Shown in pieces: positions 1-64,000 of a DNA stretch of 64,000 nt. Position numbers and translations under genes: made by a program. Location of the stretch: assembly GCA_017305715.1 (NCBI GenBank), contig JAFKKG010000017.1, positions 154,305 to 218,304 of the forward strand, given 5' to 3'. The stretch comes from Hyphomicrobiales bacterium (GTDB taxonomy: Bacteria > Pseudomonadota > Alphaproteobacteria > Rhizobiales > Xanthobacteraceae). Within the stretch, counting starts at the first letter, position 1. Each line of letters starts with the position of its first letter. The notes under the pieces were generated by a model. That model was given only the letters and a program-made list of their open reading frames with translations. It was not told the origin of the DNA and ran no database searches.

Positions 1-620
1 CCTTCCGCCGTCGACGCAATCCTGATGTCGGCCGGATCAACGCATCCGCTCATGCAGGGTTTCGCCGCGGTATCAGGTCTGGGGTCGGTCCAGAGGAAAT
101 TGTCGCGATTGGGCATTTTGACTTTCGGCAGGCTTTCCCGGTCGGCGACGAATTCGCTGGGCACGATGTCGTTCAGGTTCAGAATATAAGCGGTCAAAGC
201 ATAAACGTCATCGGCTGACAATGTGTGCGGTGCAGGCATCGGCATGGCGCGGTTAATGTAGTCCCACAGGGTCGGCGCAAACGGCCAGTAGCTGCCGACC
301 GTCAGCTCCGGCCGGTCATCCCGCAGCGTCCCGGCGCCGCCGACGAGTTTTGGAAAGCGGCCCTCGCCTTCGCCGAAAGTTCCATGGCAGGCCGCGCATT
401 GCTCGGCATAGACCTCGGTACCCCGGTGCACGGTGCCGCTGCCCGGGGGCAGGCCCATGCCGTCCTCGCCGCGCGCATCGATATCCCAGCCCGCGATCTG
501 TTCCGGCGTCGCCCGCTCGCCATAGCCGTAATAGCCGGGCTCGGCGGCAAGCGCGATGGTGCCGGCGGCGGCGATCATGCCGGCACAGAGCAGCGCGAGG
601 CGCCTAGGCGAGCTGGACAT
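1..620 (-). CDS. soxD: SoxD-like c-type cytochrome subunit of sulfite dehydrogenase (C-terminus off the window)
   Basis: Electron-accepting cytochrome of the periplasmic Sox(CD)2 sulfur dehydrogenase. It passes electrons from the SoxC molybdenum centre to cytochrome c. I read it by translating the minus strand. The start at 620 gives a signal peptide (MSSSPRRLALLCAGMIAAAG), followed by a mature part with one haem motif, CAACH, complement near 400. It stays open to base 1 with about 206 codons visible; any second haem site would lie outside. It overlaps the 3' end of soxC by 17 bp, so the two are translationally coupled. The identification rests on the haem motif plus position directly after soxC. 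Confidence 0.85.
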   Translation of the reverse strand, partial: MSSSPRRLALLCAGMIAAAGTIALAAEPGYYGYGERATPEQIAGWDIDARGEDGMGLPPGSGTVHRGTEVYAEQCAACHGTFGEGEGRFPKLVGGAGTLRDDRPELTVGSYWPFAPTLWDYINRAMPMPAPHTLSADDVYALTAYILNLNDIVPSEFVADRESLPKVKMPNRDNFLWTDPRPDTAAKPCMSGCVDPADIRIASTAE

Positions 621-1908
621 CGAACACGCTCCCGTCGCCCTTCACCTGCCAAGTCTGGATCGAATTGTTGTGGTAGACCGAATTCGTTCCGCGCAGTTTT
701 CGGAGTTGCGCGATCGTTGGCTGCACATAGCCGGTCTCGTCGATGACACGGGATTCCAGCAGCGCCGGCTGGCCGTCCCAGCGCCATGGCAAAGTGAATT
801 TGGTCAGCGCCTTCGACAGCACCGGCTCATGCAGCCGCGCGCTTTGCCAGTTGGCGCCGCCGTCGGTGGAGACATCGACGCGCTTGACCTTGCCATTTCC
901 GGTCCATGCCAGGCCCCGGATTTCATAGAGACCGGGGCCATGAAGCGGCTTTTCAGGGCAGGGGAAGGTGATGACGGATTTGGCGTCGATCAGCCAGGTG
1001 AAGCCGCGCGAGGTGCCGTCCGGCATCAGGTCGGTATATTTCGAGGTTTCTTCCCGGGAATGCCAGGGCTTTTCGCCGAGCTTGATCCGGCGCAGCCATT
1101 TGATGCTGACATTGCCTTCCCAGCCCGGCACCACCAGCCGCAGCGGATAGCCCTGTTCGGGCCGCAGCGCCTCGCCGTTCTGCGCGTAGACCACGAGGCA
1201 ATCGTCGAGGCATTTGTCGAGCGGCAGACTGCGGTTCATGTGCGCGCCGTCGGCGCCCTCGACCATGACCCACTTGGCTTCCTTCTTGATCCCGACCTCT
1301 TCGAGCAGGGTCGACAGCCGCACCCCGGTCCATTCCGCGCAGGAGATCATGCCGTGGTTGAATTGCAGCGAGTTCAACTGCGCGGCGCGCCACTCCATGC
1401 CGCCATTGGCCGGGCATTCGATGAAATGGATCCGCGACACCGATGGGAAACGCAGGATGTCCTTCATCGACAGAATCAGCGGGCGCTCGACCAGGCCATG
1501 GATCATGAGCTTGTGCTGATCCCGCTCCACGTCAGGACGGCCGGCGTGGTAGCGCTCGAAAAACAGCCCGTTCGGCGTGATGATGCCGTGCAGATCCTGT
1601 AGCGGCGAAAAGCTGATCGAGGATTCGGTGCCGGCGGTGAGCCACGGCACGTTGCGCCGGATGACGCCGGCCTCGGTATCGGCGGGCCGGCCATAGGGCC
1701 GGTCAACCACGCCGGCGCCCAGCGATTGCGACCAAGGCGCGTCGGCGGGTGGCGAGGCAGGAGAGGTCTCGGCGTGGGCTTGCTTTGGACCAAGCGCCAA
1801 GCTCCCGGTCAGAGCGGCGCCGAGGCCGAGCAGGGAGCGGCGGCCAAGCCGCGTGTGCGCGCCCGTGCTCGACAGTAGAGATATGCTGCGCCAGAGATCA
1901 GGCCGCAC
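604..1908 (-). CDS. soxC: SoxC, molybdopterin subunit of sulfite dehydrogenase
   Basis: Molybdoprotein of the sulfite oxidase superfamily that oxidises protein-bound sulfane sulfur or sulfite in the periplasm with SoxD. The 434-residue protein starts with a twin-arginine export signal (GRRSLLGLGAAL around residues 22-33), as expected for a folded cofactor protein. The oxidoreductase molybdopterin-binding domain follows, with the conserved FIECPANGG segment that carries the Mo-ligand cysteine (about residue 173). The dimerisation domain holds KRVDVSTDGGANW and ends in VFDVQLA. It is read divergently from an ArsR-family gene. No soxXYZAB is seen, but the window edge cuts the operon. Confidence 0.93.
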   Translation of the reverse strand: MRPDLWRSISLLSSTGAHTRLGRRSLLGLGAALTGSLALGPKQAHAETSPASPPADAPWSQSLGAGVVDRPYGRPADTEAGVIRRNVPWLTAGTESSISFSPLQDLHGIITPNGLFFERYHAGRPDVERDQHKLMIHGLVERPLILSMKDILRFPSVSRIHFIECPANGGMEWRAAQLNSLQFNHGMISCAEWTGVRLSTLLEEVGIKKEAKWVMVEGADGAHMNRSLPLDKCLDDCLVVYAQNGEALRPEQGYPLRLVVPGWEGNVSIKWLRRIKLGEKPWHSREETSKYTDLMPDGTSRGFTWLIDAKSVITFPCPEKPLHGPGLYEIRGLAWTGNGKVKRVDVSTDGGANWQSARLHEPVLSKALTKFTLPWRWDGQPALLESRVIDETGYVQPTIAQLRKLRGTNSVYHNNSIQTWQVKGDGSVFDVQLA

Positions 1909-1978
1909 GTTTCATTCCCCCGGCAGCCCTGTGGCCGCATCATTTGTTGCTTTTTCGCCGCTCTATCGGCATTTGCTA

Positions 1979-1996
1979 ATTTAGTCAATGCTAAAT
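1979..1996. promoter_or_regulatory. Palindrome in the soxC / arsR-type intergenic region, candidate operator
   Basis: ATTTAG-N6-CTAAAT is a perfect 6-bp inverted repeat with a 6-bp spacer, in an AT-rich patch of an otherwise GC-rich 155-bp divergent intergenic region. ArsR/SmtB-family regulators bind AT-rich dyads near their own promoters, so this is the natural binding site for the adjacent regulator. Binding is inferred. Confidence 0.5.
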
Positions 1997-2063
1997 AAGT
2001 GTGGGCGCGATAAACTGCTGCATCGCGCCTGGTCGGCGCTGATTCCGATCCGGAAATGAAGCG

Positions 2064-2429
2064 ATGAGAGCAGTAGCGGCAACCACCAACAATGTGCCAT
2101 CAGGACGCGGTGCCGAAGACGAGGCCTCGCTGAAGAAGCTGGCGAAGCAGGCCGGCGAGGCCGCGCAGCTGCTCAAATTGCTCGGTCATGAGAAGCGGCT
2201 GCTGGTGCTGTGCTTTCTCGCGGTGCGCGGTGAGATGACGGTCGGCGAACTCGTCGATGTGGTCAAGCTCAGCCAGTCGGCGCTGTCGCAGCATCTGGCC
2301 AAATTGCGCGCCGATGGCCTGGTCGAATTCCGGCGGGAGTCGCAGACGCTGCACTACCGCGTCGTCGATCAGCGCGCGCTGCGTGTCTTGCAGGTGCTGA
2401 AGGAAATCTATTGCGGCGACATGAAGTGA
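2064..2429 (+). CDS. ArsR/SmtB-family regulator, SoxR/BigR-like
   Basis: Winged-helix repressor of 121 residues, the usual ArsR size. The DNA-reading helix is VKLSQSALSQHLAKLRADGLV (about residues 67-87) and the wing is FRRESQTLHYRVVD. Two cysteines stand out, in VLCFLAVRG (about residue 51) and EIYCGDMK near the C-terminus. In sulfur-sensing ArsR relatives (SqrR, BigR, SoxR) two such cysteines form the (poly)sulfide switch, so a sulfur-responsive repressor of the adjacent sox genes is likely. The function follows from family and position, not from direct evidence. Confidence 0.85.
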   Translation: MRAVAATTNNVPSGRGAEDEASLKKLAKQAGEAAQLLKLLGHEKRLLVLCFLAVRGEMTVGELVDVVKLSQSALSQHLAKLRADGLVEFRRESQTLHYRVVDQRALRVLQVLKEIYCGDMK

Positions 2430-2438
2430 GATTCTGTT

Positions 2439-3113
2439 GTGGCTGAATATGTGGTGGAATTCGGCAAGGACGGCCGGCGGGTCGAAGCCGACGGGCGATT
2501 GGACGCGGCGGCATTCCATCGCAACCATGCGCCGATCTGGGCAGTGCTGCAGGAATTCCTTGCCGGCAAATCCGGCGATGTGCTCGAAGCCGGCAGCGGC
2601 ACCGGCCAGCACGTGGTGCATTTCGCCCGCCATGCGCCCGACATCACCTGGTGGCCGAGCGACTTCAATGACGCGCATCTGAAAAGCATTGCGGCGTGGC
2701 GCGCGCATGCGGGGCTGTCGAACATCCGCCCCGAAATGCGGATCGATCTCAGCGATCCCGCGTGGAGTCCTCGCATGCAGGACGGCAGTGAGCCTTCGCA
2801 ATTGCTGGCGGTGTTCTGCGCCAATGTGATCCATATCGCGCCGTGGCGCGTCGCGGAAGGCTTGTTCGCGGGTGCGGCGCGCTACCTGCGTAGCGACGGC
2901 CGGCTGTTTCTTTATGGACCGTTCAAGCGCGACGGCAAGCATACCGCCCTCAGCAACGCCATCTTCGACACCAGCCTGCGCGACCGCGACGCCGGATGGG
3001 GCGTGCGCGATATCAACGATGTCAGCGCATTGGCCGAAAGCGTCGGGCTCAGTCTGGTCGACACCGTGCAGATGCCGGCGAACAATCTGATCTTGGTGTT
3101 CGCGCGGCGCTAG
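2439..3113 (+). CDS. DUF938 SAM-dependent methyltransferase-like protein
   Basis: 224-residue protein of the DUF938 family with a class I methyltransferase fold. The SAM-binding glycine motif is VLEAGSGTGQHVVHFA (about residues 47-62), followed by the acidic strand WWPSDFN. The typical family segments AVFCANVIHIAPW and LYGPFKRDG are present. It starts at GTG 9 bp after the ArsR-family stop, so the two are probably cotranscribed. The substrate is unknown for the family. Its link to sulfur metabolism here rests only on position. Confidence 0.85.
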   Translation: MAEYVVEFGKDGRRVEADGRLDAAAFHRNHAPIWAVLQEFLAGKSGDVLEAGSGTGQHVVHFARHAPDITWWPSDFNDAHLKSIAAWRAHAGLSNIRPEMRIDLSDPAWSPRMQDGSEPSQLLAVFCANVIHIAPWRVAEGLFAGAARYLRSDGRLFLYGPFKRDGKHTALSNAIFDTSLRDRDAGWGVRDINDVSALAESVGLSLVDTVQMPANNLILVFARR

Positions 3114-3139
3114 CGTTTCTTCTCCCTCGGGCGAGGTGA

Positions 3140-5215
3140 TCAGACCTCCGCGCCGCGATCGTCCCAGCCGATCCCGTTCTTCAGAAAGCTGTAGCCGAGC
3201 ACCGTGAACGCCGCGCGCTCCTTGTTGTCCTTGCCGTAGCCGTGGCCGCCGGCAGCGGGTTCGTACAGCCAGGCATCGTATCCCATCGCCTGAAGTTTCG
3301 CCGTCATCTTGCGCGCGTGGCCGGGATGCACGCGGTCGTCCCGCCGCGTGGTGGCGATCAGGATCGGCGGATATTTCTGACCGGGGATTGCGGTGTGGTA
3401 GGCCGAATAGGTTTGCAGCCAGGCCCATTCCTCCGGTTTGTCGGGATCGCCATATTCCGCGATCCAACTCGCGCCCGCGAGCAGCTTTGTGTAGCGGCGC
3501 ATGTCGATCAGCGGAATCGTGCAGAACAGCGCGCCGAAACGTTCGGGATAGCGCACCAGCATGTTTGATATCAGGATGCCGCCATTCGATCCGCCTTCCG
3601 CGGCGATCCGGTCCGGCCGTGTCACGCCGCGCCGGACGAGGTCGGCGGCAACGGCGGCAAAGTCGTCATGGGCGAGCCGTTTGCCGGCGTAGCGCCCGGC
3701 ATCGTGCCAGCGCGTGCCGAACTCGCCGCCGCCGCGGATATTGGCCTGCACCGTCGTGCCACCGCGCTCCAGCCACAACTTGCCCAGCGCCGAATTATAA
3801 TAGGGTTTCACGGAAAGCCCGAACCCGCCATAAGCACTCATGTGGACCGGCGCATCACCGGTCTCCGTGGCGGGTCCCGTCTGCACATAGGGAATGCGTT
3901 CGCCGTCGACCGAGATCGCCTCGTGCTGGGTGACGACGAGCCCATCGGCGGAAAATGTCTTGGGCGCCTGCTTCAGCAGCGCCGGGCTGCCGACACTCTC
4001 GATCAGCATCAGCGACGGCGGCGACAACGGGTCCTGGATATTGGCCAGCAGGTCGCCATTGTTTTCGGACTCATCGCGATCGAGACGCCAGACGTCGACG
4101 ACGCCGATGGTTGGAATTCCCGGCAAGGTCTCGCGGGTCCATCCGTTCGCTGACGGTGTGCAGACTTCGAACGCCGGCCGCAATTCATCAAGGATCGACA
4201 GCACGAGCTTGCCGGCGGCCCAGAAGAAACCTTGCAGGGCGCGCCGCGGTCCCGGCTCGAAAACGATGGTGAAATTGCGGTCGCCTGCGAGATACGCCGA
4301 CAACGAAATGCAAAGCAGAGTGTCTGCAGCATGGGTGCGCCCCGCCACCGCCCAGTTTTCGCGCGGCTTGACGGCAAACCAGTCGCGATGAGCCAGCATC
4401 CAAACGTTGGTCGGCAGCTCGAGCTTCGACGTCGGGCCGGATTCGTTTCCGAGGAGAATCGCGAAATTGAAGAAATCCATCTGGTCGACGAACCATGCCC
4501 GCCGGGTAGGCCCGCTGTCATCGACGTTGCAGTACACCCTCATGCTGCCGGTAGTGGCTTCAAAAATCACCGGCGCGCGATCGACGTCCGTTCCGCGCCG
4601 CCATAGCCTCACGGTCCTGGCGTAACCGGACGCCGTCGCCATGCCCTCGCCATAGGGACTCGACAGCATCAGCGTATTGGCATCGAACCATTCGACATTG
4701 CTCTTTGCCTCGGGCAAGACGAATCCGTCAGGGACGAATGCCTTGGCGTCGGTGTCGAATTCCCGCAGCGTGACGGCATCGCTGCCGCCGCGGGACAGAG
4801 CCAGTATCGCGCGCGGGTGCTTCCCCGGCAGCGTCTGTATCCCGTTCAGTAGCCAGTCCTCGTTTTCGTCGGCCGCAAGCCTGTCGACATCCAGCAAGGT
4901 CTCCCATTCCGGATGTGGCTTGCGAAATTCCTCCATCGTCGTTCGCCGCCAGAGGCCGCGTGGATGATTGGTATCCTTCCAGAGATTGTAGAGCAGCTCT
5001 CCGCGTCGTGTGACATAGGGGATGTTGTCCGGCCGGTCATAGATCGCGGCAAGTATGTCGCGGTCGGCTGCAAATCGTACGCCGCCGAAAGCTTGCAGCG
5101 TTCGCTGGTTCTGCTGTTCGACGAAGCCTGTCGCGCGTTCGCCTTCGACGTCTTCCAGCCACAGATGCGGATCGTCGTCGGGGGCTGCGATGGTAGGCCG
5201 GTCATCGGCGCGCAT
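3140..5215 (-). CDS. Prolyl oligopeptidase family serine peptidase (S9A)
   Basis: Serine peptidase cleaving after proline in short peptides. It has an N-terminal beta-propeller (starting DPHLWLEDVEG) and a C-terminal alpha/beta-hydrolase domain. The nucleophile serine is in AEGGSNGG (about residue 540), the catalytic Asp in RRDDRVHPGHARKM and the His in AAGGHGYG. I chose the ATG at 5215 (691 residues) because AGAGG lies about 8 bp upstream; an in-frame start at 5239 adds eight residues. No signal peptide is visible, so it is probably cytosolic. It is convergent with the DUF938 gene, and no functional partner is apparent nearby. Confidence 0.92.
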   Translation of the reverse strand: MRADDRPTIAAPDDDPHLWLEDVEGERATGFVEQQNQRTLQAFGGVRFAADRDILAAIYDRPDNIPYVTRRGELLYNLWKDTNHPRGLWRRTTMEEFRKPHPEWETLLDVDRLAADENEDWLLNGIQTLPGKHPRAILALSRGGSDAVTLREFDTDAKAFVPDGFVLPEAKSNVEWFDANTLMLSSPYGEGMATASGYARTVRLWRRGTDVDRAPVIFEATTGSMRVYCNVDDSGPTRRAWFVDQMDFFNFAILLGNESGPTSKLELPTNVWMLAHRDWFAVKPRENWAVAGRTHAADTLLCISLSAYLAGDRNFTIVFEPGPRRALQGFFWAAGKLVLSILDELRPAFEVCTPSANGWTRETLPGIPTIGVVDVWRLDRDESENNGDLLANIQDPLSPPSLMLIESVGSPALLKQAPKTFSADGLVVTQHEAISVDGERIPYVQTGPATETGDAPVHMSAYGGFGLSVKPYYNSALGKLWLERGGTTVQANIRGGGEFGTRWHDAGRYAGKRLAHDDFAAVAADLVRRGVTRPDRIAAEGGSNGGILISNMLVRYPERFGALFCTIPLIDMRRYTKLLAGASWIAEYGDPDKPEEWAWLQTYSAYHTAIPGQKYPPILIATTRRDDRVHPGHARKMTAKLQAMGYDAWLYEPAAGGHGYGKDNKERAAFTVLGYSFLKNGIGWDDRGAEV

Positions 5216-5403
5216 GGCTCGACCTCTCTGGAAATTCACCGGTTGGCTCGCCTGTGATGTACGCTTGCGCGCCTGATCTGTCCAATGTGCGGCAAGCGCA
5301 TGGCGCGCGCCCGTTTGCGCCGCTTGTCCGCGTGGCGTGGCGTCTGCATAGTCCTGACACCAACGAGATCAATCAACGAGGCTCCCGCCGGGGCCGGGCG
5401 GGA

Positions 5404-6654
5404 ATGCCGATGCTGGATACCACTGCCGCCGCGGAGATCGCCAATGACGCGCGGGCGCGCGCCAATGTGCTGCGGCTCGCCGCGGCGCAGGCATTGACCG
5501 GCGCCAATTCGGCGGTGATTTTTGCGACCGGCTCGATCGTCGGCGCGACGCTGGCGCCCACCATCTCGCTCGCGACCGTGCCGCTCTCGATGTATGTGCT
5601 GGGCCTTGCTGCCGGCACGCTGCCGACCGGTGCGATCTCGCGCGCCTATGGGCGCCGCGTCGCCTTCATCATCGGCACCGGCTGCGGCGTGCTCACCGGC
5701 CTGATCGGCGCCTTGGCGATCCTGCAAGGCGCGTTCTGGCTGTTCTGTTGCGCGACCTTCTTCGGCGGGCTCTACGGCGCGGTGGCGCAATCCTATCGCT
5801 TCGCCGCCGCCGATGGCGCCAGCGCCGCGTTCCGTCCCAAGGCGGTGTCATGGGTGATGGCGGGCGGCGTATTCGCCGGCGTGCTCGGCCCGCAACTCGT
5901 GCAATGGACCATGGATATCTGGCCGCCTTATCTGTTCGCCTTCAGCTTCGTCGCCCAGGCGGTCGTGGCGCTGGTCGCGATGCTGGTGTTGTCGGGCGTC
6001 GATGCGCCAAAGCCCGCCGCGGCCGACATGCATGGCGGCCGTCCCTTGTTCGAAATCGCGCGGCAGCCGCGCTTCATCGCGGCTGCGCTGTGCGGCGTCA
6101 TCGCCTATCCCATGATGAACCTCGTGATGACTTCGGCGCCGCTGGCGATGAAGATGTGCGGGCTCACCGTCAGCGATTCCAATTTCGGTATCCAGTGGCA
6201 CATCGTGGCGATGTATGGCCCGAGCTTCTTCACGGGCTCGCTGATCGCGCGCTTAGGGGCGCCCCGCATCGTCGCACTCGGCCTGTTGCTGGAAGCGGGC
6301 GCTGCATTGATCGGGCTGTCCGGCATCACAGCGCTGCATTTCTGGGCCTGCCTGATCGTGCTCGGCGTGGGCTGGAATTTTGCCTTCATCGGCGCGTCCG
6401 CGCTGGTGCTGGAGACGCACCGGCCGCAGGAGCGCAACAAGGTGCAGGCCTTCAACGATTTCCTGGTGTTCGGGATGATGGCGATCGGCTCATTCTCGTC
6501 CGGCCAGTTGCTGGCGCATTACGGCTGGTCGATGGTCAACATGGTGGTGTTCCCGCCGGTGCTGCTCGGGCTCGCCGTGCTGTCGCTGGCCTCGTTCGCG
6601 CGGCGGAGGGCGAGATTGCGGGACGTTGACGAACTGCCCGGCCCCACTATCTGA
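5404..6654 (+). CDS. MFS transporter
   Basis: Major facilitator of about 416 residues with twelve hydrophobic segments and the usual two six-helix halves. The loop between helices 2 and 3 reads SRAYGRRVAF, a form of the GxxxDRxGRR signature. The reading frame stays open to 5254, but those extra 50 residues are polar and arginine-rich, so I take the ATG at 5404. The substrate cannot be told from sequence. It is divergent from the oligopeptidase and followed after 24 bp by a SnoaL-like gene in the same direction. Confidence 0.85.
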   Translation: MPMLDTTAAAEIANDARARANVLRLAAAQALTGANSAVIFATGSIVGATLAPTISLATVPLSMYVLGLAAGTLPTGAISRAYGRRVAFIIGTGCGVLTGLIGALAILQGAFWLFCCATFFGGLYGAVAQSYRFAAADGASAAFRPKAVSWVMAGGVFAGVLGPQLVQWTMDIWPPYLFAFSFVAQAVVALVAMLVLSGVDAPKPAAADMHGGRPLFEIARQPRFIAAALCGVIAYPMMNLVMTSAPLAMKMCGLTVSDSNFGIQWHIVAMYGPSFFTGSLIARLGAPRIVALGLLLEAGAALIGLSGITALHFWACLIVLGVGWNFAFIGASALVLETHRPQERNKVQAFNDFLVFGMMAIGSFSSGQLLAHYGWSMVNMVVFPPVLLGLAVLSLASFARRRARLRDVDELPGPTI

Positions 6655-6678
6655 TAGCGGTCACATATTGGAGGCCCC

Positions 6679-7038
6679 ATGCCGTCACGCGCGCGTCTTG
6701 ACGAATTCATCGCCGTGGTCGTTTCCGGCGACCATGCCGGCGCCATCGAGCGCTATTACACCGAAGACGCCACCATGCAGGAGAACTCAGCGCCGCCGCG
6801 CGTCGGCCGCGACGTGCTGGTAGGGCAGGAGCGCGCGACGCTGGAGCGGGTGTCGAGCGTCGTCACGACCTGCGTTTCCTCGATACTGGAAGGCGATCGC
6901 GTCGCGATCCACTGGATCTTCGATTTCACCTATCCATCCGGCAAGACGATGCGGATCGACGAGGTCGCGATGCAGGAATGGCGCGGCGACAAGATCTTTC
7001 GCGAGCGCTTCTTCTACGAGCCGCCGAAAAGGGACTGA
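6679..7038 (+). CDS. SnoaL-like / NTF2-fold protein
   Basis: 119-residue single-domain protein of the SnoaL/ketosteroid-isomerase-like fold. The segments AGAIERYYTEDATMQEN, VAIHWIFDFTYPSGKTMRIDEVAMQEW and IFRERFFYEP are typical of small polyketide-cyclase-like or stress-related members. A GAGG ribosome site precedes the ATG. It follows the MFS gene closely and is probably cotranscribed. Catalytic role and substrate are unknown. Confidence 0.8.
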   Translation: MPSRARLDEFIAVVVSGDHAGAIERYYTEDATMQENSAPPRVGRDVLVGQERATLERVSSVVTTCVSSILEGDRVAIHWIFDFTYPSGKTMRIDEVAMQEWRGDKIFRERFFYEPPKRD

Positions 7039-7105
7039 TGACATCTGCTGACATTTCGGCCGGCGTCGAATTATTGCTCTTGTGATTCTGCTATTTGTTG
7101 TTGTC

Positions 7106-7230
7106 TTGGCCGGGCTTGACCCGGCCATGACCGTCTTTGGTGGCTACTAGTAAGATAAAACGTGGATGCCCGGGACATAGGCGAGCGCAAGCGACGCCGT
7201 CCTTCAGACGGCTATGCCCGGGCATGACGA
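7106..7230. repeat. Palindromic repeat, family 1 (GGCCGGGCTTGACCCGGCC type)
   Basis: Short intergenic element with arms TGGCCGGGCTTGACCCGGCC on the left and GCCCGGGCATGACGA on the right, able to fold as a long hairpin. Related copies or fragments lie at 11216-11305, 31881-31970 (inside a gene) and 63846-63870. Its right end overlaps the first proposed codons of the downstream MFS gene. Confidence 0.7.
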
Positions 7231-8503
7231 GGCAAACGCAAACAAAAGCAAAAAGACATTGGACGCATCCACCCATACCTCCATCGGCGAAACCTCGCTC
7301 CGCTATGACGGCTGGCGCATTGTGCTCGTCTGCTTCCTGCTCGCGACGTTCGGCTGGGCGTTCGGTTTTTATGGCCAGAGCGTCTATGTCGCCGAACTGC
7401 ATCGGCTGCACGGCTGGCCGACGTCACTGATCTCCTCCGCCACGACGTTCTTCTATCTTTCAGGCGCGGCGCTGGTCGCCTTCGTCAGCGAGGCGATCAG
7501 GGGTTACGGTCCCCGCAATTGCATGATCGCGGGCATCGCCACCATGGCGCTGGCCGCGGTCGCGATGGGGCAAGTGCGCGAACCCTGGCAGCTTTACCTC
7601 GCCAACGCCTTTCTCGCCTTCGGCTGGGCCGGCACCAGCCTCGGCATGATCACCAACACGCTCGGCCTCTGGTTCGACAAGAAGCGCGGCATGGCGATCA
7701 GCCTGGCGCTGAACGGCGCGAGCTTTGGCGGCATCGCCGGCGTGCCGCTGCTGGTGATGGCGATCGGCCATTTCGGCTTCCGGAACGCGATGGCCGTCGC
7801 TGCGGCCGCGATGGTCGTGGTGATGGTGCCGGTCATCCTGATCTATGTCGGGCGGCCGCCGGGCCATGCCGGCGCCAACGGGGGCGGGGCCGCCGCAGCG
7901 GATGGGCCGACGCCGACCCAGATTCGCGCGCGTGCCTTTCGCGATATCGCGTTCCTGTCCGTGTCATCGGCGTTCGCGCTGGTGCTGTTCGCGCAGGTCG
8001 GCTTCATCGTCCATCTGATCTCGTTCCTGGACTCGGTGATCGGACGCGAGCGTGCGGCGGTCGCGGTGGCGTTGTTGACCGCCATGGCGGTGGTCGGCCG
8101 CGTGCTGTTCTCATTCGTGATCGACCAGATGAACCAGCGGCTGGCGTCCGCGCTGTCCTTCATCAGCCAGGCCGTGGCGCTGCTGATCGTCATCAACGTG
8201 CACAATGACTATGCGCTGATCGCGGCCTGTGCGCTGTTCGGATTCTCGGTCGGCAATCTGATCACGCTGCCGGCGCTGATCGTGCAGCGCGAATTCGACC
8301 CGCGCGCGTTCGGGGTGCTGGTCAGCCTGATCACCGCGATCAACCAGATCACCTACGCCTTCGGCCCCGGCGTGATCGGCCTGCTGCGCGACATGTCGGG
8401 AAGTTATGCGCTGCCGTTCTATGCCTGCATCGCTCTGGAGCTGATTGCCGCGGTGCTGATCATGATCCGCGGGCGCGCGTCACACACCAGGAGCGCATCC
8501 TGA
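7214..8503 (+). CDS. MFS transporter (oxalate/formate antiporter-like subgroup)
   Basis: Major facilitator of up to 429 residues with about twelve membrane segments, beginning WRIVLVCFLLATFGWAFGFYGQSVY. It resembles the oxalate:formate antiporter/monocarboxylate subgroup, with GMITNTLGLWFDKKRGMAISLALNG at helix 4-5. The ATG at 7214 lies inside a palindromic repeat, so the first 15 or so residues may not be native; an in-frame TTG at 7259 is a plausible alternative. The substrate is unknown. Confidence 0.85.
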   Translation: MPGHDEANANKSKKTLDASTHTSIGETSLRYDGWRIVLVCFLLATFGWAFGFYGQSVYVAELHRLHGWPTSLISSATTFFYLSGAALVAFVSEAIRGYGPRNCMIAGIATMALAAVAMGQVREPWQLYLANAFLAFGWAGTSLGMITNTLGLWFDKKRGMAISLALNGASFGGIAGVPLLVMAIGHFGFRNAMAVAAAAMVVVMVPVILIYVGRPPGHAGANGGGAAAADGPTPTQIRARAFRDIAFLSVSSAFALVLFAQVGFIVHLISFLDSVIGRERAAVAVALLTAMAVVGRVLFSFVIDQMNQRLASALSFISQAVALLIVINVHNDYALIAACALFGFSVGNLITLPALIVQREFDPRAFGVLVSLITAINQITYAFGPGVIGLLRDMSGSYALPFYACIALELIAAVLIMIRGRASHTRSAS

Positions 8504-8573
8504 GGAGCCCGTCTTCGCCCCGTTGGTCTTCGCCGGGCACGCCTTGTTCTTATTTGGTGCGTAGCTGCGCCAC

Positions 8574-8636
8574 GCGTAGCCCGAAGGGCAAAGCGTGGTT
8601 CGAGACGCGCGAAGACGCGCTCCTCACCATGAGGTC
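8574..8636. repeat. Repeat element, GTGGTTCGAGACGCGC...CTCACCATGAGG type
   Basis: Intergenic element with internal dyads (GACGCGC / GCGCTC and CCTCA / TGAGG), directly abutting a second repeat at 8643. It codes for nothing convincing. It is assigned as a repeat because of its palindromic structure and general likeness to elements common in this bacterial group; no second copy was found in this window. Confidence 0.5.
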
Positions 8637-8642
8637 AAGCCG

Positions 8643-8722
8643 CGTAGCCCGGATGAGCGAAGCGATATCCGGGACCGGCTCATCATCGCCCCCGGATGTC
8701 GCTTCGCTCATCCGGGCTACGG
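8643..8722. repeat. Palindromic repeat, GTAGCCCGGATGAGCGAAGCG type
   Basis: Perfect long inverted repeat. CGTAGCCCGGATGAGCGAAG on the left mirrors CTTCGCTCATCCGGGCTACG on the right around a loop of about 35 bp. It lies between the MFS stop (8503) and the convergent VOC gene, where it could form a bidirectional transcript end. Confidence 0.7.
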
Positions 8723-8728
8723 TTCCGG

Positions 8729-9223
8729 TTACGCCTCCCGCGTCCGCAGCAAATCCTCCAGATCCAGCCGTTTCGTGAACATCGACAACGACCCATCCGC
8801 CGCGCGCGGCCATTCTTCCTTGGGCCGGTCGCGGTACAATTCGACGCCGTTCTCGTCGGGATCGCGCAAATAAAGCGCCTCGCTGACGCCATGGTCGCTG
8901 GCGCCGTCGAGCGCGATGCCGGCCTGCATCACGCGGTGCAGCGCGTCGGCCAGCGCCGGGCGCGTGGGGTAGAGAATCGCGGTGTGGAACAACCCGGTGG
9001 TTCCCGGCGGCGGCGGACGGCCGCCTTTGCTTTCCCAGGTGTTGAGCCCGATATGATGATGATAGCCGCCGGCCGAAATGAACGCCGCGGCCGAGCCCAT
9101 CCGCTGCATGATCTCGAAGCCGAGCACGCCGCAATAAAACCCGAGCGCGCGCTCGAGATCGGCGACCTTGAGGTGGACGTGCCCGATCCGTGTGCCTGAG
9201 ATGATAGGTGGGTTGTCGGGCAT
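8729..9223 (-). CDS. VOC (glyoxalase/extradiol dioxygenase) family protein
   Basis: 164-residue protein with paired beta-alpha-beta-beta-beta modules of the vicinal oxygen chelate superfamily. The start IGHVHLKVADLERALGFYCGVLGFEI carries the first metal-ligand His, YHHHIGLNTW is mid-protein, and YLRDPDENGVELYRDRP ends with the ligand Glu. These resemble catechol-2,3-dioxygenase-like proteins of the CatE/YwbC type. The ATG at 9223 has a clear GGGAGG site; a longer start at 9256 is less likely. The reaction is unknown. It is in line with the carboxymuconolactone-decarboxylase-like gene on the same strand. Confidence 0.85.
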   Translation of the reverse strand: MPDNPPIISGTRIGHVHLKVADLERALGFYCGVLGFEIMQRMGSAAAFISAGGYHHHIGLNTWESKGGRPPPPGTTGLFHTAILYPTRPALADALHRVMQAGIALDGASDHGVSEALYLRDPDENGVELYRDRPKEEWPRAADGSLSMFTKRLDLEDLLRTREA

Positions 9224-9315
9224 GTCGATGCCTCCCTTTTCCTTGCTGGAATTCAAAAATAGGCAGAATCCGCGAGACGGGTACCGGCAATTCGGAAACC
9301 ATGCGTTTCCAAACC

Positions 9316-9861
9316 TTACGCCAAATCCGACACTTCCCCATCCGGCAGTCCGAACTCAAACGTGTTCAGTGTCATCGACACCATGGTGTAGTAACCGCAT
9401 AGCCCGATGATTTCGGTCACGCCGCGCACGCCGAGCAGTTCGACGGCCGCATCATACAGCGGTTTGGCGACGCCGTGGCCCTCATGCAGTGATTTGGCGA
9501 CGTCGTAGATCATCTGGCCCTTGGGATCGTCGAAGGTCGGCGTACGGCGGTCGCGGATGGCGTCGATGATCTTTGGGTCCATGCCGCCTTTTAGCGCCAG
9601 GCGCTTGTGTGCGTACCATTCGTAATGCGAGGTGAAGTGCCGCGCCGTGACGAGGATCGCGATCTCGGAGAGTTTCGCCGGAAAGATCGTATTGAAACGA
9701 AGTTGCTCGCCGAGCCGCGTGGCATGCTTGGCCATCTGGGGGCTGTTGAGCCAGGCCATCATCGGCGCCGGTGCTGCGCCGCGCTTGCCCGCGATCGACT
9801 CGTCATAGGTTTCTTTTTGCTCCGGGCTCATTTCGCCAGGCGAAAGCAACTTCAGCCGCAT
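9316..9861 (-). CDS. Carboxymuconolactone decarboxylase family protein (AhpD-like fold)
   Basis: 181-residue all-helical protein of the CMD/AhpD superfamily (LSEIAILVTARHFTSHYEWYAHKRLALKGGM). The AhpD-type CxxC redox pair is absent: the corresponding helix reads ARHFTSHYEW. Peroxidase-like activity is therefore unlikely and a decarboxylase or unknown role is favoured. A GAGG site precedes the ATG. It is divergent from the acyl-CoA dehydrogenase pair and may serve the same catabolic route, which is an inference. Confidence 0.85.
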   Translation of the reverse strand: MRLKLLSPGEMSPEQKETYDESIAGKRGAAPAPMMAWLNSPQMAKHATRLGEQLRFNTIFPAKLSEIAILVTARHFTSHYEWYAHKRLALKGGMDPKIIDAIRDRRTPTFDDPKGQMIYDVAKSLHEGHGVAKPLYDAAVELLGVRGVTEIIGLCGYYTMVSMTLNTFEFGLPDGEVSDLA

Positions 9862-10020
9862 GTCGGTTTCCTCTTGTTTTTCAATCGTTGCGACCCCTGC
9901 GATACACCCGATCCCGGCGCGTGACTATGGCGATGCGCGCCTGGCGCGGCGCAGAGAGTTATTGAATTCCGCGATGCGGCGACTAAGGTCCTTTCAACGC
10001 TGCCAATATGGAAACGCACC

Positions 10021-11205
10021 ATGTCTGATCTGGATCAATTCCGCCGTGAAACCCGCGCCTGGCTGGAGGCCAATTGCCCGCCGGAAATGCGCAAGCCGAT
10101 GACCTCCGACGCGGACACGTTCTGGGGCGGCCGCAATGCCAAATTCTCCTCCGAGCCGCAGCGGGTCTGGTTCGAGCGGATGCGCGATAAGGGCTGGACC
10201 GTGCCCGACTGGCCGAAGGAATATGGCGGCGGCGGCCTCGATCGCGCCGAGCACAAGGTGCTGCGCGAGGAAATGGCGGCGATGGGCGCGCGTGCGCCAC
10301 TGTCGAGCTTCGGCATCTGGATGCTCGGGCCGGCACTGCTCAAATACGGCAACGAGGCGCAGAAGAAGGAACATCTGCCGAAGATCGCCGCGGGCCTGAT
10401 CCGCTGGTGCCAGGGCTATTCCGAACCGAACGCCGGATCGGACCTCGCCTCGCTGCAGACTCGCGCCGAAAGCGACGGCGACGATTTCGTCATCACCGGC
10501 CAGAAGATCTGGACGTCCTACGCGAACTACGCCGATTGGATATTCTGTCTCGTACGCACCGACCCCACGGCGAAGAAGCACGATGGCATCAGTTTCATCC
10601 TCTTCGACATGACGTCGAAGGGCGTCACCACGAAGCCGATCCTGCTGATCTCGGGCGCCTCGCCGTTCTGCGAAACCTTCTTCGACGGGGTGCGGGTGCC
10701 GAAATCGCATGTGGTGGGCACCGTCAACCGCGGCTGGGATGTCGCGAAATATCTGCTGCAACACGAGCGCGCGATGATCTCCGGCATGGGCGAGCGCGGC
10801 GTCGGCCGTCCGCTCGGCCAGATCGCGGCTGATTCCGTCGGCACCGACGAGCAGGGCCGGCTGGAGGATTCGATGCTGCGCGGCCAGATCTCGACCTTCG
10901 AGATCGACGAGGCGGCGCTGTCGGCGGCGGCCGAGCGCGCGGTCGATCTCGCCAAAGCCGGGCAGTCGCATCCGGCGTTTTCCTCGGCGATGAAATATTA
11001 CGGCACCGAACTCAACAAGCGCCGCTACGAAATCCTGATGTCGGCCGGCGGCGTCGATGCGCTGGAATGGGAAAGCGAACGCTCCAGGGGCGGCGCCCGC
11101 CCGCGCGCATGGCTGCGCACCAAGGCCAATTCGATCGAAGGCGGCACGTCGGAGGTGATGCTTGGCATCGTCGCCAAGCGCATCCTCGATCTGCCGGGGG
11201 CTTAG
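10021..11205 (+). CDS. Acyl-CoA dehydrogenase, subunit A of a probable pair
   Basis: 394-residue FAD-dependent acyl-CoA dehydrogenase. The N-terminal helical domain ends in WPKEYGGGGLDRAEH. The FAD/substrate motif WCQGYSEPNAGSDLASLQTRAE matches the family pattern, followed by GQKIWTSYANYADWIFCLVRT. The C-terminal SIEGGTSEVMLGIVAKRILDLPGA is the usual end motif. A second family member follows after a palindromic repeat. Pairs like this often form heteromers on steroid, dicarboxyl- or aromatic-derived acyl-CoAs. The specific substrate is unknown. Confidence 0.92.
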   Translation: MSDLDQFRRETRAWLEANCPPEMRKPMTSDADTFWGGRNAKFSSEPQRVWFERMRDKGWTVPDWPKEYGGGGLDRAEHKVLREEMAAMGARAPLSSFGIWMLGPALLKYGNEAQKKEHLPKIAAGLIRWCQGYSEPNAGSDLASLQTRAESDGDDFVITGQKIWTSYANYADWIFCLVRTDPTAKKHDGISFILFDMTSKGVTTKPILLISGASPFCETFFDGVRVPKSHVVGTVNRGWDVAKYLLQHERAMISGMGERGVGRPLGQIAADSVGTDEQGRLEDSMLRGQISTFEIDEAALSAAAERAVDLAKAGQSHPAFSSAMKYYGTELNKRRYEILMSAGGVDALEWESERSRGGARPRAWLRTKANSIEGGTSEVMLGIVAKRILDLPGA

Positions 11206-11215
11206 CCTCCCACTC

Positions 11216-11305
11216 CGTCATGGCCGGGCTTGACCCGGCTATCCACGTCTTTCTTGCCGTACGCGCCAAAGACGTGGATGCCCGGCACACGGCCGGGCAT
11301 GACGA
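11216..11305. repeat. Palindromic repeat, family 1, between the two acyl-CoA dehydrogenase genes
   Basis: Outer arms TCATGGCCGGGCTTGACCCG and GGCCGGGCATGACGA, with perfect inner arms ATCCACGTCTTT / AAAGACGTGGAT. It sits between two genes that look cotranscribed, so its hairpin could affect message processing or relative expression. Confidence 0.8.
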
Positions 11306-11351
11306 AAACTTCAGTCAGTCAATCAACTCAAGCTTTCCGGAACCCTCTCTC

Positions 11352-12491
11352 ATGGCACTCGTCCTCACCGAAGAACAATCCATGCTGCGCGACAGCGCGC
11401 GCGGCCTTATCAGCGACAAGGCGCCGGTGTCGCATCTGCGCGCCTTGCGCGATGCCAGGGACGCCACGGGGTTTTCCCGCGAACTCTGGAAGGCGTTTGC
11501 CGAGATGGGCTTTTCGGGGCTGCTGGTGCCCGAAAATTTTGGCGGCAGCGCATTAGGTGCCGTCGAAGCCGGCGTGGTGATGGAGGAAATCGGCCGCACG
11601 CTGATGCCGTCGCCGTTTCTTTCGACCGCGGTGCTGGCGGCTTCCGCGCTGACGCGCGGCGGCAGCGAGGCGCAAAAGGCCGCGCATCTGCCGAAGATTT
11701 CCGACGGTTCGCTATTGGCGGCGCTTGCGATCGATGAAGGCGCAAAACATCGCCCGTTGCAGACCAAATTGCAGGCGGTGCGTTCCGGCAACGGCTTCAG
11801 GCTCAGCGGCGCAAAAGCCTTTGTGGTCGACGGCCATGTCGCCGATCTCCTGATCGTCGCGGCGCGCACGGGTGGTTCCGCCGGCGAGCGCAACGGGCTG
11901 ACGCTGTTCCTGGTCGATCCCAAGGCCAAGGGGCTGGCGGTGGAACGCACCGCGATGGTCGATTCGCACAACGCGGCGCGCATCGAATTCAGCAATGTCG
12001 AGGTCAACGCCGATCACGTGCTCGGCGAGGTCGATCAGGGCGGCGCCTTGCTCGAAGGCGTGCTCAATATCGGCCGCGGCGCGGTCGCATCCGAAATGGT
12101 CGGCCTGAGCGAGGAAGTATTCGGCCGCACCGTGACCTATCTGAAGGAGCGCAAGCAATTTGGAAAACTGATCGGCGAATTCCAGGCGCTGCAACACCGC
12201 GCGGCCGAACTCTATATCGACATCGAGATCACCCGCGCCGCCGTGCTGAAGGCGTTGCAGGCGCTGGACGGCGATTTGGACAAGGCCGGTGCCGCGGTCG
12301 CGGTTGCAAAAGCCCGGGCCGGAACCACCGCGACACGGGCGGTGCAGGAAGGCGTGCAGATGCATGGCGGCATGGGCATGACCGACCAGTTCGACATCGG
12401 CTTCTTCATGAAGCGGGCGCGGGTCTGCCAGGAACTGTTCGGCGACAGCAACTACCATGCCGACCAATTGGCGCGGATGAAGAGTTATTGA
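11352..12491 (+). CDS. Acyl-CoA dehydrogenase, subunit B of a probable pair
   Basis: 379-residue acyl-CoA dehydrogenase from the ATG at 11352 (MALVLTEEQSMLRDSARGLI). The frame is open upstream, but that part only translates the palindromic repeat. It has the family segment QMHGGMGMTDQFDIGFFMKRARVC. Where catalytic members carry the YEGT(S/N)E motif this protein reads ELFGDSNYHAD, so the usual catalytic glutamate appears to be missing. That is the pattern expected of the non-catalytic partner in a heteromeric enzyme with subunit A. Confidence 0.9.
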   Translation: MALVLTEEQSMLRDSARGLISDKAPVSHLRALRDARDATGFSRELWKAFAEMGFSGLLVPENFGGSALGAVEAGVVMEEIGRTLMPSPFLSTAVLAASALTRGGSEAQKAAHLPKISDGSLLAALAIDEGAKHRPLQTKLQAVRSGNGFRLSGAKAFVVDGHVADLLIVAARTGGSAGERNGLTLFLVDPKAKGLAVERTAMVDSHNAARIEFSNVEVNADHVLGEVDQGGALLEGVLNIGRGAVASEMVGLSEEVFGRTVTYLKERKQFGKLIGEFQALQHRAAELYIDIEITRAAVLKALQALDGDLDKAGAAVAVAKARAGTTATRAVQEGVQMHGGMGMTDQFDIGFFMKRARVCQELFGDSNYHADQLARMKSY

Positions 12492-12501
12492 GCTCTATCT
12501 C

Positions 12502-12583
12502 CGTCATTGCGAGCGGAGCGAAGCAATCCAGAGCCACAAAGGAAGTGTGGATTGCTTCGTCGCTTTGCTCCTCGCAATGACGG
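12502..12583. repeat. Palindromic repeat, family 2 (CGTCATTGCGAGC...GCAATGACG)
   Basis: Arms CCGTCATTGCGAGCGGAGCG and CGCTTTGCTCCTCGCAATGA fold into a hairpin with inner GAAGCAATCCA / TGGATTGCTTC. A second copy is at 25986-26076. It lies just downstream of the acyl-CoA dehydrogenase stop. Confidence 0.8.
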
Positions 12584-12598
12584 CTCGTTGTGAGGCGC

Positions 12599-12665
12599 GT
12601 CATTCCGCGTAGCACCACCCGGAATCTCGAGATCCCGGGTTCGCGCCAAGCGCGCCCGGGGTGAC
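12599..12665. repeat. Repeat element, CGTCATTCCG...CCGGGGTGACGG type
   Basis: Second small repeat next to the family 2 copy, with CCCGGAATCTCGAGATCCCGGG and CGCGCCAAGCGCG as internal dyads. Found once in the window and assigned from structure and likeness to elements of this bacterial group. It sits at the end of the convergent amino-acid-binding-protein gene. Confidence 0.45.
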
Positions 12666-12678
12666 GGACTCTCGGCCG

Positions 12679-13719
12679 TCACCTGATCGGCGGCGCGTAC
12701 TGGATGCCGCCATTGCTCCAGAGCGAGTTCAGGCCGCGCGGAATCTTCAGCTTGGATTCGGCGCCGACATTGCGGTCGTAGATCTCGCCGTAATTGCCGA
12801 CATGGCGGATGATGCGGGCGGCCCAATCCTTGGTGAGGCCGAGGTCCTCGCCGTAGGCGCCTTCGGTGCCGACCAGCCGCATCACGTCCGGCTTCTTCGA
12901 CTTCAGCGCCTCGTCGATGTTCTTCGAGGTGATGCCGAGTTCCTCGGCGTTGATCATCGCATACAGCGTCCACTTCACGATCATCATCCAGTCGTCGTCG
13001 CGCTGCCGCACCACGGGCGCCAGCGGTTCCTTGGAGATGACGTCGGGCAGGATGGTGTGGTCGTTCGGCTTGGAGAGGTTGAGCCGCAGCGCGTAGAGCT
13101 GGGAGACGTCGGCGGTGAGGGTGTCGCACTTGCCCTCATTGTAGGCTTTGACGACGTCCTCCAGCTTGGGGAATTTCATCTCCGTGTATTTCATGTTGTT
13201 GGCGCGGAAATAATCCGCGACGTTGAGCAGCGTCGTGGTGCCCTCCTGCACGCAGACCTTGCTGTCGTTCAGGTCCAGCGCCGAATCGATCTTGCGCGAG
13301 GCCGGCAGCATGAAGCCTTCGCCGTCATAATAGGCGACGGCCGGGAAATAGAGATCGTAATTGACCTCGCGCGACATGCTCCAGGTGGAGTTGCGCGAGA
13401 GAATGTCGACCTTGCGGCTTTGCAGTTCCTTGAAGCGCTCATTGGCGTCGAGCGGCACGAATTTCGTCTTTTTGGGATCGTCGAAGATCGCCGCCGCCAC
13501 CGCGCGGCAGAAATCAACGTCGAAGCCGGTCCAGTCGCCCTTGTCGTCGGGGATCGAGAAGCCGGGCAGGCCCTTGTTGACGCCGCACAGCACTTCGCCG
13601 CGCTTGAGCGTCCGCTTCAGGGTTTTGGTGTCGTAGCGTTCATAGGTGATTGCGCCAGCCGCGACCGCGATTGCGACCGCCAGCCCAATGAGGAGGCCGC
13701 CTCGAAATGTACGTAGCAT
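12679..13719 (-). CDS. AapJ-like general amino acid ABC transporter substrate-binding protein
   Basis: 346-residue periplasmic family 3 binding protein. It has an N-terminal signal/anchor (FRGGLLIGLAVAIAVAAGAITYERY), then LKRGEVLCGVNKGLPGFSIPDDKGDWTGFDVDFCRAVAAAIF, the classic start of AapJ/BztA proteins. RNSTWSMSREVNYDLYF and ADVSQLYALRLNL are also family segments. The partner aapQMP genes are not here, so it is an orphan that would have to use permeases encoded elsewhere. Confidence 0.9.
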   Translation of the reverse strand: MLRTFRGGLLIGLAVAIAVAAGAITYERYDTKTLKRTLKRGEVLCGVNKGLPGFSIPDDKGDWTGFDVDFCRAVAAAIFDDPKKTKFVPLDANERFKELQSRKVDILSRNSTWSMSREVNYDLYFPAVAYYDGEGFMLPASRKIDSALDLNDSKVCVQEGTTTLLNVADYFRANNMKYTEMKFPKLEDVVKAYNEGKCDTLTADVSQLYALRLNLSKPNDHTILPDVISKEPLAPVVRQRDDDWMMIVKWTLYAMINAEELGITSKNIDEALKSKKPDVMRLVGTEGAYGEDLGLTKDWAARIIRHVGNYGEIYDRNVGAESKLKIPRGLNSLWSNGGIQYAPPIR

Positions 13720-13776
13720 TTTTTAACTCACCAATTTCAGGGAAATGGATCTGCGGAAGAGGCGGTGCCGTTGCAA

Positions 13777-14376
13777 TTACAGTTCGGGCTTCTGCCGGAT
13801 GATCACCTTGGTGCCGACCGGGACGCGCTCATAGAGGTCGGCGACATCGGCGTTGACGAGCCGGAAGCAGCCCGACGAGACCGCGGTGCCGATGGTGTCG
13901 GGCCGGTTGGTGCCGTGGATGCGGTAGACGGTGGTGCCAAGATACATGGCGCGCGCGCCGAGCGGGTTACCGGGGCCGCCGGCCATGAAGCGCGGCAGAT
14001 AGGGCTGGCGCTGGATCATTTCCGGCGGCGGCGTCCAATCCGGCCATTCCTTCTTCTGCGTGATGTTGACGAGCCCCTGCCACGTGAAGCCCTCGCGGCC
14101 GACGCCGATGCCGTAACGCAGCGCGCGGCCGTTGCCCTGCACCAGATAGAGATGGCGCTCGGCGGTTACCACGATGATGGTGCCCGGCGCCTCGTTGGTG
14201 CGGTAGAGCACCGCGGTTTTTCTCCATTGCGGATCGAGTTCGACAGAATCATCGGCGATCAGCCCCGGCTGGTCGCCCACATCGGGCTGCCGCGTCTGTG
14301 CGTTGCCCTGCGAGGCTGAAAGGAACAGACCGCCGGTTGCGACCAACATCCAGATCAGGTGCCGAAACTTCGTCAT
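13777..14376 (-). CDS. L,D-transpeptidase (YkuD domain)
   Basis: Exported peptidoglycan cross-linking enzyme of 199 residues. A signal peptide (FRHLIWMLVATGGLFLSASQGNAQ) is followed by the YkuD domain. The catalytic motif is YRIHGTNRPDTIGTAVSSGCFRLVN, with the nucleophile cysteine in SSGC. AGGAGAG lies just upstream of the ATG at 14376; the frame is open to 14427 but the added residues are not signal-like. Such enzymes make 3-3 cross-links or attach proteins to peptidoglycan. Which of these applies cannot be told. Confidence 0.92.
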   Translation of the reverse strand: MTKFRHLIWMLVATGGLFLSASQGNAQTRQPDVGDQPGLIADDSVELDPQWRKTAVLYRTNEAPGTIIVVTAERHLYLVQGNGRALRYGIGVGREGFTWQGLVNITQKKEWPDWTPPPEMIQRQPYLPRFMAGGPGNPLGARAMYLGTTVYRIHGTNRPDTIGTAVSSGCFRLVNADVADLYERVPVGTKVIIRQKPEL

Positions 14377-14550
14377 TGCGGAGCTCTCCTTGTTGGCGCG
14401 TCGGCCAATGGTTGGCGCTTGGGCCAAATCTGCGGAACCATCAAATCTCAGGGCCAGCTTGATGGCAAGTTTAGGGCAACGCGACCGTTATCTCGCTGGA
14501 ATGGCTTCTATTTTTGACCGTCACAATAGCGGCCGATGGCGACGATTGGG

Positions 14551-14679
14551 TCATTTCGGCGCGATCCAGAGCCGCAAGCCGTAGGAGATCAGCGTGACGG
14601 TGCCGACGCCGCCGAGCCAGAGGGCGGCAAACCACAGCAGGCGCTGCGTCAGCGGTGGTCGAGTGGGCTTGGTGGTCAT
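14551..14679 (-). CDS. 42-residue DUF2474 (CydX-like) subunit of the cio oxidase
   Basis: Small single-span membrane protein, MTTKPTRPPLTQRLLWFAAL followed by WLGGVGTVTLISYGLRLWIAPK, found by translating past the end of cioB. Its ATG overlaps the cioB stop as TGATG, so translation is coupled. DUF2474 and CydX-type peptides typically stabilise the haem d region of bd oxidases, and position and hydropathy fit that role. It is easy to miss because of its length. Confidence 0.85.
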   Translation of the reverse strand: MTTKPTRPPLTQRLLWFAALWLGGVGTVTLISYGLRLWIAPK

Positions 14680-15686
14680 CAATGATAGCCGTGGTCGGCT
14701 CTTACCTTGCCGCGGAACACCCAATAGGCCCAGGCGGTATAACCGAGGATCAGAGGTATCAGGATCGCGACGCCGAACAGCATGAAGAGCTGGCTGTTCG
14801 CTGGCGAGGCCGCCTGCCAGATCGTGATGCTCTGCGGCACGATGTAGGGATACATGCTGATGCCGAGCCCGGCATAGGACAGCGCGAACAAGGCCAGCGT
14901 CAGGAAGAACGGCTGGTAGTCATATTTGTTGGTGAGGCTGCGCAGCAACAGCACGGTGACCCCGGCGACCGCGATCGGGACCGGCGCGGTCAGGACGATG
15001 TTGGGCCAGGTGAACCAGCGCTGGGTGTACTGCACATTCAGGAACGGTGTTGCGATGCTGACCATGCCGATCGCGCCCAGCATCGCAATCAACAACACCC
15101 AGCTCAGATGGTAGGCGCGGTCGCGTAATTCGCCTTCGGTCTTCATCACCAGCCAGGTGGCGCCGAGCAGCGCATAGCCGACCACGAGCGATATCCCGGT
15201 CAGGATCGAGAACGGCGTCAGCCAGTCCCACCAGCCGCCGGCGTAATGACGGCCCGAGACCTGGATGCCTTGCAGGATCGCGCCGAGCGCAATGCCCTGG
15301 GCCAGGGTCGCCAATAGCGAACCGCCGGCGAACGCAAGGTCCCATTTGTTGCGTTCGCTCTGGGTACGCCAGCGGAATTCAAAAGCGACGCCGCGAAACA
15401 CCAGCCCGAGCAGCATCACGATCATCGGCGTGTAGAGCGCCGGCATCAGTACGGCATAGGCCAGCGGAAATGCCGCCATCAGCCCGCCGCCGCCGAGCAC
15501 CAGCCAGGTCTCGTTGCCGTCCCAGACCGGGGCGACGCTGTTCATGATGACGTCGCGGTCGGCCTTCTTCGGAAACAGCGGGAACAGGATACCGAGGCCG
15601 AGATCGAAACCGTCCATCACGACATAGACGAACACCGCAAAGGCGATGATGAAGGCCCAGATGGTCGGAAGGTCGATCGGGATCAT
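14679..15686 (-). CDS. cioB: Cyanide-insensitive quinol oxidase subunit II (CydB/CioB)
   Basis: 335-residue integral membrane protein of the CydB family, about nine helices. It begins MIPIDLPTIWAFIIAFAVFVYVVMDGFDLGLG, the hallmark CydB start, and contains VWDGNETWLVLGGGGLMAAFPLAYA. It partners CioA in the terminal quinol:O2 oxidoreductase of the inner membrane. Its start overlaps the cioA stop by 4 bp (ATGA) and its stop overlaps the DUF2474 gene, giving a three-gene operon. Confidence 0.95.
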   Translation of the reverse strand: MIPIDLPTIWAFIIAFAVFVYVVMDGFDLGLGILFPLFPKKADRDVIMNSVAPVWDGNETWLVLGGGGLMAAFPLAYAVLMPALYTPMIVMLLGLVFRGVAFEFRWRTQSERNKWDLAFAGGSLLATLAQGIALGAILQGIQVSGRHYAGGWWDWLTPFSILTGISLVVGYALLGATWLVMKTEGELRDRAYHLSWVLLIAMLGAIGMVSIATPFLNVQYTQRWFTWPNIVLTAPVPIAVAGVTVLLLRSLTNKYDYQPFFLTLALFALSYAGLGISMYPYIVPQSITIWQAASPANSQLFMLFGVAILIPLILGYTAWAYWVFRGKVRADHGYH

Positions 15687-17092
15687 CGCAACGCTCCCTC
15701 GGCGACGGTGGCGGCGGCGGGCGTGATGCCGGCGGCGCGGGCAGGGACGTGGCTGTCGGGTCCCTGTTCGCCATGATGCGGCGGCTGCGCCATCAGGCGC
15801 AGCAGGTAGATCACGCCGGCGGTGAACACGACGAAATAGACGATGATGAAGGCGATCAGCGACGAGGCGACGGCGGGCGCCGCCAGCGGCGATGCGGCGT
15901 CAACCGTCCGCAGCAATCCATACACCGTGAACGGCTGACGACCGGTCTCGGTGGTGATCCAGCCGGCGAGTACGGCGATGAAACCCGACGGCGCCATCGC
16001 GACCGCGAAGAGGTGCAGCAGCCGCGACTGGTACAGCGCACCGCGGAAACGCATCAGCAGGCTGAGCAGGCCGAGCCCCATCATCAGCAGCCCCATGCCG
16101 ACCATGATCCGGAACGACCAGAACGTGATCGGCACCGGCGGCCAGTTTTCGCGCGGCACGGTGTCGAGCCCGGCCATCGGCGCGTCGAGCGAATGCTTGA
16201 GGATCAGCGAGCCCAGTTTGGGGACCGCCACCGCGTAATCCATTTTGCCCGCGGCCTGATTGGGCCAGCCGAACAGGTACAGCGGCGCGCCGTCCTTGTG
16301 GCTTTCGTAATGGCCTTCCATCGCCATGATCTTCACCGGCTGATGCTCCAGCGTGTTGAGCCCGTGCTGGTCGCCGGCGAGGATCTGGATCGGGGCGACG
16401 ATCGTCGCCATCCACATCGCCATCGAAAACATCACGCGAGGCCCAGCCAGATGCTGGTCGCGCAGCAGATGCCAGGCGCCCACCGCGCCGACCACGAGCG
16501 CGGTGGTGAGATAGGCCGCCAGCACCATGTGCACCAGGCGGTAGGGGAACGACGGATTGAAGATCACCTTGAACCAGTCGGCCGCGATGAACTGGCCGGC
16601 TTCATTGACGGCGTGACCGGCCGGGGTCTGCATCCAGGAATTGGCGGACAGAATCCAGAACGCCGAAATCAGCGTTCCCACCGCGACCATCAGGGTCGCG
16701 AAGAAATGCAGTCTTGGGCCGACGCGATCGAGGCCGAACAGCATCACGCCGAGGAAGCCCGCTTCCAGGAAGAACGCGGTCAGCACCTCATAGGCCATCA
16801 GCGGGCCGATCACGGGCCCCGTCTTGTCGGAGAAGGCCGCCCAGTTGGTGCCGAACTGGTAGGACATCACGATGCCCGACACCACGCCCATGCCGAAGGC
16901 GACGGCAAAAATCTTCAGCCAGTAATTAAACAGGTTGATGTAGACCTCGCGCCCGGTCCACAGCCAGAGCGCTTCGAGCACCGCGAGATAACTGGCGAGC
17001 CCGATCGAGAAGGCCGGAAACACGATGTGGAACGACATCGTAAAAGCGAACTGCGCCCGGGCCAATACGACCGCATCCCAGCCTTCGAACAT
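15683..17092 (-). CDS. cioA: Cyanide-insensitive quinol oxidase subunit I (CydA/CioA)
   Basis: Haem-bearing subunit of a bd-type oxidase that oxidises ubiquinol and reduces O2 without pumping protons. The axial histidine is in AFTMSFHIVFPAFSIG, another haem ligand region is YRLVHMVLAAYL, and the quinol-site motif GRQPF follows ITTE. GDQHGLNTLEHQPVKIMAMEGH is the conserved Q-loop start. At about 470 residues it is shorter than E. coli CydA (522), which fits the short Q-loop of the cyanide-insensitive Cio class. ATG 17092 is preferred; an in-frame GTG at 17101 is possible. Confidence 0.94.
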   Translation of the reverse strand: MFEGWDAVVLARAQFAFTMSFHIVFPAFSIGLASYLAVLEALWLWTGREVYINLFNYWLKIFAVAFGMGVVSGIVMSYQFGTNWAAFSDKTGPVIGPLMAYEVLTAFFLEAGFLGVMLFGLDRVGPRLHFFATLMVAVGTLISAFWILSANSWMQTPAGHAVNEAGQFIAADWFKVIFNPSFPYRLVHMVLAAYLTTALVVGAVGAWHLLRDQHLAGPRVMFSMAMWMATIVAPIQILAGDQHGLNTLEHQPVKIMAMEGHYESHKDGAPLYLFGWPNQAAGKMDYAVAVPKLGSLILKHSLDAPMAGLDTVPRENWPPVPITFWSFRIMVGMGLLMMGLGLLSLLMRFRGALYQSRLLHLFAVAMAPSGFIAVLAGWITTETGRQPFTVYGLLRTVDAASPLAAPAVASSLIAFIIVYFVVFTAGVIYLLRLMAQPPHHGEQGPDSHVPARAAGITPAAATVAEGALR

Positions 17093-17176
17093 CGGCACCA
17101 CCCATCATCGCTAACCTCGGGCGAACATAGCACGCCCGATGCGACGATAGTACCGCGCCTTTTGCAGGCGAGCCCG

Positions 17177-18170
17177 CTATCGTGTCAGTGTCCCGGCATC
17201 CGCGGGGCCATTGAGGCGCCGAATGATTTCTGCGCGCAGGGCGCGCGCCCCATTTTCGTCCTGCTTTGTCGGACAGCGGAATGTCTGGCCGGTGTGCAGC
17301 CGAATGCTGATGGCGTAGGTCCGGTGCTCGGCATCGGGCTCGCCGACCTCGATCGCCGCGACATCGCCTGCTCGGATCGTCTCGGCAGACGGCTCACCGT
17401 TCAACTTGATCCGCTCGATCCGGATTTCGCCCTGTCCGATGATCCAGAACGAGCCGGCCAGTCGGTGCGCGTATCGGTAGAGGGCAAAGGCAACGAGCAA
17501 GCCGAGCGGCAAGAGTAACCCGAGCGCCAATTCCGACTCGCCGATCCAGAATGCGATGAGGAATGGTAGCGCGCACAGGCCGGCCACGACCGGCAGGGTC
17601 ATTCGAATCACGCGGCCGAACTCGGGGCTGAACGGCGAGCCAAGGGTGATCTCGGCGTTGCCGGCATCGAGCGGGTTGTCGACGAACGGGGCATCGGGAA
17701 GGCCGAGCAATTCCGTGACGGTTGCGGCGGTTTCGTTGACGCGCGTGATGTCCGGCAGCGGTGGCGAGATCAAGACATCCCCCGATGCCAGCCTGCATAC
17801 GAGGCTGAAACTCGCCGGATAGCTGAACTTGTTCTTGCGGACCTGGATATCTGCGATGTCGTAATGGCTGATCATTCGCTTGTGCACCTGCCCAACCGGA
17901 CGCTGCTCGCCGATCAGGATGCCGTCTCGCGTGATGATCCAGGCCACATTGCGCCACATTGCGCTCAAGGATGGCAAAACCGATCAGGAACAATCCGATC
18001 GGCGCGGCCCAGAGCGCAGGAATAAATGGCCGACCGCCCGAGGCCCAGGAAAGCAGGCCCGGGACGAGAATCAGCAAAACGACGGCGCCGGAGCCCGCCT
18101 GGACAAACCTTTCCCTGAGCGAGGATCCATTGCGCAGCCGAACGTCATCCGGGTTTGCCGCAGCATCCAT
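17177..18170 (-). pseudogene. Membrane protein of unknown family, frameshifted by a 10-bp tandem duplication
   Basis: Two overlapping frames join into one protein. The upstream frame (start MDAAANPDDVRLRNG at 18170) has two membrane segments (GAVVLLILVPGLLSW; ALWAAPIGLFLIGFAIL) and reaches LERNVAQC. The downstream frame continues NVAWIITRDGILIGEQRP with two more (LPVVAGLCALPFLIAFWIG; LALGLLLPLGLLVAFALY) and ends GPADAGTLTR at 17177. Removing one copy of the 10-bp repeat at 17944-17963 gives the seamless ILERNVAWIITRDG and a protein of about 327 residues. I do not recognise the family. It could be a pseudogene, a slippage-switched gene or a sequencing error. Confidence 0.75.
17944..17963. repeat. 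Exact 10-bp tandem duplication (CCACATTGCG x2)
   Basis: Two adjacent identical copies, 17944-17953 and 17954-17963. The length is not a multiple of three, so the second copy shifts the frame of the enclosing gene. Deleting one copy restores one open reading frame across the site. Confidence 0.95.
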
Positions 18171-18743
18171 GGTCGGCGGCAAACACCACGACCGGCTCGA
18201 TCCCGTCAAGCAACAAAGTGTGCGCGATCACCCGATGATGATCTCGCCGGTCATACCGCACAGCACCTGCCGTCGGCGCCCTTGATGCCGTAGCGCGTTT
18301 GCCGCGACAAATCGTCCGCCGCGATCGCCGCAACCTGAGACCAGGCCGAGCGCAGCGGCGGCCGCCCGGCGCACCGCGACAGGGGGCCAGCCTCGTGACG
18401 CTCCCGCGAAATTCGATGGATCGAGTGAGGGAATTGCCGTGCTCGCAAATGCGAATGATTTGCAAAAGGATGAGCTAAGATAAATTGCCTTCAAATACAG
18501 AGCGACCCGGCTGGGGGGCATCCCGGCCGGGTCGTTGGAGGTTCTTGGGAGGTTGAGCTTGGGTCGGCTGGTCAGAAACTCGTGAGTTGGTGTTGCGTTG
18601 TTGATGATGGGTATAGCGGCCGAGTTTTTCCGGGTGATGTCGTTGATTGTTTCATTTGTTTCGTCGCCTTTAATTTTTGGCTTCGAAACCGACCCGGTTT
18701 TTCGGCTCCAATATCCCCCTTAATCTATTGAAATAGCTAGGTT
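18171..18743. other. Non-coding stretch with a strong hairpin
   Basis: About 570 bp without a convincing gene. A 9-bp perfect stem, CGACCCGGC / GCCGGGTCG (18503-18534), encloses a loop that can itself pair GGGG with CCC. No T-run follows on either strand, so it is not a standard terminator. The part from about 18590 to 18740, downstream of the sigma-factor gene, is clearly lower in GC. A small RNA is possible but unsupported. Confidence 0.4.
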
Positions 18744-19355
18744 TTATGCTGCGATGCTGTCCACGCCGGCGACCTTAAGCAAGTCGACCAATTGTTTGCG
18801 GGCATAAAACATCCGGGTCTTCACCGTGCTTTGGGGAATGCCGATGATCGCACCGGCCTCTTCCACTGACTTCTCATGGTAGTAGACGAGGTTGATGATC
18901 TCGCGATGCGCCGGTGACAACTTGGCGACACAGGCGCGCAGGATGGCGCTGGTGTTGCTGCGGTCGAGCGACGCCTCCGGGGTGTCGGCTTCGTCGGCGA
19001 TTTCGAGCACGTCCTCCTGGTCGATGTCCTCATGCTTGCGCTGGCGCAGCGCGGTCAGCGCCTTGAAACGGGCGATCGATAGCAGCCAGGTCGAAACCTG
19101 GGAACGGCCCTCGAACTGGGCGGCGGTGCGCCACACGTCCAGGAACACCTGGCTGACCAGGTCTTCGGCCGTCGTGGTATCGCGCACCATGCGCAGGATG
19201 AAGCGATAAACGCGGACGTTGTGCCGGGAATAGAGCACGTGCATCGACGTGCGGTCGCCTGTGGCAATGCTATCCAGCAGCATTTCGTCGGACGTCGCGC
19301 GGGCGTCGACAATATGCTTCTTGGCTGCAGCGTTGATGGCAATCACGTTCGGCAT
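18744..19355 (-). CDS. ECF-type RNA polymerase sigma factor
   Basis: 203-residue group 4 sigma factor. Region 2 spans about residues 40-110 (SRHNVRVYRFILRMVRDTTTAEDLVSQVFLDVWRTAAQFEG, then VSTWLLSIARFKALTALR). Region 4 spans about 140-195 (LSPAHREIINLVYYHEKSVEEAGAIIGIPQSTVKTRMFYARKQL). No anti-sigma gene is adjacent, and it lacks the PhyR/NepR context of EcfG. GGGAG precedes the ATG. The upstream region holds a large inverted repeat and several GTTTCGT motifs that may govern it. Confidence 0.93.
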   Translation of the reverse strand: MPNVIAINAAAKKHIVDARATSDEMLLDSIATGDRTSMHVLYSRHNVRVYRFILRMVRDTTTAEDLVSQVFLDVWRTAAQFEGRSQVSTWLLSIARFKALTALRQRKHEDIDQEDVLEIADEADTPEASLDRSNTSAILRACVAKLSPAHREIINLVYYHEKSVEEAGAIIGIPQSTVKTRMFYARKQLVDLLKVAGVDSIAA

Positions 19356-19467
19356 GACAGGCTCCCAGTTCGCCGCTTGGCGGCGTGTCGTTGGGAGGAT
19401 TTCTAGTTAAGGATCGTTTCGGGACGTCTGCACGCCAAGGGGAAAATGGTTTCGTGCCGGGGAGAAT

Positions 19468-19496
19468 TGTTTCGTCGCGGCCGCGGCGACGAAACA
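19468..19496. promoter_or_regulatory. Inverted repeat and GTTTCGT motifs upstream of the ECF sigma gene
   Basis: Perfect 11-bp arms TGTTTCGTCGC / GCGACGAAACA around GGCCGCG. A further GTTTCGTGCCGG lies 20 bp to the left (from 19449), with another GTTTCG nearer the gene (around 19418). Spaced repeats of one heptamer plus a dyad suggest a regulator-binding array or an mRNA hairpin. Function is inferred from position only. Confidence 0.45.
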
Positions 19497-19576
19497 TTCG
19501 GGGCAAAAACAGGAATGATTTCAATATGCGGAAAATTGGATGATTTCAGCGCGGGAAAAGTTCCACCGGCCACAAA

Positions 19577-19606
19577 AATTGTCGTCCCGGGCGAAGGCCG
19601 GGACGA
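19577..19606. repeat. Short palindromic repeat (GTCGTCCCGGGCGAAGGCCGGGACGAC)
   Basis: Perfect stem GTCGTCCCGG / CCGGGACGAC with a small GCGAAGG loop, immediately downstream of the response-regulator stop (19615, minus strand). It resembles the CCGGG-type repeats elsewhere in the window and may end the phosphorelay transcript. Confidence 0.55.
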
Positions 19607-19614
19607 CGTAGCCG

Positions 19615-20352
19615 CTAACCCTTGTCGCCGGTCGGCGAGAACAGATAGCCGCCGCCGCGGATGGTGCGGATCACGGCGGGCTTGGTCGGATCGATCTCGA
19701 TCTTGCGCCTGATCCGCATGATGCGAAGGTCGACGGCGCGGTCGAAGGCTTCGGCGTCTCGCGCATTGGCGAGCTCGAGCAGCCGCTCGCGCGACAGTAC
19801 CCGCTTCGGGTTGGCCGCGAACACTTTCAGAAGCCCGAATTCGGACGCGGTCAGCGGATGCTCGTTGCCTTCGTCGTCGCGCAGCGCCTGGGCTTCGAGA
19901 TCGAGCCATTTGGTGCCGAACCGCACCAATTGCTCCTTTTCCGCCTTGGTGCTGGTGGCTTCGGGGGCTGCCACCTTCACCGGCGCGCTCCGGCGCAGCA
20001 CCGAGCGGATGCGCGCCATCAATTCGCGCAGTTCGCACGGCTTTGCGATGTAATCGTCGGCACCGAGCTCGAGGCCGACGACGCGGTCGATCGGGCTTGC
20101 GGTCGCGGTCAGCATGATGACGGGAACGTTGATGCGGCTTTTCAGGTCGCGGATGATCGAAAGCCCGTCTTCCTCGGGCATGTTGAGGTCGAGCACCACG
20201 AGGTCGGGCACATTGGTCTCGATCACGCCCCGCAGGCTCTTGCCGCCATCGCACAGCGTCACGGCAAAGCCGTGCATCTTGAGGTAATCGCCGACCATCT
20301 CGCGGGCCGGCGCCTCGTCGTCGACGATGATGATGTGCTGGCTCTGGGTCAT
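19615..20352 (-). CDS. OmpR-family response regulator
   Basis: 245-residue DNA-binding regulator. The receiver domain has the acidic pair VDDE (residues 10-13), phospho-acceptor Asp55 in VVLDLNMP, and the switch/Lys region IAKPCELREL. The C-terminal winged helix (ASEFGLLKVFAANPKRVLSRERLLELANARDAEAFDRAVDLRIMRIRRKIE) is of OmpR/PhoB type and ends IRTIRGGGYLFSPTGDKG. It overlaps the hybrid-kinase stop by 4 bp. It is the likely output of the kinase pair transcribed just upstream. Confidence 0.93.
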   Translation of the reverse strand: MTQSQHIIIVDDEAPAREMVGDYLKMHGFAVTLCDGGKSLRGVIETNVPDLVVLDLNMPEEDGLSIIRDLKSRINVPVIMLTATASPIDRVVGLELGADDYIAKPCELRELMARIRSVLRRSAPVKVAAPEATSTKAEKEQLVRFGTKWLDLEAQALRDDEGNEHPLTASEFGLLKVFAANPKRVLSRERLLELANARDAEAFDRAVDLRIMRIRRKIEIDPTKPAVIRTIRGGGYLFSPTGDKG

Positions 20353-22094
20353 GACGTCTCTGCTGCCGGCAGTGTTACCGTAAAGGTCGACCCCTGTCCG
20401 GGGCCGCGGCTGTCGGCGGTCACATGGCCGCCATGCATGTCGATGATGCGTTTGACGATCGACAGGCCAAGGCCCGTCGAGCTTTCGCCGGCGGTCGGCT
20501 TGGCCGACAGTCGCTGAAAGCGGCCAAACAGCCGGCCGAGGTCTTCAGGTGACAATCCCGCGCCCTCGTCCGTGATCCGCACGACCGTGTTGTCACCCTC
20601 ATGGGTGACGCCCACCGTGATCTTGCCGCCGATCGGCGAATACTTGATGGCATTGCTGACCAGATTGTCGATCGCCTCGCGAATCCGGTCGGCGTCGCAC
20701 ATGGTGACGAAGTTCGGCGGTGCGGAGACACTGATGGACTGCTGCTTGTTGACGGCCGAGGGCAGGTTGGCGTCGGTGACTTCGGCCACCAATGCAGCGA
20801 CATCGACCGGCTCGCGGCGGATGGTGATGTCGAAAGCGTCGGCCATCGCATCCGAGATCAGGTGATCGACCATCGATGTCAGGCGCTTGGTGGCGTCACG
20901 GATGTGATCGACCTGCGCGGTGACGTTTTCCTTCGGCGAACCGGCGCTGATCAGTTCGGTCAGCATTTCGGTGCGGCCGAGGATGACGCCGAGCGGATTC
21001 TTCAGGTCGTGCGCGACGGTGCCGAGGATTTCGTTCTTGAAGCCGTTGGCGCGCTGTAGCCGCAGCCATTGCGCCGACAGCCGGCGGTTGGCCTGCATCA
21101 GCGCACGGGTGCGCTGGGCGACGCGGTCTTCGAGCTGGGTGTTGGCCGCGTGCAGCTGCTGATAGAGGATCACATTGTCGAATGCGATCGACAGCCGGCT
21201 GGAGAAGATCTCGACCAGCGCGCGGTCGGTATCGGAAAGCTGGCGCTCGGCCTGCAGCAGCACCACGACTTCGCGGCCGCTTCCGGTGCGCAGATAGAGC
21301 ACGCTGCGATGATCGGCGAACTCGTTCTTGCGGCGCGTGAAGGCGGCTTCCACCATCTGCCGCAAATCCGGATCGAGCGCCTTGGAGCTGGTGGTGCCGA
21401 TGAAGCGGCTGTAGCAGCCCGAGCCCGCCAGCACCGAGAACTCGCTGCCGGCCGCGCCGTCGTCGCGCAGCACCAATATGCCGGCGCAATCGACGTTGAG
21501 CAGCGAAGCCAGTTGCGTCAGCACGCCTTCGGCGAGCCGTTGCATCGATTTGAAGTCGTACAGCGTCGAGGCGGCATCGATGATGATTTCCAGCCCGCGC
21601 CGCGTCTGCACCATGCGCTCGAGCTGCTGGTAGCTGCGCAGGGCCGCGGTCAGCGAGGTGAACAGCTTGTCGGCCGTGAGCTCGGTCTTGGCCTTGTAGT
21701 CGTTGATGTCGTACTGGACGATGACGCGGCGCTCGGGGGCCTGGCCGGGCTGGCCGGTACGCAGGATGATGCGGACGGTTTCGTTCCGGATGTCGTTGCG
21801 GATGTACTCGACGAGGTCGAGGCCGGCGACGTCGGTTTCCATGATGACGTCGAGCAGCACGGCCGCGATATCCGGATTGTCGCGCATCAGGACGCGGCCT
21901 TCGGCCGCAGAATAGGCCGACAGTATTTCCAGCGTGGCGCCTTGCAGATTGTAATCGCTCAGCGCAAAACGGGTGCCTTCATGCACCGCGTGGTCGTCGT
22001 CGATGACGGCGATCTTCCATTTGCGTTCGGACGAAACTTCCGGAATGGCGTCGGAATCGTCGATCAGGTGGAGGACATCGTCCTGTTCGGCCAT
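20349..22094 (-). CDS. Receiver-DUF3369-histidine kinase hybrid
   Basis: 581-residue cytosolic protein. The N-terminal receiver has acidic IDDDHAVHEG at 31-40 and phospho-acceptor Asp82 in LLDVIMETD. A DUF3369 sensor-like region covers about 150-310. HisKA has His362 in GTVAHDLKNPLGVILG, and the HATPase ends ITDEGAGLSPEDLGRLFGRFQ and TGLGLSIVKRIIDMHGG. With a receiver first and a kinase last it is suited to relay phosphate between the membrane kinase and the OmpR-type regulator. It overlaps both neighbours (31 bp and 4 bp). Confidence 0.92.
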   Translation of the reverse strand: MAEQDDVLHLIDDSDAIPEVSSERKWKIAVIDDDHAVHEGTRFALSDYNLQGATLEILSAYSAAEGRVLMRDNPDIAAVLLDVIMETDVAGLDLVEYIRNDIRNETVRIILRTGQPGQAPERRVIVQYDINDYKAKTELTADKLFTSLTAALRSYQQLERMVQTRRGLEIIIDAASTLYDFKSMQRLAEGVLTQLASLLNVDCAGILVLRDDGAAGSEFSVLAGSGCYSRFIGTTSSKALDPDLRQMVEAAFTRRKNEFADHRSVLYLRTGSGREVVVLLQAERQLSDTDRALVEIFSSRLSIAFDNVILYQQLHAANTQLEDRVAQRTRALMQANRRLSAQWLRLQRANGFKNEILGTVAHDLKNPLGVILGRTEMLTELISAGSPKENVTAQVDHIRDATKRLTSMVDHLISDAMADAFDITIRREPVDVAALVAEVTDANLPSAVNKQQSISVSAPPNFVTMCDADRIREAIDNLVSNAIKYSPIGGKITVGVTHEGDNTVVRITDEGAGLSPEDLGRLFGRFQRLSAKPTAGESSTGLGLSIVKRIIDMHGGHVTADSRGPGQGSTFTVTLPAAETS

Positions 22095-24163
22095 GGAGGA
22101 GTTCCGTCGGCTGTGGCTTGCTGTGTGATCGTGGGGCCGCCGGCTGCGATCCCCTTGGCTACCCTGGGCATAATAATGCGGAAAGTGGTGCCTTGTCCCA
22201 GCCTTGACTCCAGCATCATCCGGCCGCCAAGCTGTTGAGTGACAAGATTATAGACGATATGCAAGCCCAGTCCGGTGCCGCCCTCGTTGCGGCGCGTGGT
22301 AAAGAACGGGTCGAAGGCCTGCCGCTGGACGTCGGGCGTCATTCCGGCCCCGTCGTCGGCAAAAATGATCTCGACATCGTCACTGCCGCGGGCCCGGGCC
22401 GAAAGCGAAATCGTGCCGGAACGGCCGTCGGCGAAGGCATGATTGGCGGCGTTGAGGAAAAGATTGGTTAAGATCTGGCCGTAGGAGCCGGGATAGCCGT
22501 CGATCAGGAGGCCGTCGGGAACGTCGACCGACAGCGTGATCGCCGCCTTCTTCAGCACCGGCCGCAAGCTCGCGACGATCTGGTCGGTGGCCTCGCCGAG
22601 GCTGAATTGCCGGCGCTCGGCATGCGAGCGGTCGACGGCGACCTGCTTGAACGACTGGATCAGTTCGCCGGCGCGATGCAGATTGCCCACCAATTGGCTT
22701 GCAGCGTCGCGCGAACTCTTGACGAACTCGTCGAGCTTGGAGCGGCGCAGCGGCTCGGTGCGCAGCTCGGACTCGAATATCTCGGCGCGGCGCGCGAAGC
22801 TCGATGCCACCGTCAGGCTGATGCCGATCGGGTTGTTGACCTCGTGGGCGACGCCGGCAACGAGGCCCCCCAGCGCCGCCAGGCGCTCGGCATCGATCAG
22901 GTTCTGCTGGGCGGTATTGAGTTCGAGCAGCGCGCTCTCGGCCTTTTCCTTGGACGCGCGCAGTTCGTCCTCGGTCTTGCGCTTGGCGATGGCGTTTTCG
23001 CGGAACACTTCCACCGCGCGCGCCATCGCGCCGACCTCGTCCTTGGCCGACGTGCCCTGCACGCTGCGATCGTAATTGCCGGAGGTGATCGCGTGCATCG
23101 CCGCCAGGATCTGTTGCAGCGGCAGGCGGATCGACAGCGCGATGAGCACGCCGGCGGACAGGATGATGCCGAGGAAGATCACGGCGATCGACAACACCCG
23201 GCGCGAGATGCCCGCCAGCGTCCGGTCGAAGGTTTCCTGCGCTTTTTGCTCGCGCTGGCGCATCTTCACCGACAGGCCGTCGATCACGCCGATCGCATCG
23301 GCCTGGCTGGCGTCGATGGTGTTGCGCAGCAATTCGGTCCGGATCGCGAGTTGCTCGGTCAGTTTCGCCATTCCCTCGCGCAAGGCCAGCGTTTTGGCAT
23401 GCAGCCGCGTCAGCGCCATGCGCTGCAAATCATTGTCCGCGAGGTCGGACATCACGGGGATGGTCTTTTCGATCGTCTCGGTGTTGCGGCGGGCGTCTTC
23501 GGCGGAGGCTGACGCCAGCGAGAGATAATAGGAGTTGGCGGCGACCAGCATCCCGGTGAACGCCTCGCGCGATTTTCCGAGCGACGGCCAGATCAGCGCA
23601 TCGCGATGCCCGGTGGCGCCTTCGATGATGGAATAGAGGCCGGCCATGTCCTTGGCCGGTCCCAGCACCTGCTGCTCGTAGGTTTTCGCGATCGTCGCCT
23701 GGACCGCGCGCAGCTCACCGAAACCGTTGAGGAAGCGGTCGGTGACCTGCTCGAGCTGTTCGACCGACCCCGAAAGCATCGGGTCGTTGGCGGCGCGGTT
23801 GGTCAGGGTGCCGAGCACCGCTTCGCGCAGCAGCAGGATCTCCGCGAACAGCTCCGGGCTCGGCTGGTTGATGTAGCGATGGATCAGGTTCTGCAGCCGG
23901 CTGGTTTCGCTTTCCAGCAGCGCCAGGATCTTGTCGGAATCCCTGACATGGCGGACATCTTCCCAGGCCGAACCGAGCACCTTGGCGCCGTTCCAGATCA
24001 GCGCGGCCAGCACCACGACGACGGCGGAGTTCAGCGCTGCGATCGACAGGATGCGCCAGCGGATCGGAACCGCACGCAGCACCTGGACGATGCGAAAGCG
24101 GCCGCGCACGGCGAGACTCGCCGGCCGTTCCACTGATCCTTCCTGTTGCGGGGTTTCGGCCAA
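22064..24163 (-). CDS. Membrane sensor histidine kinase with long periplasmic helical domain
   Basis: 699 residues. Transmembrane helix 1 is at about 38-58, followed by a helical periplasmic domain (about 60-320), transmembrane helix 2 at about 323-345, HAMP (about 346-400) and a coiled linker. The dimerisation domain holds His440 in VAGVAHEVNNPIGISLTV. The ATPase has FADDGAGMTPDVQRQAFDPFF and GGTGLGLHIVYNLV. The layout recalls TorS-type kinases that read a periplasmic binding protein. The apparent start is TTG at 24163, overlapped by the preceding TRAP-protein remnant. Confidence 0.9.
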   Translation of the reverse strand: MAETPQQEGSVERPASLAVRGRFRIVQVLRAVPIRWRILSIAALNSAVVVVLAALIWNGAKVLGSAWEDVRHVRDSDKILALLESETSRLQNLIHRYINQPSPELFAEILLLREAVLGTLTNRAANDPMLSGSVEQLEQVTDRFLNGFGELRAVQATIAKTYEQQVLGPAKDMAGLYSIIEGATGHRDALIWPSLGKSREAFTGMLVAANSYYLSLASASAEDARRNTETIEKTIPVMSDLADNDLQRMALTRLHAKTLALREGMAKLTEQLAIRTELLRNTIDASQADAIGVIDGLSVKMRQREQKAQETFDRTLAGISRRVLSIAVIFLGIILSAGVLIALSIRLPLQQILAAMHAITSGNYDRSVQGTSAKDEVGAMARAVEVFRENAIAKRKTEDELRASKEKAESALLELNTAQQNLIDAERLAALGGLVAGVAHEVNNPIGISLTVASSFARRAEIFESELRTEPLRRSKLDEFVKSSRDAASQLVGNLHRAGELIQSFKQVAVDRSHAERRQFSLGEATDQIVASLRPVLKKAAITLSVDVPDGLLIDGYPGSYGQILTNLFLNAANHAFADGRSGTISLSARARGSDDVEIIFADDGAGMTPDVQRQAFDPFFTTRRNEGGTGLGLHIVYNLVTQQLGGRMMLESRLGQGTTFRIIMPRVAKGIAAGGPTITQQATADGTPPWPNRTMSST

Positions 24164-24164
24164 G

Positions 24165-24380
24165 TCACTGCACCCTGCGAATTCGTTCGATCAATGGCGC
24201 GATCGCCGGATCCTCACCGGGCTGGCGCGATTGGTGGCGGCCGGCGGTGCGCTCCGCAACCATGTCGTGTGGCGCCTGTGCGGTGGGATGGCCCTGGGCC
24301 TCGGTGTCGGCGGCACGAAATTCGCGCGCCAAGGCGCCCGTCGAGGCCGCTGTCAGGAACAACGCCAGAACAAGCTTCAT
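24165..24380 (-). pseudogene. Remnant of a TRAP transporter binding protein (DctP family)
   Basis: 71-residue frame with an intact signal peptide, MKLVLALFLTAASTGALA, followed by REFRAADTEAQGHPTAQAPHDM then VAERTAGRHQSRQPGEDP. This matches the N-terminus of DctP-family proteins as I know it (REFRAADTQ...YPTVQALRYMG...VAERSGGRH...SRQLGEE), but with small internal losses and without the remaining 250 or so residues. It ends where the sensor-kinase start begins. Either a decayed gene or a small exported peptide kept for translational coupling; the former seems likelier. Confidence 0.6.
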
Positions 24381-24656
24381 GGTCCGCGAAAGGTCGGCGC
24401 GGCAAGACACAGGCAACAATTCCCCTTGTGAAGAAGTCTGTGGCGGGACGAAAAGGTTCAATGCTTTCTTGTAACAGGAGGCGTTCGTTTTTAGCAGAAG
24501 GTACTTGGGCTTGGCTATCCGGAGCACGTTGCAATCATTAATTGTGCGCTGCGACGGCAGTAGTGGATTGAAACCGCGGGCGCGGGCCTCTATGACGGCG
24601 CAGCGCGCCGATTTGATCGCGCTCTCGACAAGCGGTTTTGGCAAAGTGATTCATCA

Positions 24657-25979
24657 GTGAAGTCGGCCTGGAGGCTTTTTCGATACATCGCGCTTGCGGT
24701 CATTGCGCTGGTGTCTCCGGCGCAGGCGACCACCGAGATCATGTGGTGGCACGCGATGTCGGGTGAACTCGGCAAGCAGCTCGAGAGGCTCGCGGCCGAC
24801 TTCAACGCCTCGCAATCCGATTACCGGATCGTTCCGACCTACAAGGGCAACTACACCGAAACGGTCACGGCGGCGATCTTCGCCTTCCGTTCGCGCAGCC
24901 AGCCCGCCATCGTTCAGGTCAACGAGATCGCGACCGCCACGATGATGGCGGCGAAGGGGGCGATCTATCCGGTGTTCGAACTGATGCGCGACCAGTCGGA
25001 GCCGTTCTCGCCGTCCGCGTATCTGCCGGCCGTCGCCGGATATTACTCCGATGTGGCCGGCAACATGCTGTCGTTCCCGTTCAATACCTCGACGCCGATC
25101 CTCTACTACAACAAGGACATGTTCCGCGCGGCCGGCCTCGATCCGGAAGTGGCGCCGAAAACCTGGCCCGAGGTCGGGGCCGCGGCGAAGCGGTTGCGCG
25201 CATCGGGCGCGGCCTGCGGCCTGACCACCTCCTGGCCGTCCTGGATCAATGTCGAGAACTTCTCGGCATTCCATAATCTGCCGCTGACCACCAAGGCCAA
25301 CGGGTTCGGCGGTCTTGATGCCGAACTGACCTTCAACAACCCGATCGTGGTGCGCCACATTACGCAGCTTGCGGAATGGCAGGCCACGAAAGTGTATGAT
25401 TATAGCGGCCGCGGCCAGTCGGCCGAGCCGCGATTCCAGAAAGGCGAGTGCGGCATCTTCATCGGCTCATCGGCGACGCGCGCCGACATCAAGGCCAACT
25501 CGAAGTTCGAAGTCGGCTACGGCATGATGCCGTATTATCCCGACGTAGCGGGCGCGCCGCAAAACAGCATCATCGGCGGCGCGACCCTGTGGGTGCTGCG
25601 CGACCGGCCGCGCCCCGAATATACCGGCGTCGCCAAGTTCTTCGCGTATCTGTCGAAGCCGGAAGTCCAGGCGGCCTGGCACCAGAACACCGGCTATCTG
25701 CCGATCACCCGCGCCGCCTTCGACCTCACGCGGGCGCAGGGGTTCTACGACCGCAATCCCGGGGCGGCGATCTCGATCGAACAGATGACCCTGAATCCGC
25801 CGACCGAGCACTCCAGGGGAATCCGGCTTGGCTCCTTTGTCCTGATCCGCGACGCGATCGATGAAGAACTGGAGCAGGTCTTCAGCGGCAAGCGCACCGC
25901 ACAGGCAGCCCTCGACCTCGCCGCCGAGCGCGGCAACCGCCTGCTGCGCCAGTTCGAACGGGCGAATCCGGACCGGTAG
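24657..25979 (+). CDS. UgpB-like extracellular solute-binding protein
   Basis: 440-residue family 1 binding protein resembling sn-glycerol-3-phosphate-binding UgpB. A signal peptide (FRYIALAVIALVSPAQA) is followed by TTEIMWWHAMSGELGKQLERLAADFNASQSDYRIVPTYKGNYTETV and later LSFPFNTSTPILYYNKDMFRAAGLDP, the typical family segments. The start is GTG. No ugpACE genes are near. Its divergence from a sensor kinase with a large periplasmic domain suggests a shared role in ligand sensing, which is inference. Confidence 0.92.
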   Translation: MKSAWRLFRYIALAVIALVSPAQATTEIMWWHAMSGELGKQLERLAADFNASQSDYRIVPTYKGNYTETVTAAIFAFRSRSQPAIVQVNEIATATMMAAKGAIYPVFELMRDQSEPFSPSAYLPAVAGYYSDVAGNMLSFPFNTSTPILYYNKDMFRAAGLDPEVAPKTWPEVGAAAKRLRASGAACGLTTSWPSWINVENFSAFHNLPLTTKANGFGGLDAELTFNNPIVVRHITQLAEWQATKVYDYSGRGQSAEPRFQKGECGIFIGSSATRADIKANSKFEVGYGMMPYYPDVAGAPQNSIIGGATLWVLRDRPRPEYTGVAKFFAYLSKPEVQAAWHQNTGYLPITRAAFDLTRAQGFYDRNPGAAISIEQMTLNPPTEHSRGIRLGSFVLIRDAIDEELEQVFSGKRTAQAALDLAAERGNRLLRQFERANPDR

Positions 25980-25985
25980 GCCTTT

Positions 25986-26076
25986 CCGTCATTGCGAGCG
26001 TAGCGAAGCAATCCATTGCGCGGCATAATGGAAGGATGGATTGCTTCGTCGCTATCGCTCCTCGCAGCAATGACGG
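25986..26076. repeat. Palindromic repeat, family 2 (second copy)
   Basis: CCGTCATTGCGAGCGTAGCG on the left mirrors CGCTCCTCGCAGCAATGACGG on the right, with inner GAAGCAATCCA / TGGATTGCTTC. It is the same family as 12502-12583. It fills the gap between the UgpB-like gene and the kinase-like gene. Confidence 0.8.
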
Positions 26077-26082
26077 CTGGGG

Positions 26083-27033
26083 ATGACACTGTCTCTGCCA
26101 ACGCTGTCCGATTTCGAAGCCTTTCAGGCCTGGCGCGCCGATCAGTCCCGGTGGCTACCGGTCGCGCTCGACATCGCCCACAGCCATGGTTTGAAAACCG
26201 CCGCGCCGCATGTTTTTGCGACCGGTACCAACCTCGTCGCGGGTCTCGGCGATGAGTTGATCCTGAAAATCTTTCCGCCGATCCTTCGTCAGCAATTCGT
26301 CTCCGAGCGTGCGTCGCTGACGCAATTGCAGGGCCGGTTGAGCATCCCAATCCCCATAATCCTGTGCGAAGGCGAACGCGACGGCTGGCCGTATCTCGTC
26401 ATCACGCGGCTACACGGCACCGTCGGTTCCGAAATATGGCCGGCGCTGCCGGAAGACCAGAAGGAGCGCGTGCTCGGGCAGATCGGCGCGACCATTGCGG
26501 AAGTGCAGCGCGCGCCGCCCGGCCAGCTCGCAAATATCGAGCCGGGATGGCCGCGATTCATATCGAAACAAATCGAAGGCTGTCGCGCGCGGCACACGCG
26601 CCTCGGCCTGCCGCCAAAATTTCTCGACGGGTTCGACGACCTGCTGCGCGATGCCCGCGCGCTCATTCCCTTGGATCAACCGGTCATCCTGGTCGGCGAA
26701 TACATTCCGGAAAATTTTCTGCTTAGCCGGGGCGGCAATGGCTGGCACGTCGCCGGACTGTTCGACTTCGGTGACGTGATGACGGGGTTTGGCGAATACG
26801 ACCTGCTCGGTCCGAGCGCCTTCATGACGGCCGGGATGCGGCGGAGGGTCCGCAGCCTGCTCGAGGGTTTTGGGTATTCGGACGCCGAGATCAATCCGGC
26901 GATGAAGCGGCGGCTGATGGCGCTGCTGCTGCTGCATCGGGTCAGCGATCCGATCCGGCATATCCAGATCGAGGGCTGGCAGGAAAGGGCCGGCGATCTC
27001 GTCGAATTGCAGGAACTGCTCTGGCCGACCTGA
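26083..27033 (+). CDS. APH/choline-kinase-family phosphotransferase with altered catalytic motif
   Basis: 316-residue kinase-fold protein of the aminoglycoside phosphotransferase superfamily. The N-lobe has ELILKIFPP with the ATP-binding lysine. The Brenner motif, normally HGDxxxxN, reads VGEYIPEN at 204-211, so the His is Val and the catalytic Asp is Glu206. Asn211 and the metal-binding DFGD (Asp228) are kept. It may be a subfamily using Glu or a pseudokinase. There is no reason to call it a resistance gene; the substrate is unknown. Confidence 0.85.
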   Translation: MTLSLPTLSDFEAFQAWRADQSRWLPVALDIAHSHGLKTAAPHVFATGTNLVAGLGDELILKIFPPILRQQFVSERASLTQLQGRLSIPIPIILCEGERDGWPYLVITRLHGTVGSEIWPALPEDQKERVLGQIGATIAEVQRAPPGQLANIEPGWPRFISKQIEGCRARHTRLGLPPKFLDGFDDLLRDARALIPLDQPVILVGEYIPENFLLSRGGNGWHVAGLFDFGDVMTGFGEYDLLGPSAFMTAGMRRRVRSLLEGFGYSDAEINPAMKRRLMALLLLHRVSDPIRHIQIEGWQERAGDLVELQELLWPT

Positions 27034-27036
27034 TAG

Positions 27037-27053
27037 GTGCGACGAAATCGCAC
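27037..27053. promoter_or_regulatory. Inverted repeat GTGCGA-N5-TCGCAC upstream of the sigma-54 promoter
   Basis: Perfect 6-bp arms, 17 bp overall, about 170 bp upstream of the -24/-12 promoter at 27208. That is the usual distance for an enhancer-binding activator such as NtrC. It does not match the classical NtrC consensus, so the binding protein is unknown. Confidence 0.4.
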
Positions 27054-27207
27054 AGCAAACAGGCGTTCGATATATCTGCATATTTTATGAGCAAGTATGT
27101 ATCTTTGTATGCAACATTGGTTCCTTTGTTCAAACAGCCTGTCACCAAAAATCGATATCGAGTAGCATTTTCAATCCATTAGCCGAATCGCAGGGTTTCG
27201 TTAAGAT

Positions 27208-27223
27208 TTGGCACGAACCTTGC
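27208..27223 (+). promoter_or_regulatory. Sigma-54 promoter of the dpp-atzGEH transcription unit
   Basis: TTGGCACGAACCTTGC: the -24 GG (27210-27211) and -12 GC (27222-27223) are separated by exactly 10 bp, matching the TGGCACG-N4-TTGC consensus at every key position. The start codon of the binding protein is 44 bp further on, with GGAG at 27257. It points to nitrogen-status control through RpoN. Confidence 0.85.
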
Positions 27224-27266
27224 GATTCCCAGCTCCAGCCGTTCCCCTCGGGCGTTGGAGCATCCC

Positions 27267-28886
27267 ATGAAGCGTCGCGATTTCCTGAAATCCGTCACCG
27301 GCGTTGCCGCGGGCGCGCTGGTGCCGGCGCCGGCCATTTTCTCCGCCGCCAAGGCCGATGCGCGGTCGGAGACGCTGCTGATCGTCTCGGAGGGCGGCCC
27401 CAACAACCTCGACATCCACGGCGTCGGCACCAACGTGCCCGGCTATGAAGTGTCGTGGAATTGCTACGACCGTCTGATCACCCATGAGATGAAGAGCGGT
27501 CCCGGCGGCGTGCCGTATTACGACCGCGACAAGTTCAAGGGTGAACTCGCCGACGACATGAAGATCGACGACATGTCGGTGACCTTCAAGCTGAAGAAGA
27601 ACGCGAAATTCCACGACGGCACGCCGGTGACGTCAAAGGATGTCAAATGGTCGCTCGATCGCGCGGTCTCGGTCGGCGGCTTCCCGACCTTCCAGATGAG
27701 CGCGGGCTCGCTGACCAAGCCCGAGCAGTTCGTGATCGTCGACGATTCCACGCTGCGCGTCGACTTTGCCAGGAAAGACCGCCTGACGATCCCCGATCTC
27801 GCCGTCATCGTGCCCTGCGTCGTCAACTCCGAACTGGTGAAGAAGAACGCCTCCGAAAAGGATCCCTGGGGTCTCGAATACACAAAACAGCAGACCGCAG
27901 GCTCCGGAGCCTACAAACTGACAAAGTGGACCGCCGGCACCGAAGTGATCATGGAGCGCAACGACGAATGGGTCGGCGGTCCCCTGCCGAAGATCAAGCG
28001 CGTGATCTGGCGCATGGTGCCGCAGGCCGGCAACCGCCGCGCGCTGCTCGAGCGCGGCGACGCCGACATCTCCTATGAGTTGCCGTTCAAGGATTTCCAG
28101 GAGCTGAAATCGGCCGGCAAGCTCAACATCGTGTCGCTGCCGTTCAGTAACGGCATCCAGTATATTGGAATGAACGTCACCAAGCCGCCGTTCGACAATC
28201 CGAAGGTGCGCGAGGCGATGGCCTACGCGATGCCGTACCAGAAGATCATGGACGTGGTGCTGTTCGGCCTCGCCAATCCGATGTTCGGCGCAGCCGCCGA
28301 CAAGGCGACCGAAGTGGCATGGCCGCAGCCGACCAAATACGTCACCGACATGGCCAAGGCCAAGGCGCTGCTCACCGAGGCCGGTTATGCCAACGGCTTC
28401 GAGACCACGATTTCGTTCGACCTCAATTTCGCCGGGGTCAATGAGCCGCTCTGCGTGCTGGTGCAGGAGAGCCTTGCCCAGCTCGGCATCAAGACCACGA
28501 TCAACAAGATTCCCGGCGCCAACTGGCGCACCGAGCTGAACAAGAAGGAAATGCCGCTCTACACCAACGTATTCTCGGGTTGGCTCGATTACCCCGAATA
28601 CTTCTTCTACTGGTGCTATCACGGCAACAATTCCGTCTTCAACACCATGAGCTACAAGTCGCCGGAGATGGACAAACTGATCGACGGCGCGCGCAACGCC
28701 GCCTCGATCGGCGACAAGGCGACCTACGACAGCGATGTAAAGGGTTTCGTCGATCTCGCCTTCAAGGACATCCCGCGCATTCCGCTGTATCAGCCCTTCG
28801 TCAACGTCGCGATGCAGAAGAACATCTCGGGCTATCAATACTGGTTCCACCGCCGCCTCGACTATCGCGCGCTGGTGAAGGCGTAA
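27267..28886 (+). CDS. ABC transporter periplasmic binding protein (family 5, DppA-like)
   Basis: 539-residue oligopeptide-type binding protein. Twin-arginine signal KRRDFLKSVTGVAAGALVPAPAIFSAAKA, then the family 5 fold. Conserved stretches include VTFKLKKNAKFHDGTPVTSKDVKWSLDRAV and TKPPFDNPKVREAMAYAMPYQKIM. ATG 27267 is preferred (GGAG 6 bp upstream) over an in-frame TTG at 27255. It is the first gene of an operon running through two permeases and a fused ATPase to the atzGEH-like genes. The cargo is probably a nitrogen-rich amide or ureide rather than a peptide, an inference from context. Confidence 0.92.
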   Translation: MKRRDFLKSVTGVAAGALVPAPAIFSAAKADARSETLLIVSEGGPNNLDIHGVGTNVPGYEVSWNCYDRLITHEMKSGPGGVPYYDRDKFKGELADDMKIDDMSVTFKLKKNAKFHDGTPVTSKDVKWSLDRAVSVGGFPTFQMSAGSLTKPEQFVIVDDSTLRVDFARKDRLTIPDLAVIVPCVVNSELVKKNASEKDPWGLEYTKQQTAGSGAYKLTKWTAGTEVIMERNDEWVGGPLPKIKRVIWRMVPQAGNRRALLERGDADISYELPFKDFQELKSAGKLNIVSLPFSNGIQYIGMNVTKPPFDNPKVREAMAYAMPYQKIMDVVLFGLANPMFGAAADKATEVAWPQPTKYVTDMAKAKALLTEAGYANGFETTISFDLNFAGVNEPLCVLVQESLAQLGIKTTINKIPGANWRTELNKKEMPLYTNVFSGWLDYPEYFFYWCYHGNNSVFNTMSYKSPEMDKLIDGARNAASIGDKATYDSDVKGFVDLAFKDIPRIPLYQPFVNVAMQKNISGYQYWFHRRLDYRALVKA

Positions 28887-28951
28887 CGTCGTGATGGTCG
28901 CGCGCGAGACCTCTGCGTTTGTGGTGAGTGAGGGAGGCGCGATCCTCTCAT

Positions 28952-29052
28952 TCCCTCCCCCCTTGCGGGGGAGGGGCAGGGAGAGGGGTAACCACGGGTA
29001 CCGCTTTCTCAGCTTACCCCTCTCCCCAACCCTCCCCCGCAAGGGGGGAGGG
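28952..29052. repeat. Palindromic repeat, family 3 (CCCTCCCCC...GGGGGAGGG)
   Basis: TCCCTCCCCCCTTGCGGGGG on the left mirrors CCCCCGCAAGGGGGGAGGGA on the right, with inner GAGAGGGGTAA / TTACCCCTCTC. A related copy is at 46774-46904. It lies within the operon between the binding-protein gene and its permease, where a stable hairpin could raise binding-protein mRNA over the rest. Confidence 0.8.
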
Positions 29053-29105
29053 AGCGCACCGGGTCGTATTGCGAGGTCGGGGATACAATTGGCGCGGAGC
29101 ATCCC

Positions 29106-30119
29106 ATGCTGACCATGATCGGCAAGCGGTTGATGTTTGCGATCCCGTCGCTGATCGGGGTCGTGATCGTGACGTTCCTGCTGACGCGCGCGTTGCCCGG
29201 CGATCCGGCCGCGTATTTCGCCGGGCCCGCGGCGACCAAGGAGGCGGTCGAGCAGATCCGCAAGAAGCTGGGTCTCGACAAGCCGCTGATCGAACAGTTC
29301 GTCCGCTACACCAACGATCTCGCCCATGGCGATTTCGGCAATTCGCTGACGACGGGCCAGCCCGTCGCCGCCGAAATCCGCAACCGGCTGCCGGCGTCCG
29401 CCGAATTGACCTTGCTCGGCCTGTTCGTATCCATCGTGATCGCCATCCCGCTCGGCGTGCTCGCCGCCACGAGGCCGGGATCGTGGATCGATCACCTCTG
29501 CCGGGTGACGACGACGGCCGGTGTGTCGCTGCCGGTGTTCTTCACGGGGCTGGTGCTGGTCTATGTGTTCTATTTCCGGCTCGGCTGGTCGCCGGCGCCG
29601 CTCGGCCGGCTCGACGTGTTCTACAGCGCGCCGAACACGGTGACCGGCTTCTATCTGATCGACACCTTGATCGCGCGCGATTTCGAGACGTTTCGTTCGG
29701 CATTGAGCCAGCTCATTTTGCCGGCGACGACGCTGGCGATCTTCTCGTTGGCGCCGATCGCACGCATGACGCGGGCCTCGATGCTGGCGGTGCTGGCGTC
29801 GGACTTCGTGCGCACCGCGCGCGCCAGCGGCCTGTCGCCGGGCACCGTCATCGTCACCTATGCGTTCCGCAATGCGATGCTGCCGGTCATCACCACGCTC
29901 AGCATGGTGTTCTCGTTCCTGCTCGGGGCCAACGTGCTGGTGGAGAAAGTCTTCGCCTGGCCCGGCATCGGCTCCTATGCGGTGGAAGCTCTGATCTCGT
30001 CGGACTTCGCGCCGGTGCAGGGCTTTGTGCTGACCATGGCGGTCATGTACGTGCTGCTCAATCTAATAATCGACATTCTCTATGGCGTGATCGATCCGCG
30101 CGTGAGGCTGGAGGGGTAA
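29106..30119 (+). CDS. ABC transporter permease (DppB-like)
   Basis: 337-residue inner-membrane permease with six helices. It starts GKRLMFAIPSLIGVVIVTFLLTRALPGDPAAYFAG, the classic DppB/OppB N-terminus. The ATPase-contact loop is in VRTARASGLSPGTVIVTYAFRNAMLPVITTL. The ATG at 29106 has GGAG just upstream. It is followed by the second permease after 2 bp. Confidence 0.94.
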   Translation: MLTMIGKRLMFAIPSLIGVVIVTFLLTRALPGDPAAYFAGPAATKEAVEQIRKKLGLDKPLIEQFVRYTNDLAHGDFGNSLTTGQPVAAEIRNRLPASAELTLLGLFVSIVIAIPLGVLAATRPGSWIDHLCRVTTTAGVSLPVFFTGLVLVYVFYFRLGWSPAPLGRLDVFYSAPNTVTGFYLIDTLIARDFETFRSALSQLILPATTLAIFSLAPIARMTRASMLAVLASDFVRTARASGLSPGTVIVTYAFRNAMLPVITTLSMVFSFLLGANVLVEKVFAWPGIGSYAVEALISSDFAPVQGFVLTMAVMYVLLNLIIDILYGVIDPRVRLEG

Positions 30120-30121
30120 GC

Positions 30122-31024
30122 ATGAGCACCGTTGCGCCTGCCGCCGTTGAACCTGCCGGTCCCGCACGAACCTCGGGACTGGCGGCGATCTTCGAACACA
30201 CCCGCTATGTGCTCGGCGAGAATCGCGTCACCGCCTTTGCCTTTGGGCTATTGGTCGTGATCCTGTTCGCCGCGATCTTCGGGCCGTATGTCGTGCCCTA
30301 TGATCCCCTGGCGAGCGACACCACCGTGGCATTGAAGGCGCCGTCTGCGGCGCACTGGTTCGGCACCGATCAATTGGGCCGCGACATCTTCAGCCGCGTC
30401 ATTGTCGCGACCAGGCTGGATACGTTCATTGCGGTGGCTTCCGTGGCACTGGTGTTCCTGATGGGCGGCCTTGCCGGCATCGCCGGCGGCTATTTCGGCG
30501 GCTGGACCGACCGCATCGTCGGACGCATCGCCGACACCATCATGGCGTTTCCGCTGTTTGTGCTGGCGATGGGTATCGTCGCGGCACTTGGCAATACCGT
30601 GCAGAACATCATCATCGCCACCGCGATCGTGAATTTTCCGCTCTATGCCCGCGTCGCCCGCGCCGAGGCCAATGTCCGCCGCAACGCCGGCTTCGTGCAG
30701 GCGGCGCGACTGTCGGGTAATGGCGAGTTCCGGATTCTTTTGGTGCACATTTTGCCGAATATCATGCCGATCATGATCGTGCAGATGTCGCTGACCATGG
30801 GTTACGCCATCCTCAACGCCGCCGGCCTTTCCTTCATCGGCCTTGGCGTGCGGCCGCCGACGGCGGAATGGGGCATCATGGTTGCGGAGGGCGCCGGTTT
30901 CATGGTGTCGGGCGAATGGTGGATCGCGCTGTTTCCGGGTCTCGCGCTGATGATCGCGGTGTTCTGCTTCAACCTGCTTGGCGACGGTCTGCGCGATATC
31001 GTCGACCCGCAGCGAAGAACCTGA
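30122..31024 (+). CDS. ABC transporter permease (DppC-like)
   Basis: 300-residue second permease. FGPYVVPYDPLASDTTVALKAPSAAHWFGTDQLGRDIFSRVI is the standard DppC start, and the coupling loop is VQAARLSGNGEFRILLVHILPNIMPIMIV. I take ATG 30122, two bases after the dppB-like stop; the frame is open upstream but uninformative. It heterodimerises with the DppB-like protein. Confidence 0.94.
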   Translation: MSTVAPAAVEPAGPARTSGLAAIFEHTRYVLGENRVTAFAFGLLVVILFAAIFGPYVVPYDPLASDTTVALKAPSAAHWFGTDQLGRDIFSRVIVATRLDTFIAVASVALVFLMGGLAGIAGGYFGGWTDRIVGRIADTIMAFPLFVLAMGIVAALGNTVQNIIIATAIVNFPLYARVARAEANVRRNAGFVQAARLSGNGEFRILLVHILPNIMPIMIVQMSLTMGYAILNAAGLSFIGLGVRPPTAEWGIMVAEGAGFMVSGEWWIALFPGLALMIAVFCFNLLGDGLRDIVDPQRRT

Positions 31025-31034
31025 GGATGAGCCG

Positions 31035-32813
31035 ATGACCGCGCAGCCATTGCTCGACGTCAACGACCTCACGGTGGAATTCGCCACGCGGCGCGGCATC
31101 GTCAAAGCCGTGCAGCACGTCAACATCTCCGTGGCCAAGGGCGAGACGCTCGGTATCGTCGGCGAGTCCGGTTCCGGCAAGTCGGTGACGTCATATGCGG
31201 TCATGCGGATCCTCGATCGCGCCGGCAGGATCGCCGAGGGCTCGGTGATGTTTTCCGGCATCGACGTCAAGGCCGCGACCGAGAACCAGATGCGCGATCT
31301 GCGCGGCCGCGAAATCTCGATGATCTTCCAGAACCCGCGCGCGGCGCTCAATCCGATCAGAAAGGTCGGCGACCAGATCGAGGACGTGTTGCGCCAGCAC
31401 GTGCAGCAGACCCAGGTAGCCGATCGCGGCGAGAAGGCGATCGAGGCGCTGGAACAGGTCAAGATCGCCCGCCCGCGCGAGCGCTACCACGCCTATCCGT
31501 TCGAACTGTCCGGCGGCATGTGCCAGCGCGTGGTGATCGCGCTGGCGCTGGCCTGCAATCCGCAACTCCTGATCGCGGACGAGCCGACCACCGGGCTGGA
31601 TGTGACGACGCAGAAGGCCGTGATGGATTTGATCGTCGAGCTGACAAAGCGGCGCGGCATGTCGACCATCCTGATCACGCATGATCTGGGGTTGGCCGCC
31701 GCCTATTGCGATCGCGTGGTCGTGATGGAAAAGGGCAAGGTCGTGGAAACGGCGAAATCGGCCGACATCTTCGCTAGCCCCGAGCACGCCTATACCAAGA
31801 AGTTGATGCGCGCGACGCCCCGGCTCGGCGTCACCTTGCGCGATCTGCTGCCGGAAGAGGACGCCGCGGCGTTGCCACCTGTCATGGTTGGACCTGATCC
31901 GGCCATCCATCATTCTTCGAAAGGTTCTTCTGAAGCGATGGACTCCCGGGTCAAGCCCGGGGGCGACGAGATTGGCAAGCCGCTTCTCGCGGTCGAAAGA
32001 CTGGTCAAGGAATATCCGCGCCAGGGTGCCACCGCCGTTCTCGGCAAGCTGTTCTCGCGCAAGCCGCCGGTCGAGGCCGAAATTTTCCGCGCCGTCGATG
32101 GCATCAGCTTTACGGTCGGCCATGGCGAGAGCGTCGGCCTGGTCGGTGAATCCGGCTGCGGCAAATCGACCACGTCGATGATGGTGATGCGGCTATTGGA
32201 CCAGACCTCGGGTCGCATCGTGTTCGACGGCGACGAGATCGGCACCATGCCGCCCAACGCGTTTGCGCGGCTGCCGCTGCGCAAGAGCATCCAGATGGTG
32301 TTCCAGGATCCGACCGACAGCCTCAATCCGCGCTTCACGGCGGCCCGCGCCATCGTCGATCCGATCATGCAACTCGGTGATATCAGGGGACGCGACGCGC
32401 TGCGCGCCCGCTGCGAGGAACTCGCCGGGCTGGTCGGCCTGCCGGTCAATCTGCTCGATCGCTTTCCGCATCAATTGTCCGGCGGCCAGAAGGCCCGCGT
32501 CGGCATTGCGCGCGCGATTGCGCTGCACCCAAAACTCGTGATCCTCGACGAGCCGACCGCGGCGCTCGACGTTTCCGTGCAGGCGGTGGTGCTCAATCTC
32601 TTGCAGGACCTCAAGTCGTCCTTGGGTATGAGCTATCTGTTCGTCTCCCATGATTTGAATGTGGTGCGCCTGCTGTGCGATCGTGTCATCGTGATGCGCG
32701 CGGGACGAATCGTCGAACAGGGACTGTCCGAACGGGTCTTGGGCGATCCGCAGGATGCCTATACAAGGGAACTGCTGACGGCGATCCCGCATCCGCCGTT
32801 GCCGGTTCACTAA
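31035..32813 (+). CDS. Fused two-domain ABC ATPase (DppDF-like) with a repeat-derived linker segment
   Basis: 592 residues carrying both ATPase halves. Domain 1 (about 1-270) has Walker A GESGSGKS, signature LSGGMCQR and Walker B LLIADEPTT. Domain 2 (about 315-590) has Walker A GESGCGKS, signature LSGGQKAR and Walker B LVILDEPTA. It powers the DppBC-like permeases. The linker at about 283-313 (VMVGPDPAIHHSSKGSSEAMD, then SRVKPGGDE) is the in-frame translation of a family 1 palindromic repeat, so the repeat appears to have inserted in the gene without breaking it. Confidence 0.94.
   Translation: MTAQPLLDVNDLTVEFATRRGIVKAVQHVNISVAKGETLGIVGESGSGKSVTSYAVMRILDRAGRIAEGSVMFSGIDVKAATENQMRDLRGREISMIFQNPRAALNPIRKVGDQIEDVLRQHVQQTQVADRGEKAIEALEQVKIARPRERYHAYPFELSGGMCQRVVIALALACNPQLLIADEPTTGLDVTTQKAVMDLIVELTKRRGMSTILITHDLGLAAAYCDRVVVMEKGKVVETAKSADIFASPEHAYTKKLMRATPRLGVTLRDLLPEEDAAALPPVMVGPDPAIHHSSKGSSEAMDSRVKPGGDEIGKPLLAVERLVKEYPRQGATAVLGKLFSRKPPVEAEIFRAVDGISFTVGHGESVGLVGESGCGKSTTSMMVMRLLDQTSGRIVFDGDEIGTMPPNAFARLPLRKSIQMVFQDPTDSLNPRFTAARAIVDPIMQLGDIRGRDALRARCEELAGLVGLPVNLLDRFPHQLSGGQKARVGIARAIALHPKLVILDEPTAALDVSVQAVVLNLLQDLKSSLGMSYLFVSHDLNVVRLLCDRVIVMRAGRIVEQGLSERVLGDPQDAYTRELLTAIPHPPLPVH
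31881..31970. repeat. Family 1 palindromic repeat inside the fused ABC ATPase gene
   Basis: Arms TCATGGTTGGACCTGATCCGG...CCATCCATC and GATGGACTCCCGGGTCAAGC...GGGGGCGACGA are mirror related with mismatches, the same family as 11216-11305. Length is about 90 bp, a multiple of three, and all codons are open. It falls exactly between the two ATPase domains. Confidence 0.8.
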
Positions 32814-32814
32814 T

Positions 32815-32859
32815 GCATGATCCGGAAAAGTGGAGACCGGTTTTCCGAAGAGATCATGC
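32815..32859. repeat. Palindromic repeat, family 5 (GCATGATCC...GATCATGC)
   Basis: GCATGATC / GATCATGC outer arms and CCGGAAAA / TTTTCCG inner arms, 45 bp in all. A diverged copy is at 60326-60368. It separates the ABC ATPase stop from the atzG-like gene. Confidence 0.75.
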
Positions 32860-32883
32860 TCAGAAGCGTTGATTGGGAGCGAA

Positions 32884-33063
32884 ATGACCGAACCTCTGGA
32901 CGACTATATCGATGCCGTCGCGAAAGCGCTGGCGCTGCCGGTGGAAGATTCCTGGCGGCCTGCGGTGCGCGCCAATCTCGAAGTTTCGTTGCGGCTCGCG
33001 CGGCTGGTCGACGAGTTTTCCTTGCCCGACGAAACCGAGCCCGCCAGTGTCTTCGCAGCCTGA
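32884..33063 (+). CDS. AtzG-like small protein (DUF4089)
   Basis: 59-residue protein, MTEPLDDYIDAVAKALALPV followed by EDSWRPAVRANLEVSLRLARLVDEF. It matches the AtzG/DUF4089 family, which forms a tight complex with AtzE and resembles the GatC subunit of the transamidosome. GGGAGC precedes the ATG at 32884. It ends 7 bp before the amidase gene, the arrangement expected for an AtzG-AtzE pair. Confidence 0.88.
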   Translation: MTEPLDDYIDAVAKALALPVEDSWRPAVRANLEVSLRLARLVDEFSLPDETEPASVFAA

Positions 33064-33070
33064 CCGCGCC

Positions 33071-34447
33071 ATGACGGCTCAAGAAATCGCGCAGGCCGTG
33101 GCTGGCGGCAAGATGACCGCGCTCGCCGCGACCGAGGCGGCGCTGGCGCGGATCGCCAGGCATGATGCGGTGTTGAATTCCTTTACCGACGTCACCGCCG
33201 AACGCGCGCGTGCGAAAGCGCATGCCGTCGATGCCGCTGTCGCCGCCGGGCAAAAAGTCGGTCCGCTCGCCGGCGTGCCGTTCGCGGTGAAGAACCTGTT
33301 CGACGTCAAGGGCCTGCCGACGCGCGCGGGCTCAAAGATCAACCGCGACCTCGCGCCCTCGGCACGCGACGCTACGCTGGTCGAGCGCATGGAAGCGGCG
33401 GGCGCCGTGCTGGTCGGCGCCCTCAATATGGGCGAATACGCCTACGATTTTACGGGCGAGAATGTCCATGACGGCCCGTCGCGCAATCCGCATGATCCGA
33501 CGCGGATGACCGGCGGCTCCTCCGGCGGCTCGGGCAGCTCGGTCGGCGGGGGGCTGGTGCCGATCGCGCTGGGCTCGGACACCAATGGATCGATCCGGGT
33601 GCCGTCGTCGTTCTGCGGAATTTTTGGTCTGAAGCCGACCTATGGCCGGCTGTCGCGGGCGCGGTCGTTTCCGTTCGTCGCCAGTTTCGATCATCTCGGG
33701 CCGTTAGCACGCAGCGTCGGCGACCTCGCGCTGGCTTATGATGCGATGCAGGGGCCTGATGCCGATGATGCCGCGTGCACGACGCGCCCGGTCGAGCCGG
33801 TGATGTCGCAGCTCACGCAGGGCATTGGCGGATTGCGGGTCGCGATTGCCGGGGGCTATTTCCAGAAGAACGTGTTTCCGGAAGCCGTCGAGGCCGTCGC
33901 ACGCATCGCCAAGGCGCTCGGAGCCACAAAGACCATTGAAATCCCAGAGGCCGCGCGCGCCCGCGCCGCAGCTTACGTCATCTCGACCACCGAAGGCGCC
34001 TCGCTGCATCTCGACCGTCTGCGCAAGCGCCCCCATGATTTCGATCCCGCGGTGCGTGACCGCCTGATCGCGGGCGCGATGGTGCCGGCGCCATTGGTCG
34101 ACCGGGCGCAGAAATTCCGCCGCTGGTATCGCGCGCAGGTGCTCGAGCTGTTCAAATCGGTCGACGTGATCATTGCGCCGGCCACCCCCTGCATCGCGCC
34201 GAAGCTTGGCCAGGTGACGTTCAAGCTCGATGGCGTCGAACTGCCGGTGCGCGCCAATATCGGCATCCACACCCAGCCGATTTCCTTCATCGGGCTTCCG
34301 GTGGTTGCGGTGCCGGTGCCGCTGGAGCCGATGCCGATCGGCGTCCAGATCATCGCCGCACCCTGGCGCGAGGACATCGCGCTGCGTGTTGCCCACGCGC
34401 TGGAGCAGTCCGGCGCTGCCGCAGCGCCCGCGCCGAGAGGAATTTAG
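33071..34447 (+). CDS. AtzE-like amidase
   Basis: 458-residue amidase-signature enzyme. The catalytic lysine is in [16 protein letters not shown], the cis-serine/glycine loop is [10 protein letters not shown] and the nucleophile serine is in [11 protein letters not shown]. AtzE in the cyanurate pathway deaminates 1-carboxybiuret to 1,3-dicarboxyurea. The small partner AtzG directly upstream and AtzH directly downstream support the AtzE assignment over a generic amidase. The frame is open upstream of ATG 33071 but that region codes for AtzG in another frame. Confidence 0.9.
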
Positions 34448-34449
34448 CC

Positions 34450-34842
34450 ATGGAACTCGATCTTCCCGACGTGCTCGCCGAGGTCACCGCACAGTTCGCG
34501 CGCTATGAGAAGGCGCTGGTCTCGAACGACGTCGCGGTGCTCGATGAATTGTTCCGCAACGATCCCCGCACGCTGCGCTACGGGATCAATGAAAATCTCT
34601 ACGGCTATCAAGCGATCATGGCGTTCCGCGCCGGACGCTCGCCGGTCGGGCTGATGCGCAGGACCGACAAGACGGTCATCACCACCTATGGCCGCGATAC
34701 CGCGGTCGCCTCGACCTTGTTCTATCGCGATGTGTGGGGCGGCAAGAAGGTCGGGCGGCAGATGCAGACCTGGGTGCGTTTCCCCGAGGGGTGGAGAATC
34801 GTCGCCGCCCATGTCAGCATCATCGACGAACCGGCATCGTAG
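34450..34842 (+). CDS. AtzH-like protein (DUF3225, NTF2-like fold)
   Basis: 130-residue single-domain protein of the DUF3225/AtzH family ([56 protein letters not shown]). AtzH genes sit beside atzE and atzG in many bacteria. Its NTF2-like fold suggests an enzyme or ligand-binding role, but the reaction is not settled to my knowledge. It starts 2 bp after the atzE-like stop, so it is the last structural gene of this unit before the regulator. Confidence 0.88.
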
Positions 34843-34875
34843 GGAACCTGGGTCAAAGGATTTGGATCAACCCGC

Positions 34876-35613
34876 ATGAGCCTTGACGATCTTCCGACGC
34901 GCAGCCCGCAACCGGGCTCGGGGTCAGATCCGGTGGTGCGGCGCGTCGATCGTGCCTCACCGCAGACGGACAAGATCACGCGCGCCGAGGAATTGCGGCT
35001 GCAACTCGCCGACGAGATCGTGCGCGGCGTGCTGGCGCCGGGATCGGGGCTGGATGAAACCGATATTGCGCGCCGCTTCAGCGTGTCGCGAACGCCGGTG
35101 CGCGAGGCGCTGCGCCAGCTGGTCGCCAGCGGTCTGGTGGAATCCCGCGCCCATCGCGGCGCGGTCGTGGCGCAGCCGTCGATCGAGCGGCTGACCGGCA
35201 TGTTCGAGGCGATGGCCGAGCTGGAAGCGCTATGCGCCGGGCTCGCCGCGGAACGGATGCCGGCGGCCGAGCGCCAGAAGCTGGAAGGCATCCACGAGGA
35301 ATTGCGGGTGTTGAGCTATGCCGGCAATCCCGAGCGGTTCCACGAGGTCAATGAGCGCTTTCACAACGCGATCTATGCCGGTTCGCAAAACGGCTATATC
35401 GCCGAGATGACGCTGGCGACACGGGTGCGGGTGCAGCCGTTCCGGCGTGCGCAATTCCGCAATCTCGGGCGCCTTGCAAAATCCCACGCCGAACATGACC
35501 GCGTCGTGGTCGCCATCATGCGCGGCGACAAGGCCGGCGCCGCGGCCGCGATGCGCGCCCATATCGAACTGGTGCGTGACGAGTATGAGTTGTACGCGGT
35601 GACGCACCCCTAA
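34876..35613 (+). CDS. GntR-family regulator (FadR/FCD subfamily)
   Basis: 245 residues. The N-terminal winged helix is LADEIVRGVLAPGSGLDETDIARRFSVSRTPVREALRQLVASGLVESRAHRGAVV. The C-terminal FCD ligand domain (about 100-240) carries the metal-binding His set in NERFHNAIY and SHAEHDRVV. It follows atzH by 33 bp on the same strand and is convergent with the allophanate hydrolase gene. It is the likely pathway-specific regulator, adding to sigma-54 control. Confidence 0.92.
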   Translation: MSLDDLPTRSPQPGSGSDPVVRRVDRASPQTDKITRAEELRLQLADEIVRGVLAPGSGLDETDIARRFSVSRTPVREALRQLVASGLVESRAHRGAVVAQPSIERLTGMFEAMAELEALCAGLAAERMPAAERQKLEGIHEELRVLSYAGNPERFHEVNERFHNAIYAGSQNGYIAEMTLATRVRVQPFRRAQFRNLGRLAKSHAEHDRVVVAIMRGDKAGAAAAMRAHIELVRDEYELYAVTHP

Positions 35614-35656
35614 GCGATCGTCCCTTGCCTCCCCCGGCAAGCGGGGCGCGGCGACA

Positions 35657-37447
35657 TCAAACCTTCCGCGCCATGAATGCGCGCCAGCCGCCGAATACGG
35701 AAATATCCTGCGCGCCGTCGATTGCCGCGGGTTCGACCAAAAATCCCTTCACGCCGCGGCCGTCCGCCAGACGAATGGTGCCAATCGCCATCGGCGGCGG
35801 AATGGCCGCCACGAATTTTCCGAATGCGGTTGCCGACAACGCCCAGAGTTCGAGCTTGATCGCCACTCCTGCGCCGGGCTCGATTCGCAGCATGCCGGGT
35901 TTTGGCGGCGTGGTATCGAGCGCGTACAGCTTGTAGTCCGGCGCGGTGGTGGCTTCCTCCAGCAGGCGCCCGCCCAGATCAGTCAGTTCGCCGTTCAGCG
36001 CCATGCCGGAGAGATGCGCGCCGACCACGGCGATCGCGATTTCGTCTCCAGTCAACGCCGTTGACGGCGGCGCGAGCGGCGGCTGCGTCAGGCCTTTGCT
36101 GCCCATCTTCAGTTCGGTATCGGCGTGGAACACGCGGCCGATGCTGGCGAGTTGCGCGTCGTGTCCGGCCGGTGCGAGCAGCGTGATGCCGAACGGAATC
36201 CCGTCCGGCCGCATCGCGGACGGAAGCGCCAGCCCGCAGAGATCGAGCAGATTGACGAAATTGGTGTAGGTGCCGAGCCTGGAGTTGAGTTCGACCGGAT
36301 TGGCCAGCACCTGCGCGGTCGAATAGGCCGTTGGCGCGGTCGGCAGCACCAGCGCATCGATATTGCCGAAGGTGCGTTCGGCGACGCGCCGCAGCGCCTG
36401 CAAGCGATAGAGCGCGGCAAACGTATCCGCCGCGGTCAGCCGCGCGCCGGCGGCGGTGATCTCGCGCGTGACCGGATGGATCGAATCCGGCGACGATGCC
36501 AGCAAATCGCGGATCACCAGAAAACGTTCGGCGACCCACGGCCCCTCATAGAGCAGCCGCGCGGTCTCGTAAAACGGTTCGAGATCGAATTCGACCAGCG
36601 TCGCGCCAAGCGAGGTCCAGCGTTTCAACGCCTCGCCATAGGCTTTCTCTGACGCCTTGTCGCCGAAGAAGATGAGCTGGCCATCGCGGGGGATGCCGAG
36701 CCGCAATTGTCCGGGAAACACGGTCACCGCGCCGAGCGGCCGGTTGCGTGAAAACGGATCGGCGCCGTCGGGGCCGGCCATTGCCGCGAGCGCCGTCATG
36801 GCGTCGTCGACCGTCAGCGAGAACACCGAGATGCAATCCAGCGTGCGGCAGGCCGGCACGAGGCCGGCATTGGAGATCAGCCCGAGGCTCGGCTTCAGCC
36901 CGACGATGTTGTTGAGCATCGCCGGCACGCGGCCACTGCCAGCGGTATCGGTGCCGAGCGCCAGCGGTACCAGGCCGGCTGACACCGCGACCGCCGATCC
37001 CGAACTCGATCCGCCCGGAATGAGATCGCTGCGCATCGGATTGACGGGAATGCCGTAGGGCGAGCGCACCCCGACGAGGCCGGTGGCGAACTGGTCGAGA
37101 TTGGTCTTGCCGATGATGATGGCGCCGGCGGCGCGCAGCTTGGCGACGGCGGTCGAATCATGCGCCGGCGAATAGGAGAAGGCCGGGCAGGCGGCCGTGG
37201 TCGGCAGGCCCAGCGCGTCGATATTGTCCTTTACCGCGACCGGCACGCCGAGCAGCGGCAGCGACGCGGCATCCTTTCCGCTCAGCGTATGCACTTCCGC
37301 CAACGCATCTTCTTCGTCGCGCAGGCTGATGAACACGGCAGGATCGTTGTGGTCGCGGATGCGCCGGTAGCTGCGCGCAATCGTCTCTGCCGGCGTCATG
37401 GTGCATGCGCGGTGCGCGGCGACGATCGCGGCAATGGTTTCAGTCAA
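35657..37447 (-). CDS. atzF: Allophanate hydrolase (AtzF-like)
   Basis: 596-residue two-domain amidase. The N-terminal amidase-signature domain has catalytic Lys in VAVKDNIDALG, loop PGGSSSGSAVAV and the nucleophile in GTDTAGSGRVPA. The C-terminal domain (about 460-596) is the AtzF-type extension (IAVVGAHLSGMALNGELTDLGGRLLEEATTAPDYKLYALDT). It releases ammonia and CO2 from allophanate or dicarboxyurea. The start is TTG at 37447 with GAGG upstream. A sigma-54 promoter lies 78 bp upstream. Confidence 0.93.
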   Translation of the reverse strand: MTETIAAIVAAHRACTMTPAETIARSYRRIRDHNDPAVFISLRDEEDALAEVHTLSGKDAASLPLLGVPVAVKDNIDALGLPTTAACPAFSYSPAHDSTAVAKLRAAGAIIIGKTNLDQFATGLVGVRSPYGIPVNPMRSDLIPGGSSSGSAVAVSAGLVPLALGTDTAGSGRVPAMLNNIVGLKPSLGLISNAGLVPACRTLDCISVFSLTVDDAMTALAAMAGPDGADPFSRNRPLGAVTVFPGQLRLGIPRDGQLIFFGDKASEKAYGEALKRWTSLGATLVEFDLEPFYETARLLYEGPWVAERFLVIRDLLASSPDSIHPVTREITAAGARLTAADTFAALYRLQALRRVAERTFGNIDALVLPTAPTAYSTAQVLANPVELNSRLGTYTNFVNLLDLCGLALPSAMRPDGIPFGITLLAPAGHDAQLASIGRVFHADTELKMGSKGLTQPPLAPPSTALTGDEIAIAVVGAHLSGMALNGELTDLGGRLLEEATTAPDYKLYALDTTPPKPGMLRIEPGAGVAIKLELWALSATAFGKFVAAIPPPMAIGTIRLADGRGVKGFLVEPAAIDGAQDISVFGGWRAFMARKV

Positions 37448-37786
37448 TTGATGCCTCGTCCCAAGGGTTGGCCGGCTGCGTCACGATCGACGTCGCGCCA
37501 GCGAGTTGGTCCATCCGGATTGAAGCAAGCGATGTGCCATTGTGTACATTATCGATGCAGGCCGTAACATCCAAATAGTGTCGCAATTTCATGTATTTAG
37601 TTGAGCTGATGCAAAATGCCGAAGGCGCCATATCCAAGCCGGCGACAGCGCGCCTGCCTAATCATTGGGCAGGACCACCTCCGATATGGCGAGCGCCTCC
37701 GGGCACGCGATGAGACATTGCCCGGCCGCGCCGTTCTCGCGTAGAGCAAATCGCCAGCCCCCACAGAGGGGTGTGCGAGGAAACCG
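37448..37786. other. Divergent intergenic region, atzF-like / feruloyl-CoA synthase-like
   Basis: 339 bp with no gene seen. The left third holds the sigma-54 promoter of the atzF-like gene. The stretch 37540-37620 is AT-rich (TCATGTATTTAGTTGAGC), the probable promoter area for the rightward ligase gene, though no clear -35/-10 pair is recognised. GAGG lies just before the ligase start at 37787. Confidence 0.5.
37525..37539 (-). promoter_or_regulatory. Sigma-54 promoter of the allophanate hydrolase gene
   Basis: On the minus strand TGGCACATCGCTTGC: -24 GG (37538-37537) and -12 GC (37526-37525) separated by exactly 10 bp, matching the consensus except one weak position. It has the same architecture as the promoter at 27208, tying the two facing transcription units into one RpoN-controlled unit. 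Confidence 0.8.
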
Positions 37787-39652
37787 ATGACGACAGCCAC
37801 CAGTCCACGCCGCCACCATTCCGAAACGCTGTTTGCGAAGCCCGCGATCTCAGCCGACCGCCGCGCCGATGGGTCCATCATCGTGAAATCGACGGTGGCC
37901 TTGAAGGAAAGCGCGCGCTGCGCCGGCGACTGGCTCGAATACTGGGCGCGGGAGACGCCGGAGCGGATTTTCCTCGGCGATCGCAAGACGGCCGACGCGC
38001 CGTGGCGCACCATCAGCTATGCCGACGCGTTGCGGCAGGTCCGCTCGGCGGCAGCGTGGATACTCTCACAAGGACTGAGCGCGGAACGGCCGCTGGTGAT
38101 TCTGTCCGACAACAGCGTCGATCACGCGCTGTTCGCGCTGGCCGCCCAGCATGTCGGCGTGCCCTCGGCGGCGATCTCGCCGGCCTATTCGCTGATGTCC
38201 AAGGATTTCGACAAGCTCAAGGGCATGGTCAGCCTGCTGCAGCCGGGCGCGATCTATGTCTCCGGCGCAAAACCGTTTGCCGCGGCGCTGGCGGCGATTG
38301 CGCCGCTGCATCAGGCCAGGATCGTCAGCAGCGATGCGGAAGATGTCGGCGCGATTTCGTTCCGGAGCATTGCGGCCACGCCGGAGACGCCGGCCGTCGA
38401 ACAGGCGTTCAAGGCCGTCACGCCGGACACGATCGCAAAATTCCTGTTCACCTCGGGTTCGACCGGCACACCGAAGGCCGTCATCAACACCCAGCGCATG
38501 CTGACCTCGAGCCAGCAGGCCAAGGCGCAGACCTGGACGTTCCTCGACGAGGCGCGCGACGATCTCGTGATCCTCGACTGGCTGCCGTGGAGCCATACGT
38601 TCGGCGCCAACCATAACTTCAACCTCGTGCTGCGCAATGGCGGCACGCTCTATGTCGATGGCGGCAAGCCTGCGCCGGGACTGTTCGCGACATCACTGGC
38701 CAATTTGCGCAGCGTGATCCCGACCGTGTATTTCAACGTGCCGCGCGGTTTCGACATGCTGATCGCGGCCTTGCGCGGCGATGACGAACTGTGCGCCAGG
38801 TTTTTCAGCGGGGTGAAGTTCGCGTTCTACGCGGGTGCTGCGCTGCCGCAGAATCTCTGGGACGCGCTGGAAGAACTCTCGATCAAGACGGTCGGCCGTG
38901 CGCTGCCGATGGTGTCGGCCTGGGGCTCGACCGAAACCTCACCGCTGGCGACCGACTGCCATTTCCAGGCCAAACGTTCCGGCAATATCGGCGTGCCGAT
39001 CCCGGGCACCGAACTGAAACTGGTGCCGTCCGGCGACAAGCTCGAAGTGCGCGTGCGCGGACCCAACGTCACGCCGGGCTACTGGAAGGCGCCGGAACTG
39101 ACGGCGCAGGCGTTGGACGCGGAAGGCTTTTACCTGATCGGCGATGCCGTGATCTTTGCCGACCCCGATCGCCCCGAACTCGGCCTGTTCTTCGACGGCC
39201 GGGTGGCCGAGGATTTCAAGCTCAATTCCGGCACCTGGGTCAATGTCGGCCATCTGCGCGTGGCCGGTATCGCCGCACTGGCGCCGCTGGCGCAGGATAT
39301 CGTCGTGACCGGACATGGCGGCGATGAAGTGCGCTTCCTGGTATTTCCGAACATCGCCGCGTGCCGCGCTTATGCCGGTTTGTCCGACAGCGCGGGCGCT
39401 GACGAGATCCTCGGCCACGAAAAAATCCGCACCGCGATCGGGCAGGGTCTCGCTAAATTGAAGGCGCAAGCCAGCAACTCGTCCGGCCATGCCACGCGCG
39501 CGCTGCTGCTGGCGGAGCCCGCTTCCGTCGATGGCGGCGAGATCACGGATAAAGGCTACATCAACCAGCGCGCGGTGTTGACGCGGCGCGCCAGGGCGGT
39601 GGCAATCCTGGACGACGATCAATCCGCCGCATGGATCGGCTGCGGCGGCTAG
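37787..39652 (+). CDS. Feruloyl-CoA synthase-like acyl-CoA ligase (copy 1)
   Basis: 621-residue AMP-forming ligase. The AMP-binding loop is AKFLFTSGSTGTPKAVINTQRM, WGSTETSP follows, and FDGRVAEDFKLNSGTWVNVG is the feruloyl-CoA-synthase form of the hinge region. It would activate hydroxycinnamates or similar aromatic acids with CoA and ATP in the cytosol. It resembles copy 2 at 41537. It is followed by a convergent MarR gene. The exact aromatic acid is inferred from family. Confidence 0.9.
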   Translation: MTTATSPRRHHSETLFAKPAISADRRADGSIIVKSTVALKESARCAGDWLEYWARETPERIFLGDRKTADAPWRTISYADALRQVRSAAAWILSQGLSAERPLVILSDNSVDHALFALAAQHVGVPSAAISPAYSLMSKDFDKLKGMVSLLQPGAIYVSGAKPFAAALAAIAPLHQARIVSSDAEDVGAISFRSIAATPETPAVEQAFKAVTPDTIAKFLFTSGSTGTPKAVINTQRMLTSSQQAKAQTWTFLDEARDDLVILDWLPWSHTFGANHNFNLVLRNGGTLYVDGGKPAPGLFATSLANLRSVIPTVYFNVPRGFDMLIAALRGDDELCARFFSGVKFAFYAGAALPQNLWDALEELSIKTVGRALPMVSAWGSTETSPLATDCHFQAKRSGNIGVPIPGTELKLVPSGDKLEVRVRGPNVTPGYWKAPELTAQALDAEGFYLIGDAVIFADPDRPELGLFFDGRVAEDFKLNSGTWVNVGHLRVAGIAALAPLAQDIVVTGHGGDEVRFLVFPNIAACRAYAGLSDSAGADEILGHEKIRTAIGQGLAKLKAQASNSSGHATRALLLAEPASVDGGEITDKGYINQRAVLTRRARAVAILDDDQSAAWIGCGG

Positions 39653-39655
39653 GCC

Positions 39656-40186
39656 TCAGGCGTTTTCGCCGCGGGCAAATTCGCGCCGGTAGGCCTCGAC
39701 CAGCCGCGTCAGCATCTGAAGAAATGCCGCGCGCTCCGGCTTGCTGAGCGGCGCCAGCGTGTGTTCATTAAAGGTCTCGCCGAGGCGGCGTGCCTCGTCG
39801 GCGCGCTTCTGCCCGGCCGCACTGAGCGACAGTTCGACCGCGCGTTTGTCGCGCGCCGATCGCTTGCGCTTCATGATGCCGGCCTCTTCCATGACAGACA
39901 AGATCTTCACGAGGTTGGGCAGCCGCATCTTGAGCACGGCGGCCAGTTCGCTCTGCGTCACCGCCTCGTTGTCGCGCACCGTCATCAGGATGGAATATTC
40001 GACCGGCGATAATCCGAGCGATTGAAAATGCCGAAAGAAAGCTTCGAAATTCAGCAGCTGCAGGATCCGGATCATGAACCCGGGTGTCTGCTGTAACGCG
40101 CTCAGATCAAGCGTCTTTTTCTTCTCGTCAGCGGTTTCAACCGGCGGAGATTTTTTCGCCGCGGAGCGGCTGCGGGGCGATTGCAT
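39656..40186 (-). CDS. MarR-family regulator
   Basis: About 176 residues from ATG 40186 (an in-frame GTG at 40216 gives 186). The winged helix is LSPVEYSILMTVRDNEAVTQSELAAVLKMRLPNLVKILSVMEEAGIMKRKRSARDKRAVELSLSAAGQ. MarR proteins such as CouR in Rhodopseudomonas repress hydroxycinnamate genes and respond to the CoA thioester. Position between a feruloyl-CoA-synthase-like gene and a binding-protein gene fits that. A perfect palindrome lies just upstream. Confidence 0.9.
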   Translation of the reverse strand: MQSPRSRSAAKKSPPVETADEKKKTLDLSALQQTPGFMIRILQLLNFEAFFRHFQSLGLSPVEYSILMTVRDNEAVTQSELAAVLKMRLPNLVKILSVMEEAGIMKRKRSARDKRAVELSLSAAGQKRADEARRLGETFNEHTLAPLSKPERAAFLQMLTRLVEAYRREFARGENA

Positions 40187-40225
40187 TGGCGCGTGATTCC
40201 CAGTCGCGATTGACACTCCGAAAAA

Positions 40226-40244
40226 TACTTATATTATATAAGTA
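40226..40244. promoter_or_regulatory. 19-bp perfect palindrome, candidate MarR operator
   Basis: TACTTATATTATATAAGTA is perfectly symmetric about base 40235. Flanks CCGAAA (40218-40223) and TTTCGG (40246-40251) nearly extend the symmetry. It lies between the divergent MarR gene and the binding-protein gene in a sharply AT-rich island, the expected place for a shared operator over both promoters. Confidence 0.7.
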
Positions 40245-40297
40245 ATTTCGGCAGCGCGAAGATTGCCTTTTGGAGTTGTAAACGCAGGGAGGGCCGG

Positions 40298-41506
40298 ATG
40301 GGCCATGTTTTTTCGCGGCTGTCGCTGGCGGCGACGGCTGCCGTAGTGCTGATATCCGGCGCGCAAGCGCAGGAGAAAGTCCGCATCGGAGTCCTGAACG
40401 ATCAGTCCGGCGTGTTCGCGACCTACCAGGGCATCGGCTCAGTGGTCGCAGCCCAGATGGCGGTCGAGGATTACGGCGGCAAGGCGGCCGGCAAGGTCGT
40501 CGAGGTGGTCGCTGCCGATCACCAGAACAAGCCCGATATCGGCGTCGGCATCGCGCGGCGCTGGTATGAAAACGAAAACGTCGATGCGATCTTCGATCTG
40601 CCGAACTCGGCGATCGCGCTCGCGGTGGCCGCCATTTCCGAGCAGAAAAACAAGGTGTTTGTCGGCTCCGGCGCTGGAACGGTGCTGTTGACCGGCGAGA
40701 AATGCACGCCCAACACGGTGCACTGGACCTACGACACCTACGCCTATGGCCACGGCCTCGGCAAGGCGGTGGTCGCCAAGGGCGGCAAGAAGTGGTTCTT
40801 CCTGACCGCCGATTACGCCTTCGGCCACGATCTCGAAAAGCAGGCGATGGAAGCCGTCAAGGCTGCCGGCGGCGAAGTGGTCGGTGCCGTCCGCCATCCG
40901 CTCGGCACGGCGGACTACGCTTCCTTCCTGCTGCAGGCGCAAGGCTCCGGCGCTGACATCGTCGGCATCGCCAATGCCGGCGACGACACCATCACGTCGA
41001 TGAAGCAGGCCGCCGAATTCGGCCTGACCCAGAAGCAGAAGCTGGTCGGCCTGATCCTCGGCATGAACGGGTTGCCGGCGCTGACGCTGAAGGCGGCGCA
41101 GGGCGCGCAGATCATGAACCCGTTCTACTGGGATCTGAACGACGGCACCCGCAGCTTCGCCAGGCGTTTCGCCGAGCGCCATCCCCAGAAGAACTATCCA
41201 AATGACATGCAGGCCGGCGTCTATGCGTCTGTCATTCATTACCTCAAGGCGGTCGACAAGGTCGGAGGTGCTGCCGACGGCAAGGCCGTGGTCGCGGCGA
41301 TGAAGGCGATGCCGACCGATGATCCCCTGTTCGGCAAGGGTTTTATTCGCGCCGACGGGCGCAAGATCCATCCGCTCTATCTGCTCGAGGTCAAGAAGCC
41401 GGATGAATCGCAGTCGAAATGGGACCTCTTGAAGGTGGTCGGCACCATCCGGGGCGAGGATGCGTTCCGGCCCGAGAAGGACGGCGGCTGTGCGCTGACG
41501 AAATAG
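40298..41506 (+). CDS. Branched-chain-type ABC binding protein (aromatic acid type), copy 1
   Basis: 402-residue periplasmic binding protein of the LivK/HAAT class. A signal peptide (FSRLSLAATAAVVLISGAQA) is followed by KVRIGVLNDQSGVFATYQGIGSVVAAQMAVEDYGG. In this family the VRIGVLNDxSG form is common among binders of aromatic acids, such as the p-coumarate-binding CouP of R. palustris. No permease genes lie beside it. Between the two ligase genes it probably delivers their substrate. Confidence 0.9.
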   Translation: MGHVFSRLSLAATAAVVLISGAQAQEKVRIGVLNDQSGVFATYQGIGSVVAAQMAVEDYGGKAAGKVVEVVAADHQNKPDIGVGIARRWYENENVDAIFDLPNSAIALAVAAISEQKNKVFVGSGAGTVLLTGEKCTPNTVHWTYDTYAYGHGLGKAVVAKGGKKWFFLTADYAFGHDLEKQAMEAVKAAGGEVVGAVRHPLGTADYASFLLQAQGSGADIVGIANAGDDTITSMKQAAEFGLTQKQKLVGLILGMNGLPALTLKAAQGAQIMNPFYWDLNDGTRSFARRFAERHPQKNYPNDMQAGVYASVIHYLKAVDKVGGAADGKAVVAAMKAMPTDDPLFGKGFIRADGRKIHPLYLLEVKKPDESQSKWDLLKVVGTIRGEDAFRPEKDGGCALTK

Positions 41507-41536
41507 CCGGCTCTGCGCTGTCGTCGGGGGCTCCTG

Positions 41537-43342
41537 ATGCAAAACGCCGCTATCGCCCAGCCGTCCCTTGCGCTGCGGTTTCTCGAAGCCGCCGTCAGCG
41601 TCGAGCGGCGCGCCGATGCGTCGATGGTTTTGCGCACCGACGTGCCGTTCGAACCGTCAGACGCATTGGTGCATGGCTATCTGCGTCGATGGGCACTGGC
41701 CCGGCCGCATCAGACATTCCTCGCCGAACGAAGCGCCGACGGCACTGGCTGGCAGCGTATCGGCTATGGCGAGGCCTTTGAGGCGGCATCGCGGCTCGCG
41801 GCCGCGTTCGCCGCGCGCGGGCTGGGCGGGCGGCGCCCGATCCTGATCCTTTCCGGCAACAGCATCGCCCATCAACTGGTCGCGCTGGCGGCCATGATGG
41901 CCGGCATTCCCTATACGCCGCTTTCGGTGGCCTATTCGACCATGAGCGGCGGCCTCGACAAGCTCCGCGCCATCCTCGATGTGCTCGATCCCGGACTGGT
42001 CTTCGCCGCCGACGCCGCGCCCTTCGCGCGGGCGCTCGCGATCGAGGAGATGCGTGGCCGCGAGCTCGTGCTCGGCCGCGATCATGAAAGCATCTCGGGC
42101 GCGGTCTCGCTGGCGTCGCTGCTCGCGACCCCGATCGATGACGCCGTATTGGATCGCGCCGGAAAACTGCCGCCGCACACCATCGCCAAGATTCTCTTCA
42201 CCTCCGGTTCGACCGGAACGCCCAAGGGCGTGCCGACGACGCACCGGATGATGTGCACGTCGCTGTCGCAGATCGAAGCGCTGTGGCCATTCATGCGCGA
42301 GCAGACGCCGGTGCTGCTCGATTGGCTGCCATGGAGCCACGTGTTCGGTGGATCGTTCAGCGTCAACAGCGTGCTGCGCTATGGCGGCACGCTCCATATC
42401 GACGACGGCAAGCCGATCCCCGGCGAGATCGCGCGGACCCATCGCAATCTGCGCGAGGTGCGGCCGACGCTGTACTGGAACGTTCCCAAGGGATACGAGC
42501 TGCTGCTGCCGCTGCTGGAAGCAGACGGCACGGCGCGGCAGAATTTCTTCGGCGACCTCGCTCTGATGTTCTATGCCGGCGCCAGCCTGCCGGCGCCGCT
42601 GTGGCGGGAACTGGTGGCGCTGGGAAAGCGCGCGACCGGCCGGGATATTCCGATGACCACGAGCTGGGGCCTCACCGAGACCGCGCCGTCGATCACCATC
42701 ATCAATCGTGCGGCGCTGGCGCCGGGCAATATCGGCATCCCGATGCCGGGCCTGGAGCTGAAACTGGTGCCGCACCAGGGCAAGCTCGAGGCGCGGGTGC
42801 GCGGACCGAACGTGATGAGCGGTTACTGGAATGCGCCCGAGGCCAACGCAGCCGCGTTCGACGAAGAGGGCTTTTTCCGCACCGGCGATGCCGTTCTGTT
42901 CGCCGATCCCGACGATGCAACGCAGGGATTGATCTTCGACGGACGGACGACGGAGGACTTCAAGCTGTTGACGGGAACGTGGGTCGATGCTGCGGCGATC
43001 CGGTTGCGTGCCCTTGGCGCTCTTGCCGGCCTGATCGTGGACGTGGTGGTGACCGGCGCCGACCGCAACGAAATCGGCCTGCTGCTGATCGGCGCCGGGG
43101 ACCCCGACGATGCGATCTGGCGAGCCCGGCTTGTTGCCGCGCTCGCCGATCTCAACAAGGAGGCGTCCGGCGCGTCGCAGCGTGTCACCCGCGCGATCGT
43201 CATGCGGCAGCCGCCGAGCTTCGATGGCGGTGAAATCACCGAAAAAGGTTCGCTGAACGCTCGCCTGATCCGCGAACGCCGCGCCGATCTCGTCGCGGCG
43301 CTCTATTCAGGCAGTCATCCTGACGTGCTTTTGGTGGGGTGA
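41537..43342 (+). CDS. Feruloyl-CoA synthase-like acyl-CoA ligase (copy 2)
   Basis: 601-residue AMP-forming ligase and paralogue of the 37787 gene. AMP loop AKILFTSGSTGTPKGVPTTHRMM, WGLTETAPS, and FDGRTTEDFKLLTGTWVDAAAIR. It follows the binding-protein gene by 30 bp on the same strand, so transport and activation are probably coexpressed. Having two divergent ligases suggests different aromatic acids. No enoyl-CoA hydratase/aldolase or vanillin dehydrogenase follows in the window. Confidence 0.9.
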   Translation: MQNAAIAQPSLALRFLEAAVSVERRADASMVLRTDVPFEPSDALVHGYLRRWALARPHQTFLAERSADGTGWQRIGYGEAFEAASRLAAAFAARGLGGRRPILILSGNSIAHQLVALAAMMAGIPYTPLSVAYSTMSGGLDKLRAILDVLDPGLVFAADAAPFARALAIEEMRGRELVLGRDHESISGAVSLASLLATPIDDAVLDRAGKLPPHTIAKILFTSGSTGTPKGVPTTHRMMCTSLSQIEALWPFMREQTPVLLDWLPWSHVFGGSFSVNSVLRYGGTLHIDDGKPIPGEIARTHRNLREVRPTLYWNVPKGYELLLPLLEADGTARQNFFGDLALMFYAGASLPAPLWRELVALGKRATGRDIPMTTSWGLTETAPSITIINRAALAPGNIGIPMPGLELKLVPHQGKLEARVRGPNVMSGYWNAPEANAAAFDEEGFFRTGDAVLFADPDDATQGLIFDGRTTEDFKLLTGTWVDAAAIRLRALGALAGLIVDVVVTGADRNEIGLLLIGAGDPDDAIWRARLVAALADLNKEASGASQRVTRAIVMRQPPSFDGGEITEKGSLNARLIRERRADLVAALYSGSHPDVLLVG

Positions 43343-43387
43343 TTGGGCGGCAGCGCAGGTCCGTCGTTGTTTGCCGGCGCCTTGTTT

Positions 43388-43401
43388 GTTGCCAAGGCAA
43401 C
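43388..43401. promoter_or_regulatory. 14-bp palindrome GTTGCCAAGGCAAC (copy 1)
   Basis: Arms GTTGCC / GGCAAC around AA. The identical sequence in reverse orientation occurs at 58900-58913. It lies downstream of ligase copy 2 and near the second MarR gene. The exact recurrence at two aromatic-acid loci suggests a shared regulator; the placement here, with no obvious promoter, is unexplained. Confidence 0.5.
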
Positions 43402-43518
43402 TAATTCATGCCAATGTTCGCTCAAATGACGGCCCGATCACGACGAGCAGCTCAACTGCCGGGTCCTTGCAGGGAGGTTTGGTGCGCGAAAGCGGCAGCT
43501 CGTATCGGTGGAACGTGT

Positions 43519-43565
43519 CGCGCACGCGCACGCGCACGCGCACGCGCACGCGCACGCGCACGCGG
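43519..43565. repeat. Hexanucleotide tandem repeat (CGCACG)x7
   Basis: Seven perfect CGCACG units from 43521 to 43562 with partial units on both sides. It lies 34 bp beyond the stop of the MarR gene (minus strand), between convergent genes. Such tracts change copy number by slippage and alternating CG/CA can adopt Z-form DNA. It is outside any convincing reading frame. Confidence 0.9.
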
Positions 43566-43598
43566 CTGCGCGCCGTGGCGCCGATGATGCCGGGCTGT

Positions 43599-44135
43599 TC
43601 ACGAATAGTCGCGCGGGCCTCCGACGCCCTTGACGGCATCGAGATTGCCGTGGACGCGGCGCAGAAGGTCGATCAGGACTTCGCGCTCGTCCTTCTTCAG
43701 GACCGACAGCAACCGACGCTCGCGTTCGTGGGCCGCGACGATGACCTTGTCGTGGATCGCGCGTCCTTTCGCGGTCAGCGAAATCGAGTGGGTGCGCCCG
43801 TCGTCCGGCGCCGTCCGGATCGTGACCAGGCCGCGCTTCTGGAGCACCGACAGCGCGCGGCTCACCGGCCCCTTGTCGAAGCCGATCACGTGACAGATGC
43901 GCGCGGCCGGAATGCCGGGCTCGATCGCCAGCAGCGACATGATCCGCCAATCCGTGACATTGACGCCGAAATTCTTTTGATAATAAGCGGTGGCGCTGTT
44001 CGACAGCTTGTTGGCGATGAAGGTGATGAACGCCGGAACATAGCGGTCGAGATCGAGCAAGGGTCCGCTATCGGCGTTTGCGGTCTCCGCCGGTTTCGGC
44101 CGGCGCGGCTTCCTCGGAGGCGGACTGCTGCTCAT
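43599..44135 (-). CDS. MarR-family regulator
   Basis: 178 residues from ATG 44135 (MSSSPPPRKPRRPKPAE); an in-frame TTG at 44186 is possible. The winged helix spans VTDWRIMSLLAIEPGIPAARICHVIGFDKGPVSRALSVLQKRGLVTIRTAPDDGRTHSISLTAKGR. It is divergent from the P450 gene, with a short intergenic region containing GGCCAAGG and AAGGCCAA six bases apart. The likely role is control of the P450 and/or the neighbouring ligase operon. Confidence 0.9.
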   Translation of the reverse strand: MSSSPPPRKPRRPKPAETANADSGPLLDLDRYVPAFITFIANKLSNSATAYYQKNFGVNVTDWRIMSLLAIEPGIPAARICHVIGFDKGPVSRALSVLQKRGLVTIRTAPDDGRTHSISLTAKGRAIHDKVIVAAHERERRLLSVLKKDEREVLIDLLRRVHGNLDAVKGVGGPRDYS

Positions 44136-44236
44136 ATCCCTGATCGTCGTTGCGCGGTGCAACCCTGCAATAGAGACAACGGCCAAGGTTTTACAAGGCC
44201 AAACTTCCTGTCACGAACAACCTTCGGGAGGTCCGG

Positions 44237-45484
44237 ATGAGTGCAACACATTCGTCTACGTCAAACGGCAGCGTTGCCGGCCCGGCGGCCGGCGGTTCGG
44301 CCGATATCGCGCATCTGGACGTCGATCCGTTCTCGATCGCGTTCTTCGCCGATCCCTATCCGACCCATGAACTGCTGCGCGAAACCGGTCCGGTCGTCTA
44401 TCTCGACAAATGGAACGTCTATGCGGTCGCACGCTATGCCGAAGTGCATGCCGTGCTGAACGATCCGCTCACCTTCTGTTCGAGCCGCGGCGTGGGCTTG
44501 AGCGATTTTGCCAAGGAGAAGCCGTGGCGGCCGCCAAGCCTCATCCTCGAAGCCGATCCGCCGGCGCATACCCGAACGCGCGCGGTGCTGAACCAGGTGC
44601 TGTCGGCCAGCGTGATGAGGCCGCTGCGCGAAAAATTCGCCGCCGCCGCCGCCGCCAAGGTCGACGAATTGCTGGCGCGCAAAAGCTTCGAAGCCATCGC
44701 CGATCTGGCGGAAGCCTTCCCGATGTCGGTCTTTCCGGACGCAATGGGGCTCAAAGAGGAGGGCCGCGAGAATCTGCTGCCCTATGCGGGCCTGGTCTTC
44801 AACGCCTTCGGGCCGCCGAACCAGTTGCGGCAGGAAGCTATCGACCGTTCGGCGCCGCACCAGTCCTATGTCGCGGCCCAATGCCAGCGCGAAAACCTGC
44901 GGCCCGACGGTTTTGGCGGCTGTATCCACGCCCGCGTCGATAGCGGCGATATCACCGAAGCGGAAGCGCCGCTTCTGGTGCGATCGCTGCTCTCGGCCGG
45001 CATCGACACCACCGTCAACGGCATTGGTGCGGCGGTCTATTGCCTGGCGCGGTTTCCCGACCAGCTCACGCGGCTGCGCCAGGATCCGACCTTGGCGCGC
45101 AACGCCTTCGAGGAGGCGATCCGCTTCGAAAGCCCGGTGCAGACGTTCTTCCGCACCACCACGCGGGAGGTCGAGATATCAGGCCGTCGCATCGGCGAGG
45201 GCGAGAAAGTGCTGATGTTCCTCGGCGCCGCCAACCGAGACCCGAGGCGCTGGGAGAACGCCGACCATTACGATATCGGCCGCAAGACCAGCGGCCATGT
45301 CGGGTACGGCTCGGGCATTCATATGTGCGTCGGCCAGCTCGTCGCGCGCCTCGAAGGCGAAGTGATGATGGCGGCGCTGGCGCGAAAGGTCGCGCGCATC
45401 GAGATCACCGGTCCCGTCAAGCGCCGCTACAACAACACGCTGCGCGGGCTTGAAAGCCTGCCCGTCACGATGCATCCGGCCTGA
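44237..45484 (+). CDS. Cytochrome P450, CYP199A-like
   Basis: 415-residue P450. The I-helix oxygen motif is AGIDTT (254-259), the ExxR region lies in FEEAIRFESPVQTFFRTTTREVE, and the haem ligand is Cys364 in YGSGIHMCVGQ. Long stretches such as VVYLDKWNVYAVARYAEVHAVLNDP match CYP199A2 of R. palustris as I know it. That enzyme O-demethylates 4-methoxybenzoate and hydroxylates related para-substituted benzoates. The ferredoxin and reductase that usually accompany it are not in this window. Confidence 0.93.
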   Translation: MSATHSSTSNGSVAGPAAGGSADIAHLDVDPFSIAFFADPYPTHELLRETGPVVYLDKWNVYAVARYAEVHAVLNDPLTFCSSRGVGLSDFAKEKPWRPPSLILEADPPAHTRTRAVLNQVLSASVMRPLREKFAAAAAAKVDELLARKSFEAIADLAEAFPMSVFPDAMGLKEEGRENLLPYAGLVFNAFGPPNQLRQEAIDRSAPHQSYVAAQCQRENLRPDGFGGCIHARVDSGDITEAEAPLLVRSLLSAGIDTTVNGIGAAVYCLARFPDQLTRLRQDPTLARNAFEEAIRFESPVQTFFRTTTREVEISGRRIGEGEKVLMFLGAANRDPRRWENADHYDIGRKTSGHVGYGSGIHMCVGQLVARLEGEVMMAALARKVARIEITGPVKRRYNNTLRGLESLPVTMHPA

Positions 45485-45553
45485 CGTTCGCACCGGTTCC
45501 GACACGATAAACCGCCGCCGATGCAGGCGCGGACAAAATGGAGGAGGGAACAA

Positions 45554-46768
45554 ATGAAGAGTCTCAAGGTCTGCCTGGCGCTTGCCTTGTCATGTGCGGC
45601 ATCCGTGACGGCGCGTGCGGAGATATCCGACAATGTCGTGCGCGTCGGCGTACTCAACGACATCTCCGGCATCTTCCAGGACACCAATGGCATGGGGTCG
45701 GTGGAAGCCGCGCGCATGGCGGCCGAGGATTTCAACGGCGGTGGCAAGGGCATCAAGGTCGAGATCGTCTATGCCGACCACCAGAACAAGGCCGACGTGG
45801 GACAGGCGATCGCGCGCAAATGGCTCGATGTCGAGGGGGTCGACGCCATCGTCGACGTGCCGAATTCGGCGGTGGGTCTGGCCATCAATTCGCTGCTGCG
45901 GGATTCGCGCATGACGTTCCTGGCGTCGTCGACCGCAAGCTCCGACCTCACCGGCAAGGCGTGTTCGCCGAACACCATTCAGTGGGTCAACGACGCCTGG
46001 GCCACCGGCAACACCACGGCGGCGGCAATGATGGGGCGCGGCGGCAAGGACTGGTACTTCGTTACGGTCGATTATGCGCTCGGCAAGGGCATTGAGGCCG
46101 AAGCCACCAATTACATCGAGAAGCACGGCGGCAAGGTGCTGGGATCGAGCAAGCACCCGCTCGGCACGTCGGATTTTGCGTCATTCCTGCTGCAGGCGCA
46201 AAGTTCAAAGGCCAAGGTGATCGGGCTCGCCAATGCCGGCGGCGACACCATCAACGCGGTCAAGCAGGCCAACGAGTTCGGCATCCAGCAGAGCGGGCAG
46301 ACGATGGTGGCGTTCCTGCTGTTCGTCAACGACGTGCACGGCATGGGATTGAAGGTCGCCCAAGGCCTGCAATTGCTGGAAGCGTTCTACTGGGACATGG
46401 ATGACGACACCCGCGCATTTGCAAAACGCTTTGCGGCGCGGCCCGGCATGAACGGCAAGATGCCGAGCGGCAATCAGGCCGGCGTCTATGCCTCCACGCT
46501 GGCCTATCTCAATGCGGTAGCGGCGACCGGCAGCGACCACGCCAGGGATGCCGTGCCGCAGATGAAGACGTTCAAGGGCAAGGACAAATTGTTCGGCGAC
46601 GTCACCATCCGCCAGGACGGCCGGGTCATTCACCCGATGTATCTGTTCGAGGTGAAGAAGCCGGAGGAGTCGAAATATCCGTATGATTATTACAAACTGA
46701 TTTCGACGATTTCGGCCGATCAGGCGTTCCGCCCGATCGCCGACGGCGGCTGTTCGCTGGTCAAGTGA
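45554..46768 (+). CDS. Branched-chain-type ABC binding protein (aromatic acid type), copy 2
   Basis: 404-residue periplasmic binding protein. A signal peptide (LKVCLALALSCAASVTARA) is followed by VVRVGVLNDISGIFQDTNGMGSVEAARMAAEDFNG. It is a clear paralogue of the 40298 product along its length. A strong GGAGGG site precedes ATG 45554; the frame is open a little upstream. It follows the P450 gene and probably supplies its benzoate-type substrate. Again there are no adjacent permeases. Confidence 0.92.
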   Translation: MKSLKVCLALALSCAASVTARAEISDNVVRVGVLNDISGIFQDTNGMGSVEAARMAAEDFNGGGKGIKVEIVYADHQNKADVGQAIARKWLDVEGVDAIVDVPNSAVGLAINSLLRDSRMTFLASSTASSDLTGKACSPNTIQWVNDAWATGNTTAAAMMGRGGKDWYFVTVDYALGKGIEAEATNYIEKHGGKVLGSSKHPLGTSDFASFLLQAQSSKAKVIGLANAGGDTINAVKQANEFGIQQSGQTMVAFLLFVNDVHGMGLKVAQGLQLLEAFYWDMDDDTRAFAKRFAARPGMNGKMPSGNQAGVYASTLAYLNAVAATGSDHARDAVPQMKTFKGKDKLFGDVTIRQDGRVIHPMYLFEVKKPEESKYPYDYYKLISTISADQAFRPIADGGCSLVK

Positions 46769-46773
46769 TTTCT

Positions 46774-46904
46774 ACCTCGCCCCGCTTGCGGGGAGAGGTC
46801 GACGCGGAGCGTCGGGTGAGGGGTACAGGTCTCACGACTGACTGCAATCGGGGACAGAGCCCCTCACCCCAACCCTCTCCCCGTAAGAACGGGGAGCGGG
46901 AGAA
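46774..46904. repeat. Palindromic repeat, family 3 (second copy)
   Basis: CCTCGCCCCGCTTGCGGGGA on the left, CCCTCTCCCCGTAAGAACGGGGAG on the right, with inner GTGAGGGG / CCCCTCAC. Same family as 28952-29052. It sits between convergent genes, where it may terminate both. Confidence 0.75.
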
Positions 46905-46917
46905 GCTAGTTCACTCC

Positions 46918-47715
46918 TCAAGCCTTGCCGGCGACCGTCCTGGCCGCGTCGGCGATGCCCTTTGCCATCGCCACGAACTCGCTCGGCATCATGATGATCG
47001 TCATGGTGTTTTGCTCGGCGCCGACTTCAGTAATCATCTGCATGCGTCTCAACTCGAGGCCGGCCGGGTTTTGCATGATGACTTCGGCTGCCTGACGGAG
47101 TTGCTCGGCGGCATCGAGCTCGGCTTCGGCCTTGATCAGCCGGGCGCGCTTCTCGCGCAAGGCTTCCGCTTCCTGGGCCATCGCACGCTGCATGCTGGGC
47201 GGTATTTCGACGCTTTTCATTTGAACGAGCTCGACCTTGACGCCCCAGGGCTCGGTAACCGCGTCGATCGACTTCTGCATGACTTCCGCGATCGTGTCCT
47301 GATCCTTGAGGATTTCGTCCAGCGTATGCTGCCCGAGCACCGTGCGCAACGTCGTCAAGGAGACTTGGACCACGGCGTTCGAGACCGCCTTGACTTCGAT
47401 CACCGCCCGTTCGGGGTCGACGATGCGATACCAGATCACGGCGTCGACCTTGATCGGCACGTTGTCGCGCGTGATGCCTTCCTGTTGCTCGACATTGGCG
47501 GTGATGGTGCGCAGATCGAGCTTGGTCTGCCATTCGATCAACGGCCAGACCAGGTAAAGACCTGGCCCTGCGGTGCGATTGAATTTGCCGAGCCGGAATA
47601 CGACGCTTCGTTCGTACTGATTGGCGACCCGGATGCTCATGATCAGGAGCGCAAGGGCGATGACGGCAAACAGAATCAAGAAAGAACGCGCGGCGAAAAA
47701 ATCCATGATCGACAT
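46918..47715 (-). CDS. Slipin/stomatin-like SPFH-domain membrane protein
   Basis: 265-residue protein. One N-terminal hairpin/membrane segment (FLILFAVIALALLIMSIRV) is followed by an SPFH domain with NQYERSVVFRLGKFNRTAGPGLYLVWPLIEWQTKLDLRT and a coiled C-terminal part. It is a bacterial slipin thought to scaffold membrane microdomains or assist protease control. No adjacent NfeD partner gene is visible, unlike many slipins. ATG 47715 has GGAGG upstream. It follows the NADH dehydrogenase gene on the same strand. Confidence 0.92.
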   Translation of the reverse strand: MSIMDFFAARSFLILFAVIALALLIMSIRVANQYERSVVFRLGKFNRTAGPGLYLVWPLIEWQTKLDLRTITANVEQQEGITRDNVPIKVDAVIWYRIVDPERAVIEVKAVSNAVVQVSLTTLRTVLGQHTLDEILKDQDTIAEVMQKSIDAVTEPWGVKVELVQMKSVEIPPSMQRAMAQEAEALREKRARLIKAEAELDAAEQLRQAAEVIMQNPAGLELRRMQMITEVGAEQNTMTIIMMPSEFVAMAKGIADAARTVAGKA

Positions 47716-47826
47716 GGCCGCCTCCATTAGTATCGCCGCAGCATAAGGGGATGGGCGGAGCCGATTTCAATCCCTTCGCATGACCGGCCGCGCGGATTAT
47801 TTTTTTGCATCGGGACGCTTGACGCG

Positions 47827-49101
47827 TCAGCCCGTCACCTTGCTCGAACCCTGCGTGATCAGCCGTGCCGCGCGCTGGTTCCGGGCGTGGATCCAGAGCC
47901 AGCTCATGGCGACGCTGAGGCGGTGGCGCAGGCCGATCAGGAAGTAGATGTGGGCGATGCCCCAGATCCACCAGGCAATCGTACCGCGGAGCTTGAGCCA
48001 GCCGAAATCGATCACCGCCTTGCGCTTGCCGATCTGCGCCAGGCTGCCGGCATGCTTGTAGCGGAACGGCGGCAGCGTGCCGCCGTTCAGCCGCGCCTTG
48101 ATGAGGGCGGCGACGTAGCGGCCCTGTTGCTTGGCCGCCGGCGCGATGCCGGGCACCGGATTCCCGCTTGTGTCCGATATCGTCGCGGTGTCGCCGACGG
48201 CGAAGATATCGGGATGGCCGGGCACGGTGAGGTCCGGATTTACCTGCACGCGATACGCGCGGTCGGCCGGCGCGCCCAGCCATTCGGCGGCGCGCGAGGC
48301 GCGCACTCCGGCAGCCCAGATGATGGTTCGTGCTTCCAGCCGGTTGCCGCCATAGACCACGCCGTCGATGCTGCATTCGGTCACCGGCTTTCCGAGCACC
48401 ACTTCGACGCCGAGTCCTTCCAGCGACTTCTGCGCATAGGCCGACAGATCGTCGGGAAAGCCGGCGAGCACGCGGGGGCCCGCTTCGATCAGCACCACGC
48501 GCGCCTTGCTGGTATCGATGTTGCGAAAATCCTTTGGTAGCGTGTCCTTGGCGAGATCGGCGATGGTGCCGGCGAGTTCGACGCCGGTCGGCCCGGCGCC
48601 GATGATGACGAAAGTCAAAAGCGCCGCGCGGCGCGCCGGATCGGTCTCGCGCTCGGCGCGCTCGAACGCGACCAGGATGCGCCGCCGCAGGGTGGTGGCG
48701 TCCTCCAGCGTTTTCAGGCCCGGCGCGAACGGCTCCCATTCGTCATGGCCAAAATAGGCGTGGCGCGCGCCGGTGGCGAGCACCAGCGTGTCATAGGGCA
48801 GGGCATCGCCGTCATCGACCAGCACGCGCTTGGCCGCCGCATCGATGCCGCTGACATTGGCAAACAGCGTCGTGACGTCGGGCCGGTCGCGCAGGAGATA
48901 GCGGATCGGCCAGGCGATCTCGGAGGTCGCCAGCGACGCGGTCGCGACCTGATAGAGCAGCGGCTGGAACAGATGATGGTTGCGGCGGTCGACCAGCGTG
49001 ATTTTGACCGGCGCGCCGGCAAGCCCGAAGGCAGCCTCCAGCCCGCCGAAGCCGGCGCCGACGATCACCACGTGGTGCGGACGGTTCGGCGCTGTCGTCA
49101 T
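47827..49101 (-). CDS. ndh: Type II NADH dehydrogenase (NDH-2)
   Basis: Single-subunit FAD enzyme of about 424 residues that passes electrons from NADH to quinone without pumping protons. The FAD-binding motif is VVIVGAGFGGLEAAFGLAG near the N-terminus and the NADH-binding motif is VIIGAGPTGVELAGTIADLA. IFAVGDTATI is the second FAD motif, and the C-terminal IAWWIWGIAHIYFLIGLRHRL is membrane associated. I take ATG 49101. With cioAB this gives a non-proton-pumping path from NADH to oxygen in the same region. Confidence 0.94.
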   Translation of the reverse strand: MTTAPNRPHHVVIVGAGFGGLEAAFGLAGAPVKITLVDRRNHHLFQPLLYQVATASLATSEIAWPIRYLLRDRPDVTTLFANVSGIDAAAKRVLVDDGDALPYDTLVLATGARHAYFGHDEWEPFAPGLKTLEDATTLRRRILVAFERAERETDPARRAALLTFVIIGAGPTGVELAGTIADLAKDTLPKDFRNIDTSKARVVLIEAGPRVLAGFPDDLSAYAQKSLEGLGVEVVLGKPVTECSIDGVVYGGNRLEARTIIWAAGVRASRAAEWLGAPADRAYRVQVNPDLTVPGHPDIFAVGDTATISDTSGNPVPGIAPAAKQQGRYVAALIKARLNGGTLPPFRYKHAGSLAQIGKRKAVIDFGWLKLRGTIAWWIWGIAHIYFLIGLRHRLSVAMSWLWIHARNQRAARLITQGSSKVTG

Positions 49102-49324
49102 GGAATCCAGCCTCGGTTCGAGATGTCTCCGTGCCTCCATTATGTAGCTATTTGTGCGCTGCTTCCAAGAGAAGCTTGAGGGTGCGTTTGCCTATCGACC
49201 GATAGCGAAAACGCATCGTGGAGGTGTAGATGCCGCCTGAAAATAATGATTTCAGCGGCGCATCCTTTGGCAGTTCCCAAACGTCCTTGGGGCGGACGAT
49301 AAACCCAGGCCATGGAGACGGAAG

Positions 49325-49633
49325 ATGAAACGCACCCTGATCAGGTATAAGACCAAGCCCGAAATGGCTGAAACGAACGCCGAACTGGTCGCTGCGGTAT
49401 TTGCGGAACTGAAGGCGGCGCAGCCGGACGGCACGCGCTATCTTTCGCTGCGGCTGGAAGACGACACGTTCATCCATTTCGTCGAAACCACGGCCGATGA
49501 TGGCGCCAGTGCCTTGCCCAAGCTGGCGTCGTTCGCCGCGTTCCAGAACGGCATTCGCGAGCGCTGCGCCGAACCGCCTCTGGCCCGCAGCGTTACCATC
49601 GTCGGCAATTATCGCATGCTGAGCGAGGCGTGA
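49325..49633 (+). CDS. Small conserved protein, ferredoxin-like fold probable
   Basis: 102-residue protein (MKRTLIRYKTKPEMAETNAE...RYLSLRLEDDTFIHFVE). The pattern resembles dimeric alpha-beta-barrel (ABM-type) proteins but I cannot name the family. Its stop overlaps the GTG of the sigma-factor gene, so the two are cotranslated. Such small proteins are common partners of ECF41-type sigma genes. Confidence 0.75.
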   Translation: MKRTLIRYKTKPEMAETNAELVAAVFAELKAAQPDGTRYLSLRLEDDTFIHFVETTADDGASALPKLASFAAFQNGIRERCAEPPLARSVTIVGNYRMLSEA

Positions 49634-50538
49634 GGTCTTCGGAAGCGAGAATGACAGAAACATCTGACGCATGGCCTGCCGGCGATATCGGCGCGCTGCT
49701 GGGCGCGCTGCGGCCAAGGCTGCATCGCTATTGCGCGCGCATGGTCGGCTCGGTGATCGACGGCGAGGACGTGCTGCAGGAGGCCTTGATCAAGGCAATG
49801 GAGGCGTTTTCCGCCGCCGCGCCGATCGGCAATCCCGAGGGCTGGCTGTTCCGGATCGCGCACAACAGCGCGCTGGATTTTCTGCGCAGGCGCCAACGGC
49901 AGCAAGCGCTGTATTCGGAACAAGAGGTGGACATGATGGCCGACCAGCTCGATGCCGTGACGAGCCGCCAGGTCGCTGCGGCCTCCCTGCGCATCTTCAT
50001 GCGCCTCAACGTGACGCAGCGCTCGAGCGTGATCCTGATGGATGTGCTCGGTTGTTCCCTGGCGGAAATCTGCGCGGTCATGGATGTGAGCCTCGCCGCC
50101 GCCAAGGCCGCGCTGGTTCGCGGCCGCGCGCGCTTGCGAAAATTTGCCGATGAGCCCGACGATGCGCCGCAACCGGCATTGTCGGACGCCGATCGCAGGC
50201 GGCTCGGCGCCTATGTCGCCCATTTCAATGCACGGGATTTCGACGCCATCCGCGCCATGATTGCCGACGACGTGCGCCTCGATCTCGTCAGCAAGACCCG
50301 CATGACCGGCAAGGCCGAAGTGTCCCGCTATTTCGGCAATTACGCCAAAGTCAGCGATTGGCATTTGGTGCCCGGCCTCGTGGAGGGGCGTCCGGCGATC
50401 CTGGTGTTCGACCCGAGCGAGCCCAGTTCAGGGCCGAAATATTTCGTGCTGCTGGCCTGGTCGGCCGGCAAGGTCGCGACCATCAGGGATTTCCGCTACG
50501 CGCCTTACATCATCGAAGGTGCGGAATACCGGATCTGA
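49630..50538 (+). CDS. ECF41-like sigma factor with C-terminal SnoaL-like domain
   Basis: 302 residues. Sigma region 2 (LRPRLHRYCARMVGSVIDGEDVLQEALIKAMEAFSAA) and region 4 (LRIFMRLNVTQRSSVILMDVLGCSLAEICAVMDVSLAAAKAALVRGRARLRKF) are followed by an NTF2/SnoaL domain from about 185 (RLGAYVAHFNARDFDAIRAMIADDVRLDLVSKTRMTGKAEVSRYF). A fused SnoaL domain acts as a built-in regulator in ECF41-type factors. GTG 49630 or ATG 49651 could be the start. No anti-sigma gene is seen. Confidence 0.9.
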   Translation: MRSSEARMTETSDAWPAGDIGALLGALRPRLHRYCARMVGSVIDGEDVLQEALIKAMEAFSAAAPIGNPEGWLFRIAHNSALDFLRRRQRQQALYSEQEVDMMADQLDAVTSRQVAAASLRIFMRLNVTQRSSVILMDVLGCSLAEICAVMDVSLAAAKAALVRGRARLRKFADEPDDAPQPALSDADRRRLGAYVAHFNARDFDAIRAMIADDVRLDLVSKTRMTGKAEVSRYFGNYAKVSDWHLVPGLVEGRPAILVFDPSEPSSGPKYFVLLAWSAGKVATIRDFRYAPYIIEGAEYRI

Positions 50539-50599
50539 GCCATCGGGCCGACCGGGCGGCAATGCGGTCTTCCGGGATTCGCTGCAATGCGGATCATAC

Positions 50600-51538
50600 C
50601 TATGTGGCCGCGGCTTTCACCAGGCAGTCCGACAAGCGCTGCGCGGCAGGCGAGAGACTACGGCCGCGAAGATGCGCCATCACGAACGCGCCCGGAGCCG
50701 CCTGCGGCGGAACGTTGAGGATGCGAAGCGCGCCGAGCTTGTAGAAATATTCCGCGACATCGGCTGAAAGCAGCCAGATCAGGTCGGAGCCATTCATCAA
50801 TGCGACATTGGTCTGGATCGAGGACGATTCCACCAGGCACCGTTCGGGCCGGCACCGCTGCTTTCGGAACAGCGCCTCCGCGGCGCTGCGCATCGCGGTG
50901 CCGTTTTCCGGCAGGATCCAGGGATACGCCATCAGGTCGTTCCAGCGCGTCGCGCGTTTTTTGGTCAAGGGATGATCGGGTCCGCAGACCGCCCTGACGG
51001 CGGGCCGGTACAGCTCCCGCGTGACGATGTCGGCGTTCTGGATCTGGCTGGAGAAGCGCCCGACCAGGATGTCGATGTGGCCCGTGTGCAATCTGGTGAG
51101 AAGTTCGTCCATCGGCCCTTCGCGGACGGTGACGTTGATGCGCGGCGCTTCCGTCAAGAGCAGGCCCAGGGCGCGCGGCACAATGACGTAGCAGGAGCTC
51201 ACCCCCGCGCCGATGCTGGCCGCGCCAATCAAGCCGCCGTCGATCGCCTCGAGTTCCTGTTGCGTGCGGTCGATATCGGCAATCAGTCCCGCGGCCCTGC
51301 GGACCAGGGTCCGTCCTGCGGCTGTCGGCTTCAAGGTCCGCCCGACGCGTTCGAACAGGCCGATGTCGAGATCGGAGGCCAGGGTCCGCAGCAGGCGCGA
51401 CGCCGCCGGTTGCGTCAGATTCACCTCGCGGGCGGCGGCGCTCAGCGTCTCCGTCCGTTCCATCGCGGCGAGCAGTTCGAGTTGCGAGGGACGAAGGCGG
51501 CTGAGCAGCCGGGTCTTCCGCTTGCGGGGGCTTTTCAT
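50600..51538 (-). CDS. LysR-family regulator
   Basis: 312-residue LysR regulator. The N-terminal helix-turn-helix is LRPSQLELLAAMERTETLSAAAREVNLTQPAASRLLRTLASDLDIGLFERVGRTLKPTAAG. The C-terminal effector domain has GPMDELLTRLHTGHIDILVGR. It is divergent from the glutamine-synthetase-like gene with a 24-bp dyad between them. It is the likely activator of the ligase/oxygenase operon in response to an aromatic inducer. It is close to the GbpR/PcaQ-type aromatic regulators in general layout. Confidence 0.93.
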   Translation of the reverse strand: MKSPRKRKTRLLSRLRPSQLELLAAMERTETLSAAAREVNLTQPAASRLLRTLASDLDIGLFERVGRTLKPTAAGRTLVRRAAGLIADIDRTQQELEAIDGGLIGAASIGAGVSSCYVIVPRALGLLLTEAPRINVTVREGPMDELLTRLHTGHIDILVGRFSSQIQNADIVTRELYRPAVRAVCGPDHPLTKKRATRWNDLMAYPWILPENGTAMRSAAEALFRKQRCRPERCLVESSSIQTNVALMNGSDLIWLLSADVAEYFYKLGALRILNVPPQAAPGAFVMAHLRGRSLSPAAQRLSDCLVKAAAT

Positions 51539-51540
51539 CG

Positions 51541-51564
51541 ATACATTCCAGAATTGGTATGTAT
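51541..51564. promoter_or_regulatory. 24-bp dyad in the LysR / GS-like intergenic region
   Basis: ATACATTCCA - GAAT - TGGTATGTAT: 9 of 10 positions in each arm mirror. It begins 2 bp from the LysR start and about 90 bp from the GS-like start, the usual location of a LysR recognition site that controls both genes. Confidence 0.65.
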
Positions 51565-51655
51565 TGGCGTCAACAATTCATTGGATATGATAGCTCAAAA
51601 ACCACAGCATTGGGCAAGGCGCATCCCGCGGACAGAAAGCTGCCTCAAGAGACCC

Positions 51656-53149
51656 ATGACCCAATCGGCTGGATTCATCGAAAAGCACGGGCTCTGGTCC
51701 GACGATCAGCGCCACCAGGCCGGAGAGATTGCCGCGCGGCTCGAACGCGAAGATATCCGGCTGGTGCGGCTTGCCTGGAGCGATCCCCACGGCGCGTCGC
51801 GCGCCAAAATGGTGACGGCGCAGGCGTTCCTGTCGGCTCTCAAGGGCGGTTACAATATCAACGTCGCCACCGCGATGCTGGACGCCTCGGGTGCCCGCGT
51901 CTTCTCGTCGTTCACGCGTGGCGGCGGCCTCGGGCTGGAGGAAATGACCGGGTCGCCCAATCTTATCGTGGTGCCGGATCCCGCGACGTTTCGCGTGTTG
52001 CCATGGGAGCCCGATGTCGGCTGGGTCCTGTGCGACGATTATTTCAGTTCCGGCCGGCCGTTTCACTTCTCGCCGCGCCATTTGCTTCGCAAGCAGCTCG
52101 CGCGGCTGCAGCAGCGATCGATGCGCTGCGTCGTCGGCCTCGAAGTCGAATGGTATCTGCTTCGGCTGTCCGAGGAGCATCTGACGGACGAGCATATCGG
52201 CGCGCCCGGGATCAAGGGGCGGGCGGTGCGGGCCCATCCGCCCGAGCCCGGATACTCGTTCCATTCCGAGACCAATCTCGACCGGATGCACGGTCCGCTC
52301 TCCGCCTTGGCGCGCGCGTTCGCGAAGCTGGACCTGCCGGTCAGGTCGTTCGAAAACGAGTGGGGCCCGGGTCAGGTCGAATGCACCTTCGCGCCCGCCG
52401 AGGCGCTGCAGGCCGCCGACAACATGGTGCTGTTTCGAAGCGCGACACGGCAATTGTGCCGCCGGATGGGTTATCTCGCGAGCTTCATGTGCCGCCCGAA
52501 ACTGAAGGGGCTTTATCCGAGCGGCTGGCATCTCCACCAGTCGCTCGTCGACGTCGGTAATGGCAGCAACCTGTTTGCGCCGCAGTCGGCCGATGCGTGT
52601 CTGTCGCCGGTCGGCAGGGCCTATGTCGGCGGCGTGTTGCACCACGGGCTTGCCGCGACCATCTTCGCCAATCCGACCGTCAATGCCTATCGCCGGTTTC
52701 GTGCCAATTCGCTGGCGCCGGATCGGCTGGCGTGGGGCACGGACCATCGCGGCGTGATGCTTCGCGTGCTCGGCGAGGTCGGGGACCCCGCCAGCCGCAT
52801 CGAGAACCGGATCGGTGAGCCGGCCGCCAATCCCTACCTCTATATCGCCTCCCAGATCATTACCGGCCTCGACGGAATCGATTGTGCCCGCGATCCCGGC
52901 CCACCGGACACCGATCCCTACAACGCGGAACGGGCCAAGCTGCCGAAGAGTCTGCTCGCCGCGCTCCATGCGCTCGAGGGCGAGCCGCTGTTTCGTCGCG
53001 AAATGGGCGACCTCTTCGTCGACTATTATCTGGCGTTCAAGCGCGTCGAAGCGGGGCGCTTCATGGAATTCGCCAGGCAAAACGATCTCGATCCGTCGAG
53101 CGACGAAATCACGGATTGGGAACAGAACGAATATTTCGATTTCTTCTGA
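51656..53149 (+). CDS. Glutamine-synthetase-like ligase (gamma-glutamyl-amide synthetase type)
   Basis: 497-residue GS-superfamily enzyme. It has GLEVEWYLLRLSEE and SFENEWGPGQVECTF (metal-binding glutamates), GWHLHQSL and NAYRRFRANSLAPDRLAWGTDHRGVMLRVLG (ATP and metal region), and SRIENRIGEPAANPYLYIA. It is not a housekeeping GlnA: the adenylylation tyrosine region is not recognised and it sits beside a Rieske oxygenase. In aniline catabolism (TdnQ, AtdA1) such an enzyme glutamylates the amine before dioxygenation. A similar role is inferred. Confidence 0.88.
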   Translation: MTQSAGFIEKHGLWSDDQRHQAGEIAARLEREDIRLVRLAWSDPHGASRAKMVTAQAFLSALKGGYNINVATAMLDASGARVFSSFTRGGGLGLEEMTGSPNLIVVPDPATFRVLPWEPDVGWVLCDDYFSSGRPFHFSPRHLLRKQLARLQQRSMRCVVGLEVEWYLLRLSEEHLTDEHIGAPGIKGRAVRAHPPEPGYSFHSETNLDRMHGPLSALARAFAKLDLPVRSFENEWGPGQVECTFAPAEALQAADNMVLFRSATRQLCRRMGYLASFMCRPKLKGLYPSGWHLHQSLVDVGNGSNLFAPQSADACLSPVGRAYVGGVLHHGLAATIFANPTVNAYRRFRANSLAPDRLAWGTDHRGVMLRVLGEVGDPASRIENRIGEPAANPYLYIASQIITGLDGIDCARDPGPPDTDPYNAERAKLPKSLLAALHALEGEPLFRREMGDLFVDYYLAFKRVEAGRFMEFARQNDLDPSSDEITDWEQNEYFDFF

Positions 53150-53185
53150 CGCGCCGGACCGTCAGCCGGGCGCCGAATTGAGAGC

Positions 53186-54577
53186 ATGAGCATGACACAG
53201 ATGGAACGCGTGGAGGCCTTGCGGCCGCGCAATTTCGGCGCATCGTATGACTGGGACGAATTGGTCCAGGAAGACCGCGTCCATCATCTGCTGTACACGG
53301 ATGCTGCGATCTTCGACGCCGAGATGCGACATATCTTTGGCGGCACGTGGGTCTATCTGGCGCATGAAAGTCAGATTCCCAATGTTGACGACTACGTCAC
53401 CGCCAAGCTCGGCCTGCGTCCGTTGATCATGACGCGCGACAGCGACGGGATCATCCGTGCGCTCTACAACCGCTGCACGCATCGCGGGACCACCCTGTGC
53501 CGCTTCGAGAAAGGCAACAAGCGGTCGTTCCAATGCCCCTATCACGGCTGGAATTTCCTCAACAATGGCAAGCTGCGCGGTGTGCCGTGGGCCGAGGGCT
53601 ATGGTGAAAACCTGACCCGGGATCCGAAGTTCAACCTCGCGCAGGTGCCGCGCGTGGAATCCTATCGCGGCTTCATCTTCGGAACACTGAACGCGTCGGC
53701 GCCGCCGATAGGCGAACATCTCGGTCCGATCAGAAAGCCGATCGACGAATGGCTGGACCGCAATCCGGGCGGCAAGGTCGTGGTCTGCGAGGCCAACCGG
53801 ATCAAATACAAGGGTAACTGGAAACTCGCCTACGACAATTCGGGTGACGGCTACCACGTGCTGTACTCGCACCGCTCGCTGCTGGAGACCGAAAACCGCT
53901 TCGTCGACGAGAATACCGAAAAGGGCATGTCTTACTACAGGACGGCGCCCGACGAGCAGCCGATGTACATGCAGTACATGGGCAACGGCCACCACTTCAA
54001 GGACAAACGGCCCAACCTGCAGCCGCGCAATGGCGGCCTGTGGGCGATCGAGTCGCTGCATCCCGGGATGGAACATGTCGAGCAAAAGCTGCGGAGGCAA
54101 TTCGGTGACCGCGCCGACGCGCTGCTCGATCTTGCCGGCTCGGAGCCGGTCAACATCAACGTGTTTCCGAACCTGTCGTTGCTCGGAAACCACATTCAGG
54201 TGTTTCAGCCGGTGTCGTTCGAGGAAACCGATACGATCTGGTACGGCACCAGGATCGAGGACGTCGATGGCACGATCGGCGCGGACGCGCTGAACGACAT
54301 CAACACCCTGCGGATGCGGACCCAGGAAGGGTTTCCGAACTTCGGGGAAGTCGATGACGTCACCAATTTCGAGCAGATCCAGCGCGGCCTGCGCTGCCAG
54401 GAGGACGAGTGGATCTACATGAATCGGGGTCTCGGCATTCCCGGGCGCATTCACACCCTGGAGGACGGCACGATCAAGGCGCCGGCGACGGATGAAATGT
54501 TCATGCGGGAATACATCAAGGAATGGAAGCGCCTCATGAAGGCCGAACCCCAGCTGACCATTCGGCGGGAGCCCTGA
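53186..54577 (+). CDS. Rieske ring-hydroxylating oxygenase, alpha subunit
   Basis: 463-residue large subunit. The Rieske centre is CTH...CPYH (RCTHRGTTLCRFEKGNKRSFQCPYHGW, residues about 91-117). The mononuclear iron site is DNSGDGYHVLYSH, with two histidines. It hydroxylates an aromatic ring using electrons from a reductase. No reductase or ferredoxin gene is found nearby. It lies 36 bp after the GS-like gene and 2 bp before the beta subunit. Confidence 0.94.
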   Translation: MSMTQMERVEALRPRNFGASYDWDELVQEDRVHHLLYTDAAIFDAEMRHIFGGTWVYLAHESQIPNVDDYVTAKLGLRPLIMTRDSDGIIRALYNRCTHRGTTLCRFEKGNKRSFQCPYHGWNFLNNGKLRGVPWAEGYGENLTRDPKFNLAQVPRVESYRGFIFGTLNASAPPIGEHLGPIRKPIDEWLDRNPGGKVVVCEANRIKYKGNWKLAYDNSGDGYHVLYSHRSLLETENRFVDENTEKGMSYYRTAPDEQPMYMQYMGNGHHFKDKRPNLQPRNGGLWAIESLHPGMEHVEQKLRRQFGDRADALLDLAGSEPVNINVFPNLSLLGNHIQVFQPVSFEETDTIWYGTRIEDVDGTIGADALNDINTLRMRTQEGFPNFGEVDDVTNFEQIQRGLRCQEDEWIYMNRGLGIPGRIHTLEDGTIKAPATDEMFMREYIKEWKRLMKAEPQLTIRREP

Positions 54578-54579
54578 TC

Positions 54580-55170
54580 ATGGCACAGCCCGTTCACGAT
54601 CCATCGCGCCATTCCTATTATGTCGGTGACGCGCTTTACCAGGAACTGATCGCCGATTTTGAGGTCGTGCGACGGGACGACCCGACGGTCCAGGACCTCG
54701 TGGAGCGTGACATGTTTCGCGGCCTCGTCGAGCGCGAAGCCCGGCTGCTCGACCGGCTTCAGTTCAAGGAATGGCTGCAACTCTATGCGGACGAATGCCT
54801 GTACTGGGTGCCGAGCACGCCCAATGGCGGCGATCCGCGGCGCGAGATCGCCGTCATGTTCGACGACCGTCGGAGGCTGGAGGATCGGGTGTTCCGGCTC
54901 GCGACCGGTTTCGCATGGTCGCAGGCCCCGTCGTCGCGGACCGTGCGGATGGTCTCGAATGTCGAGGTGTTCGCGTCCGAGAATCCCGATCAGCGCCTGG
55001 TGCGCTCGAATTTCCTGATCCACGAATTCTGGGACGACGAAACCCGGGCGCTGGCGGGTTGGGCGGGGCACCGGTTTCGAAAGTTCGATGGCGTTTGGCG
55101 GATATCCGCCAAGCAGGTGAATTTGCTGGTATGCGACCAGTGCATCCGCAACCCCAGCATCATTCTGTAG
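54580..55170 (+). CDS. Rieske ring-hydroxylating oxygenase, beta subunit
   Basis: 196-residue small subunit with the SnoaL-like fold typical of dioxygenase beta chains (EREARLLDRLQFKEWLQLYADECLYWVPSTP; SRTVRMVSNVEV; WRISAKQVNLLVCDQ). It gives the alpha-3-beta-3 hexamer structure and some substrate specificity. ATG 54580 follows the alpha stop by 2 bp. Anthranilate/benzoate- and aniline-type dioxygenases share this arrangement. Confidence 0.93.
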   Translation: MAQPVHDPSRHSYYVGDALYQELIADFEVVRRDDPTVQDLVERDMFRGLVEREARLLDRLQFKEWLQLYADECLYWVPSTPNGGDPRREIAVMFDDRRRLEDRVFRLATGFAWSQAPSSRTVRMVSNVEVFASENPDQRLVRSNFLIHEFWDDETRALAGWAGHRFRKFDGVWRISAKQVNLLVCDQCIRNPSIIL

Positions 55171-55284
55171 CGCCGCTTCGTGGGTTTGACATCGCTAGCG
55201 GCTCCCCGATCGAGAATCCACGCGGGGCGTGAGGGTGCGGAATATCTGGTTCGCAAGGCCGGCGATCGCAAAGGCCGACGATCA

Positions 55285-56010
55285 CTACTTGGGTGTTGGC
55301 CACTCGATCGAAGCCTCGATGATCTCGGCCGTCTTCCGGTAATGATCGGCCAGAAGACGGACCGCGTCATCGCTTCGCCGCAGCGTGGCGTCCATGATCG
55401 CGCGGTGTTCGGCCGCGGCGTCGCGCCGCCGCTTCCCCAATGTTCCGCCGAAATAGTTCGGCAGCCGGTAGCGCTGCGTTTCGACGTAAAGCTGATCCGC
55501 AAGTTCGAGCAGCCGCGGCGAATTGCAATGTGCGATCAGGGCCTGATGGAAATGATGATGCCGCTCCTCCATCGCGAACAGATCGGCCGCTTCCACCGTG
55601 CCCGCAACGCGCTGCCGTTCGACCTGCAGGTTGAGCGCGTGGAAAGCTGCAACAATGCCCGCTTCCCAGTCGTCGTCGCCATTGCGCATGGACCTGCGCA
55701 AAGCCTCGCTCTCGATGAGAATGCGGGTTTCGGTGGCGTCCTCGATCTCCGAGCGCGACAAGGGAGCGACCGAGAAGCCGCGCAGCGCCGTCGAACTCAC
55801 CAGCCGCTCCGATTGCAGCCGCATCAGCGCTTCGCGAAGCGGCGAAAAGCTCAACCCGTAGCGCTGCCGCAGCGCTTCGAGACGCAACGGCTCTCCCGCC
55901 TTGAACGTGCCGACGACGATATCGGCACGCAGGCGCTGATAGGCCGACTCGCCCAATGTTACGGGCTCGCCTTCGCTGGCGTTCCGGCGGTCTCCTGCCG
56001 CGCCTGCCAT
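55285..56010 (-). CDS. GntR-family regulator (FCD subfamily)
   Basis: 241 residues from ATG 56010 (MAGAAGDRRNASEGEPVTLG); the frame is open to 56094. The winged helix is ESAYQRLRADIVVGTFKAGEPLRLEALRQRYGLSFSPLREALMRLQSERLVSSTALRGFSV. The FCD domain has metal-ligand segments EERHHHFHQALIAHC. It is divergent from the gentisate-dioxygenase-like gene, with a CCTATTTTATAGG dyad between them. It probably represses the ring-cleavage unit until a pathway intermediate binds. Confidence 0.92.
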   Translation of the reverse strand: MAGAAGDRRNASEGEPVTLGESAYQRLRADIVVGTFKAGEPLRLEALRQRYGLSFSPLREALMRLQSERLVSSTALRGFSVAPLSRSEIEDATETRILIESEALRRSMRNGDDDWEAGIVAAFHALNLQVERQRVAGTVEAADLFAMEERHHHFHQALIAHCNSPRLLELADQLYVETQRYRLPNYFGGTLGKRRRDAAAEHRAIMDATLRRSDDAVRLLADHYRKTAEIIEASIEWPTPK

Positions 56011-56094
56011 GCTTCTTTGACCTTTCACGTCGCCATTGTGCGATTCGACAGCTCGACGTATTTTCGAAAATTTGCTCTTGCAACCAACATACAA

Positions 56095-56107
56095 CCTATT
56101 TTATAGG
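56095..56107. promoter_or_regulatory. CCTATTTTATAGG dyad upstream of the ring-cleavage gene
   Basis: Arms CCTA / TAGG around TTTTA, flanked by ACAA and TTGG and preceded at 56061 by the palindrome TTTTCGAAAA. It lies 24 bp upstream of the gentisate-dioxygenase-like start and is suited to overlap its promoter. Candidate GntR operator, inferred. Confidence 0.45.
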
Positions 56108-56130
56108 ATTGGCAACCCTAGGAGAGCGAA

Positions 56131-57258
56131 ATGGCAACAGGACGCCGGGAAAACCATCGCGAAGAAATCGCGGGCCGCGCCAACGTCGAGGACACGCCGG
56201 AACTGCTTGCCTATTACGACGAGCTGGAAAATCTCGACGCCGGTGCGCTGTGGACGGTCGCCAACAAGATCGAGCCGTGGCAGCCGAAATCCTCCTCCGT
56301 TCCCGTGCTCTGGCGTTACGAGGATCTGCGCAAGCACGTGTTGCGATCGGTCGAGCTGGTGTCGCCCGAAAAGGCCGGCCGCCGCGTCATCTATCTGAAC
56401 AATCCCGGCCGCCGCGATCACGCCGCCGCCGTCGGCTGGCTCTATTCCGGGCTGCAGGTGATGCACCCGGGCGAAGTGGCTTCCGCCCATGCGCATTCGG
56501 CCTCCGCGCTGCGCTTCATCATGGAAGGCGAGGGCGCCTACACCATCGTCGACGGCCACAAGCTCACGCTCGGCGCCAACGATTTTGTTCTCACGCCGAA
56601 CGGCACGTGGCACGAACATGGCGTCTCCAGCGACGGCACGCCCTGCATCTGGCAGGACGGCCTCGACATTCCCTTGGTGAATACGCTCGAGGCCAATTTC
56701 TACGCAGTGCATCCGAAGATGCAGCAGGAGGTCGGCTATCCCGTCGACGACATGACCCATGCCTGGGGCAATCCGGGCCTGCGGCCCGCCGGCGCCGAAT
56801 GGTCGCGCGGATATTCACCGCTGCTGAAATACGAGTGGGGCCCGACCTACGAGGCGTTGCAGCGCTACGGTAAGGCGGCCGAGGGCTCGCCGTTTGACGG
56901 CGTGCTCATGAACTACGTCAATCCGGTCACCGGCGGCGCTGTCATGCAGACGATCGGCGCTTCGATGCAGATGCTGCGTGCGGGCGAAGCCACCAAGGCG
57001 CATCGTCATACCGGAAGCTTCATCTACCAGGTGGCGAAGGGAAGCGGCCACTCGATCATCGACGGCAAGCGCTTCGACTGGAAGGAGCGCGATATCTTCT
57101 GCGTGCCGTCCTGGGCCTGGCATGAGCACGTCAATGCATCCGCCAGCGACGATGCCTGCCTGTTCACCTTCAACGACCTGCCGGTCATGCACGCCCTCGG
57201 CCTCTATCGCGAGGAAGCCTATGGCGACAATCAGGGCCGGCAACCGCTGGCGTCTTAA
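56131..57258 (+). CDS. Gentisate 1,2-dioxygenase-like bicupin
   Basis: 375-residue ring-cleaving enzyme with two cupin domains. The first cupin has HAHSASALRFIMEGEGAYTIVDG (HxH metal motif) and HEHG. The second has HRHTGSFIYQVAKGSGHSIIDG and HEHV. It opens gentisate, or 5-substituted salicylates, between C1 and C2. Relatives act on gentisate, salicylate, 1-hydroxy-2-naphthoate or 5-amino/5-nitrosalicylate, so the substrate is not certain from sequence. Its product is the expected substrate of the downstream hydrolase. Confidence 0.92.
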   Translation: MATGRRENHREEIAGRANVEDTPELLAYYDELENLDAGALWTVANKIEPWQPKSSSVPVLWRYEDLRKHVLRSVELVSPEKAGRRVIYLNNPGRRDHAAAVGWLYSGLQVMHPGEVASAHAHSASALRFIMEGEGAYTIVDGHKLTLGANDFVLTPNGTWHEHGVSSDGTPCIWQDGLDIPLVNTLEANFYAVHPKMQQEVGYPVDDMTHAWGNPGLRPAGAEWSRGYSPLLKYEWGPTYEALQRYGKAAEGSPFDGVLMNYVNPVTGGAVMQTIGASMQMLRAGEATKAHRHTGSFIYQVAKGSGHSIIDGKRFDWKERDIFCVPSWAWHEHVNASASDDACLFTFNDLPVMHALGLYREEAYGDNQGRQPLAS

Positions 57259-57270
57259 GGAAGAAGTACC

Positions 57271-58182
57271 ATGCGTCTTGTTACCTACCGCGCCAACATC
57301 GAGGCCGCGGCCCGCCTCGGTGCCCTCGTCGATGAACTGGTCGTCGATGTCGAGCGGATCGGCGCGCATGCCGGCATCGCACTTCCCGACTCGATGCTCG
57401 ATTTGATCGATCTTGGGCCGCCGGGGACGATGGCGCTGAAGAGGATTCTGGGCGACCACGAAGGCCGTTGGCCGGTCGGCACGGCGCTGCCCTTGGCCAA
57501 TGTCAGGCTGCTGGCGCCGATCCCGCGGCCGCGCAAGAACATTTTCGGGATCGGGCTGAACTATGTCGAGCACGTCGCGGAATCCTCGCGCGCGCTGGAT
57601 ACGGCGAAGGAATTGCCGAAACAGCCGATCATCTTCTCAAAACCTCCGACCAGCGTGATCGGGCCCGACGATGCCATCGAGCATAACCGGACCATCACCC
57701 AGCAGCTCGACTGGGAAGTCGAACTTGCCGTCGTGATGGGGCGAACGGCGCGCCGGGTCACGGAAGCGCAGGCGCTCGATTTCGTTTTCGGCTACAGCGT
57801 GATGATCGATGTCAGCGCGCGCGACAACCGCCGCGCCGGGCAGTGGATCTATTCCAAGGGCCAGGACACCTACGCGCCGTTCGGGCCGTGCATCGTGACG
57901 GCAGACGAGATCGGCGATCCGCACGCGCTCGACCTCTGGCTCACGGTGAACGGCGTCGAGAAGCAGCGCTCCAACACGCGCCACATGCTGTTCAAGGTGC
58001 CGCTGCTGATTGCGGATATTTCGGCCGCGATCACGCTCGAGCCGGGCGACATCATCGCAACCGGCACGCCTGACGGCGTTGGCGCCGGGCGGACGCCGCA
58101 GGAGTGGCTGTGGCCCGGCGATGTCGTCGAGGCAGAGGTGGCGGGCATCGGCCGGCTGCGTCATCCGGTCGTCGCGGTCTGA
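57271..58182 (+). CDS. Fumarylacetoacetate hydrolase family enzyme (maleyl/fumarylpyruvate hydrolase-like)
   Basis: 303-residue FAH-fold hydrolase. The metal site is in the QLDWEVELAVVMGRTAR segment (ExE) and the later DVSARDNRRAGQWIYSKGQDTYAPFGPCI. GDIIATGTPDGVGAGRTPQEWLWPGDVVEAEVAGIG is the family C-terminal signature. In gentisate pathways this family splits maleyl- or fumarylpyruvate. It follows the dioxygenase by 12 bp. No glutathione-dependent maleylpyruvate isomerase is present, suggesting direct maleylpyruvate hydrolysis. Confidence 0.92.
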   Translation: MRLVTYRANIEAAARLGALVDELVVDVERIGAHAGIALPDSMLDLIDLGPPGTMALKRILGDHEGRWPVGTALPLANVRLLAPIPRPRKNIFGIGLNYVEHVAESSRALDTAKELPKQPIIFSKPPTSVIGPDDAIEHNRTITQQLDWEVELAVVMGRTARRVTEAQALDFVFGYSVMIDVSARDNRRAGQWIYSKGQDTYAPFGPCIVTADEIGDPHALDLWLTVNGVEKQRSNTRHMLFKVPLLIADISAAITLEPGDIIATGTPDGVGAGRTPQEWLWPGDVVEAEVAGIGRLRHPVVAV

Positions 58183-58195
58183 ACGGAGCCTGCCA

Positions 58196-58849
58196 ATGCT
58201 GTTCGACATGGAGACGCTGGAAGCGCCAAACCGCTACAAGATCCTGACGGCCACGGTGACGCCACGGCCGATCGCCTGGGTGACGACGCGTTCCGAAGAC
58301 GGCATCGTCAACGCGGCGCCCTACAGCTTCTTCAACGTCCTGGGACATGAGCCGCCGACGCTGGCGATCGGGATGCTTGCCGGACCCGGCCGCTTCAAGG
58401 ATACCGCGACCAACATCCTCGCGACCGGGGAGTTCGTGGTGAATCTGGTATCCGAAGCGAACGCCGCGGCGATGAATGTCACCTGCATCGATGCGCCTGC
58501 CGATGTCGACGAACTCGCGCTGGCGGGCCTCACCGCGGCGCCATCCCATGCGGTACGGCCGCCGCGCATCGCCGAGTCCCCGGTGTCGTTCGAGTGCCGG
58601 GTGCTGAGTTCGATGGTGACCGGTCCGCGTCAGACGGCGGTGATCGGCCGTATCCTGTGCGCCCATGTCGCCGACGCCATGGTCCAGGACAAGGAGCGCT
58701 GCCATATCGACACGCCCGCCTTGCGCCTGATCGGCCGCATGCATGGCAGCGGCTGGTACGCCCGCTGCACCGACCTGTTCCAGCTCGACCGGCCCATTTG
58801 GGCGGAGCGGCAGCGCGATGAAGCGTTGCGGCGGGATCGGGCGTCATGA
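58196..58849 (+). CDS. Flavin reductase-like (FMN-binding split-barrel) protein
   Basis: 217-residue FMN-binding split barrel (ILTATVTPRPIAWVTTRSEDGIVNAAPYSFFNVLGHEPPTLAIGMLAGPGRFKDTATNILATGEFVVNLV). Members reduce flavin for monooxygenases or bind FMN as electron carriers. GGAG precedes ATG 58196. It is placed last in the ring-cleavage operon. It might supply electrons to the Rieske oxygenase, which lacks a dedicated reductase, but that is speculative. Confidence 0.88.
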   Translation: MLFDMETLEAPNRYKILTATVTPRPIAWVTTRSEDGIVNAAPYSFFNVLGHEPPTLAIGMLAGPGRFKDTATNILATGEFVVNLVSEANAAAMNVTCIDAPADVDELALAGLTAAPSHAVRPPRIAESPVSFECRVLSSMVTGPRQTAVIGRILCAHVADAMVQDKERCHIDTPALRLIGRMHGSGWYARCTDLFQLDRPIWAERQRDEALRRDRAS

Positions 58850-58899
58850 GGGCAACAGCGGCACTTTGCAGCGGCGCGGGCCTCGCCCCTGCGACATTT

Positions 58900-58913
58900 G
58901 TTGCCTTGGCAAC
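58900..58913. promoter_or_regulatory. 14-bp palindrome GTTGCCTTGGCAAC (copy 2)
   Basis: Arms GTTGCC / GGCAAC around TT; the reverse complement of the copy at 43388-43401. It lies upstream of the aromatic-cluster binding-protein gene. Possible target of one of the MarR-type regulators in the window. Confidence 0.5.
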
Positions 58914-58915
58914 CG

Positions 58916-58927
58916 GAACTATAGTTC
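58916..58927. promoter_or_regulatory. 12-bp perfect palindrome GAACTATAGTTC
   Basis: Fully symmetric 12-mer, its centre 15 bp from that of the neighbouring GTTGCCTTGGCAAC dyad, placing the two sites on nearly opposite faces of the helix. Possible second operator or promoter-linked site; function unknown. Confidence 0.4.
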
Positions 58928-59135
58928 TTGCCATTCGCGGCGTCGGCGAATTATGGTGCAGGCCGCCGGGGTATGGGCCGAAGGTTCTAATCGGGTTTTT
59001 CGGTTCGTGCTTGCCGCCCAAGGGGAAATTCGCGCACAAAATATCTCCGGGCATCACGGGATTTGACGAAGGCGCGAGCCTCGAACGGCGGCCGGCTCCG
59101 GTCGGCGGGATAATCAGATAATGAGGGGAGAAAAT

Positions 59136-60308
59136 ATGAAAAAAGCATTCTGGCTGGCGGGCGCAATGGCTATGGCGCTGGCACAGCCCGCATCCGCAGG
59201 CGACACCATCAAGATCGGGTTCGTCTCGACCTTCAGCGGTCCGACCGCTGTCATCGGCAACGACATGCGCAACGCGTTCGAACTGGCGCTCGACCATCTG
59301 GGCCGCAAGATGGGCGGCAAGCCGGTCGAGGTGATTTACGAAGATGACGGCCAGAAGCCGGATGTCGGCAAGCAGAAGACCGAAAAGCTGATCCAGTCCG
59401 ACAAGGTCGATTTCATCGCCGGCTATATCTGGTCCAACGTGCTGCTCGCCTCGCTGAAGACCGCGGTCGATGCGAAGACCTTCCTGATCTCGGCCAATGC
59501 CGGTCCGTCGCAGCTCGCCGGCGAGTTGTGCTCGCCTTACGTGTTCTCGACCTCCTGGCAGAACGACCAGACGCCGCAGGCGATGGGTGTCTACATGAAC
59601 CAGAAGGGCGTCAAGTCGGTGTTCCTGATCGGCCCGAACTATGCCGCCGGCAAGGACATGCTGGCCGGCCTGAAGAGCACGTTCAAGGGCGAAGTGGTCG
59701 GCGAGGAATACACCGTGTGGCCCAGCCAGCTCGACTTCTCCGCCGAACTCACCAAGGCGAAGAATTCCAAGGCCGAGTCGATCTTCGTGTTCTATCCGGG
59801 CGCTGCCGGCGTGCAGTTCCTCAACCAGTATGCGCAGGCCGGCATCAAGTCGCAGATTCCGCTCTATACGGCCTTCACGATCGACGAATTGTCGCTGCCG
59901 CTGCAGAAGGACAATGCGATCGGCATTCCCGGCGCCCAGGAATGGGTCAACGACCTGCCGAACCCCGAGAACAAGAGGTTCGTGGAGGATTACCGCAAGA
60001 AATATCCCGGCCTGCGTCCGACCTATTACGGCGCCCAATCCTATGACGCGGCGCAGTTGATCAACAGCGCTGTTGTCGCCGTGAAGGGCGATACCTCGAA
60101 GAAGGACGAGATGAAGGCCGAGATGGAGAAGGCCAACTTCAAATCGCTGCGCGGTCCGTTCAAATACGGCAAGAACCACATCCCGATCCAGAACTTCTAC
60201 CTGCAGGACGTGGTCAAGGACGCCGACGGCCAGCTCTCGCTCAAGACGGTGGCGACCATCGTCAAGGACGACCAGGATCGTTTCGCCGACAAGTGCCCGA
60301 TGAAGTGA
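59136..60308 (+). CDS. Branched-chain-type ABC binding protein of the aromatic cluster
   Basis: 390-residue periplasmic binding protein. A signal peptide (KKAFWLAGAMAMALAQPASA) is followed by GDTIKIGFVSTFSGPTAVIGNDMRNAFELALDHLGRKMGGKPVEVIYEDDGQKPD. It is more like the LivK/amide-binding group than like the two aromatic-type proteins above. It heads a full importer set (permeases and ATPases follow). Probable cargo is the aromatic amine or acid degraded by the cluster, from context. Confidence 0.92.
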   Translation: MKKAFWLAGAMAMALAQPASAGDTIKIGFVSTFSGPTAVIGNDMRNAFELALDHLGRKMGGKPVEVIYEDDGQKPDVGKQKTEKLIQSDKVDFIAGYIWSNVLLASLKTAVDAKTFLISANAGPSQLAGELCSPYVFSTSWQNDQTPQAMGVYMNQKGVKSVFLIGPNYAAGKDMLAGLKSTFKGEVVGEEYTVWPSQLDFSAELTKAKNSKAESIFVFYPGAAGVQFLNQYAQAGIKSQIPLYTAFTIDELSLPLQKDNAIGIPGAQEWVNDLPNPENKRFVEDYRKKYPGLRPTYYGAQSYDAAQLINSAVVAVKGDTSKKDEMKAEMEKANFKSLRGPFKYGKNHIPIQNFYLQDVVKDADGQLSLKTVATIVKDDQDRFADKCPMK

Positions 60309-60325
60309 TCGCGGGTTCTTTCGAC

Positions 60326-60368
60326 GCATGATCCGCCAAAACCTGAACGGCCTTGGCAAGGATCATGC
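60326..60368. repeat. Palindromic repeat, family 5 (diverged copy)
   Basis: GCATGATCC (60326-60334) and GGATCATGC (60360-60368) form a 9-bp stem with a 25-bp interior, related to the element at 32815-32859. It lies just after the binding-protein stop and before the terminator-like hairpin. Confidence 0.65.
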
Positions 60369-60385
60369 ATCCAATAAGAAAATGG

Positions 60386-60418
60386 GCGGCGGCGCAGCAC
60401 GCGCTGCCGCTGTTTTTT
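60386..60418 (+). terminator. Rho-independent terminator between the binding-protein gene and livH
   Basis: GCGGCGGCGC / GCGCTGCCGC is a 10-bp stem with one G-U pair and a five-base loop, followed after TG by six Ts (60413-60418). Incomplete termination here would give more binding protein than membrane components, a common arrangement in ABC importers. Confidence 0.75.
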
Positions 60419-60485
60419 CGCCTTGATGGGCTTAATCGCGCCAGGCGCGCGGGGTTGATGCTGTCGCCATGGAGAGGGCACTAGG

Positions 60486-61400
60486 TTGGTTCTCGTCGAA
60501 CAATCGCTGAACGGATTGCAGTTCGGCCTGCTGCTGTTCCTGCTGGCGGCGGGGCTGACGCTGGTGTTCGGCATCATGGATTTCGTCAATCTGGCGCACG
60601 GCTCGCTCTATATGATGGGCGCCTATTTCGCCGCGACGTTCACCGCCTGGACCGGAAGTTTCATCCTCGGCGTGCTGCTGGCGCTCGGCGCCACGCTGCT
60701 GCTCGGGATCGTGCTGGAATTCGTAGCGCTCAGACATCTCTACGGCCGCGACCATCTCGATCAGGTGCTGGCAACCTTCGGCCTGATCCTGTTCTTCAAC
60801 GACGCGGTGCGGCTGATCTGGGGCCCGGCCGGCCTCGCGCTGCCGCTGCCGGCATGGCTCACCGTGCCGGTCCAGATCCTCCCCGGCGTGTTCTATCCGG
60901 CCTACCGGCTGTCGATCATCGTGGTCGCGCTCGTCGTTGCCGCGCTGCTCTATCTCGTTGTGATGCGGACCCGGATCGGCATGCTGATCCGCGCCGGCGC
61001 TTCCAACCGCGAAATGATCGGCGCGCTCGGCATCAACATCAAATTGCTGTTCACGCTGGTGTTCGGGCTTGGCGCGGCGCTCGCCGGCCTCGCCGGGCTG
61101 ATGCAGGCGCCGATCCTCACGGTGCAGATCGGCATGGGCGAGAACATCCTGATTCTCGCCTTTGTCATCATCGTGATCGGTGGCATCGGCTCGATCCGCG
61201 GTGCGTTCCTGGCCGCGATCTTTGTCGGCATGATCGATACGCTCGGCCGCGCTTTCCTGCCGGACCTGTTGCGCATGGTGTTGAGTTCGGCCGCAGCCTC
61301 CACCGCCGCACCCGCTCTGTCCTCGATGCTGATCTACCTCCTGATGGCCATCGTACTGGTGGTGCGGCCAGAGGGGCTGTTTCCGGCCGCCAAGCGATGA
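60486..61400 (+). CDS. Branched-chain-type ABC permease (LivH-like)
   Basis: 304-residue permease with about eight helices, starting LVEQSLNGLQFGLLLFLLAAGLTLVFGIMDFVNLAHGSLYMMGAYFAA, the standard LivH N-terminus. The start appears to be TTG at 60486. The coupling segment ASNREMIGALGINIKLLFTLVFGLGAALAGLAG is conserved. It pairs with the LivM-like protein, whose gene overlaps by 4 bp. Confidence 0.93.
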   Translation: MVLVEQSLNGLQFGLLLFLLAAGLTLVFGIMDFVNLAHGSLYMMGAYFAATFTAWTGSFILGVLLALGATLLLGIVLEFVALRHLYGRDHLDQVLATFGLILFFNDAVRLIWGPAGLALPLPAWLTVPVQILPGVFYPAYRLSIIVVALVVAALLYLVVMRTRIGMLIRAGASNREMIGALGINIKLLFTLVFGLGAALAGLAGLMQAPILTVQIGMGENILILAFVIIVIGGIGSIRGAFLAAIFVGMIDTLGRAFLPDLLRMVLSSAAASTAAPALSSMLIYLLMAIVLVVRPEGLFPAAKR

Positions 61401-62336
61401 AATCTCACATCAATCTCCGCAACGTCGTCGTGGCGCTGGTCGCTGCCGGACTGGTATTGTTGCCGCTCTATTCGCAGCTCAGCGGCAACATCTTCATCCT
61501 GACGCTGTTCACCCGCATCATCATCTTTGCGCTCGCCGCGGCCAGCCTCAATCTCATCATGGGGTATGGCGGCATGATGAGCTTCGGCCATGCCGCCTAT
61601 CTCGGCATCGGCGGCTATGCGGTCGGCATCCTCGCGCATGAGGGCATCGGCTCCGGTTTCATCCAATGGCCGGTGGCGCTGGCGGTGTCGGCGCTCTATG
61701 CACTGGTGATCGGCGCGCTCAGCCTGCGCACCCGTGGCGTCTATTTCATCATGATCACGCTCGCCTTTGCCCAGATGGCCTATTACATCGCCTCGGGCAT
61801 GTCGCGGTACGGCGGCGACGACGGGCTGACGATCTACAAGCGCAGCACGTTCGGCGGCCTCATCGATCTGTCGAACCGCGTCCAGTTCTACTATCTCTGT
61901 CTCGCCTGCCTGTTCGGCGGCATCTACCTGATCTGGCGCATCATCAACTCACGCTTCGGCATGGTGGTGCAGGGCGTGCGCTCCAATGAGCAGCGCATGC
62001 AGGCGATCGGCTTTCACGCCAACCGCTATCGCCTGGTCTGTTTCGTGATCTCCGGCACGATCTGCGGCCTGGCCGGCGCGCTGCTGGCGAACAACACCGA
62101 CTTCGTCAGCCCTGCCGGCATGTACTGGACCCGCTCCGGCGAACTGATGGTGATGGTGGTGTTCGGCGGCATGGGCTCGCTGTTCGGTCCGGTCATCGGC
62201 GCGATCTTCTTCCTGGTGCTGGAGGAAGTGCTGTCGCAATTCACCGAATATTGGGCGCTGATCATGGGGCCGCTGTTGCTGCTGGTCGTGCTGTTCGCGC
62301 GCGGCGGCATCATGGGGCTGCTCGGGAGGTTCAGCC

Positions 62337-62344
<8 letters not shown>
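61397..62344 (+). CDS. Branched-chain-type ABC permease (LivM-like)
   Basis: 315-residue permease (ALAAASLNLIMGYGGMMSFGHAAYLGIGGYAVGIL is the LivM hallmark). The coupling region is GVRSNEQRMQAIGFHANRYRLVCFVISGTICGLAGALLA. The ATG at 61397 overlaps the livH-like stop as ATGA. It forms the second half of the membrane channel. Confidence 0.93.
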
Positions 62345-63825
<1,481 letters not shown>

Positions 63826-63845
63826 GTAACCACAAATCCGCTTCG

Positions 63846-63870
63846 TCATGGCCGGGCTTGACCCACGGCT
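63846..63870. repeat. Partial family 1 palindromic repeat
   Basis: TCATGGCCGGGCTTGACCCACGG matches the left arm of the element at 11216, then diverges. The right arm is missing. The rest of the window (63871-64000) contains only short open frames with no recognisable product. Confidence 0.55.
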
Positions 63871-64000
63871 GTCCGGTTCATTGGAAGTATAATCCAAGTT
63901 TCAACTGATTTGGACATATGGGAATTGGCAGTAACGGTTCGAGCAGTCGGTCGATCGGTCGTCTTTGCATAAGGTTTGCTCGGACCAGGCGAGCGAACTC

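Follow-up and report, generated by a model that had tools for sequence, protein, structure and literature searches.

The cluster described here probably consists of two modules of different origin that lie side by side: a glutamylating Rieske oxygenase system for an acidic aromatic amine and an older gentisate-type operon, which share an importer but do not form a single linear pathway. The cluster lies in a window of 64,000 nucleotides (the whole stretch of DNA that was analysed; all positions refer to it) from the Bradyrhizobium-like genome of a soil bacterium. All genes named in an earlier sequence-only reading were found: a GS-like ligase, the alpha and beta subunits of an oxygenase, a divergent GntR gene, a bicupin, an FAH-family hydrolase, a flavin-reductase-like protein and a full importer (Table 1). 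Their products are family-level matches with catalytic motifs that, judged by eye, are intact, and they do not represent chance open reading frames. That reading had joined these genes into one pathway in which a glutamylated and oxygenated amine is finally cleaved by the bicupin; its ligase and oxygenase half is supported, but the junction with the bicupin is not.

Table 1. Features of the cluster, in positions of the 64,000-nucleotide window.
Feature	Position	Strand	Remarks
LysR-GS-alpha-beta inserted block, ~4.75 kb	~50540-55295		GntR gene on one side, ECF-sigma-like gene on the other; limits from the ends of comparator homology
LysR regulator	50600-51538	-	divergent from GS; PcaQ is the top NCBIfam model
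GS-like ligase, predicted gamma-glutamyl aromatic amine synthase	51656-53149	+	497 aa; Gln-synt_C 2.9e-72
Rieske oxygenase alpha, aniline-dioxygenase type	53186-54577	+	Rieske and Ring_hydroxyl_A matches
Rieske oxygenase beta	54580-55170	+	Ring_hydroxyl_B match
GntR/FCD regulator of bicupin operon	55285 to ~56010	-	start approximate, set by eye
Gentisate-dioxygenase-like bicupin	56131-57258	+	both cupin domains carry metal motifs; 3bu7 is the closest solved relative
FAH-family hydrolase	57271-58182	+	1.6e-71
Flavin-reductase-like protein	58196-58849	+	8.1e-24
Importer, SBP-perm-perm-ATP-ATP	59136-63825	+	
HAAT-type substrate-binding protein of importer	59136-60308	+	nearest solved chain 4evq
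Importer permeases	60486-61400 and 61397-62344	+	
Importer ATPases	62337-63104 and 63100-63825	+	

The LysR, ligase and oxygenase genes are inserted beside an older operon for import and ring cleavage. On the left, the homology of four comparators ends at 50525-50548; on the right, that of eight comparators starts at 55295-55326, and in eight comparators the bicupin operon is present without the insert. The comparators limit the insert to LysR-GS-alpha-beta and reject the notion that the whole stretch from the LysR gene to the flavin reductase gene was inserted. Apart from the window, one near-identical relative (L004) alone has the insert at this site; the ligase and alpha proteins of the two are 96-99% identical. 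The complete cluster is also present in Bradyrhizobium sp. JYMT SZCCT0180. The ligase and oxygenase genes themselves stay together in all eight loci found (the eighth being G352, read as L123/L171). Their link to the bicupin, on which the single pathway depended, is not conserved: the two are adjacent only in the window and L004, and there is no bicupin near a window-type ligase in the stretches of 13-21 kb that represent the other six loci. Orthologs of the importer follow GS-alpha-beta in three of these six, and are absent from the approximately 8 kb downstream in L005, L006 and L171.

Kinship and conserved residues predict that the ligase glutamylates an organic amine. In phylogenies it groups with the aromatic-amine ligases TdnQ and NpaA1, which supports the sequence-only reading, whereas PuuA, IpuC and GlnA are distant; the trees thus rule out a polyamine (PuuA) or housekeeping (GlnA) enzyme. 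NpaA1 is by far the best solved relative (477 bits versus 158 for the next), and the nearest described kin, the ligases of the aniline-type tdn and npa systems, share 44-48% identity with the window protein. The latter clusters with the glutamyl-organic-amine synthases (GoaS) that act on aromatic amines (NpaA1, AtdA1, TdnQ) and aligns without gaps to the GoaS N-terminal loop (motif 15). The ligase and the oxygenase each form their own well-supported clade, in the GS tree and in the alpha tree, respectively. Together they make up a third clade among the glutamylating systems for aromatic amines. A first GS tree placed the window clade with the aniline rows plus Nostoc/Prescottella (97/97); a second tree with other rows (the distant L003, L012, L014 and L015 having been dropped between the two; L171 is in neither) left the order of the three GS clades open.

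The NpaA1 residues E232, E234, F86 and W235 are kept in the window ligase, whereas F75 and M81 are changed. In all eight loci of the window clade the amine tunnel carries Leu75 and Arg81; position 81 is I, M, F or V in six aniline rows, and the sad-like GS clade has Lys75 in 13/13 rows. Only five GS columns are basic in all seven window-clade rows and not in the four aniline rows compared. Because the alpha subunit has ten columns that are basic in the window clade only, the single basic tunnel residue, Arg81, is modest evidence.

Also in support of the sequence-only reading, sequence matches and the alpha tree both assign the oxygenase to the aniline-dioxygenase type, with 43-46% identity for alpha and 38-46% for beta to the subunits of aniline-type systems, and approximately 28% between alpha and the other alpha/beta enzyme of Bradyrhizobium. 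A close relationship of alpha to auxin-type oxygenases was rejected, as the best PDB matches, 9o71 and 7yls (the latter presumably IadD), reach only 183 bits, and the tree separates the auxin-type alphas of Bradyrhizobium. In Rhodococcus and Corynebacterium, relatives carried on plasmids (alpha 49-51%) have a catechol 1,2-dioxygenase next to them. In G544, alpha and beta subunits of 38% identity have no GS within 20 kb, so a linked ligase is not a necessary companion of this kind of oxygenase.

Like the aniline and 1-naphthylamine systems (tdnQTA1A2B, atdA1-A5, npaA1-A5), the cluster carries a GS-like ligase and aniline-type alpha and beta subunits in one run, and a LysR gene adjoins the operon (the window LysR scores 139.5 bits with the PcaQ model, under its cut-off of 303.8). 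In contrast to these systems, and as the earlier reading had noted, neither an amidotransferase (TdnT/AtdA2) nor a Rieske reductase (TdnB/AtdA5) is found among the genes of the cluster; no ferredoxin is linked either. The best matches in the whole genome, 33% (41 bits) for TdnT and 31% (140 bits) for TdnB, are not linked to the cluster. Several reductases encoded elsewhere in the genome are nevertheless of a suitable type, among them this 31% match and one that is 43% identical to a sad-type reductase. The npa study describes the reductase as essential and the amidotransferase NpaA2 as dispensable (PMC11335346). We infer that the reductase for the oxygenase is supplied in trans.

In four of the eight loci (L007-L009 and L171), a homologue of 4,5-dihydroxyphthalate decarboxylase adjoins GS-alpha-beta (9jp7, at 262 bits, is its only PDB match; its Pfam matches are weak), and in L171 a UbiD decarboxylase is encoded approximately 5 kb upstream. 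Both would fit a carboxylated dihydroxy product. Neither the window nor L004-L006 has the homologue, and the best that the window's own genome offers is one match of 28%. Together, Arg81 in all eight loci and the adjoining decarboxylase homologue in four suggest a carboxylated aromatic amine as substrate of the ligase and a catechol-type ring as product. An aminobenzoate-like amine, as envisaged by the sequence-only reading, thus is a fair guess; a gentisate- or aminosalicylate-like ring that passes to the bicupin is unsupported. The three described GS/Rieske systems considered here lead to catechols and not to the para-dihydroxy ring of gentisate.

Alternatively, the inserted module could be a regular system of the aniline type that acts on neutral anilines and has lost the amidotransferase and reductase genes, as its ligase and both subunits are of the aniline type and Trp235 and Phe86 of the tunnel are conserved. 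This explanation is unlikely: the ligase falls outside the aniline clade in both trees, Leu75 and Arg81 replace hydrophobic or aromatic residues throughout the window clade, and an importer of predicted aromatic-acid type near the window ligase and decarboxylase homologues near its relatives are not the neighbours of the aniline systems.

The bicupin, FAH-family hydrolase and flavin reductase genes form an operon with its own GntR regulator. The closest solved relative of the bicupin is 3bu7, the gentisate 1,2-dioxygenase of Ruegeria (Silicibacter) pomeroyi (561 bits; metal motifs in both domains). Nevertheless, its score of 324.6 bits with the gentisate 1,2-dioxygenase model TIGR02272 lies under the curated cut-off of 442.1, and its substrate is a predicted one; unlike the inserted genes, it belongs to the older neighbouring operon. 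Two other assignments were considered: as 5-aminosalicylate dioxygenase MabB it reaches 276.7 bits against a cut-off of 650, and the match to a 5-nitrosalicylate dioxygenase (8ch4) has only 41 bits. Genes for a nitrilase-family hydrolase, an Asp/Glu racemase, a Rid protein and a salicylyl-CoA 5-hydroxylase in the neighbourhood provide a lead, but only a lead, to a candidate 5-hydroxyanthranilate dioxygenase.

Beyond the importer, Bradyrhizobium genomes commonly encode a second GS and an unrelated Rieske oxygenase. In the window's genome, the oxygenase of this second pair shares 81% identity with an oxygenase, probably SadA, from N. resinovorum SA1, which degrades sulfanilate; this second pair has an oxygenase of the alpha-only, SadA-like type, and the inserted module does not. 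The sad operon, including the glutamine synthetase gene sadB, deaminates 4-aminobenzenesulfonate, an anionic amine (PMC5632844). The window cluster resembles it in the pairing of a GS-like ligase with a Rieske oxygenase, in basic residues in the amine tunnel and, in Bradyrhizobium, in that the sad-like pair adjoins the same importer (importer orthologs adjoin it in 22 of 25 untruncated loci). It differs in its oxygenase, which belongs to the alpha/beta type and is not related to that of sad (25-33% identity, over short stretches only), in a ligase that belongs to another clade and in having no linked ferredoxin or reductase.

These observations bear on the joined pathway, in which a glutamylated aminobenzoate would be hydroxylated by the Rieske oxygenase to a gentisate- or aminosalicylate-like ring, cleaved by the bicupin and the product split by the FAH-family hydrolase. 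Cleavage of the GS/oxygenase product by the bicupin is possible but unsupported. Their adjacency in the window and L004 speaks for it, and the second GS/Rieske pair across the importer, found in all six bicupin-importer loci with that side visible, is the weaker link that remains between GS and bicupin; in L010, a Xanthobacteraceae MAG, 5.7 kb separate a sad-like pair from a bicupin that is 36% identical. Also in favour is that the alpha/beta enzyme IadDE acts as a monooxygenase (PMC12633357). The joined pathway as a whole is nevertheless improbable. The two modules differ in regulator and history, the other six loci with a window-type ligase lack the bicupin, sad-like pairs occur without a bicupin in seven of seven stretches (L047-L053), on a Sulfitobacter plasmid the bicupin operon and a homologous importer occur without any GS, and the products described for GS/Rieske systems are catechols. 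A monooxygenase-type attack on the glutamyl amide of an imported aminobenzoate, giving an aminosalicylate- or gentisate-type ring for the bicupin and the FAH-family hydrolase, is likewise improbable; the open-licence literature searched yielded no description of an amine-to-gentisate route that starts with glutamylation. It is similarly improbable that the inserted module does not function in catabolism in this strain (e.g., no reductase serves it) and owes its place to an insertion accident: it lacks a linked reductase or ferredoxin, a reductase being essential in the npa system, and its site is common to only one relative, but its motifs are intact, its frames open and its ligase and alpha well kept with L004, and unlinked reductases of the right types are at hand.

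Under the preferred reading of two modules, the inserted enzymes, an uncommon set, probably attach glutamate to an acidic aromatic amine before oxidising it. The importer would bring in the amine, probably carboxylated (aminobenzoate- or aminophthalate-like), and the ligase would use ATP to join L-glutamate to its amino group. With an unlinked reductase, the oxygenase would attack this gamma-glutamyl amide, most probably at the position beside the nitrogen, and produce a catechol-type ring that other enzymes may cleave, in some relatives after decarboxylation. The second module (GntR, bicupin-FAH-flavin reductase and importer) would import aromatic acids and carry out gentisate-type cleavage, the substrate being gentisate itself or its amino analogue, and the importer would serve both modules. 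Several points weigh against this explanation: the three loci with no importer downstream, the loci that lack the decarboxylase homologue, the modest weight of Arg81, the missing linkage of a reductase although one is essential in the npa system, the G544 oxygenase with no GS nearby, and the fact that the aromatic-acid type of the importer is a prediction from the nearest binding proteins.

For anilines and naphthylamines, it is established that glutamylation precedes oxidation of the ring, and sadB is known from the 4-aminobenzenesulfonate operon. New here is a third lineage with an aniline-type oxygenase, in which the ligase pocket and the neighbouring genes point to a carboxylated amine. 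In the Bradyrhizobium loci examined, the importer of predicted aromatic-acid type has a sad-like GS/Rieske pair beside it; one importer has thus come to lie between two unrelated oxygenases, both of them paired with a ligase of their own. For the sad system, the Hydrogenophaga PBC genome paper assumes a close analogue of 4-aminobenzenesulfonate as natural substrate (PMC5632844). To the question of what this natural substrate may be, the locus offers a testable answer: aminobenzoates.

All genes named in the sequence-only reading were found in the window, each with a clear family match, and their spacing fits two operons. The GS-like ligase (GS) is separated from the Rieske oxygenase alpha subunit by 36 bp, and alpha from beta by 2 bp; a convergent GntR gene lies between beta and the bicupin, which is followed by an FAH hydrolase (gap 12 bp), a flavin reductase (13 bp) and, 286 bp on, the importer. 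By eye, the Rieske and mononuclear-iron motifs of alpha are intact, as are the metal motifs in both cupin domains of the bicupin. The genome comprises 7.45 Mb in 51 contigs, the window corresponds to G000:C48:154305-218304, window position 64000 is a contig end, and the closest named relative is Bradyrhizobium (locus L004).

The nearest solved relative of the GS is NpaA1 (8wwu; 477 bits, runner-up 158 bits), with identities of 44% to NpaA1 and 48% to TdnQ. NpaA1 glutamylates 1-naphthylamine and anilines. Two trees, of 29 and 35 rows, place this GS in a seven-row clade (support 100/100) beside the aniline (tdn, atd, npa) proteins and a third, alpha-only clade; the phylogeny that the earlier reading proposed thus places it near the aromatic-amine ligases, with IpuC, PuuA and GlnA far off. 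The pairing with the oxygenase is also kept elsewhere, as GS, alpha and beta occur together in all eight loci found at a GS identity of at least 60% (the window, L004-L009 and L171). The clade is rare among the genomes sampled: by its GS it is present in two of 195 genus genomes, the window's included, and alpha of at least 70% identity in three of 397 order genomes. A fourth order genome, G544, carries alpha and beta of 38-40% identity, and no GS was found there in 20 kb.

Comparison with relatives that carry the bicupin-importer operon reveals similarity boundaries on both sides of LysR-GS-alpha-beta, which indicates that this block entered between a sigma-70-type gene and the GntR gene. L004 is collinear with the window throughout (89%), and GC content is alike in insert (0.629) and flanks (0.634).

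Features of the window and of compared loci (G000, the genome under study)
Locus	Positions	Feature
Window	44237-46768	Cytochrome P450, then a second binding protein, 51% identical to one near Methylobacterium nodulans sad-like genes
Window	50525-50548	End of left-side similarity (four comparators reaching so far)
Window	51656-53149	GS
Window	53186-54577	Alpha
Window	54580-55170	Beta
Window	55295-55326	Start of right-side similarity (eight comparators)
Window	58846-59121	91-aa ORF between flavin reductase and importer; no Pfam match; probably no gene
Window	59136-63825	Importer
L010 (Xanthobacteraceae MAG)	8673-18184	Sad-like Rieske-GS pair; bicupin of 36% identity 5.7 kb off, with a gene resembling isocitrate lyase between
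L045 (G000:C20:104000-123081)	7534-11348	Second GS, alpha-only Rieske and IclR genes, sad-like; near a putative benzoate-CoA ligase and its regulator (resemblance by eye); many genomes in this genus have such a pair next to the importer
L091 (G054)	8344-8766	FAH match split in two short pieces; gene may be broken in G054
L098 (G001:C118:72000-91900)	927-12087	Rid-family gene before bicupin-FAH-flavin reductase; across it, Rieske alpha/beta, reductase and indolepyruvate ferredoxin oxidoreductase
L171 (G352:C163:20000-39900)	1709-12164	Before GS-alpha-beta: UbiD decarboxylase, IclR, AMP-binding ligase, class II aldolase, dihydroxyphthalate-decarboxylase homologue; after it, a Rid protein, 48% to that of L098

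We inspected 36 bicupin loci, part of those listed, at about 80% identity or more. The importer is present in ten (this genome, L004, G012, G085, G020, G003, G158, G153, G190 and G100), and in all six whose far side is visible, sad-like GS, Rieske and IclR genes lie across it; in the other four the stretch or contig ends first. Contig C20 of this genome ends with a methyltransferase-like gene whose counterpart adjoins the importer in G012 and G085, so C20 and the window's contig, C48, are probably neighbours. Another Rieske alpha/beta (28-29%) occurs in 22 of the 36, which we provisionally class as indole-acetate type loci, partly on the basis of PMC12633357. The one examined, L098, encodes a Rid protein together with a reductase and indolepyruvate ferredoxin oxidoreductase, neighbours which suggest that its bicupin acts after anthranilate or its CoA ester. 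Four of the 36 stand at 80-81% identity; L095, the one examined, encodes a thioesterase and a nitrilase-family protein nearby. In a Sulfitobacter plasmid the bicupin, FAH and flavin reductase genes accompany an importer homologous to this one (40-58%), and the stretch contains no annotated GS, an arrangement which indicates that this module can stand alone. At plasmid loci, bicupin-FAH occurs with a nitrilase-family hydrolase and an Asp/Glu racemase (L128, L129) and with a salicylyl-CoA 5-hydroxylase (L125, L129), sets that would fit a route from 5-hydroxyanthranilate through maleamylpyruvate, maleamate and maleate to fumarate.

GS matches at E <1e-100 occur in 188 of 195 sampled genus members; among the matches listed, those outside the window clade show 47-50% identity. 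We examined 28 loci of this sad-like kind, chosen as the best-scoring and so not at random: in all 28 the GS is adjoined by an alpha-only Rieske gene, and 22 (22 of the 25 uncut by a contig end) have an importer ATPase no more than 1.5 kb away. The pair occurs without a bicupin in all seven stretches L047-L053; no SBP was found in the stretch around it in L050. This genome's sad-like oxygenase shows 81% identity, across 452 residues, with an oxygenase of Novosphingobium resinovorum SA1, a 4-aminobenzenesulfonate degrader, and we infer that the matched gene is sadA of SA1. Among solved structures the sad-like oxygenase matches an unnamed Rieske protein (9ina) best, followed by a putative phthalate 4,5-dioxygenase (7fhr). 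PMC5632844 describes the sad operon of Hydrogenophaga PBC, found by transposon mutagenesis; it encodes a dioxygenase (sadA), a glutamine synthetase (sadB) and a ferredoxin (sadC).

The sequence-only reading argued that, lacking TdnT and a reductase, the chemistry would differ from the aniline system. According to the npa account in PMC11335346, that system needs GS, alpha, beta and reductase but can do without the amidotransferase; the absence of TdnT is therefore not decisive and the same chemistry could operate, although the reductase must come from elsewhere. Candidate reductases in this genome lie apart from the cluster, one with 31% identity to TdnB and one with 43% to a sad-type reductase. 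One continuous pathway that includes the bicupin is possible but gained no support. Described products are catechol from aniline (PMC4539516), 1,2-dihydroxynaphthalene from 1-naphthylamine (PMC11335346) and 4-sulfocatechol from 4-aminobenzenesulfonate (PMC5632844), and an aminobenzoate attacked beside its nitrogen would be converted to protocatechuate, 2,3-dihydroxybenzoate or catechol, which are not gentisate-type. The genome encodes a protocatechuate 3,4-dioxygenase (378 bits, cut-off 296.4), and the nearest model for the LysR beside GS is PcaQ, at 139.5 bits well below its cut-off of 303.8. Together these observations make it more probable that the bicupin is a neighbouring gene than that it acts directly after alpha/beta.

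Several features bear on the substrate. The amine tunnel of NpaA1 is shaped by F75, F86, W235 and M81, and AtdA1 has Trp at position 81 (both from PMC11335346). The window clade has Leu75, Arg81 (8/8), Phe86 and Trp235; at position 81 the six aniline rows carry I, M, F or V. Only five GS columns are basic in all seven clade rows but non-basic in the four aniline rows compared, the alpha-only clade has Lys75 in 13/13 rows and Arg/Lys80 in 12/13, and alpha has ten clade-specific basic columns. In four of eight loci GS-alpha-beta has next to it a gene encoding a protein of 325-328 aa (after beta in L007-L009, before GS in L171); the protein's sole PDB match is 4,5-dihydroxyphthalate decarboxylase (9jp7, 262 bits), and the annotation of one plasmid relative is pht5. 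L008, L009 and L171 contain a class II aldolase-family gene whose product weakly resembles 3,4-dihydroxyphthalate decarboxylase, at 84-96 bits against a cut-off of 200, and L171 also a UbiD decarboxylase; neither of the two decarboxylase-type genes was found in the stretches searched for the window and L004-L006.

The importer's binding protein, one of 67 matches in the genome with weak ones counted, is nearest to the solved structure 4evq (192 bits), which with similar chains presumably binds benzoate-type acids. Outside the window and L004, an importer follows GS-alpha-beta in three of six loci (L007-L009), with binding proteins 69-73% identical to the window's versus 57-61% to this genome's next paralog; none was found in about 8 kb downstream in L005, L006 and L171. 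The GS/Rieske system of the window is real, conserved and uncommon, and the importer next to it is adjoined by a further GS/Rieske system as well.
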